In this document: positions 1-64,000 of the stretch, in pieces
Position numbering within the stretch: the stretch's first letter is position 1
How the letters are laid out: the number at the start of each line of letters is the position of its first letter
From: Deroplatys truncata
Lineage: Eukaryota; Arthropoda; Insecta; Mantodea; Mantidae
DNA length: 64,000 nt
Reading direction: 5' to 3'
Assembly (NCBI GenBank): GCA_030765065.1
Contig: CM060990.1
Coordinates: 498,284,190-498,348,189 of the forward strand
Made by a program: the position numbers and the translations under genes
Notes under the pieces: model-generated
Database searches by the model: none
The model's input: the letters and a program-made list of their open reading frames with translations, nothing else
Told to the model about the DNA's origin: nothing

Positions 1-1402
1 ACTTCTACAACCTATGGACCAGGGGGTTATAAACTTTCTGAAAATGCAGTACAGGAAACTTCAAGTGATGAACATAAAATCAAAGAAGTTACAGAAACAG
101 TTTTCAATGTTCTTGATGCAATTTTAATTATATCGGAAGCATGGGAAAATGTCACTCAAAAGACAATTGCCAACAGTTTTAAACATGCAGGATTCAGAGG
201 TCTTTCTTCATCATCCCATGCTGAGGGCAACACGTTTCAGCAACAGCTGATGGCGCTGATGATGAAGAGGAGGATGACATTCCCCTGGCAGAATTAGTGT
301 CCATCTTTGTCAACTTGTGAAATAGAGGACTTTGCCCAGGTAGACAACAATCTTACCACGTACACCTCAGCAAGTGAAGAAATTTAGCTGACATCCACAG
401 TCAACACGTAATTGACAAACATGAAAATGAACAAAAAGAACAGTTTGTTGTGCCATCACTTAACAAAGCTCTCAGTGCAGTTAAAACTTTACAAAAATTT
501 CTTATTTTCAAAGAAGAGTTTAATACAAATGACAATAATGAGGCATTAAAATGAATGCATCGTCAAATGCAAAATGTGTACACACATCTTAAATGCAAAA
601 AGCAAACAAAGATAACTGATTACCTTAAGTAGGACAGTATACTGTAGTATGCATTACTGTGTTGCATTTTAAAGTTAAAGCAACTGGTTAAAAACTTAAC
701 AGCAGTCTTTACTGTGACTCTAGAAAAGTAGAAAATTCAATTCCAATATATGTTATTTTTTTAAAGTACAGAAGTGAAATAATAGTGTATTCTATTGATG
801 TTTTGTGGTTGTGTGTGTTGGATATTTTCAATGTATTAGGTACAGTGCACCACATTTGTACAACATTTTAAAGAGAAACATAGGAGAAAGTGTAAGCCTT
901 CATGTAATTTATGTATAGAATATTGTCTTTTCATTTTGGTACTGTTGATTAATTTTTGTAATGCAGTAACTGGAACGCAGTTGTATCATTCTGACTATTA
1001 TACTGTACAGCACTTACAGTAAGTTTTAAACATGTTCAACACTTTATCTCATTCATTACTCAACTGTGTTCAATATTACTGAACAATTTACATTTTGCTA
1101 CTTCTTTCCTCACTTATTATAGGTTTTTATATTTTTCTGGCATATTATTGTTGTACGTACTGCAGAAACATAAGAAAAAGTCCTCCAGTCCCACTCCACA
1201 AATACTGTGTTGCAAATACTGTAGGTGTACTGTAATTCTGCTACTTTTTGAAGTTTTAATTCTATGGCAGCCTACAATTTACAAATACAAAATTTTTTGC
1301 AAAAAACAAAAAAACAAAGCAAACACCTGATTAGTTAAACTATAGGCTATAACGACCATAAACCATCAGTCCCTTTGATGTCGTTATAACCAGTTTTAAC
1401 TG
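1..1402 (+). mobile_element. Tigger/pogo-like DNA transposon, 3' half
   Basis: The window opens inside a CENP-B/Tigger-type DDE transposase. The motif LQPMDQGVI, a hallmark of the family's catalytic core, is read from base 5, followed by the usual C-terminal region: an AWENVTQKT stretch near 150, an acidic patch near 255, and an end reading KQTKITDYLK near 600-628. Stops and frame changes make it a pseudogene. About 770 bp of AT-rich 3' untranslated sequence follows. The element ends in a terminal repeat at about 1345-1402 (reverse complement starts CAGTTAAAACTGG) followed by a TA, the expected target site. The 5' half lies outside the window. The family assignment rests on motifs read by eye. 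Confidence 0.8.
5..630 (+). pseudogene. Tigger/pogo transposase C-terminal part, broken
   Basis: This is the coding relic within the element at 1-1402. The transposase would cut and paste the element at TA sites in the nucleus. Visible in order are the QPMDQG motif, a helical AWENVTQKTIANSFKHAGF stretch near 148-205, an EEEDDIPLAEL acidic segment near 265-300, and the C-terminal NEALK...MHRQMQNVYTHLK...KQTKITDYLK block near 535-628. The frame changes around 210-240 and after 300, and a TGA interrupts the last block, so no single open frame covers it. The N-terminal HTH/CENP-B DNA-binding domain is outside the window. Confidence 0.75.
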
Positions 1403-1651
1403 TATTGTCTGAGAGTGATGACAAATATTACAACAGGAATGACAGGAACACACTGAAGAGGTGGATTTAGCATATGAGGAGAAAAGAAAAGACAAGAAAA
1501 TGTCTTAACAGAAGTTCAGGGAGGATAACGATTACTTTCAACCTTCAACATTGTCTTCCAATGCCCACCAGTTCAATTGCGTTCTATAAGACACAGCTTT
1601 AGACATATAATTTAACAATGTACAACCGCAAAACACAGCAAGCACACTGTT

Positions 1652-2270
1652 TCATGTGGCATGAGGGCCATGCAGCCAGAGGAGCCAATGAAGTAGCTTC
1701 TTGCATGTAGAAGTGTCTGATGATACTTTGCCTAATATGTCATGTAACAATGTATTCAAATTCCTGCCAAGGACAAAATAAAAACAGTCATATGGCTGTA
1801 ACGTGCATGATTGCAGTCCATAATAATCCCAATTTGCTATCCATTGATCATGAATTTTTAATCTCGGGTCATGCCTATATGGAAAGTGGCAGTGATCACA
1901 GTTTGATTGAAAAGAAAAAGTAGTAGTATGCACTACCAATACATCATCTACATGATTGGGCTCAACCTGTTCATGTTACTGGAAGAAAAACACCATTTCA
2001 TGTCACAGAAATGTCCACTGCAGACTCCCTTGGCTTCTCAAGAAAGATATGATCATGCGAAAAAGAAAAATATGTGGAGAGAAATTCACTGGCTACATTA
2101 AGAGGATAAGGATGTTGGGATTTTTTTTCTTCTTCAAAACAAGCCTTAAAGAAGAGGAGGTTTTCAGACCTGTCAGCTTCAGGAGGAGCAGAGGACAGAT
2201 GGGAAAACCTGTTCTAAGCCAGTGCACATTTTACCTGATGTTGATGCTGATGAAGATGAAGGAGAAATTC
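1652..2270 (+). pseudogene. Transposon-like protein relic (possibly DUF7869-like)
   Basis: Two blocks of plausible protein follow one another on the plus strand. The first, about 1730-1918, contains SCQGQNKN, a HEFLISGHAYMESGSDHS stretch and ends in IEKKK. The second, about 1935-2215, contains HDWAQPV, FHVTEMS and, after a frame change, FRPVSFRRSRGQ. This order (GQNKN, then SGH..M..D..HS, then HDWAQ, then a basic Arg-rich end) is one I associate with a family of uncharacterised transposon-like proteins common in arthropod genomes, possibly those carrying DUF7869. A stop separates the blocks and the frame changes at least once. No terminal repeats were found, so its element limits are unknown. 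Confidence 0.45.
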
Positions 2271-2379
2271 AGCGAACAAAGTACTGTAATAGAAATGTTC
2301 ATAAAACTAAATTTTGTAGTTTATATTCTGCATGATTTACTGCATTTAACATTACAGATTTTAATGTTCTGAGATTTCC

Positions 2380-4851
2380 AAAAGTATAAAATATAGTGAA
2401 AGAAGTTAAAACTGCTTTGCAGTTATGTTTAAAATTTCAAAATATCATAAACAGTGTGTGTTATAGTGCTCATAAAAATGTGAATATTTTATTAAGAATA
2501 GCATTTCATGTTAATTTAGACTATGTTTGTGCATTAAAAAAAGAATTTGAATTCTTTCTTTAAAGCTTAAAAATGTCTTTTCATAAGTAAAACTGAAGTA
2601 TGAATTCAAAATTGCCAGCATTTTAAACATTGTGTGTTAACAGTGCCCATCTAAAGAGTGAATGCTTTACTAAGAACAGCATTATGTTGATTTAGACTTC
2701 CTGCATTAAACGAACGCTGTTTGCATTTTTTCAAAGCTTAAATGTTGCTTTCTTCATTAATTACATTCAAATAGCACGTTATTTAAAGAAAAAACTTCTG
2801 TTGCTGGTGTACACCTCAGTAAAAATATTCAATATATAAAAACAGCTGTATAAAGAAGGTTAAGTTTCCTTTTCCAAGTGTGAAGTCAGATAAGTCATTA
2901 TTATTGTGTTGCTCAACTTCTTATTGTCATTTACTCCATAAAATAATTCAAGAGCAACAACTCATTGTTGTGAAGGCATTGCATGCATATCAAACTCAAC
3001 GTTCATACAAATATACATCGCCAAATACTAATTTGAGATTTAACATAACTGATTAAAATACCAATTTCAGTTTTCTCAAATGGTTTTATTGACTTACCTT
3101 TACAAATGCATGCAAGAATTTTGTGTGTCACTATTAGCTGGATGACATTTTATGCTGAGCACATATCATTTCACTATACCACTGTGTTACCAAGAAGTCA
3201 TAAAATGTCTGCAGGTTGAAAGGAGCATTTCAAATAACTACCTTCACCCTCATACAATGCATTTTTTCTGTATTACTATCACATTTACAGATACACTTAA
3301 TTCTTTTGCTAACACAGACAGGTTCTACATTGACAATGCACTATGTTTATAAAATGTTGTCATCACTTGATTCACTACTTCTCACTTGAATTACCATTAA
3401 ATTTCACCAGTATATTAGAATATTTCACATATGCTGTCTAAAGAAAAATGAATACAACAAGAAATGGGCATATTTGTGAACATGTGCATTGCTTTAGATA
3501 ATTTTCTCAATTTTTAGCAATTTTAATGCATGAGAAACAAAACACTGCACAAAATAGCAATTTTATGATAGTAATATGCATTACAACAGAGATATCAGCA
3601 CTTTGAGTTATTGTCCAACACAATTATGTATTCTAGAAATTACAAAGGAAACACTATTCTCATGCTTATATTCAATTAAAACTGTTTACATACATTCTGT
3701 TGCCAAATTTCCCCCCTTGTTTTTTTTTAAACAAAAGAGAACTATTTTGGCATCTCAACACACAATCCAGAAGAGGCACACATCATTTTTATACGTTACT
3801 CTTGGCTTAACTTGGTGTATGACACTTGTGATATCTTTACTGCGAACCCAGCTTTAATCACATTTAAACGTCAATGCATAAGTTACTCATTAGGCATACA
3901 AGGAGAAAAATATCACCATTAAATCAATTAAGTTTATTCAAAGAAATTATCACTCAAGTTTAATTATGATGTTACATACACTGTTATAATTGTACTTTGA
4001 AAAATCCAGATAACAGCATAAGGTGAATAAATTTCTTATGTATAATGACCATGATCAACATGTTTGTAAGCAATTATGCCAAAAATGTTTTAATTTCATA
4101 TTTTTGAAATACATTACAGCCATGAAATTCTTGGTTATGAAAACATAAATCCATAACCCTTTGTACATTAAGTTTCATAAAAATCTGATGCTATTATCAT
4201 GAAATGCAGAGAAAAATAAATAATTCTCCTACAATTGTATTTTGTTAGTACTGGATACACACTGCATTATGTTATAATCAGGCAGCAGGCTAAAGTACAC
4301 AATAATCTAAGATTGTGAAGGCTATGCTATGTGAATAGAGTATATGCAATTCAAGCTATCAAGTGATAGGACCCGTAAACGCACTTTTTAAATAAAACAT
4401 CATGCTGAATGAAGCATTCAGTTTAAGATCTAATACTGTAAAACAGGATCAAGTTTAAGCATTTATAAATGATATACAACTGCTCTAGGCAACAAAGGAA
4501 GTAGACAGCTTTGGGAAGTTAAATTCAATTAAGATGTTTTTGTGAGAAACAGCTAGACAACAAACAGAATGATGAAGAATTATTTGGAGCAAATAGATTA
4601 ATAACTGCTTTAAATATTGATCAACGCCATTTAAATGCATTATTATTATTGTTGTTATTCTCACATTGCCAAATATGCAAATAGCATAAATTGTGTATAT
4701 GCACATACATGAAGGCTAGAGTTGTGGGCAATAGGAGCATAGCCAAGCATTGGGTGATTCTGGCAGGGAAGAGAAACAACATTTCTGCAGATAAAGTAAT
4801 GAGATTTTACTAAAAACATAAAATTATATATAAAAACCCTAAAATTATATT
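2380..4851. other. AT-rich non-coding stretch
   Basis: No supportable gene. Open frames here are short and have no family features. The only structure I see is a diverged tandem duplication at about 2447-2760, listed separately. Confidence 0.6.
2447..2760. repeat. Diverged tandem duplication, about 175-bp unit
   Basis: Two adjacent units share, in order, GTGTGTTA, a TTA(C/T)TAAGAA.AGCATT stretch, a TTTAGACT block, TGCATTAAA and TTCAAAGCTTAAA-like sequence. The second unit begins about 174 bases after the first. Similarity is clear by eye but imperfect, so the duplication is old. Confidence 0.6.
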
Positions 4852-5598
4852 GAAAACTGATGATAATGATGACCACTAACCTGTGTTATATGAGATGTTG
4901 AAAATAATCTCCCTCTACAGTAATACATTTTTGGCATCTGAATATTAAGCTCCTGTGAACATCTACAAGCTCCAAGGTATGATTCTGGCAATTTCTTCTG
5001 TGACATTTTGTTTTAGAGCTTCTATTGTACGCAACTCATTCTTATAGACTTTGTTTTTTTTAGGTTTCCCCATAAATAAAAACCACAGGATGCTGGATCA
5101 GGGCTGCAAGAGGACCACAGTCCAGTACTGATAATTCTACCCTCAACATTTTCTTAATCTGATTCATAAGCAGAGTAAGCAGTAGCAGTCCTGCTGAAAG
5201 AATGACTGCTGACATTCAAAGTCTGTCAACTGTTTGAAAAATGGTTTTGATATGTCATTTTGATATCTTTGTCCATTGATAGTAGCTATTTGAGGAGATT
5301 TTTGAGGACAATTATCAGTACTGGGTTGTGGCCCTCTCATAGCCCTGATCTGATGCCCTGTGATTTTCATTTATTGGGAAACCTTTTAAAAAAAAGTGTG
5401 TTAAGGATAGTCTGCATACAATAAATCTGAAACAAAATATCACAGGAAAAATTAACAGAATCACATCTGTGGAGCTTATGGAAGTTCACAGGACTTTTGT
5501 ACATAGATGCCAGAAATGTATTGCTACTGAGGGAGATCACTTTCAACACCTCACATAACACAGGTTAATGGTTATCATTATTATCAGTTTTCAACATC
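4852..5598. repeat. Inverted repeat built from a Tc/mariner-type transposase 3' end
   Basis: The left arm (about 4852-5136) and the right arm (about 5310-5598) are inverted copies that match over nearly their whole length. The central spacer is about 173 bp. Both arms encode the end of a transposase, in opposite directions: the right arm reads SPDLMPCDF then VHRTFVHRCQKCI on plus, and the left arm reads SPDPASCGFYLWGN then VHRSLIFRCQKCI on minus. The minus-strand frame continues into the spacer as GQRYQNDISKPFF and SFFQQD. So a minus-strand transposase fragment spans about 4890-5300 and its last third is repeated head-to-head on the right. No TIRs or TSDs were recognised. Confidence 0.75.
4890..5310 (-). 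pseudogene. IS630-Tc1-mariner-type transposase fragment
   Basis: Read on minus, the fragment gives TINGQRYQNDISKPFF, then SFFQQD (normally the second catalytic Asp in FQQDGATAH-like contexts), then SPDPASCGFYLWGN (third catalytic Asp region), and a C-terminal IFRCQKCITVEGDYFQHL block. This order fits the DDE/D transposases of this superfamily whose third motif reads SPDL.PCDFFLWG. Several frame changes and stops are present. The PCDF Asp position is altered to SCGF. The N-terminal half is missing. Confidence 0.65.
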
Positions 5599-7212
5599 AA
5601 TTTATGCTTTCAGTAAATTCCCACTACTTTATGTGCAGAGAAGCTATCTCTCTCTTTCCCACCACTGTCATCTAGATCCACAGCACACGGCCATGCTCCT
5701 ATAGCCTGCAATCCAAATAAGCTCCTTAAGTGCATATATCCTGAACCAAAATGTTATGTCACTAGAGCAATGCTTTTGAGTTTACTTTTACGTTTAAAGG
5801 TTTTGTAACATTCTTGTGTCAATTTTTATATATTCATATTCTATCTTTTATTAATTTTATCAAGGAATTGACTGATGAGATATTAGTAATGTATTTTATA
5901 CAACAGTAATTATTTTCAACTTGAAATCACATTTTAACATTTCAAATATTTTTCTTGATTTTGCTAAACGGCATAACTGGACGATTAATGTTTCCAAAGT
6001 ATTATGATGATGCTCTAGACAAGTTACTGAAAAACAATTACTCTGAAAGAAAAGCTGTAGATACCTTTCTACATCTTCCAATGTTCAAATACTTTTTCTT
6101 TCCAATCAAATGGTATTAACACATTTTGTTTTACGCCTATACAACAGCTTCCCCCTTGCCATTTCCTGTAGCATTTGAGTTTCCCATCATCTGCTTATCA
6201 AGTTTCATAAAATGATTTCTTAAGGAACCATAAGGCATTTAGGAACTACTGTCATAGAGAATAACACTTCTCAATTAGATTTAATGAAAACTATTAGAAA
6301 GAATGTGCAAAGATAGCCAAGAGAAAATGTTTATAATATTTATGCATATCTAAGCATGCTAAGACTGTTCCCAGTTGTCCGTTTCTAATAACTTAGATTT
6401 TTGCCAGTTGTAATAGTGTTACACCTTGGATCCTCAGGATTTTGAAGGGTACACCTAAACTTTGCATACAAATTCAAGACTAAATCTGATAGGATGCTTG
6501 AGTACTGCCTCTGATACAGTTCGCGTCGAGGTCGAGCCACATATACAGTTGGGATGTAATGTCAGTAATAGGTGCTGACAAAATATAAAACTATTCTGCC
6601 CCACATGTGAGCAGTGCTGGCCAACCAGAGATGGTACTAGTACTGTAGTGTTTCAGTCATATCCGAACAATTTAGTTATTGCTTAGTTCAGAGAATATTG
6701 CAGTACCAAGCAATACAAGTGCTGTGCTATGTTCGTTCACAATATCTGGTGCACAAATAGAAGTAAACTCAGAAGATAATGAAAGATAACCATTTAACAG
6801 TGTAGAAAATAACAAAAATTATACTTGAAATGCTATAGTCAAATTTTGGCTACTGCATGTTTAGCTTTACTAGTAGCAAACAGCCTTTGGGTTTAATAAT
6901 TCTATAAAATCACCTGCTCTTATAAAATTAGAAAGGCAACATAAATAATATATAACTTCATATAATACTAAAGAAAGGAAAACATACCTATACATAATTT
7001 AGATGGAAAATATATGTTGCAAGGAGAGAAGAAAACTGTAAATGGATATGTACGTTCTTTATGTAAACATGATAATTAACATGAGCTCAGATCATGTTAC
7101 AATACACAGGGGCACAATTTAAGTTGAGACTGTACAATATCTCCAAAACTAATTGTTGTAGAAAGAACTGTCTTGAATAAAAGTTGCTTGATATTATGGG
7201 GGAAAGTAAATG
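5599..7212. other. AT-rich non-coding stretch
   Basis: I see no gene, repeat array or element end that I can support here. Short open frames on minus near 5896-6081 show no family features. Confidence 0.55.
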
Positions 7213-7427
7213 CCATTAGTCATGTTTTATTTGGAGGACAATGTCATGGCCACTAATGGCATGTCACATGAAAAACTGCTGCAGGAAGCTGACCCACATA
7301 CCCCAGAAATTAACAGAAGATGCTTTGAAACTGTTGAACCTGCAGGACAACAGCATTAAATTCACAATTGAAATTGAAGAGAACACCACCTTACCCTTCC
7401 TGAACCTCATTATAACTAGAGATCAAA

Positions 7428-8249
7428 ATGGTTTTAAATTCGGTATACATAGAAAACCTACATGTGGACAATTATATAAAGCAAAATGGTTGCAACCCAA
7501 CTTCACACCAATTAGCCGCCTTTAGAAGTTTGATCCACCGGTTGCATAGCGTCCCCTTGAGCAAAGAAGAATTTTTAAAAGAACAACATATAGAAAAAAT
7601 AGCAGTAACTAATGGATTCAACTCAGATCTCATAAGGAACATGATAAACAAGAAGAAAAAACTCAAGGCAATTTCACATTCCACCACTCTAACACATCTC
7701 TCAAACACAAATTGGAAATACAAGAAATTCACATACCACCCTTGGGCCTTTAGAAAATTTGAACTAATCTTCAACAAATTTAACATAAGACTAGCTCCAC
7801 AGAACAAATTCAGCGTGAAGAACTTGCTAAACATACCTCTCAAAAATACCATCCTAAACACATTAAAATCCGGAATTTACCAGATTAGTTGTGATGAATG
7901 TGAGAAATACTACATAGGAAAAACTAAAAGAAACTTGGAAACCAGACTTAAGGAACACCAAAGGAACACAAAACTAAAACAAATAGAGAAATCCACTGTG
8001 TCACACCATTTTTGGACAGAAAACCACAACATTGGCCAAAGTATAAAGTTGTTAAAACCCCTCACCACACCAATAGAATTGAACATCTGGGAAAAAATAC
8101 ACATCATCAAAAACGGCAACAACGTCATTAATTTTGAAATCCTGCCTGTGAGCAATGTGTTAAAACTTTGTGCCCCCAACACCAGATGGCAACAGATTCA
8201 GAATCCACAGGAAGAGGAAGAAGAGGACACGGGAGAAAGCAACCTTTAG
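7428..8249 (+). pseudogene. Penelope-like RT end plus GIY-YIG endonuclease
   Basis: This is a 273-codon open frame; its first ATG is internal to the element's protein. Residues 1-35 are out of register with the RT, and the family-like region begins near residue 25 (TSHQLAAFRSLIHRL). The GIY-YIG domain starts at residues 149-151 (GIY). It has the Cys-x2-Cys pair typical of Penelope nucleases (C155, C158), YIG at 162-164, the catalytic Arg in ETRLKEH near 173, a SHHFWTENH segment and a later NIWEKIHI segment expected to supply the catalytic Glu. The nuclease would nick target DNA to prime reverse transcription. The upstream RT part (7241-7525) is in another frame. Confidence 0.8.
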
Positions 8250-8254
8250 TCACC

Positions 8255-8297
8255 CAGTCATTGACGATGAGGACGAATGCCCTCGAAAACGTTTCTG
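8255..8297 (+). other. Hammerhead-ribozyme-like motif in Penelope 3' region
   Basis: Just after the GIY-YIG stop the sequence reads CGATGAG, a short stem (GAGG pairing with CCTC around ACGAATGC), then CGAAAAC. Penelope-like elements are known to carry hammerhead ribozymes with a CUGAUGAG...CGAAAC core. Here the first box is imperfect (the expected CTGATGA reads TGACGATGA), so activity is doubtful. The placement and layout are what make it notable. Confidence 0.4.
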
Positions 8298-8375
8298 TTT
8301 TATATAACTTTTAATTAGTGAAGGTGAGTGTAAAAAAGTGTGACTCAATCTACCATCATGATGAATACTTCACTG

Positions 8376-8379
8376 TTAA
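8376..8379. repeat. TTAA target site, left of piggyBac copy 1
   Basis: TTAA directly abuts the terminal CCCTCCGTCAGGCGCGCGC. The matching TTAA is at 10842-10845. Confidence 0.9.
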
Positions 8380-10841
8380 CCCTCCGTCAGGCGCGCGCTT
8401 TGGTAGAACGCCGTTAGTCGCGCGGGGCCTAGTAGATCCGCGCTATATTTTTGTTGTTATTGTTTGAATTTTTGTTTTCCTTCGTTTATTTTCTTTCTTT
8501 TTTTTTTTTTTCCTGTTTTTACCTTTATTTAGATTAAGCGTACAAGGCTTTCATTAATAGGTATTATCTTACAACATAAAAATACAAGCTAAAATATGAG
8601 CACATATATGCTATAAATTGTAATACAGCAAGTATAAAGAAATACATAGCCATTTACAGGTATACATACAACTTGTAATTTCAAATGTTCAGTTACTCAG
8701 AATCATCTACTATCTCACCCGTGTTTTCCCCGACTAAGCAACTTTCGCAAATAATTTTAGCATGTTTGCTCAAACACATGGGGGGTGTTGCATTTCCCAC
8801 ATGCATATTTAGTTTTGCAGTTCATTTTGTTTTTGTTGCAAGGTTCACATCGTTTCCTTTTCAATGTGCATAGTGGTGTATTTGACAATTCATCTACGCC
8901 GGATTCTTCAGGTTTATATTTTGTCAAAAGGTCTTTCAAATCACTGGGTAGATTTGATGCTGTTGCTCTCCTTTGTAGCTGTTGCAACAGTAAAGCTAAA
9001 GATAGTGCTTTCAAATACTCTTGCCTTGTGGAATATTTATTTTGGTTTCCAAGGAAGATAACCCTAGAATTGATACCTGCAATGTTCAAGATATGGTAAA
9101 AAATTACCATGGGCCACCTTCTCGTTGTTCTGGCTACATTGTATGTAGCACACAATTTATCTACTACATCAACTCCAGATTTAGAGTCGTCGTAATGCAG
9201 GATTATTTCAGGCCTTTTCTCAGCACCTTCTGATAACTGTGTGGATGAAACATGTAGACTTGAGAGAAAAACTACTGTTTTACCCTTTTTTGGAACATAT
9301 GAAACAAGAGTTTCATTTTTTGTGAAGCCAAATATGCTTTCGTACTGTCTGCAATCTTTTGGAGAAGTGAAATTAGTGGGTAACTCTTTTTTGTTCTTTC
9401 GCACTGTACCGACGAGAGAAAGTTGTCTTTTGCACAATTCTTTCACCAGCGATACACTGGTAAAAAATTATCTGTAGTAACATTTCGTCCAGTGCCAGAG
9501 ATTGGTTCAGTTAGTCTCAGCACTACAGCTTCTGCCGAGTTAGTTTGCAAATATGGTCCGTCCGGCTGCTGTCAACAATAAATCTCCATGTTAGTTGTAT
9601 AAAACAGTTTTGCATCACTCAAACAGAATATCTTTATGCCATACTTGTTTGGCTTGGATGGTATATATTGTCGAAAACCACATCGACCACGAAATGCTGG
9701 CAACTGTTCATCGACAGTGACATTTTGTTCAAGAGAATAATGGTTCTGACAGTTGTTCAGAAACAATGTAAACATTTCTCTAACAGCAGCCAATTTATCC
9801 AATCTTCGTCGCTCCAGTCTTGAGCTTTTGTCATCAAAGCGAATACAGCGTATTAGAAAACTGAATCGTTTTTCGGACATAGCCATTCGGAATAGAGGAA
9901 TTCCAAGGTCATCGGTTCTCCAAAAATCGTGAATATTCTGGCGTCCACTACGAAAAATTCCTGCCAGGTACAATAAGCCTAGGAAAGCTTTTATTTCTAT
10001 TACATCTGTAGGTCTGCTGTCTCTTTCACGATCAAATTTGTGCTGCACACTGCTAATGTAAGTATTTGAGCTTTCAACAATCAAATCAACTATATCTTCG
10101 GTAACAAAAAGGTTCCAACAATCAATTTCCGTTTTCGCATTTTTGGCAGCTCCTACCACACCAGGAAGTTTGGTCAATATATTGTGAGCCCTTGTCTGTG
10201 TTACTTTCAAAGGTGTTTTGTTACATTTCTTCCTGTAAATAACAACAGAATGTATTGTCAATAATAATAAGAAGAAAAGGAAAAAGAAGAAGAATTACTA
10301 TGATACGCATATGATGTTACCTATAAAATACATGTTATCACACAAGCTGCTTTCATCATCTTCCTCTTCATCTTCATGGTCAGTTTCTGAATCTAAAGAT
10401 CTCGTGTCGAGTTTGTCATCTGATTCATATAAGTTGTCATCCACGGGCAAGGCATCATCATTGCAAATTAGGCGATGTACTTCTTCCAAATCATTCAGAT
10501 TTTGTAGATCGTACCTTTTACTCGTATTCATGACAAAGCAGTAACAGCTCCTTGCAATAGCAAAGCAATATTGCACAAAAGCTAATGAGAAACAAATCTG
10601 TCAACAATATGTAACGAGAGCAGGCGCGCGGGGCCCAGTTGACCTGTGCGACACGTAACTGCTGATTAGTCATTCCTCCAGCCAAACAAATAAACAGATA
10701 AGGTTATCGCTGCAGCAAATAATCACCCAAGGTGTAATGTTAGATGTTCTAGTCAGGCAATTGCATAGGTGCGTTCGTTCGAAAATTATAACATTTATAT
10801 AATTCCAGGGGTCTCTCAGGCCCCTAGCGACTGACGGAGGA
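8380..10841 (-). mobile_element. piggyBac-like DNA transposon, copy 1, near full length
   Basis: A 2462-bp element is bounded by TTAA on both sides. The termini read CCCTCCGTCAG on the left and CTGACGGAGGA on the right, an inverted pair. A subterminal GCGCGGGGCC(T/C)AG motif occurs near 8418 and 10626. The transposase lies on minus (about 10540-8690) and is broken into several frames. A second, related copy starts at 62698. The first ~80 bp are strikingly GC-rich against AT-rich surroundings. The element retains both ends and most coding sequence but needs the lesions described in the transposase entry to be absent to work, so it is a recent but dead copy. Confidence 0.92.
8690..10540 (-). 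pseudogene. piggyBac transposase, broken
   Basis: The N-terminal acidic region (DDESS, near 10350) is followed by the DDE core: VDEQLPAFRGRCGFRQYIP (first Asp, near 9700), GRNVTTDNF (second Asp, near 9475), and HYDDSKSGVDVVDKLCA...RRWPM (third Asp, near 9170). A Cys-rich end (CEPCNKNKMNCKTKYACGKC, near 8830-8780) follows. Compared with copy 2, three lesions are visible: GGA to TGA at 9572-9574, a six- instead of seven-base A run at 9462-9467, and an extra base in the G run near 8781-8787 that shifts the Cys-rich tail. A short intron is possible at 10233-10320 but its flanking frames differ by one base. Confidence 0.88.
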
Positions 10842-10845
10842 TTAA
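10842..10845. repeat. TTAA target site, right of piggyBac copy 1
   Basis: TTAA directly follows the right terminus ending CTGACGGAGGA and pairs with 8376-8379. Confidence 0.9.
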
Positions 10846-11212
10846 TAGTGCTTCTGTTTTTAATCTTTAACATTTAAGAAGCTCCTACCGATGCCAGAGG
10901 TCAACTCCAGAGCACCTAAACACTTTATTTTACCTAACATCTAATACCTTCATGCTTCATTTACCACATTATAAAGCATAACAAACAAAACAATTGCTTT
11001 TGCATTATAAAGTTCTGGTTTGGTGACTGCATTTTTGGTGTACTGATCAACCATCTGCTTCCAATTCATATTGAGTACTGCTAAGAATTCTTTTTCCATT
11101 TTCTTTTCAGAGAAGTGCTGAAACGAAAAAGTATCTAAGCTGCAGGCTAATTAATGCACTCATCTCATCAAAAATTCTTTAATCATCTCATTAGGTTTTC
11201 ATTGATATAAAG

Positions 11213-12284
11213 CAGTGGTTCCCACTGCATGAGAAATTTATGGGAGCTCAGGCAAATTACCCAGAAAAGGGGGGGGATGATCTGATACATAAATTACTGG
11301 TAATAATTTTACAGTCAATAAGTTTTGTGGCACTGTCAGTGTATAAGTAACTTTAAACTACATTAGAAAGGCATATTAATTGAAATTGCATATAAATTCA
11401 TACCCAGATTACAGGAATTGGTCAACATATATCAGCATTCTTTATAGGTCACTTAAAAATATTTCCTTGCTTAGTTCTTGTATCTTTGTTAGTTTATTGC
11501 CTTGATGTTTTCAATAATACAAAGATAATGACTATTTTAGTGTTAAAGGCTGCAGTATGGAAATTGCATGTACTCCTGGTGTTGCAAGCATGAATTTCAC
11601 TAGTAGCTTATTTACGTCACTGCTTTTGGATAAGAATCACTCAATAAAATGTCAAACACCACCTAAGTAAAAAAAATGGTATTATCCCACTATTTTTCCT
11701 CTTTGTGAGATTCATCTTATGGTTCAAAATAATGAAAAATAACAAGTGAAAAAAGGTTGTTCATATGCAACTGTATTTTAAAAATCTGCATTAAAATTAG
11801 CATGAGTGGAAAATAACCTTAGTTTGTTTAAACTTCCCTTCAGTTCTAGCATTGTGGATTTGAAGCAACATTTTTATATTAAGGATTTATTGAGATACAA
11901 CTTATTTCCATTTTAAGTAGTTGCAATGGTTTCTTTTTCCATATTGAGTAGTTTTCATATTATTTACAAAAAATTGCACATTGAGAATAATATTTTCTCT
12001 GGGACTGAAATCTTTTTCTGAAACAGACAAGATTCTGTCTTAAATCAGGTCCCAATTTGGGCAAGTTTAACTATATTTTAATTTGTTATCATGTTTCAGC
12101 CACTAAACTGTAGTTTTTGTTACAATCAGTTAGTGCACTATTCTGAGTTTTGAAACCCTCTCATTTATTCTACATTATTCTCATATACCTTTCAGAGAAA
12201 AGTATTTGTAATAACCACAGGTGGGCATGGGAACTGTAGAACCTACAAGAGGGGTTGCTGGTTGGAAAAGTTTGGGAATCACTT
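11213..12284. mobile_element. Non-autonomous hAT element with 8-bp TSD
   Basis: The left end reads CAGTGGTTCCCA, a classic hAT terminus; the right end, reverse-complemented, reads AAGTGATTCCCAAAC. The flanks carry an 8-bp target-site duplication, ATATAAAG at 11205-11212 and TTATAAAG at 12285-12292 (7 of 8 match), the length expected for hAT. No transposase frame was recognised in the 1.07 kb between, so this is an internally deleted or fully decayed copy. Confidence 0.7.
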
Positions 12285-12292
12285 TTATAAAG

Positions 12293-13729
12293 GATGTTCA
12301 ACATAATGAAAAAGTCTGCAAGCTTGAAGTATAAGGAAATGCAATTACACAAGCCAATTCCAGCATTAAATGTCACTTTTGTCTTATCAGTGACTGAAAT
12401 GTATCAGTGGACCAGTTGCACTGAATAACTCACTTTCCAGCCCATATCAAACTAAAACCGTGCTTTCCAAAGTAAAATGTTTACATTACTCCTGTTCATA
12501 TACCTGATTATGTAGGTATTATAGTTCTCTTAAGTCTCTACTACATTATAAAGAAATGTATAAAGAAACCCCTGTGCCTTTGCAATTCACAAGAGCATAT
12601 ATTCAACGGTGTATTCGTATTGCGCCAATGATCAATTTCTATTAGGGACCTGGCTAATAAGGGTCATTAGGAAGGAGCTATCTAATCAGGTATTTTTCCT
12701 TAAACCCCACTGATTGACAAGTAAGGGCCTAGGTAGAAGAAAGGAAAGGATTAAATGGGTTAACAAACCTTCACAAAACATTTGTGAAGCAATAAGTTTA
12801 TGCATTATACACATATGCATACCACACAAAGGGAATTATTGGAGAAAATAGATTCAATTTGTCTTTTAGCTAATATTAATACTTATTCTTTAGGGACAGT
12901 TTTTGTGTAAAACAAGTTGTTATCCCATTGAATCTGAATGAACTTACTAGAGAGGAATTTCCAGGTTTCTCTGTCCCACATTTGCTAAAAATTGTTGCAA
13001 AGTTTCCTGTTTGTATATTGTACTGTTTATTGAAATAGGAACATAATTAAAATACAGTTCTGACAAATTATATTCAAGATGTTTTTTTGACATTTAAAAT
13101 GCTCTTTACGATGCAGCTTATCAGTGAGACATTCTCTACAGCATACCTATTGATCTTCTCAAAAACAGCTCATCCAATGTTTTAGATATTAGAATGGCAA
13201 ATAAAACGTATATCTTGAATTTTCTACGACAGCCTACAAAGCCACCTTTACTGTTAGCGAATTTCATGCAACTTGAAAACTATAAGGAATTGACAAAAAC
13301 TTACTACACAAAAAAAATTGCAGATTAAAAAAGTTCAAAATATATTTTTTCCTAAGTTTTTAGAAATATTTTGCATCGTATGTTTACATGTTCCCATATG
13401 TAAGTACATCTGAACGGGGATCCTTTAAAAGTCTTCCCCCCCCCCCCAGTTAATCTCATTAAAACAAAAAACATATGATACATTCACATGACTTTCTCTT
13501 TCATTACAATTTCACAGGTACTATTCATATGAAATGCGATTCCTCCATTTCTTTGCATTTGTCACAATGATAAAATGTTTGGCCAGAAATGCTTTCAACT
13601 TCAGTAGAATTAATAATTTCTACATGCTTATATGCAGAGCACTGAACTGTTACAGCTCGCTTTTGTTTGTCTCGAGATTATGGAGGTAAAAAAAAAGTCA
13701 CAAATTATCAAAATATTTCTGTCAATTGT
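12293..13729. other. AT-rich non-coding stretch with a C homopolymer
   Basis: No gene supported. A run of 12 C lies at 13436-13447. Nothing else structured was seen. Confidence 0.5.
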
Positions 13730-14167
13730 ACTCGAAAAACATATAAATGTATTAGGTATAAAATATTTAAAAAACAGTTGATGCTAGGTAAAAAGTTATT
13801 TTGGGGAAGGTGTGTATCTTAATGACTTCTAGGTTTTTCCTGAAATATGTTTCTGCCTATCTTGTATGGTTTCCCAGTCAAATACAGTTTTGTAATACTT
13901 ACTAAATGTAAGGAGAATTTCATAGCCTCTTCCAAGAAAATTCAAGAAATATGGTTTATTTGCCACGTTGTCACACATTTGGTATTTTAATAAAAAAATT
14001 GTTAGAGCCGTTTTTAAGAAAATAAAAAATTAACCAAAATTCCTCCAAGTAAAGGGTAGTTTGGGATGGATTGAATTTTGGGAAAACCTTCCTGTCATAT
14101 CCATGGAAGAAGCAGAACTTAAATATAAAGTTTGTTGGTTTTTAGTTATGGTCTCTCTCTTTAGTTA

Positions 14168-14237
<70 letters not shown>

Positions 14238-14590
14238 GCACATGCACAGAAACCTTTTTCAAAATGCTTTGGGGACTTCAAAACATGTATTTCCAGTGAA
14301 AACTCACTTTTGATTTTTTTGGGTGAAATACAGTACCCACTTCCTCTTCTTGCCATAGGTAGGCCGTAAAAAAAGTAAAAACCAGCTGAAGCAGCTGACT
14401 GTCTCGCGTAAGTAGAAGCATGGAGGAATAAATGTGAGCAAAGTCAAATGGCTTCCATTGAAATAATTTCTAACCAAACATTTTGAGTGTTATTAAGGTG
14501 GGATTTGAAGCATCACTTTTTATAAGAAGCATTGGAATTCTTGGTTGGAATACAACACTTTCTTACCTAACATGTAGAGGACATGAAAAC
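13730..14590 (-). repeat. Composite minisatellite element, short inverted copy
   Basis: Read on minus, this segment has the same order as 49470-51460. It begins with one or two diverged monomers (AAGAAAGTGTTGTATTCCA near 14560; GTGGGTACTGTATTTCACCC near 14330; TCACTGGAAATACATGTTTTGA near 14290). A GA microsatellite replaces the GT run of the other copy (14171-14235). The conserved core follows (TTTATATTTAAGTTCTGCTTC near 14120, CAAACTACCCTTTA near 14055, AACGGCTCTAACAA near 14005). The far end near 13730 is fading similarity and is approximate. No coding capacity was seen. Confidence 0.65.
14171..14235. repeat. (CT)n microsatellite
   Basis: An uninterrupted CT run of about 65 bases, sitting at the monomer/core junction of the composite element at 13730-14590. 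Confidence 0.97.
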
Positions 14591-16875
14591 TGGAATATTA
14601 ACCTTGTAATAATTGCTAAGTTTTGCTGAAAGTTTCCATTTAAGTGGTCAAAAAGCATGTAACATGTTTCATTTTATGTAATATAAAGTACTTCTAGTAA
14701 AAGCATTTTAAATAACTTTAATGTGCATTACAGTACTATGCAGAAGAATATTTAATTATATCTGTGCATAAAGCTTTATTACCAAAATTAACTAATGAAG
14801 CTAAATGAAAGTTTGGGATATAACTGCATATTGCTAAAGCTTTTGAAAACTAATTTTTAACTTCTTATAATGATTTTCACCAATTTTCATAGGCACATTA
14901 CCTTAAAAATACTTTCCCTCATACTTTTACCTAGGCTTGGGTCTGGCAGCTCTGTTATACAGCTTTGCTGGCAGTTTAAAACTTGATTTGCAGGAAAAAG
15001 GTTTTCGACAGTGCTACACATCCAGAAATTTTGAATAACTCTCAGCTTGCGATGCCGTTTGCTATACATGGAACACCTAGGAACACCTACATGGACTAGC
15101 AAATGCAGTAATATAAATCAGATGAACTTTAAGAATGAACGAACTATTCATTGGCACAATACCAGTACCTATTAAGAAAGTAATTAGAAACCCATTGTGC
15201 ATCTCAAGGGGTAATGACTTTCCTGGAAAAAGGGTCAGCGGGACACACTGACAATCGGTGCAATACGATATTACCCATATTGTAAATCAGATCCAAATGG
15301 GTAGATTGAGTTGCTGAGACACTACTCATATTGACCAATGTTTATGGCACTAGAAAGAAGTTCTACTGGCTGTTACTTGCTGGGCCTTATTTTAACATCA
15401 GGTACTATTTCTCCAAAAGACCACAAAGATGCATGCATACTTAAGAGTGTCGATTTGTGAATTTTTGGAAATGCCAAGTATGCTTCTGATTTTTTTTTTT
15501 TTTTTTTACATTATAGGTCTGTACAAAGAAGTGCAATTTGCAATTGCAAAGTTTGACGAATATATGTTAAGCCATTACCAAATTACGCATTTTAAAAATT
15601 AAACTAAAGCTATTTTATAAAAAAACTAAATTAACACTAATAACTGTATAACAAGTCTTAGTTAACATGTACTGGGGAAATTATTTCCAAATTTTCACTC
15701 TGATAACTTAAAAATTGCACTATAAAGAGGTTTTTAAATACTGAAAAATGTCTAAAATGTTAAACTGAGGAAAACACATAGGGAAATTCCCACATAACTG
15801 GGTTGAAATTGTGCTACTGTATTTTTCATAAAATAATGTATACATTTATTTATAATGCATAATTTAGAAAAACTGATTACTAGTGTCACTAGTGTTCAAG
15901 GTAAAGGTATAACAATTTCCTTTGTGAGTATCCTAAATTTAGAATCAGTTCGCTAAATTTTATACGATTTTCATTTTTTTTTAGAAAAGTTAATAATAGA
16001 ATGCATGCTACAGCACGGTACAAAGATAAAATAAAAAGTATGGCATGTTAACTGAACTTTTGACATTGTTGAATATTTTACAATGTGCATACTGGAAAAA
16101 CGCTGGGTAGTTATACATTTCTTATACTGTTATTACTGATGAATATTATAAGATATTTACAACTACAAAATCAAAGATAATAAATTTATTTAAAGCTCAA
16201 TTTTGTAAGCATCCAAAACACAGTGAATTTTATATGCAGGTACAGAATTAGTTGGCACTGCTTAATACACAGTTTTATGTAGCAATATGTACCATGGGCC
16301 ACTAATTGTGATAAGCAAGCAATAATTTAAAACTACTTTTCCACTACTATTGCTGTTAAAACTAGAAGAAAGCTTAAGGCATAAAGGATATTGCTTGCAC
16401 AAAATGTTCAAAATTAAACTGAAACAGTATAATTTATAATGAAATACTTGTACGCTGAAACCATAACTAATGAATTTAACAGTTACCTATGCTAAAGTAG
16501 ATTCTGCAAATCAACAAAGTTGCATCATGGTCTTTATTTCAACTTAAATTATAACTTTATTTTCAAGATTTGGTCCAAGAATTAGTACTGTAGATAGTAA
16601 TACACAGAAGCGCTGTAGTTGAGGTTTTATGTTCTCAGTACTGTTTGCATGCAGTCACAACACAACAATGTATTTAACTGTGTCACTCCATTAATAGCTT
16701 CACGTTGCTGCGGTCACATATCTAGTAAACAAGCAAGTTCATACAATAACAATTTAAGTATATATTCCTTTAGCTCAAAAGCATTTTGTAATGTGATTCG
16801 ATGGTACGGTATTCGTTAAATATTGTTACTTAGGCATTTAGATAGTGTTTGTTTATTTGTAGAGACAACTAGAAG
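14591..16875. other. AT-rich non-coding stretch
   Basis: No gene supported. A T homopolymer lies near 15490-15507. The left end of the Tc1 element that starts coding at 16876 should be somewhere in the last few hundred bases, but I could not find a match to its right TIR. Confidence 0.5.
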
Positions 16876-17851
16876 CATGCCAAAACAAAAAGAATACTCA
16901 GTTGATGTGAGGCAAGCTGCTTTGAAGAAGGGAAAGTCGCAGGCTAGCATTGCTCGAGACTTTGGCATATCACAACTAATAAGTGTGTGGAGTCGATGGG
17001 CAAAAACAGGAAGGAACAGTAGCCAATAAGCCAAGGTCTGGTCGTCCTCGAAAAACAACAATGAGGGAGGGCAGAATGATTTATAAGCAGATTGTGGCTG
17101 ATCCAAGAACATCAGCTTGACTAATTAGGGATGATCTGGAGCACCATCATGGACTGAACACATATGTCTCTACTGTAAAACGTTGCCTAGTAGCAGATGA
17201 TTTAAATGGTAGATGGCCATCATGTAAACCACTCATAAATTAAAAAAATAGGAAGGCTGGGTTAGAGTTTGCAAAGAAACATCAAACTTGGAATTCTACA
17301 GATTTGTCTAAGGTTTTATGGAGTGATGAGAGTAAATTTAATTTATTTTCTTCTGATGGTATGCAGTATATATGTCGACCAAACAACCAAAGGGACAACA
17401 AAAAGTACTGGGTATCACCATTAAGCACAGTGGTGGCAGAGTCATGGTGTGGAGATGTTTTTCCTAGAAGTGTGGTTGGTCCTCTAGTTCAAATGGAAGG
17501 AAATATGGATCATTTCCTGTACAGTGACCTTTCAGAAAAGAATATGCCATATAATTTGATTTTTCAACAGGTCAATTGCTCAAAACACACCTTCGGCCAT
17601 TTAAAAATACAAAATCAAAATTTTGGAGTGGCCGAGCCAGAGCCCAGATCTAAATCCAGTAGAACACCTCTGGGGTGAATTGGACCAATGTGTTTTCGTC
17701 ATAGAAGCTACTCAAACAAGGATCAATTTGCTACTGCCTTATTGGACGAATGGTCAAAACTCCCATTCAACCGATTAAAAAAGCTTGTGGATTCAATGCC
17801 AAATAGATGTGCAGCTGTGATCAAAGCTCATGGGTATGCAAAGAAATACTA
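16876..17851 (+). pseudogene. Tc1 transposase, broken
   Basis: The start MPKQKEYSVDVRQAALKKGKS leads into the N-terminal HTH (SIARDFGIS). Further motifs appear in order: LWSDESKFNLF near 17320 (first Asp), KHSGGRVMVW near 17430, FQQ(V)NCSKHT near 17565 (second-Asp region, Asp lost), SPDLNP-like sequence near 17640 with HLWGELD, and the family's end LVDSMPNRCAAVIKAHGYAKKY at 17785-17848, which finishes at a TAA. Length (about 325 codons) matches Tc1. At least four frame breaks or stops are present, so it is non-functional. The well-kept C terminus marks the family clearly. Confidence 0.85.
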
Positions 17852-18102
17852 ACTTTTTTTTCTGATTCCAAAATATTTTTGTTTTATTCTTACATACTCA
17901 TACCTACAAATTACTTTTGAGCTAGAAGAATGTTTATTTATTTTATATGTAAGATAACTTTATTTAAACTAAATGCGTTTCTGTACTAAATTGATTATAA
18001 TTACAGAGTTTTCAATTATCCACTGGCATTTTTTTCTATTAAACACCTATCTTTATGTAATTGTAACTAATGCTTTCCACAAAATACTTTTGAGTGCTAC
18101 TG
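16876..18102 (+). mobile_element. Tc1-like transposon, coding part and 3' end
   Basis: A decayed Tc1 transposase is followed by about 250 bp of 3' sequence. The right terminal repeat, about 18078-18102, reads in reverse complement CAGTAGCACTCAAAAGTATTT, and is followed by TA at 18103-18104, the expected target site. No matching left repeat was found upstream of the start codon, so the 5' end is lost or too diverged. Confidence 0.8.
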
Positions 18103-18104
18103 TA

Positions 18105-21100
18105 TACCACTCAGTGCAAGAGGTCTGCTAGGATAACAGACTATGTAGGCAGTACCAATTATAGCACATTACCTTGTGATAATTTGTTGATGCACAGATG
18201 TACAAAGCATGTACACTGGCTCAAACTAATTTATAACAAATAAGAAATGAGTCAATACTTCTGAATCTAGACTTGTTTGAACACACTACTTACCAAACCT
18301 ACAGATTTTCAACCTCACCTAACAAATGAGTCTAGCAAGCTGTCCATACTATGATATCCCAATGGACAGTACAACACTAGGCAGAATCAAACAGGTTGAA
18401 AACTCAAAAGGTTTAAGTACCTCCCTCAATGTTAGTACATGGCTGCCATTTGCACGACTCTTGGCACATCTTTTACTATATGCAGCATTCCATGACAAAT
18501 TGAAAAAAGAATATATAAATTGAACTCCAGGTTTTAACAGTTTAAAATATTTCAAGATAAATTAGAACAATTAGGAACTCAAGATAATGTAACAGACACA
18601 TTCCAGCTGTAACAGCGGTTGCAGAAATTTGGTTAAAATTACTACAAAGAAATTAATTTTTTCCAAGTTCAAGGCCTATATTATTTTGCATACTTTTAGA
18701 GATACAGAGCTGAATAAGGGGTCAGTTTCAAGCATATAAAATGGTATTTTTAATGATTCAATAAATAAGGTAGGTTGCTAACTGAGATAATCATAAAAAC
18801 TTGTCTTTATACCATCATGAAAAGAAGTGAAAATATCTGGTTTTAATGTTGGCAGCAGAATAAGTATATATTGTCAGAATTATTAGATCATACTGATATA
18901 TGAGCAAAATATTAATAAAAATGTGACACGTTGGCCATATCAAGAGTGTGATGGCTACATGATGCAGCATTTGCAATGAATGACAGGCTTACATCAAGTT
19001 TAAGTACAAACTCATTTTGATACACTTTCAGGAAATTTTCCAATATTTTACAAATGTAGTTCATCTGCTGCTTTGAAGAGAAAGCATTTAAGTCTTTCAA
19101 AATTCTTTTGGATGTGGGAAAATAAGTTCAAATTCAATACAAATGATGCTAGAACATATTATTAAATGATTCAATTCCTCATATATAATATGGTAAAGGA
19201 ATGATTTTTATTTTTAAAATTTGTTGATTAAATTTTTTTCAGAGCTTGACTATAAGAAAACTCCTGCTTTCAATATCTAATACTCTTAAAATTGTTGCAT
19301 AAAAGCAGCCAGTGCTGTGCAAGAATAATTTTCTCTCAACACAATTTTTCTATGAAACACTTTCAAAATTTCAATTTTCACTCCATCCCCGTCTTTCTTT
19401 CTTTCCTTCCAACTTCACATGGTATGTCCCATACATGGGTTATGGTGCCCTTCAATTGCGAATGGTTGATAATGCACAAATCATGATTCTTGCTTAGAAA
19501 GCAGTCCAAATTCAATTATATGCATCATTATTTCGAGACCATTATTCAAATAAATAAATCTTGTAAATCTTTAAAATTAGTCAACAATTGAAGAGAGAAC
19601 TTTATTTTTGATTTAAACAAATAATACCTGTAATAATTCTGTACCCACTATGAATAATTACCAATTCATAGAAACCTCTCATTTAAAGCCAAGAGCAAAC
19701 AGAAGATACTGTTCAGGAAACAAAATTGTCTACTTCAGAGCAGTTAGATGTAAAAGAATATATTTAAATGGGTATTACAATTAATTTCAAAACAGAAGTA
19801 TGTTAAGCATTAACTTAAATATAATAAATAATTATTATATATAATTCCATGGTAACTTGCAGAAAAAAATGGATGTCTTGTATAACAAAACAAGAATTGT
19901 ATATGAAAATGTACTTTTGCCATATTTACTTGACTCAACATCTGAACAAATGTACGAATACACACAGTGATACTGGTTGGAAGGAGATAGATGTCATCCT
20001 TTAAAACAGAAGTGTCTTGATGGGTACATTGAAAATCTAATAAGCACTTTTCTTCTATCTTTCCTAGATTTGTAGAAAAACACTTTAAAAAAGGAGACAT
20101 TTGGCAACCATGTACTTTTCCTTCCCAAGAGGTGTAACACCACACCTGTCTGAAAGTGGAATACAGATCAGTCCCTGCAGCTGGACATGAATGGCATTAC
20201 ATTAGGTAACCACCAGTCCTACATTTGTTTGATCAATCCTACATGGGATGGCATTTCTTTCACAAATACCTTTTATATTGTTCTTTCAAGTTTATATTTT
20301 TATTTCTTAAATCCAGGTTCCAATGTTTTTGCAAATTCATTACATCATGCTGCCTGTGCTAACATCTAGGTTATAACATTTACCATTTGGATTTTTGTGA
20401 AAAAATTAATGTTGGCAGATTGCTTTGCTTGAATTATCACTTCCTCAGTTTCTTCCACCTCTGGTTTCCATTAAATGCTGAGATTCTGGCTGTTGTGAAC
20501 TGATACTTTGTGAAAATGGATGCAGAAACTGACTATGTAAAGTTCCAATGAAGACTGTGATAAGATGAGGCTACAGTTAAACAGAAGTAACAAATGTACT
20601 GCTAGAAATAAATCAGCAGTGATAATGTCCTTGGAACTTTTAGTATTGTATTAACATTCTGAGATTTGTTTGTAGGCTTACAGCTAAAATGCTCATTTTT
20701 ACCTTTGGTGATTTACAGTTTATAGTTGGAAGATGTAAAATTAGATTACATAAAGAATTTTCGTATCTTAAGTGAAGAAAGAAAACAGAATTACAACTCA
20801 ATTTCATGTTACACAAGGTATTCCAGGCTTTAAATATCCTTATTCCTTGGCACTTTGTCATTTTTCATTTGTGGAGGTTTCACTCCAGTGTTATGAGAAG
20901 GATGTTAAATTTTGCAAGATAGTGCTTTTGTGCATTTTTTGTTGAACTATTAATGTTTAGTGACAGCAATTAAAGCTCAAACACTTGCTTTAGGTTTGAA
21001 AGAATGAAAGAAAATAAATGCTTTAATTGAAACTATAGTTATAAGCACTTAACTTCGACTAACATGGTGGTAAGTTTGAGACATTACTGCCAAGGTACAG

Positions 21101-21304
21101 TCATAATGATTGTTCATTATTCAGAGGGTGTAGTGTTCATAAAACAATACTTTTGAACACCTTATTTTGGGTATAACATTGAAGATGCTTATGTTTTAAA
21201 ATGAAAACCCTGAAAGAAATTTGTATTTATAATTTGTACACAAATAATATTTAAAAATCACTCAGAAAAAACTATAAGAAATTGTTAGAACTGATTTCCA
21301 TATG
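18105..21304. other. AT-rich non-coding stretch
   Basis: No gene supported. The open frames in this stretch are short and show no family features or coding rhythm. I see no repeat array or element end. Confidence 0.5.
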
Positions 21305-24300
21305 TAGTAGAAGCCTGTTTTAACACATTTAATGAAGATTTGTATTTAACAAATATTTTTATAAGTCCTGGCAAAAAGGCCATTAGGGCAATGTTATATA
21401 AATCCTCATTTTATGAAACCTGGATTAACAAAAAGTTCACTTCTAAAGAACCTTTGTTTTGTAAATTACGAACACACCCCCTAAATAACAAAAAATTACT
21501 GGTTTTGACAGTGCAATTTTACTTATGCTGCAACTTGTATCAGACAATGCAGTATCAGATGCTTGCAACACCTTCACATTCTTCAGCTTCCGCTTGATTC
21601 AGTAGAATTGTGACTTTACTGACTTTAATGTGTGTAATGAACAGATTAAATGTGTACAGTGCTGAACATCTTATTTCAATTTATAGTTTGCAGATTAATA
21701 TGGTTACAAATAGGAAGTTAAATATTCACTAGAAAGTGGTAATACTTTGAGATGTAAAAAATAATCCTGGAATTTTTTTGTCACACATTGCAAAGATATA
21801 TAAACTAGCTCCACTCATTCTGATGGGAATTTTGAAGCAAAACCTTACATGTGCAAGTAATACATGTGGTGTTGTAATTACAAAACAATTTTTTTACTTC
21901 ACCTTTTATGCAATTGAAAGAAGTTTTAGTGAAATGGTTTACAGAAAGAAGAAAATATAACTACTGATGGCAATCTGAGAAGGCTAGGAAAATTTCATTA
22001 ATTTTGAAAATAGAAGGCTTTTTTTCTTCCAATGGGACATGTTCAATGCTGACAAAATAGCAGTGTTCTTCACTATGCTTCAAACAAACATCTGTAACAT
22101 GAGGAAATGGGTCCTGGCAGAGAAAAAAGCAAGCAGCAATTTATGGCACTAGTGCGTGCTAAAAGCAATGGCAGCAAGAAACTTCCCCTGCTAATTATTG
22201 GGAAATATAAAACATCATACAATTCCATAAAGTTTTTAATTTTATAATACCTGGGTGACTTTCAAAACATTTGTGTAATATTACTTTGCATAGCTTTTAA
22301 AATGCATTCCAAAGGAAGGAAATTCATGGTGATAGGGCAATGCTTCGCACATCCAGTGGATGAGTGGCTTTTAAAAATGTTATAGTTATCTTTCTTTTGA
22401 CAAAATGCACAAGTCCTTTACAGTCTCTAGATTTGGGAATAATTTGTTCCTTAATAGTTACACATAGAAAATCTCTGGAGCAGAGAACCATTTTCTTTAT
22501 AGAAGAAAGGAGACTGAAGTTGAATATACAATAGGCAGTGCACGTGTTTCTAGCTGCATAGTAATGAAAAAACACCTGCCACCATCTACAACCACTTCTA
22601 CAAGTTTGGTTTTGGTGCCTTTCCTGAAGAAGAGGAGGAGGAAGAAACCATGCAAGAAGACTAGGAGATGTTCTGAATGACGGAAATATAACATTTGAAG
22701 AAAATGTGAATTTGGAAGATATTCTCACATTAGCAACACACAAGGAGATTGCAGATATTTGTGAAAATATGTCAAATAAAGAAGGCAGAGAGAAGTTAGT
22801 GCACCAGCATTTGCAACAGCATTGGAGGGATTGATTGCGGTGAAAATAAAAGAATTCCAGTGATTAAAAAAAGAAAAAGCAGTTAACTATAAATAATCAC
22901 AGAGATATTGGCAATTAATTAAGATCAAATCCGATTTAATTCCACAATTTTGGCCCCAGAAACATATAATTAACACCGTTGAAAAGCCCAGAGAAAATTA
23001 CCAAATTATTATAAGTTTTGTGAATACCAATTAATAAACGACACCACCATTATGTAGTGTTTCTTAAGTGTTGCAAGATTTCACTGCAAAATAAAGTGTG
23101 AGTGGCAGTTTGATTCTTTTGTCATATTTTGAATATGAGGGTGTGAAGGACGCTTGTTTCATTGTACTACAGAGAGACCTTACTGAGATGTAGAGGGGGA
23201 TAGTGTCCAACAATTTTAGAAGCCAAGATTAAGTTTCATAAGTTTAAACCAGTGCCAATGAGCAGTCGCCAAGTATTAACAGAATGGGATTTACCAGTGG
23301 AAAGATAATAAAACTTTGACTTAGTGTAGAAAATCCTGAAGGCCTCCATCGGGTAATATATAAGGATATCCTGGGTGGAATTAGGGGTCTACATGTAGTC
23401 AACATTCAGATTTGTCGGTCAGCCATACTTACTCCGACATGTGATGTGATAAAGAAAAATGAATTACCAAACAAAGAATGGGAATCAGTCATTAATTAAA
23501 AAGCCAAGTCTTAATTGTGCACAGAATATCATGTTAATAAATAAAGTAGATTAATTGCCAGCAAATGCCACACAGGAAATCAATTATTATAACATATGCG
23601 CAACAGAGAAGTGCGAACAAAGAACTGTCATGCAGCAAATGAAATACAAAGGGACTATGATGAATGGAATCTTGCTGGGGTTACAGTGACTATACAGCAT
23701 CACTAAAATGAAACTGAAGTATTTTTTTTTTTTTAGTGCACCCAAAATCTGACTCCCGTATCCTGGTCATTACCACCTGTATACAGCCAATATCCATGCT
23801 GAAGAGAAAAGGATCGACTCTGAGATAAACTTCAGATTCAAAGACAATGCAAAGGTCAGAGGACATCTCTAGACCAGGCCTCACCATCATCTCTTCAATC
23901 TACGACTTTGTAGGTACTAGGGTGGGAAAACCCCTACAAAAGTCACAATTGCTCCTTCAGTGTTGATGAAGGGCTAATCGAAAACATCAACCACATTGAA
24001 CAGATGTTTTTTCAGTATGACACATCAAGAAAAGAAGAAGCAAACTACCTGCTGACTATTTTAAAAAGTGAAGGTTAAAACCTCATTTTGATGACTTGTT
24101 ACTTCTGAGAATTTTGAAAAATCAACCTGCAAGTACTAATGTCAAAAAAATCTTGTGCTCTCTTGTAATTCTATTTGTTGCAGGTTGAGCTCACATGGAG
24201 TCAGTCCAGTTATGTAAACATTTATTATTTTGAGCAACTGTGCATATAGTTTGTAAAATATTATCATCTGTTTTAGCTTGTTCCTCCTCTATACTTCGTA

Positions 24301-24552
24301 TTATGCTCTTACAGAAAAATCACATTTTATTTATTGTTATAACACTTTTGTAAACCTTTTGCCAGTTTCTAAAATGCTCTATTCTTTCAAATTCAGTTTA
24401 ATGTAGCTTGTATACTTAAAACTTTCATTAAATCAATTCAAAAACACAACCATAATTCATTTCTAGCAATATAATGTCAAATTGATGCAAATCCCCATTT
24501 AAGGAAAACATTTTTATCCCCTAAAATTTATTAAAAAGGGGTTCTACTGTAC
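21305..24552 (+). mobile_element. Decayed Tigger/pogo-like element (tentative)
   Basis: The left end reads GTAGTAGAAGCCTGTTTTAACA; the right end in reverse complement reads TACAGTAGAACCCCTTTTTAAT, giving a short pogo-style inverted pair. Inside, plus-strand fragments resemble Tigger C-terminal regions: FEENVNLEDILTLATHKEIAD at about 22697-22758, a SVDEGLIENINHIEQMFFQYD stretch near 23960-24020, and an end SKLPADYFKK stop near 24032-24066, comparable to the KQTKITDYLK end of the element at 1-1402. Frames are broken. Limits and orientation are inferred from these weak signals. Confidence 0.5.
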
Positions 24553-26166
24553 ACTGAACTGAAAAGTTAAGTTATTTTACCACGTTTATAGCTTCTCAAG
24601 CATAATTCAAAGAACCATTTGAAAAATGAGAGTCCATGAAGTTACACATTTTCATAGAGCTTGTTTATTAGCATCACTGCCAAACTCATTGTGGCTCTCA
24701 TAACTAAGATTTACTGAATTTTGAAGTTCACCATAGTTCCTGGAGTTGTTCCTAAAATAAGCAATGTTCAATAAAAACAGAATAAATAGGTTCTTTAGTT
24801 TTGTCACAATCACTGTAACCTGAGTCTTCTAGTTTGCTATTTACAATTCTGTCAGATTTTAGGTCTAAAGCATTCATCTGTAATCTTCTGCTTGACTCAA
24901 AAGTATTAACTCTTCATACACCAATATTATCTGCCCATTTCACATATTTTTTAAAACCAAATCATAAAGAAGAATAGCAAATTAAAAAGTTATGCATAGA
25001 AAAGAATTACAGAATTAATGTGATGTGGTTAGAAGGACTACAATGGATTTTTACCTTCTTATTTATATTACAGACGAGGTACATTAATAAAAACAACTTT
25101 TGAGTTAACATCTGAAATAGAAGCTATTGAGATGCTGATAATTTCCAGGAAAGCACGTAATTCATAATAATCCATGACAATTCCTGGTCTCAAAATTAAA
25201 CCCTGTTAATTTAAAGGTTAAAGTAGAACCTAAATAAGCACAGTGGTTTTTAAGTGTTATATGTAAAAAGAAAAAAAGTTCATGTGTTAACCTAAGCATT
25301 CCATGATATCAAATAATACAAAATGAATATTTTATTTAGCAATTTATAGAACCACAGTAACTCAAAATAAATTATCTTATATAATCATTTAATAAATGAG
25401 AACAGTAACTACCATACCTATACTTCCTTTTATGTTCATTAAGGGGATGCAGCTTACAGTTTTATCACATGCTCCACATGAGTGATACATGACTGTTTGG
25501 ATCAAGTGCTAGGCCTTGGCAGCAACATATGTTCAATCATAGTTGCCACCTCTTAACGCGAGCAATAAGTATGATTTACAGAAAGCAAAAGGTGTAAAAT
25601 TGTGGCAAAGATAATTGAAGAAGAAAGCAATAATAACAAAAAATATAGATGAACTGCTGATCTATCATATACTTGATTACACATTGCTTTAACTGCTCCA
25701 TATTTTACTTGGGATGCTATAAGAATGAGCAAAATGTTGTATTCAGATACTAATATAGTATTGTAACTTTTCATTCATCTCTATACATAGCATCATATTT
25801 CTAGAGGATGTTATCTATACCCCTTACATCCAGTGTAATGCATAAACATAAAATAACCTTTAGTAACATAATAAACTTCACAGATAAAACATTTAAGATC
25901 CACAAGATTAATTTATATTTTGTTTTATTAATTATTATTCAATGCTGTTCTTTTATATACTGCAGCATTACCACTGAAAGTATAAAGTTGCTGAACCACC
26001 ATTACATCTTTAAATACAAACAACTGGCATTCCTCTTCCAGATGTGACAAAATATGATGCTTTACAGAACCACAAACTACCTAAAATGGTCACCTACTGT
26101 GGGGGCTAACAAATAAATGAACTAGGTACTTACTCTGCAGATAATATAAATGCAAATGTTCTCCCC

Positions 26167-26206
<40 letters not shown>

Positions 26207-26734
26207 ATAACTGCATACACATAGAATTGACTGAATAGGCTTATTTTTCAAATATGATTCTTCCTTTCTAACATTTTCCTGAATATTGTTACTGTGAAGA
26301 GAAAACTTGAGTTAAAAGATTAATTTTCCATTTGAAAACATGTCTGTCGATCACAAGTTCCATGTGCTGACATTAGACCCTTATTTGTCAGAAACTTACT
26401 CTTGAAAACAAATGTACATAGGAGAAATATTAGTATCAGAATGTATTCAACAGGTTTAAAAAAAAATTCTTTGGCACACATTTTTTGTAGAAGAATCTGA
26501 AATTCATTGTTACAGCTTTCTAAAAGAAAACACAGTGGGAGTAACTTAAATGTCACCAGTAATTTAACACATTACATTCTGAGTAAAAGAATGCTAAATG
26601 TCTTCCTACCCACCCAGAATGTTGATCAACTGACAAGCCATTTTCCAAATGTATGACAACAGTATTATGTATAGCAATCTATTAAACTGTGTCAAAACCC
26701 AGAAGCAAAAATATGCATTAAGGTTTGTTCTTAA
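24553..26734. other. AT-rich non-coding stretch
   Basis: No gene supported. It contains an (ATT)n microsatellite at 26168-26210. Confidence 0.5.
26168..26210. repeat. (ATT)n microsatellite
   Basis: About 13 ATT units, ending imperfectly. Confidence 0.95.
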
Positions 26735-26956
26735 CCCAAGAGTGGGCGAGCTGGAATATACAGTAATCTAGTGTTATTTTTTTTGCATGTGGCAACACTG
26801 TTAATTATTGGATAAGGCTGCTGTGCTAGCTATTTGTTAACTGTTCTTTTATGCGTATGTTGACACAGTCACAGTTTTGCAAGTTTGAAGGATTGTTTAT
26901 TATCGTGTTTTGTAAGCACTGTTGAGCTGGGGTATGAAAGTTCCCCAAATGCCTTT

Positions 26957-26971
26957 TCTCTCTCTCTCTCT

Positions 26972-27012
<41 letters not shown>

Positions 27013-27065
27013 CGTGCGCGTGTGCATATGCGTATGCGTATGTGTGTGTGTGTGTGTGCGTGTGC
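26957..27065. repeat. (CT)/(GT)/(GC) compound microsatellite
   Basis: CT units grade into GT, then GCGCGCG and TGCGTA variants, then GT again. It sits inside the short piggyBac-like element. An open frame through it is an artefact of the repeat. Confidence 0.95.
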
Positions 27066-27086
27066 CGCACGTGCGGTTATTTTACT

Positions 27087-27461
27087 CTCAACAATGCATG
27101 AAACACCTACACTACACAAGGTGACTAAAAGCCTCAAGATCATGGATTACAGTTTCACCAAAGGGAGAATTGATCAACTATGTACTGGATACAGTGTTGA
27201 ACAAAAATCAAGAGGGTGGCCTATGACAGTATTCTATGCTTTATTTGAATGTTGCAGGCATAAATGCTCAAGTTTTTTTTTCCCTAAGTCAAGAAAACCA
27301 TAAAGAAGCAAGAAGAATTTTACTGAAAAAATTGGCATTCTCAATTATGAAGCCTTATCTTTCATAAAGAGCAAATGATGTGATCGCTTCTAGATGATAT
27401 CTGTGTCTTCTTGTTCAAATATAAAGCAGCAGTTTCGGATCAAAATCCTTTAGGAAACCCT

Positions 27462-27514
<53 letters not shown>

Positions 27515-27660
27515 AATCGTGGAAGGTGCATTTTCTGCAAATGAGTCACAAATATTGCTGTTCAATAAAATTTCCTTCCTGTAACAGGTTTGTATGTAAA
27601 CAGCATGTACAAGTAACATATACATGTGAATCATATAACAAATACTGAGAGTCCACATCT
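27087..27660 (+). pseudogene. piggyBac transposase C-terminal fragment
   Basis: SFTKGRIDQLCTGYSVEQKSRGWPM at about 27150-27222 corresponds to the third-Asp region (usually KGGVDTVDQMC...RRWPM) of piggyBac transposases, with the second Asp of that motif kept. After a 48-base A tract, a Cys-rich end can be read in pieces (GRCIFC near 27522; CNRFVCKQHVQVTYTC near 27580-27630). Frames are broken in several places. Only about a quarter of a transposase is present. Confidence 0.75.
27464..27511. repeat. 48-base A tract
   Basis: An uninterrupted run of A lies between the two parts of the piggyBac fragment. It has no flanking retroposed sequence that I can recognise. Confidence 0.97.
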
Positions 27661-28452
27661 TGAAGTGTTAGAATATGCAAGTGGATAGCAATAATAATGG
27701 AAAAAAAAAATTAACTTTTTCAAATAAATAAGTAAAATGCTGTATACACAGTCATTTTCTGTCAGCGACTACACACCTTCTTTTATGTCGGCCAGCTATT
27801 ACAGATACCATTTAGTCAACTGTGCGTTACAGTGTGATAAATATGTTTAAATTTCATGCAAACACACTATAACTGGAAACGGTTGGCAACATAAAGGAAC
27901 TAGACCTTAAGTATAATCATAATATTGTTTTTCAGATGTGTATAGATGATTAAAGTATTAAGAAACAACTGTGGGTTATAAAATACCCTGTGCACCCATT
28001 TTTGTAAAAAAAAAAAAGTTAGTGCACCCACTCTTGTGTTAAAATGAATGTTTCTTGACTATTAATGCTAAAGCTCAAGATTTAGCAGGTTTTGAAACTA
28101 TGTTTAAAAGCGTACTAAAAACATATTACTCCTAGTTATTCAAACCAAATTACAATACTACTATGAAGTCTTCACTTCCGGGAAACATATAAAGATTATA
28201 AAATTCATAATCTTAGGAACATCATGTATAACCTTTACTCCATTAACACATCAGCTTTTGTACGTGCATTTTTTAGATATTTATGTCTCTAAACAATAAT
28301 ATTCTATAAAAGTGGAGCAATTGGCATTAAGCTTTAAAAGTCTTTTTCAACCCTTATTCCATAGCTGTAGCTCCATAAACGCAAGGTAAAATTAGTTTAC
28401 AGTATTCTTAACTCTTTTAGTCCAGTAAAATAATTTGCAAACAAAGAAAAAA

Positions 28453-28482
28453 AGGAGGAGGAGGAGGAGGAGGAGGAGGGGG
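28453..28482. repeat. (GGA)n microsatellite
   Basis: About nine GGA/GAG units. Confidence 0.95.
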
Positions 28483-29775
28483 ATTTTAGAGCAAATACAA
28501 GAGTTTAAAAGAATTATAAAACTGAGAATTAATCACACAGAGAACTGTAATTTGTTGTATGCTATTCATCACACCTGTGAAAAATATTTCCTTACCAATA
28601 TCAAAATAACCACTGGTCTGCTATATTAAACTGAAAAAATTGTCCTGCAAACTGAGGGAAAACACACATATGCAGTTAACAAATAATTATGAAAATAATA
28701 CATTTAAAATATGCTGAACTGATATAAATAGAGTTAATTTTATAAATTAACATTTATGTTGCTGCACACATTTTGGGTATAGTCCTTTTAACAACCTCAG
28801 CATATAATTTTTTTTTGTGTGTGGCTAATTTTTCTTTGTACAGCAAACATAACAGTATCACTCCTTTGTCCCCAGTAATGTTTACATTTCATACATGGAA
28901 TCCCCAGGAACATGCTTATGTATGCTAATACGACCTATAATTCTGAAAATTCATATTCACTTCCATTTTCCTTTAAAACATCCTCAACTGTAGAACTTGC
29001 TTCCTATGCCATTTGTAACTTTTTCCTCATTGTCACCATTGTGACAGCTAACAAACAGGGATTTGAGAAATGGAGTCAATGTAATGCTTTGGAACATAAA
29101 CAAGTCACAGTGAAATACTTCAAAAAATCTTCCTCTCTTGCTACGATGTAACAAATCTGCATACTTCTCAACCAAAACCATCAGGAACATATGATACCAG
29201 CATAATGATTAAGATTGTGGCTAGCAATTTTAACTGAATTTTCAAATCACAATCTAATTATGATTGGCATTAGAAGGGTTAAAAGCATAAAGCCTTGGAA
29301 GGCAAATCAATGCAACTTATATATATAGCAGCTAGCTTACCGAAATACCTATATTGCAAGCTTCATGTACAAATGAAACTTAATTCTCACAAACATGCAA
29401 AGCATTCCATGAAGTCAGCTAATGGAAAACCACTTTCCTGTAGCAGATCATCTTTTATTTATCTACAATGAAATGGGTCCATTATATTTTTGTGTCCATA
29501 GAATGCACTTCAGTTTTCTTCCAATTCATTAACATAAAATGTAATACTCAACAGCAAAAAATTCCTAGCCAAAGGCTTTGAAATGCCATATCAAGTTTGT
29601 CATTGCTTGAAATGTGGTAAGGAATCTACACTCTTATTCTGCAATTATTGTTTTCTAAGCTGACTTAAAATTGAAAACTATTTAAAAAATTATTAATAAA
29701 GAAAACTAAAGTTGTTTGCATCAGAAAATAAATGTTAAATTGTTCAGTCTAACTGGTATCAAGACACCAAGAGGT

Positions 29776-29827
29776 GTTCAACATATTTGAATAACTGCAT
29801 AGTTCAACCTATTTGAATAACTGCATA
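29776..29827. repeat. 26-bp tandem duplication
   Basis: Two adjacent units begin GTTCAAC and end AACTGCATA and differ at one base. Confidence 0.9.
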
Positions 29828-30239
29828 GTTCTATAAAAATGAAATTAGTTAACAATGCCACCCTTTACTGGCTTTCAACTTCACATTTCAAAATTAATGG
29901 TATAATATGTTTTACTACCTATACCTGAAACATGCTTATTCCACTCAAAACAACAAGCATATTTCTTTCTTCATATTTAAACAAAATCTAAGATCAGAGG
30001 ATGACAAAAATTCATTTCAGCAGCTGCTTAATCTCTTCTTTTTCAGCGGCATCTATATAACTAGTTCCATCTGGTGCACTGCCATTCTTCTGTGCTCCCT
30101 AAAGAGGAAAGGTAAAATAAGATTAATTTAAGATTGGTTCAGCAATTAGGAGGGAAGGCACAAAACAGTATATATCATAAATCAGTCCTAAAGTGCAAAG
30201 TGTGGAAATCACCACCTTGTCTCCTTCAAACTCAATCTC

Positions 30240-32520
30240 TCTCCAATCAAAACTCTTAATTTCAGAGATTTGATAGCAGCAAGTGGAGTGCAAGCCTGTA
30301 AAATTTTCTGAATTCTAAATTCATCTATGATTTCATATAAACAAACAATAGGAACAATAACTTCAATATATAAAGTAAAGAAACCTAGCATATTTAAAGG
30401 AATTAATATGCTTTCAATAATAGGGAAAGTCTTTACTGAAGTGTTAACAAAAAGTCTACAACATTGGGCTGAAAAAGAAGGAAAATTCTCGTTATTTCAA
30501 TCAGGCTTTAGGAAAGGCAAAGGAACACTTGACAATGTTGTTATAATCAGAAAACTAATAGATAAATTTCTCAGCAATAAAAAAGGTAGGATATAATTAA
30601 TGTTTTTGAACTTAGAAAAAGATTTCGATACTATTTCTAGAGAAGCACTTTGGATCAAGCTAAGGAAAAAAGGAGTAAGTCTCCAAACTTTATAAAGGTA
30701 ATTCAAAGTATTTATGCGGAAAACGAATTTTGCATAAAATATGAAAGGGGAGCTTAACAGACAAAATAGCAAACAATGTAGGTCTTAGACAAGGATGTAA
30801 ATTAATTAAGTCCAGTGCTGTTCAATTTATTTATTGATGTCCTAGAAGAAATAAGCTAAAATAGTATACATTTACTGGCCATAAATAACAGAGGGATACC
30901 AGGTTTGCTTTTTGCAGATGACCTAGTTACAGGTGCTATAATGAATGTAGGATTAAAACGATCACTAGAAGCAATAGGCATATTCTGTAAAGAATGGCGG
31001 CAAGATAAAACAAAGTCCAAGACCATGGTAGTGAAGAAAGGCTACAAATTAAATAAACAAGAGAAGTGGTGGTGGGAAGGTCCAGAAAAGACTGTTAGGA
31101 AAATTGATTACCTTGGGGTTCAATTGTCAAATAATGGAAAATGGAGTGATCAAAAAAGGAAAACGCTAGCAGAAGGAAAAATGACTGAGTGTGATTAGAT
31201 CTTGTGCAAACAAAATACCAAATATGCAATTAAAATGGTTGGAAATGGTATACAGTTCAATATTAGAGAGCAGAATGATGTATGGAGTAGAAATTTGGAG
31301 GCCAGTTGAGGGTTGGAAAGCTATAAATGTGATAAATAAGACTATTTTGTAGACTTGCACTAGGTTTACCTAGATCTTTGCCTAATGAGGTTGGTCTAAT
31401 GGCATCAGGAAGATTAGGCTATAAAAATATACTGAAGTATTGGTATAGCATATGGAAGTTAGAAGAGAACTTCATTAAACAATTTAAGTGTTATTCAGAA
31501 GTTACAGACAGTGAAGCAGAACAAAAATTTAATTGAATCTTGATTGGATACACTAAAAAGCTACACACTTCAAGTAGGTGAAGTTTTAGTGTGTCCACCA
31601 ACTCAAGATTCAATTACATTATCACTAAACAGTGTTTGGTAATGCAAGCAAAGATTAAGGGGAAAGAAACATGAACATATAAAATCCAAAATATCCTACA
31701 GGAAGTTCACTTGGGAATAACGTGGGAACGTATAGAATAACGTATTCTATAGGGAAAGAATGAAAAAGGGATTTTGGAAAGAGGTGAAAGCAAGAATATA
31801 GGATAATAAAAAACAGGAATTATGGGCTAACCTTATACACAAAAGATCTTTGAAACTATACAGATTATTGAAAAATGACTAGGGAAGAGAAAAATATATT
31901 GAAGTTTGTGTCAAGATAGGAAGGGAAGGGTTGGCATGGTGTAGAATGGGGGTAACATACTGAACTGGGACAAGGAATGGATGTATCAAGGGAAAATATC
32001 CAATGTGTGAGAAGCAGATAACATATGGCATTGTATTCTGGAATATAAACAAACTAAAATGTGGAGGGATGGGTTCCATTTACAAAAGTGGAAAACTTTA
32101 CCAAATGAAATAAGAGGCAGAAGAATTTTAAATCTAAGATCAGACTAAAACAACAAAATTGGGACAGTGCATAGGTAAGGTGAGACAACAATGGCTACGG
32201 AAGGTGGACAACATTAATGGAATGGACAATGGAGATAATCTGGTCTGAGGTATTATAACAGAAAATTTTAACTTTACGGATGATGGATACAATATACAAT
32301 CCCATTGTATAGATAACCTGGTGTTAAATATAATGGGGGAATGGAAGTAATGCAACTGCATAAATTGGAGAATTTTAAATTACAAAATATATAACAAACA
32401 AGGGTGTCCACAGAGGGAAGAAGACAGAGGCAACTGACCCATCTGATCTTGACCATTTTAGAAAGAATTTAAATAATATAAGATCCAAAAGGGAACTGCT
32501 AGTTTAAAATAAAACACTGA
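30240..32520 (+). mobile_element. LINE fossil, reverse transcriptase and downstream part
   Basis: Plus-strand fragments give a non-LTR reverse transcriptase in order: TITSIYKVKKPSIFKGINML near 30345-30400, GKVFTEVLTKSLQHW, LFQSGFRKGKGTLDNV near 30490-30540, LEKDFDTIS near 30610, GLRQGC near 30780, LLFADDLV near 30905-30930 (the YADD box), and KTVRKIDYLGVQLSNNGKW near 31090. Further on, GLPRSLPNEVGLMASGRLGYKNILKYW near 31360-31440 is the post-RT region. Many stops and frame changes occur. No RNase H domain, tail or TSD was recognised, so the clade is left open; it differs from both LINEs at 33.6-46.9 kb. Confidence 0.75.
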
Positions 32521-32606
32521 AGGAGAACATAACTCATTAGCATATGTTTTCCTTCTTAAACGGATCTTAAAAACTCCTTTCTTTAATAGATCTTAAAAAT
32601 TAGGAT

Positions 32607-32610
<4 letters not shown>

Positions 32611-32671
<61 letters not shown>

Positions 32672-32758
32672 AGAGCGCGTGCGTGGGTGCACGCGTGTGT
32701 GTGTATGTGGGTGTGGGTGTGTGGGTGGGTGGGTGGGTGTTGCGCATGTATATATATG
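32611..32758. repeat. (GA)n/(GT)n compound microsatellite
   Basis: A GA run (32611-32664) grades through GGGA and GCGT units into GTGG/GT repeats and a short AT run. Open frames through it on both strands are repeat artefacts. Confidence 0.95.
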
Positions 32759-33261
32759 AGACACTATGTAGCTTACTTTCATTAAAAATTGTAGGTTTTC
32801 AAACACTATTTAATTAGTGGGTGTATTATGGTGTTAGGTGGTAATGATTGCAGTGTTACAATTCTGACTGTTTTTACAGGCAGTTACTTCTCATTATTGA
32901 TACACAGTAACACATTGTAACTAACGTGTGCATTGTATATATTGTAAACCAAGTTGTAGAACAAATTGTACAATAAATTCAATACAACTAGTGTGTGCTT
33001 CAATGTGACAATAATATTTGGTGGTGAAGGTGCCAATTTGGTTTTCCATATACATGGACCTGAGAAAGTATTTTATCATTAGAAACCTAATAATGCTGAA
33101 GATGATTTTCATTTAAATGAGACATATGAACTTAGTGCATTTATAATGAAAAACAGAAAACCTAGTGCATTTATACTTAAAAAAAGAAAGAAAGTAAAGA
33201 AAAACCTAATAGCTAATATTAATCATCAAGAAGTTATGAAACAAACACATCCACAGCTACT

Positions 33262-33440
33262 GACATAAGTGGTCAAGGTCATTAAGGCATGGACTCATGA
33301 ACAGAAGGTCTGCGGTGCAAATCCTGCCAGGACTGTCCTCCCGACTGAGGTTTTCTCCAAGTTTTCCTCAGTCCTCAGAGGCAAATGCCTGGAATGTTTC
33401 CTTCCCAATCATCATATCATTTCATTTCATATATAATCAA
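33262..33440 (+). repeat. SINE-B copy 1, tRNA-derived, partial
   Basis: The head resembles a tRNA: an A-box-like region with GGCATGGACTC, and a B-box-like GCGGTGCAAATCCTGCC at 33311-33328. The body (CCTCCCGACTGAGGTTTTCTCC...GGCAAATGCCTGGA) matches the early body of the SINE-B copies at 51478 and 53066. It stops before their longer 3' part. Confidence 0.65.
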
Positions 33441-33851
33441 TATCAACCACCTGTGAAGCCATATGTAGTAAGAATGGGCATTAAACAAAAAAATCATCCA
33501 CAGCTGAGCTTCATGAAATCAAATTTTCTACTGGGAGATAGGCAAGTGGTTATAACTTGAACAATTCTTTAAAATGAAACTTGGCAATCCAATGAAAATT
33601 ATGACTTCATTTAAGAACAGCATCACTTTTAGGTTAGCTGCATATGCATCGGTATCCACAGTGAATGTGAAAGAGTGGCTTCTCTACAGAAAATAGTAAA
33701 CAAAGAATTGAATGGAACCAAACTGGAAAATAAATTAAGTGAGAAGAACAAAAGACTAACTCAACTTCCAGAAAACTGAGTTGGAAACTCTTAGCAACAA
33801 CCCAAGAAAGGAGCTGTAATAAAAACATGTTTCAATGAAAAACATAAGACC

Positions 33852-34465
33852 TTGGAAACCAGAAACTCATTCTCTCCTCTGCTAGTTGATGAAAAACAAA
33901 ATAGAAATGAAAACTCAATGGAATGGCCTAAACTTTATACCAAACATACGGATCCCAAATCAAATTGGAAGAAAAGCAACCCTACCGGGAAGAACAAGGC
34001 ATCAGAAGGGCAAAAACTGAAGATGACCATATATGGCAACAGTCATGCAAGAAATCTGGCAGTGAAGGTAAATGAAAGCCAAAAAATGTGTAAATTTGAA
34101 ACTGTAGGTTGTGTTAAGCTGAATGCAAAGTTCAGTGCAATATTCCCAAATATTATGTGTGATCAAAGTGAGGTTAGAGTAATTGTTGCTGGTTCAAATG
34201 ATGTCTGTCACAATGAATTAAAAACGCTCTAAAATACTCAGGTAATGTATTACAAAGTGCTAATGGCGGTTACACAATTGTGGTAAATGTCCCACACAGG
34301 TTTGATCTGCATTACGACTTGTGTGAACAAAGAAATAAGGAAGACAAACAAAAAAATGAAGCTTCTGTGTGCAAGTTATGCATATGTATCCTTAATAAAT
34401 ATTAGTGAACTTCAAAGGGAACATCATGCAAAGCATGGCCTACTCCTAAACCACAGAGGTAAAAA
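33852..34465 (+). pseudogene. LINE ORF1 with SGNH-hydrolase-like domain, broken
   Basis: The first open frame (126 codons from 33852) carries a basic linker and then TIYGNSHARNLA near 34020-34055 and VIVAGSNDVCH near 34180-34210. After a frame change, VVNVPHRFDLHYDL near 34280-34315, then KTNKKMKLLCASYAYVSLI and HAKHGLLLNHRGK near 34425-34460 follow. The G(D/N)SH start, the GxND block and the HGLHLN end are the three conserved blocks of SGNH/GDSL esterase-like domains found in ORF1 of some LINEs of the CR1 group. The Asp of GDSH reads Asn here. A coiled, Lys/Glu-rich segment precedes it at 33690-33780. Confidence 0.65.
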
Positions 34466-34548
34466 TGTTGCGGGTTCAAACCCGGCGGAGGGCGATGGAA
34501 GCCTTAGCATGGCTTCCTTTGGAAGGAAGTAAAGCCGATGGTCCCGTG
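34466..34548 (+). repeat. SINE-A fragment
   Basis: It contains the B-box-like GCGGGTTCAAACCCGG and the body CCTTAGCATGGCTTCCTTTGGAAGG...AAAGCCGATGGTCCC. This matches the copies at 56793-57091 and 57936-58236 read on minus. It lacks the A box and the 3' half and sits at the end of the LINE ORF1. Confidence 0.75.
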
Positions 34549-34718
34549 TAGTATCAGTAATATTACATGAGATACAAAATCTGTTTGGAAAGTCCTCCAA
34601 CGCTATTCCTATGACTGAAATAGATGGTGCCATAATTAATTCAGACTGACTTATAGAAGGTCTATGCAACAACCAATGCACGAGTATAAAAGCAAGTAAT
34701 AGTAGGATAATTACAGTA

Positions 34719-37110
34719 ATGCACCAAAATAGTCAATTTATAACAAACAAACAAGAAATACTAGAAGTAATAATGTCAGAAATAAATTCATATGTAATTA
34801 CTTTTATAGAATATGGTCTCAATGAAAATAAGCTGAAAATATTAAATTTTGATAATTATAGGCAAATGAACAGCTTTTGCCGAAGTAATCATAGAAATGG
34901 AAGAGTGGCAATATTTGTTAAGATAGAAATTAAATGCAGTAAGGTAAAATTGTTAAGCAAATATTGTAAAGAAATGACCTTTGAAATTATTGGTATAATT
35001 GTACAAACAGAAGTAGGGAATATGTTTACATTTGGTATTTATAGACCACCAAACTCAATATTGAAAGAACATTGCCTAGATAATTCGTAAATGAAGCACA
35101 AAAGAGGAACAAGCAAATTATATTATTAGGTGATCTTAACATGGAGTCCAGTAATATACGCTTCTATGATCTTTTACACAGTTATAATCTAAATACCATA
35201 GTTATAGGTCCTACTGGAGTAACTGTTCTAGTAAAGCTATTGATCATATAATAACCAATATTGATAAAAAGGAATTAACATTCATAAATGATTTTCACAC
35301 TTCTGATCATACAGCCCAAATTGTCAATATACACAGCCACTTCACTGAAAAGGAAGAAATAAATTACATATATAGTAGGGACCTCAGAGAAACAATTGTA
35401 CAAATTTTAAACGAAGCTTAGTTCAAGAAACTTGGATGGAAGTTTACACTTTAAACACTACAAATGAAAAATGGAGTTTATTCTTTAATGTACTCAAACA
35501 CCACTATGACATGGCCTGTCCAGTAAAGAAAAAGTCTGTTAAGAATAACACTCACAAAGAAACAAACTTACCTCTGAAGATAACAGCCCTTCGAAAAAAA
35601 AAATTAAAGAAAATTAAGAATTTCACAGAAGGACAAGAATAAGTGTGTATAAAGTGCTACAAAACAAGTATAAAAAGCTATTTAGACAAGCTCTGATAAA
35701 TTTTAAAACATACAACAATAGCAAAAAAATTATATCAAATAATATAACCAAAACAGCATGGAAAATGGTAAACAAACATGTAAAAAATGATAAAGATACA
35801 AAAAAGAATATTCTACTAAATGACAGGAGTAGATGTGTTGTAGATCCAGAAGTAGTCAGTAATCTATTGGATAATTACTTCTTAAACATGGGTAGAAGTG
35901 ATAGTAGTGTAGATGCATGTCCAAATACAAGTGATACAAGTACAGGGAGAGCCAAAAAACTACGAACTGGCTGTGCAGTGTTTTTCCTGTCCGCATCCTC
36001 CATGCTCGTTGCTGTCTGTCGCTATCATAGAAAGGCGCGGATGAAACCATACAACAGTTTTAAAACTACTTTTAAAGGCTTTCCTTACCAACTTTAAGAA
36101 AGGAGATGCTGAAACTGGCCACCACCGTCCATACATTTTTGGCACCTCTTTAGGAAACTATCCATCACTCACCATAGCTCACATTGAGAAATGCTGGCAA
36201 TTTCCTGGCGGATATTTTGTTTTAATTCTTCCAGGGTGTGTGGGTTTGTCTTGTACACTTTGTTTTAAGTTATCCCAGAAATAGAAATCGCAGGAGGTTA
36301 GATCGGGGGACTGAGGGGGCCACAAATCTCTACTAATAGTTCTGTCCTCAAAAACACTTTCATAAAGTTGTTAAGTAAAGTCTTTAAAAGTAGTTTTAAA
36401 AATGTCTGTTTCATTCGCACCTTTCTATGATAGCGGCAGATGGCAACGAGTGCCAAGGACGTGGACAGGAAAAAAACTGCGCAGCCGGTTCTTAGTCTTT
36501 TGGCTCTCCCCGTATATCTCAAAGTGTGTATTTATATGAAACAAGCACAGAGGAAATAAACTCAATTATTTGCAATTTAAAAAATGACAGTGCCCCTGGA
36601 TGGGATGGCATAACACCAAAAGTTTTAAAACTTTGTAAATATTTGTTAGTAAATATATTGGTACATTTAATTAATCATTCAATCGAAGAAACAGAATTCT
36701 CTGAATTGTTAAAAATTAGTACTGTAAGACCTGTACATAAAAAGGGAGATGATAAAGTAGCTAGCAGCTACACACCACTAACCTTAACTTCATTATTTGC
36801 AAAGTTATATGAAAAAGTAATCAACAGAAAATTGGCAAGCTTTCTAGAATCTAACATGGTACTGCTTCAGTCCCAACATGGATTTCGAAAAGGAGTTTTG
36901 ACGTTACTGCAGTGTCAGAATTTTTAAACAACATAATATTCAATCTAGAAGAAAAGAATGAAACTGTAGGAATGTTTTTACACTTGTCCAAGGCTTTTAA
37001 CTCAGTGTCTCACATCTTATTACTATCTAAATTGCAGAACTACGGAGTAAGAGGCAAAATACATGAGCTTATCTCGTCCTATTTGAAACATCGACCACAG
37101 TGCACAGAAA
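34719..37110 (+). pseudogene. LINE ORF2, endonuclease and first part of RT, broken
   Basis: An AP-type endonuclease can be read in pieces: NSFCRSNHRNGRVAIFV near 34870-34920, FGIYRPPNS near 35035-35060, LLGDLNMESS near 35127-35155 and TSDHTAQIV near 35300-35325. The RT follows: STEEINSIICNLKNDSAPGWDGITP near 36545-36615, RPVHKKGDD near 36728-36755, LLQSQHGFRKG near 36865-36895 and LSKAFNSVSH near 36985-37015, and YLKHRPQCTE just before mariner 1. The order and spacing fit CR1/Jockey-type LINEs without an RNase H domain. The 570-bp inverted-repeat element at 35943-36512 interrupts it. Confidence 0.8.
35943..36512 (-). mobile_element. 570-bp Tc/mariner-type element with ~160-bp TIRs
   Basis: The left repeat (35943 to about 36105) and right repeat (about 36350-36512) are inverted copies starting CAGGGAGAGCC and, in reverse complement, CGGGGAGAGCC. 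Both are bounded by TA (35941-35942 and 36513-36514). The centre encodes on minus a transposase tail, FEDRTISRDLW then PPQSPDLTSCDFYFWDNLK, the third-Asp region seen in the relic at 4890-5310 but from a different family. So it is an internally deleted derivative of an IS630-Tc1-mariner-type element. It inserted into the RT of the surrounding LINE. Confidence 0.85.
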
Positions 37111-37112
37111 TA

Positions 37113-38400
<1,288 letters not shown>

Positions 38401-38402
38401 TA

Positions 38403-38573
38403 TATTTGAAACAAGGAAATTCTATATGATGTGATGAAAACAGGTGTTCCTCAAGGTCCGGTATTAGGTCTCCCACTATTTTTGTTATACGTAATAAATA
38501 ATATTAAGCATAGAGATGATTATAGTATATCATCACATGCTGATGGCACTATGTTAATTTGTGCAGACAAAAC
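38403..38573 (+). pseudogene. LINE RT piece between the two mariner insertions
   Basis: It reads EILYDVMKTGVPQGPVLG LPLFLLYVINNI near 38420-38505 (the GVPQGSVLGP.LFLLYINDL block) and SHADGTMLICADKT near 38530-38573 (the YADDT box, its two Asp partly lost). The frame resumes at 45922 beyond mariner 2. Confidence 0.85.
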
Positions 38574-38733
38574 TATGAGGGTCAGTAAAAAGTAATGCTT
38601 CCTATTTTTTTTCTCCCGAACTAAGTTATGTAAACAATTTGAATTTGGTGCAATTTCTCAAGCCTTCTTCTCCACTCCACTACAATAGCAACTTCCTACA
38701 TCAACCAATGGCAGCACTGCTGCCTGTTGAAAA

Positions 38734-39586
38734 ATGGCCAACATCGATGTTCGTATTAGACAGCGTTCTGTCATTGAATTCTTGAATGTGGAAGGTGAAA
38801 CGCCAATCCGCATTCATGAAAGGCTCACAAAGGTGTATGGTGATGCAACAGTGGATGTCAGCATGGTTAGAAGATGGGTTCGTTGCTGTAACGAAGCTGA
38901 AGGGCCAACACCGTTGGCTGATGAACAGCAGAGCAGAGACCTGTGACTGAAGACTCCACGCAACATTGAACAAGTGAATGAGATCATTCAAGATGATTGT
39001 GGGTAACAACGGACGAATTGTGTCGCATTACGTCCCTCAGTAAAGGAGTGTGGTGACGATTATTCATGAACTGGAGTACTCAAAAGTTTGTTCATGGTGG
39101 GTATCCCGAATGTTAATGGACCAGAATAAGGAGACATGGAAATCAATAGCCTCCGAACACTTGCAGCACTTCCATTTGAAGAGAGCAGAGTTCCTGGACA
39201 AAATTGTGACTGGAGATGAAACATGGGTTAATTTTCTTGAACCAGAATCAAAGAGACAGTCCATGGAATGACATCGTACAACCTCACTAGAAATAAAAAA
39301 TTCAAAACTGTGCCATTGGCATGGAAAGTGATGGCGACTGTGTTTTGGGACACAGAGGGTGTGATTCTGGTTGAGTTTCTGGAGCAGGGCTGCACAATGA
39401 ACTCTGTACAATACGTCGGCACCCTAAAAAGCTTAAAGCACGTCTTCAGCATGTTCGCCCAACAAAAACCATGGTGGATGTTCTGCTTTTGCATGACAGT
39501 GCAAAACCACACACCAGTCGTCATACCACTGAAGCAATTTGAAGACTGGATGGCAAGTCTTGCCTTATCCCCCATACAGCCCTGAC
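38734..39586 (+). pseudogene. Mariner 2 transposase, first part, broken
   Basis: The start MANIDVRIRQRSVIEFLNVEGE at 38734 leads into the N-terminal HTH, RIHERLTKVYGDATVDVSMVRRW. A TGA ends this frame after 70 codons. Further on, TGDETWVNFLEPESKRQSME near 39210-39270 holds the first Asp. KFKTVPLAWKVMATVFWDTEGV near 39300-39365 and, in another frame, LHDSAKPHT near 39489-39515 (second Asp, GAC at 39494-39496) follow. Reading reaches SPIQP where the LINE insertion begins. Frame changes and stops separate these blocks. Confidence 0.88.
39576..39586. repeat. Target-site duplication of the I-group LINE, left copy
   Basis: The 11-base ACAGCCCTGAC at 39576-39586 is repeated at 45599-45609 on the other side of the LINE. 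Confidence 0.9.
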
Positions 39587-39619
39587 GATGATGATGATGA
39601 TGATGATGAGATGCGGTTT

Positions 39620-39654
39620 AAGGGCGCTAAACTACTAAGGTCATCAGCGCCCTT
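39620..39654 (-). promoter_or_regulatory. 3' UTR hairpin of the I-group LINE
   Basis: AGGGCGCT at 39621-39628 pairs with AGCGCCCT at 39646-39653, giving an eight-base-pair stem just before the terminal repeat tail. In LINEs of this kind such a 3' stem-loop is a likely recognition site for the element's own RT. A closely similar hairpin ends SINE-A (56813-56846, 57961-57993). Confidence 0.65.
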
Positions 39655-39740
39655 ACAATGTATAAAATATAAAGTCAAAAGGATAAAATAACCGCATAAT
39701 TAAAAAACGGGACACAAACCCGCGATGTCAATAAAGTTAA

Positions 39741-39802
39741 AAATAACAATAATATAACAATAACAATAAAAACAATAACAATAATAACAATAACAATAAA
39801 TA
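39741..39802. repeat. (AATAAC)n-like simple repeat in LINE 3' UTR
   Basis: Irregular AATAAC/AATAA units within the 3' UTR of the I-group LINE. Confidence 0.85.
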
Positions 39803-39959
39803 TATCTGTAAAACCAACACACTAAAATCATGGTCACTAAAAGAATAAAACGTGTCAAGAACTGTAGAATGCAAGGAACATGAGCGCCTTATGTCCGGGG
39901 AGAAGGGCCCCATTAAAACTAACAATATAAAATCAAACAGCTAAAAGGCGCTCAGCGCA

Positions 39960-42900
39960 TCAAATGCGACGGCTAAAACCAATGTCAGTGATAAAACGTA
40001 AAAGACATTCTACAGCATGCGCGTCGTCTGCCAACACGTTGGCTAGGCCAACAGGCAGACCCACGCGAACGCGCAGTAGAGCTAAAACTTGACACTCGGT
40101 TAAAATGTGACGGACCGTTAAGGGCACGTCACACTGACCACACACAGGTGCGGGATCACCACTTAACAGGTATCTATGACTAAAAACGCAATGTCCGATA
40201 CGAAGGCGTGTTAAAAGTACCTCTTCCCGACGAGAAGCACGGGAAGAGGTAGCCCAGACTAGCGGAAGAGGTTTAACCTCCCGCAACTTGTTCCCCCGGA
40301 GGGCCGTCCACTCATCGCGCCAGCGCGAGAGTATGCGGCGACGTAAAATAACACACGAATCTGACGAGGGAACAACAGAAGTAAAAAATCTGGGTAATAA
40401 AATCGCCGATTTCGCAGCGGCGTCGGCCGACTCATTCCCTGAGATACCCACATGACCTGGAATCCACATAAAACAGACGCTGATGCCAGAGGCACCCAGC
40501 GAATGGAGCAGGTCATGAATGCGCTGTACGAGGGGGTGGTAAGAGTACAGCGCGTTAATACTCTGAAGGGCACTCAGAGAGTCCGAACAAACAACACAAC
40601 GCCGTAAAACATGCCGCTGAATGTATAAAACACATTGATAGATACTAAAAAGTTCGGCGGTATAAATCGAACATTGCCCGGGTAAACGAAAAGTAAAACT
40701 ATGCGCACCTAAAACAAAGGCACATCCTACTCCAACATCAGTCTTAGACCCATCAGTATAAATAAAATTACAGTCTCCGAATGTTGCCTGAAGTTCTAAA
40801 AATGCGGATCTAAGGACTGAAGCAGGGGTCTCATTCTTCGGCATCGACGTTAGCCCAAAGTGGATGTGGGCCTCAGCGCGCGACCATGGAGGAAAGCGCG
40901 TTTCCCCTCGGGTAAGGGCCGGCGCTGGCGTAACGTCCAAATGCCGAAGTAGCAGTCGAAATCGAACCCCTGGAGGGAGCAATGCAGAGGAGCTAACAAA
41001 ATATTGGCGATCAAGCGAATCCTCGTAAAATACATCGAAGGACGGGTGGTTAGGCAAGCTTGAGAGTCGACAAGCATAGCTGCACAAAAGCATCTCACGC
41101 CGGAAGGACAGCGGAGGCTCTGCAGCTTCTGCGTACAGACTGAGTACAGGGCTAGTTGGAAAGGCCCCTGTAGCGACTCTTATGCCACGATGGTGAATGG
41201 CATTCAATCGACGTAACACAGATGGACGTGCCGACGAATAAACAATACACCCGTAATCAAGCTTGGATCGGACCAAAGAGCGATAAAGGCGAAGAAGGAC
41301 GGTCCGATCAGCTCCCCAGGATGTGCCACTTAAAACACGTAAAAGATTAAGAGAACGGTCACACTTTGCTTTTAAAAAGGAAACGTGCGAGGTCCAACAC
41401 AACTTCCTGTCAAAAATCAACCCCAAAAATTTCGCCTCGTCTGCAAACGGAAGTATCCCTGGCCCAAGATGGAGAGTGGGCGGAGGGAAATACTTCCGGC
41501 GCCAAAAGTTGATGCAGACGGATTTCTCGGCGGAGAAATTAAAGCCGTTGGCGTTACTCCAGGCGTAGAGACGGTCGATACAGCTCTGGAGACGGCGTTC
41601 GAGTAGACAGGTCCGCCGTGAACTGCAATAAATAGCGAAATCGTCAACAAAAAGGGACGATGAAATGCCAGGTGGAATACAATCAACAATGGGGTTGATA
41701 GCAATCGCAAAAAGTGTGACACTGAGTACAGAGCCCTGTGGTACTCCGTTCTCTTGAATAAAACGACGAGATAAAACCGAGCCCACACGTACACGAAAGA
41801 CGCGGTCCGTCATAAACTCCCGAAGAAATATGGGAAGACGACCGCGGATATTCCAATCGTGAAGTGTACGTAAAATGCCGCCCCTCCAACAAGTGTCATA
41901 AGCTTTCTCCAGGTCAAAAAATACAGCCACGGTTTGACACTTTCTCAGAAATCCATTCATAATATGCGTCGACAAGGACACCAGATGGTCGACGGTAGAG
42001 CGATAGCGACGAAACCCGCACTGAGCGTTCGCTAGACGTTTCTGAGACTCAAGCCACCATGTCAACCGCCCGTTGATCATGCGCTCCATCACCTTGCAAA
42101 TGCAACTGGTGAGGGAGATAGGGCGGTAGCTGGAAGGTAGTTGGCGATCCTTCCCAGGCTTAAATATAGGGACAATGGTAGCTTCGCGCCAAACGGAAGG
42201 AAAAATGCCGTCTTGCCAAATACGGTTATAGACCTGTAAGAGAAAGAGTTTACTGTCGGCTGAAAGGTTCTTTAACATCAGGACATGAATGCCGTCCGGC
42301 CCAGGAGCGGAGTGCCGAGAGCAATGAAGAGCGTGCTCCAGCTCCCTCATTGTGAATAGTTCGTTATAGCATTCATCATTAGCAGACCGAAAAGTATACG
42401 ATGCGGAATCCAGCCGGTCTTTAATAGAGCGAAAGCCGGCGGAATAATGGTCTGAACTGGAAACCGCCTCAAAGGCAGCACCCAGTGTTTTAGCGATGGC
42501 AGCCGGATCCACTATGGTGGCATTAGAAACCTGAAGGCCAGAAACAGTACAATGTGACACTTTACCTGAGAAGCGACGAAGTTTATCCCAAACAACGGAT
42601 GAAGGCGTAAAACGATTAAAAGACTCGACAAAACGAGCCCAAGATGCCTTCTTGCTATCCTGAATAATGCGACGAGCCCTGGCGCGCGATTGTTTAAAAG
42701 TCACCAAATTATCAAGTGTAGGGTGTCGCCGAAACACCCTAAGTGCAGTCCTACGGGCACGAACGGCGTCCCGACAATCCTCGTTCCACCACGGAACGGG
42801 TGGCCGCCGAGGTTGGGAGGATGAACGGGGTATTGCGCGTTCGGCGGCAGAGAAAATAACAGACGTAAGGTGCTGCACTAGTTGGTGAATGTCGGAGAAG

Positions 42901-43649
42901 GGCTGGTCGTCAAAATGCACGAGGCTGGAATACAAGCTCCAGTCGGCTTTAGCGAATATCCAGGTAGGTACTCTGGAATGCTGTACGTGGTGCGACAGAA
43001 GAGAAACGATGCAGGGGTAATGGTCGCTGGAGTAGGTGTCAGCGACGACGTTCCACTGAAGACGACGTGCAAGCTGGAGTGAGCAAATTGCAAGGTCGAG
43101 GTGAGAAAATGAACCAGTAGAATCAGAAATAAAAGTAGGTGCACCTGTATTGAGGATGGAAAGATTGAACTGATAAAAAATGTCGGAAAGAAGAGTTCCC
43201 CTCGCACAAGCCCTTGGCGATCCCCATAGTGGGTGATGGGCATTAAAATCTCCCAACAGAAGAAATGGTGTTGGGAGAGCGGACAGGAGAGCTCGAATGT
43301 CCGCGGGAGCGAGGGGAGACGATGGAGGTGTATACACAGAACAAACAGAAAAGAAAAAACCGGGTAACTGCAGTCTAATGGCAACAGCTTGCAAGTCGGA
43401 CGTAAGTGTGATAGGTTGAAAATGAACGTCATTACGCACCAACAACATGACACCTCCATGAGCAGGAGCACCCTCCTCCGGTTCAAGATCGTAGCGAACC
43501 GGAGTGTACCCTCGGAGATCGAAAGGGTCGTGAGGGCGAAGCTTAGTCTCCTGCAAACATACGACCATAGGCGAATGGGAACGCAATAAAAGTTGCAGTT
43601 CCGCCCTATGCGATCGTACACCACGTACATTCCAGGTCAGGATAGCCAT
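39960..43649 (-). CDS. LINE ORF2: endonuclease, reverse transcriptase, RNase H
   Basis: This is a 1229-residue open frame. The AP-type endonuclease (about 1-215) shows TWNVRG, QETKL with Glu34, LLGDFNAHHP (133-140) and SDH (208-210). The reverse transcriptase (about 430-720) shows SAPGPDGI, SSYRPISLTS (506-515), CGFRRYRSTVDHL, FFDLEKAYDT, NGVPQGSVLS and the catalytic FVDD (667-670). The RNase H (about 960-1085) shows all expected residues: Asp965 in YTDGS, Glu999 in TAEL, Asp1023 in CSDS, His1066 in PGH and Asp1076 in ESAD. A Cys-His finger follows (C1170, C1173, H1181, C1186). The protein nicks target DNA and copies the LINE RNA onto it. No stop or missing catalytic residue was seen. The start ATG lies 22 bases after the ORF1 stop. 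Confidence 0.95.
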   Translation of the reverse strand: MAILTWNVRGVRSHRAELQLLLRSHSPMVVCLQETKLRPHDPFDLRGYTPVRYDLEPEEGAPAHGGVMLLVRNDVHFQPITLTSDLQAVAIRLQLPGFFFSVCSVYTPPSSPLAPADIRALLSALPTPFLLLGDFNAHHPLWGSPRACARGTLLSDIFYQFNLSILNTGAPTFISDSTGSFSHLDLAICSLQLARRLQWNVVADTYSSDHYPCIVSLLSHHVQHSRVPTWIFAKADWSLYSSLVHFDDQPFSDIHQLVQHLTSVIFSAAERAIPRSSSQPRRPPVPWWNEDCRDAVRARRTALRVFRRHPTLDNLVTFKQSRARARRIIQDSKKASWARFVESFNRFTPSSVVWDKLRRFSGKVSHCTVSGLQVSNATIVDPAAIAKTLGAAFEAVSSSDHYSAGFRSIKDRLDSASYTFRSANDECYNELFTMRELEHALHCSRHSAPGPDGIHVLMLKNLSADSKLFLLQVYNRIWQDGIFPSVWREATIVPIFKPGKDRQLPSSYRPISLTSCICKVMERMINGRLTWWLESQKRLANAQCGFRRYRSTVDHLVSLSTHIMNGFLRKCQTVAVFFDLEKAYDTCWRGGILRTLHDWNIRGRLPIFLREFMTDRVFRVRVGSVLSRRFIQENGVPQGSVLSVTLFAIAINPIVDCIPPGISSSLFVDDFAIYCSSRRTCLLERRLQSCIDRLYAWSNANGFNFSAEKSVCINFWRRKYFPPPTLHLGPGILPFADEAKFLGLIFDRKLCWTSHVSFLKAKCDRSLNLLRVLSGTSWGADRTVLLRLYRSLVRSKLDYGCIVYSSARPSVLRRLNAIHHRGIRVATGAFPTSPVLSLYAEAAEPPLSFRREMLLCSYACRLSSLPNHPSFDVFYEDSLDRQYFVSSSALLPPGVRFRLLLRHLDVTPAPALTRGETRFPPWSRAEAHIHFGLTSMPKNETPASVLRSAFLELQATFGDCNFIYTDGSKTDVGVGCAFVLGAHSFTFRLPGQCSIYTAELFSIYQCVLYIQRHVLRRCVVCSDSLSALQSINALYSYHPLVQRIHDLLHSLGASGISVCFMWIPGHVGISGNESADAAAKSAILLPRFFTSVVPSSDSCVILRRRILSRWRDEWTALRGNKLREVKPLPLVWATSSRASRREEVLLTRLRIGHCVFSHRYLLSGDPAPVCGQCDVPLTVRHILTECQVLALLRVRVGLPVGLANVLADDAHAVECLLRFITDIGFSRRI

Positions 43650-43671
43650 TAAGAATAAGGGGATAAACTTT

Positions 43672-44988
43672 CTATTTAGAAGGGCGGCTTAAAATTACCT
43701 TTTGTTTAACCTTTGGGCTCGGGCTTTTGGTATGGAGTTGGTCAGACTCCATAGCTTCCTCGGAGGGAGGGCCCACGCGCTCAGTGCCAGAAACCGATTC
43801 AAGCGCCGTGAATCGGTTCTGGGTGGCGATGGGTGAAGGGTGCCGCTGAGCGCGGCTTGTCCCAGGACCATCCTGGGACAGCGACCTCCGAGGAGGAGAA
43901 GGTGAACCTTTGTTACCGCGCGCACGCGGAGGGTCTTTCAAAAAATCTTCCCTACGAAGTTTCTGCTTGGGCTTCTTTTCAACGGCTTGCGACTTCATTG
44001 ACTTGGGACCAGGTTTATACGGCTTGGTAACTGTAGCCTTAATAGACGGCCGGATGGTAGTGGCGGTTAATCCAGTCAAGGTCCAGGTCTGAGTTTCGGC
44101 ATCTACTCGTGGTACCGGCGAGGCAACAACAGAACTAAATGTGCCAGATCGCAGGAGTGAAGGTTGGCGCGCATGGTAACGCCTCCGGGCTTCAGCGAAG
44201 GAGAGTTTTTCCTTTACCCGGATCTCCTGGATCGCCTTCTCGTCCAAGTACCGCGGACAGTCGGCAAACGAAGCAGAATGAGACCCTTTACAATTAACGC
44301 AGACGGGGGCGGTTGAACAGGTACCTTCGTGTGAGGGCTGGCTACAGGTTGCACAGATGTTAACGGCACTCTTACATGAGACTTGCGTATGCCCAAAACG
44401 TTGGCATTTAAAACAACGCAGAGGTCTAGGAATATAAGGCCTCACAGAAATCCGTTCGTACCCTGCGGAAATGCTCGTGGGCAGATCGACGCCATCAAAT
44501 GTAATAAACAGGGTACGAGTGGGTACCAACACGCCGTCGCGTTTGGCCTGCACTCGATGAACCGCTGTCACCCTCTGGTCTGCAAGATATTCCACCAGGT
44601 CTTCGTCAGAGATACCATCGAGGCTATGCGTGGTGACAACGCCTCGACAAGAATTCAAGGTGCGGTGCTTCTCAACACGGATAGGATAACCGTGGAGAAG
44701 CGTGGCGCTCAACAAGGACTTACTTTGTGCCTCGGATTTGCTTTGAACTAGCAACGAACCATTACGAAGCCGAGTGCAGGAAAGAACCGGACCAGCAATT
44801 GAGTCAATGCCCTTCTGGATAATAAAAGGGTTCACCTTCTCGAATGATTGTCCCTCCTCTGTACGGGTAATCACTAAGTAACAACCAGCTGTTGGCGGTG
44901 CTACTTCTGTTACTAAAACTTTGCGGCGCTTGTTGTTAACAATGGAGAAAGGGTGCTCCATAGCGAAAAAAATCCTCCACCATTGCAA
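43672..44988 (-). CDS. LINE ORF1: nucleic-acid-binding protein with zinc knuckles
   Basis: This is a 438-residue open frame. The second Met (residue 10, MEHPFSIVNNKRR) is a plausible real start, since the first nine residues look like 5' UTR. Residues about 110-190 resemble the RNA-recognition-like fold common in such ORF1 proteins. Three Cys-His knuckles follow: C192-C195-H200-C205, C212-C215-H220-C224 and C230-C233-H237-C244. The C-terminal 180 residues are basic and Pro/Ser-rich (PRARGNKGSPSPPRR) and probably disordered. The protein would coat the LINE RNA in the particle that returns to the nucleus. ORF2 follows after 22 bases, close enough for termination-reinitiation. Confidence 0.92.
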   Translation of the reverse strand: MQWWRIFFAMEHPFSIVNNKRRKVLVTEVAPPTAGCYLVITRTEEGQSFEKVNPFIIQKGIDSIAGPVLSCTRLRNGSLLVQSKSEAQSKSLLSATLLHGYPIRVEKHRTLNSCRGVVTTHSLDGISDEDLVEYLADQRVTAVHRVQAKRDGVLVPTRTLFITFDGVDLPTSISAGYERISVRPYIPRPLRCFKCQRFGHTQVSCKSAVNICATCSQPSHEGTCSTAPVCVNCKGSHSASFADCPRYLDEKAIQEIRVKEKLSFAEARRRYHARQPSLLRSGTFSSVVASPVPRVDAETQTWTLTGLTATTIRPSIKATVTKPYKPGPKSMKSQAVEKKPKQKLRREDFLKDPPRARGNKGSPSPPRRSLSQDGPGTSRAQRHPSPIATQNRFTALESVSGTERVGPPSEEAMESDQLHTKSPSPKVKQKVILSRPSK

Positions 44989-45598
44989 CCGTCTCCGACC
45001 TCGGGCTCTGACTTCCCGGGCGTTACCCCGGCTTGGGTGAGTGGCCTATCTATACCTAGCTCACCCCAGGGTCACACCTCCCAGAACATAGACAGAGGGA
45101 CCCAATCGCCGTCGGAAGCCAGCAGCTCATGCAATGGCCCCCCCGCGGGACTGCAGTTGAACAGCGGATACGAACAACAACCCTACATGACGACCCCGGG
45201 TGGTGGGGATGACGCCATTACCCACTCACCCAGCTGCGCACGCGGTGCGCGGGTATCCGTCAGGCTGTGTCCACGGAGGATTTAAATAAAAAGATAAAAG
45301 AAACTAAAACTGTGTGGGCGTTTCGCACGCAAGGTAGGCCGGCGGGGAAGAAAAAGAGATATGCGAATGTCGTGGTACGAAATGGCCGGAAAGTGATTAG
45401 GGAAGAAAGAAACGATGGTGAGGTGCGGTATGGATGGAATGCAAAGAACGCACGAGAGCCTACCTTGGGTCCACCGGTCACTTGAAGAACCCACCTCGAC
45501 CGGATGGGGGTGAGGGGATGAGGGTGGCGATGATTGGCTCGGGAACCCCCGGGTGCGCCAAAAACCCGTACTCACAGAAGGTGAGCCCCTGAGGGGGC
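44989..45598 (-). promoter_or_regulatory. 5' UTR of the I-group LINE
   Basis: About 610 GC-rich bases lie between the element's 5' end and ORF1. An internal promoter is expected in this kind of LINE, since a full-length copy must carry its own, but I recognise no specific promoter element. The short open frames here look incidental. Confidence 0.6.
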
Positions 45599-45609
45599 AC
45601 AGCCCTGAC
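45599..45609. repeat. Target-site duplication of the I-group LINE, right copy
   Basis: ACAGCCCTGAC, identical to 39576-39586. Confidence 0.9.
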
Positions 45610-45919
45610 CTAGTACCATCAGGCTTCCTCTGTTTGGGCCACTAAAGGAAGCTCATTGTGGGATTCACTTTCAAGATGCTGAGGCCATGAAAACATCTGT
45701 GCGTCAATGGCTTCAGAAGCAGGACCATGCATTTTACCACACAGGAATACATGCCCTCATTAAAAGGTAGACTAAAACTGTGGAAAAGCACAGGGATTAC
45801 ATTGAAAACTGACAATTTAATCCTCAATGTTGTGGCTTTCATGCTGTATAATCAAAGTTTAAGTTTCTTGCAAATTACTAAAGAAAATATAAGAGGCATT
45901 AGTTATTGACTGACCCTCG
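45599..45919 (+). pseudogene. Mariner 2 transposase, last part
   Basis: Directly after the LINE the mariner reading resumes as SPDLVPSG, the third catalytic region, in which the Asp of the usual PSD reads Gly. After a frame change, KEAHCGIHFQDAEAMKTSVRQWLQKQDHAFY and a C-terminal LIKRW..TVEKHRDYIEN-like end follow, then the right TIR. Confidence 0.85.
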
Positions 45920-45921
45920 TG

Positions 45922-46953
45922 TTAAACAATTGGAAACTAAGGCCTCAATATCATTAACACAAATATCAAATTTTCTTAGAAATTCACTACAGATGAATCT
46001 TGAAAAAATTACCCTATACTATTTGAGCTTCATGACAGTAATGAGCATGCGTTAGAAATATGTACCGGTAACACAAAAATTGACCAAATAAGTTGCATCA
46101 AATTTCTGGGCATCTATATTGACACAAATCTAGCATATAATGACCATGTAGACATGGTCAGTAAAACACTGTGTGCTAATACATATCTATTAAGAAAATT
46201 ATCATCATATAAACTAGAAAGTGATGCACTAAAAATGGTATACTATGGGTTATTACAATCTCACATTGCATACAGTATTGAAATATGGGGAGCAACTAGT
46301 AAATTAAAATTAAATAGAAATCTAATTCTACACAAAAAAAAAGAAAAAATGTTGAGATGTATATTTAACTTAAATTGCCAATCTGTAACAGTAATATTTA
46401 AAAAGCAGCAGATACTAACTGTGATATCATTGTATGTATATAAGGTTATTCTATTAATAAAATCAAAAGGAGAGTCTACACGGCTAAACAAAGATCATTA
46501 TTCCTACAACACTAGAGGCATGAATAATTACCATAGAGGCTAAAACTTCAAGTAAGAAAGATCCATATATTATAGGTATCATTATATACAATAAACTTCC
46601 CCATTATATTAAATTAGCACAGGGAGATATGTTTAAACAATAATTGAAAAATGCCTGTATAATTTAACTGAGCTGTAAATATAGCATTAACTTATACTCA
46701 AGTGAGTATAGTGAGAATACTCAAGTGAATTTTAAATGTAGTATTAAGTTTATTTCAGTGTAGTGTAAATATATTATTTTAAGTCGATTTGCATAGTAAA
46801 TTAAATTGTACACAATTACTGTATTATGTACTGTGTTTTATATCACTGTACAATCTTATATTAGATTCTGACCATGCCTAAAACTTGTAACACCAAGTCC
46901 CAAAGAAAGAAAAAAAGAAAGAAAGAAAGAAAGGAAGGAAGGAAGAAAGAAAT
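45922..46953 (+). pseudogene. LINE RT C-terminal part and 3' end
   Basis: Reading resumes from ADKT as KQLETKASISLTQISNFL, then LHDSNEHALEICTGNTKI, SCIKFLGIYIDTNLAYNDHV near 46095-46150 (the KFLGv.iD..l.w..Hi block), and a 129-codon open frame from 46154 with TYLLRKLSSYKL, MVYYGLLQSHIAYSIEIWG and IFKKQQILTVISLYVYK. It closes with LPHYIKLAQGDMFK near 46590. The 3' UTR ends in an AAAG/GGAA tract at about 46901-46953. Confidence 0.85.
46901..46953. repeat. (AAAG)n/(GGAA)n simple repeat
   Basis: Purine-rich AAAG and GGAA units at the presumed 3' tail of the CR1-like LINE. Confidence 0.9.
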
Positions 46954-47509
46954 GTGATGACAAGTTCAATCCCGACTTAGGATAGGTTAGCACAGCATTG
47001 CTGGAGTCAGGTTAGATCAGATGGTATTGACAATCATCAACTCATGTATATGGAATACACTCCTTCATTCATCAAGTGGCAACCAGAGATGTATACCAAG
47101 AGAAACTACACTTTCAAGAGAAACTAGATACCTCTGATTATACTGTAAACTGTGTACTTCATTCTACATAAAAACAAAAAAAGTTTTAGGAGAATTTAAA
47201 GATGAAGCCAATGGGAAAGTCAATGCATTGTAGGCCTCAGACCTAAATGTAGGTTCTCTGTATTGATGGACATGTGATAAAGTTTGAAGCTATCAAACAT
47301 AATGCTATTAAGCAATACATCATATTTGATACCTATATGGATTGCCTTAGGACTAATGAAATAACAAGAAGGCCATGAAGGATTTCACTTGTAATGGGTA
47401 GTTAGAATGCTTCGAGATGAGTGGAATATTTGGATACAGTAATGCGCTTTAGTCAGATGACAAGACAGTAGCCTTTTGTACTATTGCCATAGAGGCTTTG
47501 AGAAGCTCA
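46954..47509. other. Non-coding stretch
   Basis: No gene supported. Some of this may belong to the decayed LINE whose recognisable end starts at about 47510. Confidence 0.45.
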
Positions 47510-47790
47510 CTTTAAGCTTTACATCATAATGGTGCTTCACCTGTCTTTTATAGCTTTGAATTTTGGACACTGACAAAGGCATAAGAATAAGTATAGTGGC
47601 TGTAGAAGTAAAATTTCTAAGAATTATATTGGTTTGCACTATGGAGGCAATAGGCTTAGAGAAGTGCTCTATTTCCAGGCTAAATGTAAAATTAAGTGAA
47701 TATGAGTCATTGGCTTATACATGTTGAAAGGATGGGTGATGCTCCAAGATCTAAATAAAAAACTATGAGGTCTAAAAATGCTAGGGGAAA
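47510..47790 (+). pseudogene. LINE C-terminal fossil
   Basis: PVFYSFEFWTLTKA near 47540-47580, VEVKFLRIILVCTMEAIGLEK near 47600-47665 and SHWLIHVERMGDAPRSK near 47705-47755 match in order the post-RT region common to RTE/CR1-type LINEs (YGSE.WTLTK, EMKFLR...R, W.GHVERM). Frames change between blocks. The rest of the element is not visible. Confidence 0.6.
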
Positions 47791-48827
47791 GGAACTAATT
47801 TTATCTTTTCATTACTAAAAGTAGTTGTAAATTTCCCTGTTTGAGTAACCAATTTTATGGTATTTTGGTAAATATTGACATCACATTTAGCCTTCCTTAG
47901 CTATATCTGCCTTGTTGATTCATACTGTCATACACATGGAAATAAGCTTTAGGTACCTACAGTAAATGGTGAGGTGTGACTTCTTAGTGTATAAACCTAT
48001 TAAATAGAACGCATACAGAAAGTTTGTGTTCACATTAAGATATGTACATTACACTGAGAGGAAGTCTAAGCAAAATGCTTCATTTGACTTGATTATGATC
48101 CGACATCTAGAAAATTCAAATTTCTCTTTACCATGATTCTTGAGTGATATGCGAGAACTTTAACCCACATTCAGCTATGTTGATGCATTGGCTCAAATTA
48201 ATAAGCTGTATTGTGTATCAAGTTCTAATTTAACCTTCAAACTTTATGTGATACAGCTGGAAAACCTAATACTGCTATAACATGAAGCATCATTTTTTCG
48301 AGCACTGGCCACCTCACATGGGGTTATTATCCTCTCATTCCTTTCAAGCTGAATAGTTCTATTTAGGTCAATGGGGAGAAGATGGTTATAACTTACCCAA
48401 GTAATGTCTGCCTCAGGTAGCAAAAGTCATTATCAATGTATAGGGATCTACATTTTTCGCATTTGCGATAACACCACCTTTTTAAAAATATTCCCTAAAA
48501 TACATGGGAAACAGCTACCTATACATAACGTTGTTAACAATTAAAAAATTAAACAGATTTATTTCGCAAAATAAAGCAAAATGAGACAATAACGTGAATG
48601 TCGACTTTATCAATCTTATATGCACAATAATGCGAATTCACGGTGTTTGCCTGGCAACATGTCACTAGAGTTAGCCACACTGCATCACAGTCTTACAAGG
48701 TCAACTTCTTCTCCCACTCCATCACCTCGAATCATGTGCGTGCATCATTCTGCTTAAGAAACTGGTCAGTAATGATCTTTGTAAGTATTGTTGTTTTCTC
48801 TCTGTGTTCTGTTATGTTTAGTATTAT
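47791..48827. other. Non-coding stretch
   Basis: No gene supported and no repeat structure recognised. Confidence 0.45.
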
Positions 48828-49000
48828 GTCCAAGGTGAGCGTTAGTGCAAAGGAAAGGGTTCATGAATTTAAAAATGACGGATTATATGAATCCGATTCA
48901 AAAACCATAATGTGTCAATACTGTAACTGTACAGTATCTTGGGGTAGAAAAGTTGTGTACAGACAGCTCCAAATGTTTTCCATTCCACCTGTAGGGGGTA
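48828..49000 (+). pseudogene. CGGBP1-like BED-finger fragment
   Basis: Starting at MSKVSVSAKERVHEF the sequence gives a BED/CGGBP1-type zinc finger: KNDGLYESDSKTIMCQYC supplies the Cys-x2-Cys pair, TVSWGRK the middle, and VVYRQLQMF the helix where the family has a R-H-L segment. The first His reads Gln. Arthropod hAT-like transposases carry this finger at the N terminus. Reading remains open to 49089 but loses similarity after about 48990. It is probably an isolated fragment; a related finger end occurs at 55757. Confidence 0.55.
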
Positions 49001-49469
49001 AGCGGGGTGTCTTATCGAGAGGTAATGCCAGGTGCCTTAGCTCATACCTGCTCTACAAAGTTAGAGCGCTAAATAAAATATCATTCTAACACATTTCCCT
49101 TAGACTTGGCTGTAAGAAAGTAATAACTGTGCATTACAGCCCACAAAAGCAGTATACAAAATAATTTTTAGGAATTAGAGGCATCATATTGTTGTACAAT
49201 AAGCAAGTGTTAAAACAAAATCGTTTGCTTTTAGTATTCACTACTTTCTCTACCCATTATCAACTAACCTATGTTCTTTATTTTCATAATGTTCTTATAA
49301 AGTATGGTTTTTCCGTGCACTTTACCTTAATCTGGCAACATTTTAGGCCAGAAATTATTTCAAGTTACAGTCTAAGTTACACTTTTCTCTATTTGGTTGC
49401 ATGCAAGATGTTGTAATGACAAACAGCCGTGTATCTATACCACAGCTCTTCTTTTTACTGTCTCTACTA
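49001..49469. other. Non-coding stretch before the tandem array
   Basis: No gene supported. The last ~50 bases share a CAGCT...TTTTTACT block with the region next to the monomers at 14370-14400. Confidence 0.4.
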
Positions 49470-50893
49470 TTTACCTATAATAATTAGGGAAAGTATTGTA
49501 TTCCACCCAAAAATTAAATAACGAGATTCACTGGAAATACACGTTTTGAGACTCTCTGAATCCAAAGAAAGCATTTTTAATATCTCTACTATGTAGATAC
49601 AGGAGGTAGAGAAAGTATTGTATTCCACCCAAAAATTGAATAACAAGATTCATCGGATATACACGTTTTGGGACCCCCTGAATACAAAGAAACCACTTTT
49701 ACTTTCTCAACTACGTCGTTACATGAGGTAGAGAAAGTATTGTATGCTACCAAAAATTCAATGATATTCAGAAATACTTGTTTTGAGAATCCCTGAATCT
49801 AAAGATAGCATTTTAACTTTCTCAACTATGTAGTTACATGAGGTGGAGAAAGTATTGTATTCCACCAAAAATTCAATGATATTCACCGGAAATACTCGTT
49901 TTGAGACTCCCTGAATCCAAAAAAAGCATTTTTACTTTCTCTACTATGTAGTTACAGTAAGTAGAGCAAATATTGTATTCCACCCAAAAATTCAATAAAG
50001 AGATTCACCGGATATACACGTTTTGAGACTCCCTGATTCCGAACAAAGCATTTTTACTTTCTCTACTACGTAAATACAGGAGGTAGAGAAAGTATTGTAT
50101 TCCACCCAAAAATTGAATAACGAGATTAATACTGGGAATGAAAATATTCATTTTCAGACTCCCTGAAACCAAAGAAAGCGTTTTTACTTTCTCTACTACA
50201 TAGTTACAGTAAGTAGAGAAAGTATTGTGTTCCACCCAAAAATTCTACAAAGAGATTCATTGGAAATACACGTTTTGAGATTCCCTGAATCTAAAGAAAG
50301 CATTTTTACTTTCCCTAAGTAGCTACAGGAGATAGAGAAAGTATTATGTTCTACCCAAAAATTCAATAGAGATTCACTGGAAATGCACGTTTTGAGACTC
50401 CCTGAAACCAAAGGAAGCGTTTTTACTTTCTCTACTACATAGCTGCAGAAGGTAGAAAAATTATTGTATTCCATCACAAAATGAAGAGATTCACCGGAAA
50501 TAGATGTTTTGAGGCTCCTTGAATCCAAAGAAAGCATTTTTACTTTCTCTACTAAGTAGTTACAGTACGTAGTGCAAGTACTGTGTTCCATCCAAATATT
50601 GAATAATGGATTCACCAGAAATACACGCTTTGAGGTTCCCTGAAACCCAAGAAAGTATTTTTACTTTCTCAACTACGTAGTTACAGTAAGTAGAGCAAGT
50701 ATTGTATTCCACCCAAAAATTGAATAACGAATTCAATGGAAACACATGTTTTGAGGACCCTGAATCCAAAGTAAGCATTTTTACTTTCTCTACTACGTAG
50801 CTACAGTAAGTAGAGAAAGTATTGTATTCCACCTAAAAGTTCAATGCCATAATTTCCCAGAAATCACGTTTGTGACTCCCTGAATCCAATGAA
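49470..50893 (+). repeat. Tandem array, about 12 copies of a ~121-bp monomer
   Basis: Each unit reads in order GAGAAAGTATTGTATTCCACC, an AAAAATTgAATAA segment, GATTCACcGGAAATACACG, TTTTGAGACTCCCTGAA.CC, AAAGAAAGC and TTTTTACTTTCTCTACTACG. The GTATTGTATTCC landmark recurs about 12 times between 49491 and 50818, on average every ~121 bases. Units differ by scattered changes and small indels, so it is not freshly amplified. Within each unit CTTTCTCTAC and GTAGAGAAAG form an inverted pair. The array joins the core module at 50894 in the same order as at 13730-14590. Confidence 0.92.
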
Positions 50894-51460
50894 TTTATTT
50901 TTAGAAAAAGGTTCAAGTGTGAGTGGTGTGTGTGTGTGTCCACAAACAGCATAACTCAAAAGCAAACAGTTGGTTAAAAACCGAACTTAGTGTTTAAGTT
51001 CAACTTCTTCCAAGAATGCGGCACTGAGATTTTAAAGAATATCCCCCACTGCAAACTACCCTTTAGATTGGACATTTTTCGAAATTTGTTATTCTTTCCA
51101 AAATGGCTCTAAGAATATTGATTAAAATACATATGTTTAAGCTATTTTCATGATAAATAGAATGTATATCTTTTATTTTCTAGGAATAGTCTGTAAATTA
51201 GTCTTTATTGTGAATGACTGTTGATAATTAGTAAATCGTAAGACAGAGACAAAAATCTTATTGCACAACAACTGTATATCTTGTTAAAGCACAAAATTTA
51301 TATTTAATAACATTTTTATTTTATGTAAAATAACTTTTATATTTTACCTATTCTGAAATATTCTTTGTTATCAGTTTGGATTTTTAAATACTTTATACTT
51401 CTCTCAACTACAAATAGCTATTGTTCTTCTTTCTTTCTTGTGTTCATACAATGAAAACAG
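50894..51460 (+). repeat. Composite element core module, copy at 50.9 kb
   Basis: It starts with AAAAAGGTTCAAGTG and a short GT run, then CTCAAAAGCAAAC, TTTAAGTTCAACTTC, GCAAACTACCCTTTA and AAAATGGCTCTAA. A similar ordered set is found at 52240-52760 and, inverted, at 13730-14150. The core continues after the SINE-B insertion as 52037 to about 52130. No open frame of note. Confidence 0.75.
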
Positions 51461-51477
51461 AATTTCAAAGCTGTCAC

Positions 51478-52020
51478 TCTGTGGCTCACATTCAGGAGGT
51501 TGTGGGTTCGAGTCCTCTGGCCAACCTTCCTGACCCTTGGGTTCTTTCGAGGGGTTTTTCCTGGGTCGCCAGGCAAATGCTAGGAAGGATTCTCATGTCC
51601 CCGAATTTCCTGAACCTCCATTTCATCTCCATTATAATTTCCCTTTATCTTTCATCCGTTGGTCTCTTTCAGGGTTGGGAGTGTTGGCGATGGTGTTTTG
51701 GTGCAGTGTGGCAGGGGAAAAGGATGCTTTTTGTGACTCTCCATCCCTCGGCTTTCAGCTGGCTGTCGGGAGTATCCTAACTTCCTTGAGGGGTGTTGGA
51801 CACCCTCTGTGGTGGGTGGGGTCCCTGGTCTGCCTGTCCGTCTGACGGGGAGTCTCTATCTGAAAACTTAGGGACCCTGCCATTACTATGCCGTCACTCC
51901 TGGTTCCTGACGCCCGGTGTCTCCTCTCGTCTCATCCTTTCTCCCGGAGATGTCCCCTTGTGGGGCGTAGGCACAATATCCTCTATAAGGATCAGTGCCA
52001 AGTCCCCTCCGTAGCCAACT
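51478..52020 (+). repeat. SINE-B copy 2, tRNA-derived, ~543 bp
   Basis: The B-box-like GGGTTCGAGTCC lies at 51504-51515; the A box is missing or truncated. The body matches the copy at 53066 through its whole length, including TTCAGGGTTGG, GCTGTGCCGTCACTCCTGGTTCC-like sequence and a CCGCCCGGTGTCTC-like block. Flanking near-repeats AATTTCAAAGCTGTCAC (51461-51477) and AATCCAAAGCTATCAC (52021-52036) are its target-site duplication. It interrupts the composite core module. Open frames through it are incidental. Confidence 0.75.
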
Positions 52021-52036
52021 AATCCAAAGCTATCAC

Positions 52037-52239
52037 ATAGCGATCAGCTTTGAGGGATTTGGCTATCGGTTTAGCTTAATATGTTTTGGTTATACCTACA
52101 AAGAATTGTGTGAATAAGTGATGAAGGTTTATCAGTATTAACATGACATAGATACAAAATAAGCTTTGTAAGAATAGTTTGTAGAAGAGCAAGCAGGGAA
52201 ATTCATGTGAATGCAACTTATATTCTATAGCAAAAGCTC
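52037..52239 (+). repeat. Composite element, continuation after SINE-B
   Basis: The segment CTATCGGTTTAGCTTAATATG resembles CTATCATTTTAGCTACTGCAT near 52875. GAATGCAACTTATATTCTATAG near 52210 resembles GAATGCAACACGTTAGATTG near 52803. So modules of the composite element repeat here in diverged tandem form. Confidence 0.55.
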
Positions 52240-52940
52240 CATATGCCTGTGAACAACATAAATCCAAAGCGAAAAGTCGGTTAAATACCTAACTTGATAT
52301 TTAAGTTCAGCATCTATCAAAGATATGACAAGGATTTTCAAAAATATCTCCTCCATCCTGAACAACCCTTTACCTGGAAAAATTTTTGAAATTTGTTATT
52401 TTCTTTAAAATGGCTCTAATGATTTTGATTAAAATCCTCTCTGTTTAAAATATTTTCATGAAAAACGAAATATACATTTTGAACTTACTGAAAAGAGCCT
52501 CTCAAGTCTTCGTCATTCTGAATGACTTTTGTATAATTGGTAAACTCTAAAAGATTGGAAAAAGTTTTGCTACACTAGAAATACAGATCCTGTTAAAGCA
52601 TGTAGTTTGTTATACATATATTTTATGAGATTAACCATTTCCCAGTTATTTTTTTTATTGGTTTGAATACTTTTTGTAACTGAGAAGTCGCTATTCATTT
52701 TATTTTTGCCGCGGTCATACAAACAACATGGAATTTCAAAGCATCACGTAGCGAGATTTAGAAAAAAAAATTTGTAGAATGGTGAGAAGAGAAAGTTACG
52801 TGAATGCAACACGTTAGATTGTTCTCGTGGTAATGAAAAGAGCGTGGAGTTTCAAAGACACCACATAAAAATCTGACTATCATTTTAGCTACTGCATTCT
52901 TCTTATACTTGCAACCAAGTTTGTAATGACAGTTCATCTC
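52240..52940 (+). repeat. Composite element core module, third copy
   Basis: Ordered matches to the module at 50894 include AACATAAATCCAAAGCGAAAA, TTTAAGTTCAGCATC, GAACAACCCTTTACCTGGA, GAAATTTGTTATTTTCTTT, AAAATGGCTCTAATGATTTTG and TGGAATTTCAAAGCATCAC. No tandem monomers precede it. From 52760 to 52940 tail modules follow. Confidence 0.7.
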
Positions 52941-53065
52941 AATTAACAAGAAAACTCTTTCACTCAAGCTATGTGTAGGACAAGGTTGGAAAGATAGAAT
53001 CAGATTGAAAAATTCAATGTCATAGCTGAGATTTGAACTATGGATCTTCCAGTTTACGTCCACAT

Positions 53066-53630
53066 GGAGCCGAGGTAACGCGTGCGACTCGCATTTGGGA
53101 GATCCCTAGTTCGCTTCCCGGAACCCGTCCGATCTGACCCACATTTTTTTTTTTGGGAGTCTTCCCAGGTCGTCAGGTGAATGCTGATATGATTTCTCTC
53201 CGCTCCCAAATATCATTCCATGCATTTCATTCATCCGTAACCCCGTTAGGTCTGTTTCAGGGTTGGAAGTGTCAGCGATGGTGTTCCGGTGCGGCATGGC
53301 AGAGAAAAAGGACGCTCTCTGTAGAACCTTATCCATCTTCAGCTGGCTGCCAGGTTATACAGACCGCCTCTTGGGGGGCATTGGACCCTCTGTGTGGTTT
53401 GCCTTCCCGACTGTCAGAGCGTCTCAATCTGGAAACTTTAGGAACCTTGTAATTGCTGTGCCGTCACTCCTGGTTCCGGCCGCCCGGTGTCTCTCACCTC
53501 GTCCCTCCCTCCCTCCCGGGGGCGCCCCCTCGAGAGGGGCACAAGCACATTATCCTCATTCACTGGATCAGGGTCGAGTCTCTGTTACAAATCCAATACC
53601 ATTCCAGACCAGGGAAGGGAAGCATTTTAA
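53066..53630 (+). repeat. SINE-B copy 3, tRNA-derived
   Basis: The best preserved head: GCCGAGGTAACGCGTGCGACTCGC (A-box and anticodon-arm-like) begins at about 53070 and the B-box-like AGTTCGCTTCC lies at 53108-53118. A T run follows at 53145, then the body shared with the copy at 51478. The tRNA-like head shows mismatched arms, so it is a SINE promoter, not a functional tRNA gene. The 3' limit is approximate and no TSD was recognised. Confidence 0.75.
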
Positions 53631-55756
53631 GAATTCAGAACGTGAATCGTAGTATAAAGTACCTAAGTCCTGTTTTTTTGTTTTGTTTTTCCATCTTCAG
53701 ATTTGTAACTTGAAAGCAATTTAATTTTCTGAATAGAGTGCTTTCAATTGAACCAATTGCAACAAAAGCACATCAACTGGTCTGCATTAACACTTTCTGG
53801 TCACTATTTTGAAAATTTAGCTTATATATTACCCTAACCAAATAAAACAGCTATACAGAAACTGCATATTTTGCACTAAACGTTGTTTCCTCGTATCTAC
53901 TAACATTTTCTCCTTTTGGATACAATACCTACATAGGTGTTTTTACTCTACGTCCACTATACAACTGGCAGGCACGATTTTTCTTCCTTTCTTTTGTGAG
54001 TGTGTGCAAAGGAAATTATGTTTCAAATAAAACAATCTTTATTCATTTTTCAGTAACAAACGCAAAATATATCTCATTTTGAAGAAAATTTAATGTTGCA
54101 CTTAATTGTGCTCAAACTGTTTCAACAGTTTGACATTAATATTATTTTTGCTTCCATATTTTTAAAACATTACTTAAATATTATCGCAACTGAATGTGCC
54201 AACTGTATGGAACTACAAACTTAGCGCTAAATGTTGTGATCAATATCTATGAAAATTAAAAAGCAAAACGAACTTATATTCAAGGCAATAAATACCCTCT
54301 GCTTCGGAGTACATGCAGAATATTTTATTGGTGATAATTATGAAACTATTATTATTATTTATTGCTAGCAACAAACGTTAAAAACAAGATATACATTAAG
54401 CGAACCTTGTTTCTCAAGAAAATTACTTAATCTTAAACTTGTGTAGCACCCGCATAAAGAGTGCAATATTTGATTTTTAAATAACATATTATGCAAAGAA
54501 AATGTTAATTTATTTTGCTTGAATAGATCTAGTAAAGAGAAAAATATTTAGTTTCATATTCTTTCCTCTTGGAGTCAGGTCGCTGAATTATATGAGCATA
54601 CACAGAAGTAAATGTGACCTTTGAGATGATACCGGCACTTACTGTTGGCTATAGCCAGGCATGACTAGTCGAGAAGACATTTCTTCCCCCTCTTCCTCTA
54701 CACCCATTGGTCCATCGGAAAACATGAAGTACTGTTCTTCAATTTGTAGATAGGAGGTTGTGTAATTATTTGGAGGAGTTTGCCCCACAGTTGTATGCTA
54801 ATTTGAAAAATAGCAATTTTAGCGTTGTTTATGATGCGAGATGTTTCTTGTAAGCTCCACGTTTTGCGTCAATTTGCGGTAGGTTTTTGGTTACATAAAT
54901 ATTATTAAGGTTACGTAATAAAGATACACTTTGATGTTGTTTGATTTTTAGGATGTCAAACTTTATAGTGAAGATGATGCTTGTTTTTACGTAATATTAT
55001 TAATGTTATTTGCCTCGGCTGCTTTCAGTCGACTATAGAAACACAAGTTCTTGTAGGGTTGTGATAAGACTCAAATTATAAAATGCCACGCAATTTACTT
55101 TTTAATTTTTTACTTCTTTTTATTTCACTTTATATATGCACAGTTTTATAAACACAACACTTTATAAAATAAAACTGTGAGCACTTAATACATTTTTGGC
55201 AGAGAACACAAATTTTATCATTTATACTTTACAACATTTTTACACACGACTTTCACGTCTACTCTTCACAACTTCATGTCCGCGACTGACTAGATTCAAT
55301 GGTACAAATCTTTAGCGTCGGTAATGCCATTCTCCTATTGGCTGATTCTAGTCCAATAGAATTTAAGTATTCAAACTAAACATCTTTCTTTACTTTTGAT
55401 TGGCTAATTCCAAACTGTAAGCGAAATTACGTTATTACCGATCTTTTTATAACCAGTATTTTTTTTAAAATTCCAGACACATTACTGTCACCAAAATTAC
55501 ATTATTGCCTCATTATTAACATCCTAAAACATAGTATTCTCAAATTTTTTGCACTATTAGAGTATATAAACATTTACATATCACTAATAAATATGTTTAC
55601 AATAAAAATAAGTATTTACAATGACTTTACATACAATATAAATAATAACTATATACATACTGTTTTCAAGGTGGGCTGTTATTGAATTAAATTAATAAAA
55701 AATACAATTAGTATCATTTAGGCATTAAAATACTGCCTCAAAAATTTGGAGCCTTC
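53631..55756. other. AT-rich non-coding stretch
   Basis: No gene supported. Faint tandem similarity exists between about 53840-54130 and 54190-54460 (shared CACTAAACGTTG / CGCTAAATGTTG and AGTAACAAACG / AGCAACAAACG). It is too weak to call firmly. Confidence 0.4.
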
Positions 55757-57591
55757 TGTACCAAGCATGCGCAAAGTGAGAAACACCAATGACTACAGAG
55801 GTCATCTACAGCCAGTACATCCTCGTCATAAGAGGCAACAGAGTATTGTACAGTGTAATTTTGCTGCAAACAAGAGAGGACTACAGAGTCGTTTCTTAAA
55901 GCGAATGTACCACTAGAGAAATTGGAGCACCTTGCTATTAAAGAATGGATGAATGAATTCATTGAAGATATGTTGAATAGATTACTGCCGAAGTTATATT
56001 ATAATTCTCATACTACTGCAGCAGCAGCAGCATTTGTCACTAGAAACGGAACTTTATAACATTAATTCCTAACATCTCTTTTTTAACAGGTGCTGGAAAT
56101 TTGCCACATGTTAGATTGATAAGAGAGAAGTACGTTCCACTGCTGAGAAATGAAAAAGATCAACAAGTGAAAGAAGCAGTCTGTGGCCAGAAGGTTATGA
56201 AACTATGGGACGAAATGACAGATTGGTTGGGTCAATGTGTATTTGTCATGTTATTTTGCCCTCTTGAACCAGAAATAGAGTTGTATGCTGCTGATGTACA
56301 TATTCTGGAAGCAGCTGATACAAAATCATGTACCAGGGCAATACTTAATTCTGTACAGAAGTACCCTATTAACTATGACAATAACTTGGGACTGGTAAGT
56401 GTCACAGTGCAAAATACATGACAAAGGCTTCAGTTGCTGACTGTCTTCCTCGAAGAGGGAGTAGTTCACATTCAGTGTTGGGCACACCGGCTAAATTTGG
56501 TGGGATGCATATTCATGAAAGAACTGATGAAACTTAATGCAGTGGTGGCTAAAGTTAAAGCTGTGTTTCTCAATACAAGAAAAAGCACCTGTATGTTGAA
56601 TTTCTAACAGGAAAGTATCCACCTGAGAAACCTATACTGTTTCCAGCCAGTGCTGACAAGATGGAATGCTTGGTTTGAGGCCATTTTCTAATTTTGAAGC
56701 ATCTTCGTGATATAATTAAGTTCGTGCAATTAGAAAATTTGGATTTTGTCAGCAATGTTGGTATCCATTTCATGCAATCACTGACGAATGATTGAAATTG
56801 AGTTTTATTTATGGACGCTCTTTAACTACTATGGTTCTTAGCATCCCATTCTATATTGGGCATGAAAGACCGACAATTTTGCTCAGAGGCCTCTTTATCA
56901 GGCTTGAGGTTCTTTTATGCACCGTAAATCTATAACATGGGACCACCGGCTTTACTTCCCTTCAGAAGGAAGCCATGCTAAGGATTTTTACGCCCGAAAA
57001 AAATCCATTGTCCTCCGCCAGGTTAGAACCCACGACCTCGGGAACTAGAGGCTAGCATGGTAACCACTACACCATGGAGGACGACAAAACCAATGATGAG
57101 GTATAATTTCGGCAGAGGCAACATTCGTTAAGGAACATGCCAATGATTTAGTGGAATACATCACTGAACTAGAAGGCTCTTCATACCCAACAAGTCCTAC
57201 ACTTTATGGAGAACTCAGGGAAATATTTAAAAATTTCAAAGTAGCAAAAGAAGGGAATTTTTATAGTAAAACAGAAAATAAGCTAAATTGCATCAGAAGT
57301 GCAGATGTTCAAGATGTTAGATCAGCTGTGAAAAACACTGCATTAGAATTTGCAAAATTGCAGTTACTGATGTTTGAAGACCCTGCTAATAAGTTGTATT
57401 CAGCACTTGAAGTGTTTAGTCCAGTGTTCATCATTAACAGTAATGTCGATTCAGCGCTAGCTAAAAAAGTGAAGTCTATTCCATTCTTTAAACACGAGAA
57501 TGATTCAGTGATCACAAAAGGGTACAGTGAACTTCAAAGCAAACCAATCAAATTATGTTACAAGATAGAAAAATAAATATTGTTAAAGTTC
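55757..57591 (+). pseudogene. CGGBP1-like hAT transposase, broken, with SINE inside
   Basis: The end of a BED finger (CTKHAQSEKHQ near 55757-55790) is followed by SFLKANVPLEKLEHLAIKEWM near 55880-55950. After a presumed intron ending TTTTTTAACAG at about 56089, AGNLPHVRLIREKYVPLLRNE follows and then the RNase-H-like core: LWDEMTDWLGQCVFVMLF near 56205-56260 and LYAADVHILEAADTKSC. Shifted frames give SAKYMTKASVADCLP and the hAT hallmark HIQCWAHRLNLVG near 56470-56508. Beyond the SINE, ATFVKEHANDLVEYITELEGSS and a 141-codon frame from 57151 to the stop form the C terminus. Several stops and frameshifts are present, so it is a transposon relic rather than a domesticated gene. Confidence 0.8.
56793..57091 (-). 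repeat. SINE-A copy 1, tRNA-derived
   Basis: Read on minus it has an A-box-like TGGTGTAGTGGTTACC (57058-57074), a B-box-like GGTCGTGGGTTCTAACC (57021-57037), a ~200-bp body and a 3' end with the hairpin GGATGCTAAGAACC...AGCGTCC (56813-56846) followed by an AATAAAACTCAA tail. AATGAT flanks it on both sides (56787-56792, 57092-57097), a short TSD. It interrupts the hAT transposase relic. Confidence 0.85.
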
Positions 57592-57935
57592 TGAGCATGC
57601 TTGACAGTCATCTTGAGTTTAATGGCAGAGCTGTCCAGTCAGTGTGATATCCATGTGCTAATGTTGAATGTAAATGTTTCTTTTCTTGCTACTCAGGAAT
57701 TTTGAGCAACTTGTGTTGCAACATGAAAAAAGAAGAAAATGCAAACATTATGGCAATGTTCTCCTTTGACAACTAGAAAACACAACATAATGTATTTTTC
57801 CTTTATGGTATTATGGCCATTTCAGTGAGATTTAACAGTCAGTCATTGTGATATCGGTGTGCTAATGTTGACTGTGAAATTTTCTTTTCTTGCTACTCAG
57901 GAGCTTTGAGCAACTTGTGTTGCAACAGGAAAGTT
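57592..57935. repeat. Diverged tandem duplication, ~205-bp unit
   Basis: GTGTGATATCCATGTGCTAATG near 57645 and GTGATATCGGTGTGCTAATG near 57846 begin two units that share TTTTCTTGCTACTCAGGA, TTGAGCAACTTGTGTTGCAAC and, beyond the SINE in the second unit (58244-58320), GACAATGTTCTCCTTTG and TAGAAAA. The first unit runs about 57640-57835, the second 57843-58320 minus the SINE. Confidence 0.8.
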
Positions 57936-58236
57936 AAAATTAAATTGAGTTTTATTTATGGACGCTGTTTAACTACTATGGTCCTTAGCGTTCCATTCTA
58001 TATTGGGCATGAAAGACCAGAAATTTTGTTCAGAGGCCTCTTTATCAGGCTTGAGGTTCTTTTACGTGCCGTAAATCTACAACACGGGACCACCGGCTTT
58101 ACTTCCCTTCCAAAGGAAGCCATGCTAAGGATTTTTACACTCGAAAAAAATCCATCGCCCTCCGCTGGGTTTGAACCCGCGACCTTGGGAACTAGAGGCT
58201 AGCATAGTACCACTAGTCCACGGAGGACGACGGATG
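57936..58236 (-). repeat. SINE-A copy 2, tRNA-derived
   Basis: The same layout as copy 1 and closely similar. The B box GGTCGCGGGTTCAAACCC is at 58167-58184. The 3' hairpin GAACGCTAAGGACC...ACAGCGTCC is at about 57961-57993. GGAAAGT flanks it at 57929-57935 and 58237-58243. It is inserted within the second unit of the ~205-bp tandem duplication. Confidence 0.85.
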
Positions 58237-58320
58237 GGAAAGTGACAATGTTCTCCTTTGCCAGTTAGAAAAAAGAATGTTTTGTATTTTTCTTTCATAT
58301 TATGCCTTCTTCAGTGATAA

Positions 58321-61300
58321 TTGAATGATAAAAACATGTGTTTTTTTAAATAAAACTCCACACTGTTCTTCAATAATGTATTTACATGAATAAGTACCTT
58401 TAAAATCCCAAAATATAATAAAAATTAGTAAAAATAATGCAAAATTCTGAAAAAATAACCCCAATTTCCACCAAAAAATAAGACAAAAAACACAGGTCCC
58501 TATCAATGTGTTAGACATCCTCCCAGCAAGTTGGTGTGGGTATCAGATAAGTTTTTGAGAACTTTAAATGAGTCTGTAATAAACTGAAAAAAATATAAAG
58601 AAAAATGGTCTTTAGTAATCCCTGTCTAATAGTACTAATTTGAAGAGTCAACTATGTTACATTATCTGTATATACATAAAATGCATATGTTTTAACAGAT
58701 TCAGGAACTAAGGCATGCTTTTAAAAAAAGACTCTGGTAAGGGCTTTGTATGCTATGATTGTTATTACTTTAGTGCTTATCACTGTTTTAAATCCTTTAT
58801 GCACAATGAGGCTTAGGAGCGTTGGATACACACATCAATATTATTAGTTATGAATGTAACTGGAGATAGTACAAAATTGGGTATATGCACTTGCAGTACT
58901 GTATATGGTATTTTAAAAAGAAAGTTTAACTATCCTATAAATGGAGGATAGGGAAAGAAAACCTAAAGAAGTAATATGTGAAAAGTGATAAAAGCTAAAA
59001 GAATTTGTAAAAAATAGTAAACACCATACCTATCTAATGAACTAATAAAAACTATGCATTACAAGTGCACATAATATACTCCACTCAAACTGTAAATGAG
59101 GAAAGATGAACTTGTACCACAATGAACAGAAATGAAAATTATAATCACTGCAATTATATGCAGCAAATCATATTAGTTAAGATTTTGTATGATGTAAAAC
59201 TGTATGCGTTATCTGTCAATATGCTTGAGAAAATGTTACTGTAATGCACATTCAAAGCCCTTCACTGCAACAGTCATGAGAATTGGTATATGTGCATGCT
59301 GAAGTTCAAATTATGTTCTGTGCACATTAAAAACTCTAGAAATCATTGTGAACTATAGGTGACAGGAATCTCAAAAGGTACAAGCTTTAGCATATCACTA
59401 AACTATTAGTGAGAGGAAGCTGTAAAACACAAAATGGGTTCAAATGTTTTGATCTGTGAAAAAGAAATGAATGTAGTTAGCATATAACTAATAATAGCAA
59501 GAGTTGAAGTGAATACATTAAGTGCTAGAGAAATATGTTTGCATCAATATGTAAACACGTGAAATAATGCCTGTTCATAAACATTCACGTAATCACAACA
59601 CAGTGTCATATGATGAAACAATGTTGCTGGCTTGAAGATGTCAGCTTGCAGCTATCTTCATAAAAATGCTGCCCTTACATATGAGAGCTTGAAGCAGTGA
59701 AGAATGTTTCTGGTAATTTTTCTTCTACTTCTTCTTTCTTCTTCAACTGTACTGTGTGGTGGTGTTGGTGATGAGGGACTATTCTACTATACTCTGTTAT
59801 ATGGTAAAAAGTGCCGACTGAATGGTTTTCTTGTAATTTTTATTCCGAGTGCGCTGTGAGTGGTATTAGCAGTAGAAGTGGTGGTAGGCTGTGAAATGAC
59901 ATGTCGAAGTTTGGCCTTCTTCAGACAGATGGGCATTGAAATGTTGAAAATTGATTGTCAGGATGGTGATGAAATGATGTAAGGTCAGGCTTGGTGTAGG
60001 CAGCAGGGGAGCAATGCCCAAAAGAGATGAATGACACACATGATTATACCCAAAACTTTGTGTGGGAGTGTAGTCATAAATGATGATGGATTGTGTTCTT
60101 GGAGGTGGCAGTGAAGGCAAATTTTCTAAAATTATCACTGAATATAAACTGGATGGTTGCAGTAAATGCGCGTCTTTTAGAATTATGACAGAGGATGATC
60201 GTGTTTATCAGTATGGGCATTCTTGATCCTGCATGTCTCCATGTGACATGTGTCAAGCAACGTAAACCCCTTCCCTTCTCATTTGCTGTTACAACACATT
60301 ACCAGTCTTCTAACTTAGTGGTGGTACACTATTCTATGCAATTTCAAGATGTATTCCACAATAGCTGGTCGGACATTTAGGAAAGAATGGGCTCTTTCAT
60401 ATTTTGTAACACACAAAGATGCTGCAATGTACTGTATGTGAATATTATATATATATATACACTGAATTTATTACCAACTCCATTTCCCCCAATTGGAGGC
60501 TGTCATAAACAATGCATAAACAACAAAAGGATATACATACATAATTGAAATTGTAAACAATACAAATAACTGTTAACGAAATTGCAACTGTATAAAACAC
60601 TAGCTAAAAATAATATAATATACAAATATATTATATACAAATGGCCTTACCTAAAACAAACAAGTTAACGTACCTATAAACAATTTTTCAATATTACTAG
60701 TAACCCTTTAATAACACTGAGAGCTACTGCTTTAAAAAATGAATTATTAATTTATACTTTCTGCAAAATGATACAAAAAGGTATGGGATAGTACCCCTGG
60801 CCCCAATTAGTAACCCAATGTCAAATTGAAGCTAGGTGATATTTGTTTACTTATAACTGTATATATTGATTGTTGTTTGTTAATTTTTCCTGCAGGCTTA
60901 TAAGTGATATACTTATTTCTTCAATTGGATAAGAAGTATGAGATATTTTGAGTTTCAAACTTTTATTATATGAATAATGAATAAAGCAGTTGATTTTGTT
61001 TTGTCACTTAATGCATACCTTGGAAATAAATAAGCATTTCTAGCTTTTCAAAACTAAGAATCATATTACAGCACTGCTCCAACAGAGTGGTAGCCAAGTT
61101 TTATTAAAAGGATCCCTCCATGGCCCTCCTCCCTGGATGTGACACGTCGCTTGCCCATACCCGATGTTGATGATAGTGGTTGTGATGGTAAGAGTGATGA
61201 ACTATGATAGATATCACGTCACTGTGGGTTGTGCTCTGACATTGTGCTATGTCTGAGGAATTTATGTAACAAATGAATGTTGAAGGTGTAGTGGGGCCCT

Positions 61301-61771
61301 GTCAATTATATTTGCTCCATATAATGCTGAGGTTCTCCATGGAACTTGATTGTAGTGAGCAATGATACTAAAAACAAGAAACATATTAAGTATCAGGTAA
61401 TTTCCAATGATGTTTGCAGAATGTGTTCACTCAAAAATATGATGTTAGCATTTTCTTTTTCTTCCATATATGAGTAATTCCATCCATTCCAATCTTCCAT
61501 TCCATCTTATTGTATCAACATTTTAACATGCAACAGAAACTTCTTATGTTTCTGGTGTAAGTCACATCATGTTTTGTGGCAGTAGAACTAGCAGAAGCTT
61601 GACACACGGGGAGTGAAAAGTTAACAAATTGCCACACTTATGACACAACCTATACCAAAAGCACAAGAAGTTTCTGCAATAGATAACGGCTGTGAAAACC
61701 TACATACCTATTTTAACATGTGATATTCTCTTTGAAACATACATGTGAACTTCAAGATAATACTTTAAATC
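58321..61771. other. AT-rich non-coding stretch
   Basis: No gene supported. A short (AT)n run lies near 60448-60460. The open frames are short and lack family features. Confidence 0.5.
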
Positions 61772-62693
61772 AGGCATTGCAAATTTTGGTCTTGTGAGAC
61801 AGTGCCTGACTTCTGATGCAACTTCCACGTTACAACATCCCTCTCCTCGCTAACCCCCCCCCTCTAGCTTAGGCAGCCTTATCAGCGGTGACTCAGTTCT
61901 TTATCTGAGTAGTGCATGTTCTACTGACAGAAATGTTTTCAAAACCATAAAAACGTCTATTTAGGGCTGTATGGGAGGAGAAGTATATTTTCTGTAGTCA
62001 AAATGAGAATGTGAGATGCTTATTGTTCTCCAAAGTATTAATGGGTGTCAACAGCAGCAATATGCAATGACAATATGTGAAATGTTACAAACGTCATGCT
62101 ACGATATCAGCTAAGTTTAATAGTTTGATACTTACTTGATGTGCAAATTAAACGTAATTCATATTGTGGCATAATATGAGATATTAGACTTCCTCAATGA
62201 ATGTAACAGTCATAATTTGATTTTCTATATAACTGCAGTTGTGTATAAATCCATGGAGTCGATTATCATGACCATTTCATTTGTTATTTTAGGACAGGAA
62301 GAGACAAGAGCTTTACGATACTTAAAGGAAGCACACTTGAGCAAATATAATAGACATGATGATATACAAGTTCAAACTCCAACTGTGATTCAAAAGCAGC
62401 TGCTTGCAAGCTATCATATGGCTTGGAAAAGCAATGAAAACCTTTTACAATGGGAGTCTATAAAATTCTGTCTATGTGATGTCTTTAAAATAATATGTCC
62501 TCAACAAGTAGATGCTTTTCAAAATATATGTTTGAAAACGATATTAAAAAATAAAGTTAAGGAGTTTGTAAACTACTCTCTCTAGCACTATATGAGACAA
62601 CAGACATACATAACAAGGCTCAGTTAGTAAACCTCATTTGTGGTGTTAACGAAAATCTCTATGTACACGAATATCTTTTGAATCTTCTAACCC
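61772..62693 (+). mobile_element. ZBED-type hAT transposon, 5' part, cut by piggyBac
   Basis: A possible hAT-style end (CAGGCATTGCAAATTTT at about 61772) lies 180 bp before a broken BED-finger/hAT transposase. Reading stops at 62693 where piggyBac copy 2 is inserted at TTAA. The remainder should lie beyond that insertion, outside the window. The 5' end call is tentative. Confidence 0.6.
61953..62693 (+). pseudogene. ZBED5/GTF2IRD2-like hAT transposase, N-terminal part
   Basis: Exon 1 carries a degraded BED finger: LFRAVWEEKYIFCSQNENVRC at about 61958-62020, where the second Cys reads Phe, then QYVKCYKRH with a stop before it. A 170-bp intron fits at 62123-62292: it starts GTTTGA, ends TTATTTTAG, and the flanking frames agree (phase 1). 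Exon 2 gives QEETRALRYLKEAHL, QLLASYHMAWK near 62395-62430, CDVFKIICPQQVDAFQ near 62477-62523 and, after a frame change, LYETTDIHNKAQLVNLICGVNEN near 62585-62655, the first catalytic region (LDESTD...AQL.IF.RGV.E.F) of this hAT branch. Confidence 0.75.
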
Positions 62694-62697
62694 TTAA
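62694..62697. repeat. TTAA target site of piggyBac copy 2
   Basis: TTAA abuts CCCTCCGTCAGGCGCGCGC, the same terminus as copy 1. The right-hand TTAA is outside the window. Confidence 0.9.
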
Positions 62698-64000
62698 CCC
62701 TCCGTCAGGCGCGCGCTTTGGTAGAACGCCGTTAGTCGCGCGGAGCCTAGTAGACCTGCACTATATTTTTGTTGTTATTGTTTGTATTTTTGTTTTTTTT
62801 TCGTTTATTTTCTTTTTTCCTGTTTTTACCTTTATTTAGATTAAGCGTACAAGGCTTTCATTAATAGGTATTATCTTACAACATAAAAATACAAGCTAAA
62901 ATATGAGTACATATATGTTATAAACTGTATTACAGTAAGTATAAAGAAATACATTGCCATTTCCAGGTATACATACAACTTGTAATTTCAAATGTTCAGT
63001 TACTCAGAATCATCTGCTATTTCACCCGTGTTTTCCCCGACTAAGCAACTATCGCAAATAATTTTAGCATGTTTGCTCAAACACAGGAGGGTGTTGCATT
63101 TACCACATGCATATTTAGTTTTGCAGTTCATTTTGTCTTTGTTGCTGGGTTCACATCATTTCCTTTTCAATGTGCATAGTGGTGTATTTGACAATTCATC
63201 TACTCCAGATTCTTCAGGTTTATATTTTGTCAAAAGTCCTTTCAAATCATCAGATAGATTTGATGCTGTTGCTCTCCTTTGTAGCTGTTGCAACAGTAAA
63301 GTTGTCTTTTGCGCAATTCATTCACCAGCGATACACTGGTAAAAAAATTATCTGCAGTAACATTTCGTCCAGTGCCAGAGATTGGTTCAGTTAGTTTCAG
63401 CACTACAGCCTCTGCCGAATTAGTTTGCAAATTGGGTCCGTCCGGCTGCTGTCCACAATAAATCTCCATGTTAGTTGTATAAAACAGTTTTGCATCACTC
63501 AAACAGAATATCTTTATGCCATACTTGTTTGGCTTGGATGGTATATATTGTCTAAAAGCACATCGACCACGAAATGCCGGCAACTGTTCGTCGACAGTGA
63601 CACTTTGTCCAAGAGAATAATGGTTCTGACAGTTGTTCAGAAACAATGTAAACATTTCTCTAACAACGGCCAATTTATCCAATCTTCGTCGCTCCAGTCT
63701 TGAGCTTTTGTCATCAAAGTGAATACAGCGTATTAGAAAACTGAATCTTTTTGGACATAGTCATTCGGAATAGAGGAATTCCAAGATCGGTTCTCCAAAA
63801 CTCGTGAATATTCTGGTGTCCACCACGAAAAATTCCTGCCAGGTACAATAAGCCTAGGAAAGCTTTTATTTCTATTACATCTGTAGATCTGCTGTCTCTT
63901 TCAACATCAAATTTGTGCTGCACAATACTAATGTAAGTATTTAGGCTTTCAACAATCAAATCAACTATATCTTCGGTAACAAAAAGGTTCCAACAATCAA
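62698..64000 (-). mobile_element. piggyBac-like transposon, copy 2, internally deleted, runs off the window
   Basis: Same terminus and order as copy 1 (8380-10841) and very similar throughout. Relative to copy 1 it lacks 427 bases, the stretch equivalent to 8996-9422, joined at a shared AAAG (63298-63301). The transposase lies on minus. The right end is beyond base 64000. Confidence 0.92.
62999..64000 (-). pseudogene. piggyBac transposase copy 2, broken and internally deleted
   Basis: From the window end downwards it reads the region before the first Asp, then (63682-63242) VTVDEQLPAFRGRCAFRQYIP, EIYCGQQPDGP, and GRNVTADNFFTSVSLVNELRKRQ with the second Asp. The deletion then removes the third-Asp region and RRWPM block, and its length (427) also shifts the frame. 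The Cys-rich tail (CGKCNTLLCLSKHAKIICDSC near 63112-63050) is in frame with the stop at 63000 and better kept than in copy 1. A two-base loss near 63745-63753 breaks the frame upstream. It cannot encode an active transposase. Confidence 0.9.

Follow-up and report, generated by a model that had tools for sequence, protein, structure and literature searches.

Repeats and mobile elements in the window

The window is a 64,000-nucleotide stretch of Deroplatys truncata DNA on a 707-Mb contig of the host assembly. At 49-55 kb it contains a tandem array of 121-bp monomers followed by nested pieces of a small mobile element, all enclosed in a larger transposon, and at 13-14 kb a free-standing copy of the small element on the opposite strand with a further fragment beside it. 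We named the small element HINE (Helentron-associated, non-autonomous). Model positions in the following list refer to a small-element profile of 875 positions, which was built from free copies and carrier pieces.

48960..54734, + strand: carrier 'E', a non-autonomous TIR transposon, with ends shared across 10-kb and further copies
49448..50893, + strand: array of 121-bp monomers, each of which starts with the HINE 5′ terminus, composed of T run, 12-bp subTIR and inverted repeat, and stops at an internal T run
50778..51472, + strand: HINE 1, comprising the last monomer, the GT run and the core (model 2-667)
51478..52024, + strand: SINE-like insertion, flanked by direct repeats at 51466-51477 and 52025-52036
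52025..52224, + strand: HINE 1, 3′ part (model 659-860), with a degraded 3′ subTIR
52226..52829, + strand: HINE 2 ("core without monomers"), extending from model 125, where the first internal T run lies, to a 3′ terminus
52823..52952, + strand: extra 3′ module (model 631-782), starting at the second internal T run
53081..53595, + strand: second SINE-like segment, diverged
13460..14381, - strand: a HINE copy on its own, with a single monomer, a GA run, the core and the 3′ end
13150..13394, + strand: HINE core fragment (model 302-583)

Tandem Repeats Finder placed the array at 49485-50893, with a period of 122, 11.7 copies and 79% matches, and monomer cutting resolved 12 units spaced 115-130 bp apart, the last of them truncated and with a partial unit ahead of the first. 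Pairwise likeness among the window monomers is 67-90%, the truncated last unit excepted. The end of the array adjoins (GT)n and then the core, as had been reported in a preliminary description made from the letters alone. That description took the minisatellite to be internal to its element. The window monomers correspond to approximately positions 2-127 of the profile, which reach from the HINE 5′ end to the first T run, and each holds the inverted repeat CTTTCTCTACT / AGTAGAGAAAG flanking a short loop, which is also found in the consensus fold; the array is a reiterated 5′ terminus rather than an internal block.

The core without monomers, from 52240 on, had been recognized in the same description and matches core 1 with a local score of 395, far above the shuffle maximum of 139 (n=60); HINE 2, to which it belongs, has an internal deletion of model positions 677-797. 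Core 1 and the inverted copy at 13.7-14.1 kb align with a score of 253 (shuffle maximum 125). The inverted order of monomer, microsatellite and core was correctly described with respect to its GA run (TC/GA, 14171-14235) and a single monomer (approximately 14381-14261), but the supposed second monomer is a short lone 5′ fragment at approximately 14533-14568. All three places at which the repeat had been noted are real, although the array and the core without monomers, counted as separate places, lie within the one element at 48960-54734.

Core 1 is separated from its tail by the SINE-like insertion, whose flanking direct repeats are 12 bp long and identical at 11 of 12 positions. We considered whether 51473-52030 is a SINE insertion private to the window, and this was ruled out as it is common to most carrier copies: 29 of 30 fetched copies have the insertion at 80% coverage. 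The motif GGTTCGAGTCC within the SINE-like piece resembles a tRNA-type promoter box. The window contains no tRNA or Rfam RNA at gathering score, and scanning viral and prokaryote collections for exact patterns produced no match.

A dispersed element with Helentron-type ends

The host assembly (4.29 Gb, 818 contigs) was searched with the core and with one free HINE copy of 863 bp. Copy numbers are first-look candidate counts, and 40 candidates were scored per search. The core search returned 8315 candidates, those scored being the window copy and 39 others with 88-92% identity. The HINE search returned 6146 candidates, and all 39 scored non-query places span query positions 1-8 to 840-856 with 89-92% identity. 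The preliminary description had proposed looking for common termini among genome copies, and both ends are shared by 39 of these 39. Monomer, microsatellite and core are one element of approximately 870 bp, and the free copies inspected have one monomer each.

We found no support for the alternative that the monomer and the core are two unrelated repeats brought together by chance, which we regard as vanishingly improbable. At 30 of 30 loci fetched with the core (1.5 kb per side), at least two monomer hits lie upstream of the core and usually abut it, the exception to abutment being L005, where approximately 300 bp separate the two. Unselected DNA agrees. The profile was applied to four unselected 10-kb stretches, of which L043 and L044 are more than 40% HINE, L045 contains a fragment and L046 none; monomer, core and tail are present in two of the four, and a core/tail fragment in a third. 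HINE accounts for 8809 of these 40000 bp (4402, 4131, 276 and 0), a share too uneven for a genome estimate. Twelve of the 13 monomer hits in the unselected stretches fall within the 5′ end of a core-bearing element or abut it, the remaining one being a lone fragment (positions compared by eye), so that the possibility that core and monomer occur mostly apart, raised in the preliminary description, was decided in favor of their association.

HINE ends were hand-picked from 18 elements and tested with up to three substitutions allowed in the subTIR. The left end consists of TTTTT, ACTTTCTCTACT, a loop and an inverted repeat, and the right end of AGTAGAGAAAGT, C, ATGTG, a loop, CACAT, CAGA and TTTTT. 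The 12-bp subTIR ACTTTCTCTACT is present in 10 of 11 5′ ends and AGTAGAGAAAGT in 13 of 13 3′ ends; a twelfth, diverged 5′ end (L033:1083) lay outside the scripted test and shows two substitutions by eye. Helentron-associated HINE/DINE-1 elements are expected to have subTIRs of 11-15 bp and an inverted repeat 3-22 bp from the 5′ one; here an inverted repeat is located 10-14 bp from the 5′ subTIR in all 10 subTIR-bearing ends, substitutions allowed, and the 3′ hairpin ATGTG-loop-CACAT has at most one mismatch in nine and two mismatches in four of the 13 ends. A run of three to six Ts precedes 10 of 11 5′ ends, and at least four Ts follow 11 of 13 3′ ends. An empty-site query that pooled ten joined flanks, including two HINE/Helentron T-run junctions, gave 40 scored matches, every one of them to the flank of L033. 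The Helitron1 marks (5′ TC, 3′ CTRR, insertion between A and T) are absent from the HINE ends, which read TTTTTACTTTCTC and CAGATTTTT. With their subTIRs, paired inverted repeat, 3′ hairpin and T-run flanks, the HINE ends are of the Helentron type. The preliminary description had seen no Helitron ends; the ends were invisible in it because the window copy is buried within the carrier.

Helentrons and their derivatives are described, in the portions of Thomas et al. 2014 (PMC4067079) drawn on here, as having subTIRs 12-15 bp long (13 bp in DINE-1), with an inverted repeat close to the one on the 5′ side, a 3′ stem-loop, a microsatellite and a T-rich target, and an autonomous partner in which Rep/helicase is fused to an endonuclease. 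These features are paralleled here, the T-rich target by the T runs that flank most of the ends. The same portions give the 3′ subTIR as 38-60 bp from the 3′ terminus in mite elements, whereas it is approximately 22 nt from the T run here, and the tandem reiteration of the 5′ terminus itself, with two periods, sets the mantis elements apart from the Helentrons, HINEs and DINE-1 described there.

With PF14214 as the query, 150 scored candidates yielded 152 matches, and 18 listed places lie in open frames of at least 2000 aa. Two of these 18, copies A (L061) and B (L062), were read; they are 98.9% identical across 10.4 kb, with a 2324-aa ORF in each. The domains recognized in the copy A ORF are Herpes_teg_N-like, DUF6570, Helitron_like_N (PF14214) and PIF1 helicase (PF05970), and its C terminus, scanned alone, matched Exo_endo_phos_2 with an E value of 4.3e-6 and 27.0 bits, the curated cut-off being 27.4. 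A C-terminal endonuclease is what distinguishes Helentrons from other Helitrons according to the sections of PMC4067079 cited above, which name OTU proteases as an extra N-terminal domain where the mantis ORF has the Herpes_teg_N-like one. The 5′ end TTTTTACTTTCTCTACTACG and 3′ end CACATCAGATTTTT of copy A match the HINE ends. Judged from these domains, copy A is a putative autonomous Helentron with a predicted Rep/helicase/endonuclease ORF and the same 5′ and 3′ ends as HINE. Its 5′ non-coding part consists largely of HINE modules, and HINE therefore derives from this Helentron or its near kin. The shared ends and the autonomous partner support the suggestion of the preliminary description, that of a dispersed element with an expandable minisatellite on the Helitron-related DINE/pearl plan, and place the element in the DINE/HINE type.

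A TIR transposon around the nest

Similarity among the copies continued past the array and core 2, and six 10-kb stretches were therefore read. They revealed a larger unit, which in the window spans 48960-54734 and whose copies have sharp common ends. The left end reads TACAGACGGCTCCAAATGTTTTCCG and the right end CGGAAAACATTTGAAGCCCACTGTA, and in four copies the end-to-end distance is 5.5-6.2 kb. Right-hand stretches were fetched for six copies; the right end was found in four and not in the other two. The TIR arms are identical at 20 of 23 positions in the consensus of the other copies, and the right arm of the window copy is more diverged. A search with the left end gave 1735 candidates, of which 29 of the 40 scored start at query position 7-8.

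TA is found at the left end of 11 of 13 distinct carrier copies (exceptions L016 and L034), at the right end of eight of nine, and on both sides of seven of the eight copies in which both ends were seen. The window copy is the exception in the last two counts: it has TA on the left (48958-48959) and TT on the right, which we read as diverged TA. Target duplications of GTAC or of 8 bp were weighed and abandoned in favor of TA. Copy L033 sits within an abundant repeat, four uninterrupted relatives of which align gap-free to the joined flanks; the letters TA are found in one of these four empty relatives (L071), and the neighboring bases vary. Carrier 'E' is a TIR element with a TA target duplication that carries nested HINE pieces. 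Since the window copy of HINE is cargo of this TIR element, the outermost mobile unit at 49-55 kb is the carrier and not a Helentron derivative.

A TA target duplication together with a TIR beginning with CAG points to Tc1/mariner (the IS630-Tc1-mariner superfamily), and the carrier shares both with Tc1/mariner-like elements. It differs in its length of 5.5-6.2 kb, its nested HINE cargo and the lack of a transposase among the ORFs scanned: in carrier copy L036, 10 of 24 ORFs had no Pfam match, and no transposase was found there. A coding origin of the core was also considered, and it is unsupported by these same 10 ORFs.

The whole unit could be viewed as a Tc1/mariner-like TIR transposon with an internal minisatellite, its likeness to Helentrons being incidental. 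The shared ends and TIR at 48960-54734, TA on both sides in seven of eight copies and the empty site of one copy speak for this, and it holds for the outer carrier alone. As an account of the whole it is very unlikely, given that HINE occurs in unselected stretches in which the carrier's own parts produce a single 29-bp match, that HINE sequence is also part of the autonomous Helentron, and that a Pfam match is absent from the 10 of 24 L036 ORFs. HINE also occurs outside the carrier: in three of the six 10-kb stretches there are copies, whole or partial, of the series monomer, microsatellite, core and tail that are shorter and more diverged than those within it, and L035 has a HINE fragment.

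T-run joints and the origin of the array

HINE has two internal T runs, the first approximately 121 bp from the 5′ end (CATTTTT, ahead of the GT run) and the second at approximately 625 bp (TTATTCATTTTTT). Among carrier copies, HINE 2 starts at model position 123-128 in six of seven (at 167 in L035), and the extra 3′ module begins at 627-631 in seven of seven. Among 118 profile hits, from which copies A and B and hits touching locus ends were left out, the left boundary coincides with the 5′ end in 85, with the first T run in 7 and with the second in 8; it is at the SINE-like split in 7 and at another position in 11. On the right side, 68 hits stop at the first T run and 26 at the 3′ end, with 7 at the SINE-like split and 17 at other positions. 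The 118 hits are not independent events because they are mostly array monomers and carrier copies. The second T run was a right boundary in none of the 118 hits in the scanned loci and was seen as such solely in copies A and B. Cores 1 and 2 were at one time explained as a simple tandem duplication, which the model boundaries have superseded: the core without monomers in the window is interpreted as the right-hand part of an outer HINE that was split at the first T run.

Copy A has two 5′ modules (model 2-625 and 3-750), a single 3′ end and new flanks. Copy B has the same two 5′ modules and a further one upstream (275-625), truncated where the stretch ends; downstream of its 3′ end are two 3′ modules (626-868 and 624-870). 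In both copies all modules join at T runs, and the 5′ terminus is repeated with a period of approximately 643 bp. Copy B has the anatomy of a nest, in which two outer HINEs, each in a left and a right piece, enclose a Helentron, and copy A that of a product, with an extra 5′ module, one 3′ end and new flanks. The left 5′ module differs between A and B at 15 of 643 positions, compared with eight mismatches and four gap positions in the next 1.8 kb and two mismatches in the last 900 bp. As the left module is more diverged than the rest, copy A cannot simply have been copied recently from a nest like B; other HINEs may have converted the module, or the two copies may have had separate histories.

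We consider it probable that HINE, likely moved by rolling circle via the autonomous Helentron, inserts at T runs, and that a stacked nest was spread by the TIR carrier. HINE would be moved by the Rep/helicase/endonuclease of a Helentron whose frame is still open in the host genome, and would insert into T runs, including its own internal ones approximately 121 and 625 bp from the 5′ end. Insertion into an internal T run would leave the outer copy in two pieces, the left one retaining just the 5′ end and the right one just the 3′ end. If the next round started at the outer 5′ end and stopped at the first 3′ end, the product would have two 5′ termini. Repeated rounds at the 121-bp T run could produce the minisatellite, and the autonomous element could owe its repeats of approximately 643 bp to rounds at the 625-bp T run. 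One stacked nest would then have been caught within the TIR element with its TA target duplication and spread with it, and later unequal exchange may have enlarged the array to approximately 12 units. We infer these transposition steps from the anatomy of the copies, together with the share of the array owed to self-insertion as against unequal exchange.

Recursive self-insertion at T runs appears to fit best, by analogy with the proposal for Fusarium Helitrons. The text of PMC5148889 available here describes FoHeli elements with repeated 5′ stretches (examples of 31-85 nt, typically below 200 bp) and two or more termini, and models these by self-insertion and a subsequent transposition that starts at the outer 5′ end and finishes at the first 3′ end, leaving two 5′ termini and one 3′. 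Repetition of the 5′ terminal sequence is common to FoHeli, as far as that text covers it, and to the mantis HINE, which differs from the fungal elements in repeating the terminus approximately 12 times, in having two periods and in occurring as nested as well as product-like copies.

The array itself might be a ladder of alternative 5′ ends left by the Helentron machinery, in which each round of self-insertion and transposition adds one terminal module, a tentative reading to which we give somewhat less than an even chance. Pure nesting expects equal numbers of left and right pieces, and the window has approximately 12 monomers against one right piece from the first T run. It is quite possible, if short of probable, that a single duplication of the 5′ end, by self-insertion or slippage, was followed by growth through unequal exchange or replication slippage, in the manner of an ordinary minisatellite, the repeats not each being made by the Helentron. 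Kinship was examined among 183 full monomers (30 copies scanned, 28 contributing). The nearest relative lies within the same array for 31 of these, compared with 7.5 in shuffles, and local expansion therefore occurs too, with 21 of the 31 monomers in L035, L027 and L021. Pairs less than 3% different number four of 653 within a locus and two of 16000 between loci. Array length also varies from two partial monomers (L006, L029) to 14 hits (L032, L034, L035), a spread in monomer number across loci that the preliminary description had expected. However, the nearest relative is in another locus for 152 of the 183, so that most of the array was inherited ready-made with the carrier, and the same terminus is also repeated at the approximately 643-bp period, where it is joined at the other T run.

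Helentron derivatives bearing satellite-like arrays are known. For the Pacific oyster, the portions of PMC7492417 consulted, which also discuss Pearl elements, describe Cg_HINEs that carry and disperse satellite-like arrays of monomers mostly 140-180 bp long. Going by these portions, the oyster and mantis HINEs are alike in bearing satellite-like arrays, a 5′ subTIR with an inverted repeat, and a microsatellite. The Cg_HINE array is placed there between left and right flanks that bear the subTIRs and microsatellite, whereas in the mantis HINE every monomer has its own 5′ subTIR with inverted repeat, and the microsatellite comes after the array. A Helentron minisatellite composed of 5′ termini was not met in the literature surveyed, mainly titles and the openings of abstracts together with parts of PMC4067079, PMC7492417, PMC5148889 and PMC7754599. 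What sets the mantis family apart is a HINE array of its own 5′ termini, situated in an unrelated TIR carrier.

A rolling-circle nest has in this way been multiplied as the cargo of a TIR element. How satellite-like arrays start in Helentron derivatives has so far been less clear, and the monomer boundaries are tied here to two measurable features, the 5′ terminus of the element and its internal T runs. Because these boundaries can be measured, and nested copies, product-like copies and open autonomous frames are found in one genome, a mechanism for the birth of a satellite becomes testable. If the array is indeed a ladder of 5′ ends, a Helentron would make satellite DNA, and monomer length would be set by the distance from the 5′ end to the next T run.

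Carrier matches across the host assembly

The best-scoring matches to the carrier, a non-autonomous TIR element with a TA target duplication and nested pieces of HINE (a non-autonomous Helentron derivative) as cargo, are concentrated on C16, the contig that holds the window, as judged from the best 40 matches per query. This contig comprises 707 Mb, or 16.5% of the assembly. With the window's own copy counted, 26 of the 40 best matches to the core query (binomial p 9e-12) and 29 of the 40 best matches to the carrier left-end query (binomial p 7e-15) lie on C16, each set of 40 having been picked by similarity to its query and the carrier query's own locus being on C16. For the query made from a HINE copy outside the carrier, just 1 of the 40 best matches is on this contig, and the 18 Helentron frames listed with a length of at least 2000 aa all lie elsewhere. 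In the autonomous Helentron copy of stretch L061, the 2324-aa ORF has a Herpes_teg_N-like domain at its N terminus (aa 67-212, E 1.2e-8).

Another carrier copy and its surroundings

The carrier copy in the fetched genome stretch L033 is inserted into an abundant repeat, the flank matches of which are spread over many contigs. The pooled flank query returned 10642 first-look candidates, and all 40 that were scored match the L033 carrier flank. Positions 1-1800 of L033 contain multiple pieces of HINE, some in one orientation and some in the other; at one junction, TCAGAGATTTTTACTTTCTC, tail and head are joined directly.

Other mobile elements in the window

Two related SINE-like segments lie inside the carrier, and further elements are found elsewhere in the window.

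Mobile-element features of the window
51478-52024, SINE-like segment inside the carrier, between 12-bp direct repeats (11/12 identical)
53081-53595, SINE-like segment inside the carrier, related to that at 51478-52024
39960-45045, - strand, apparently intact non-LTR retrotransposon
8757-9467, - strand, DDE_Tnp_1_7 transposase remnant
9572-10600 and 63242-63760, - strand, ORFs that look similar to that remnant or neighbour it
37466-38113, + strand, Transposase_1 match slightly below its cut-off
7416-8249, + strand, GIY-YIG ORF

In the non-LTR retrotransposon, a 457-aa ORF with no Pfam match comes first and is followed by a 1242-aa ORF with endonuclease, reverse transcriptase and RNase H. The features at 8757-10600, 63242-63760, 37466-38113 and 7416-8249 are leftovers of other mobile elements.
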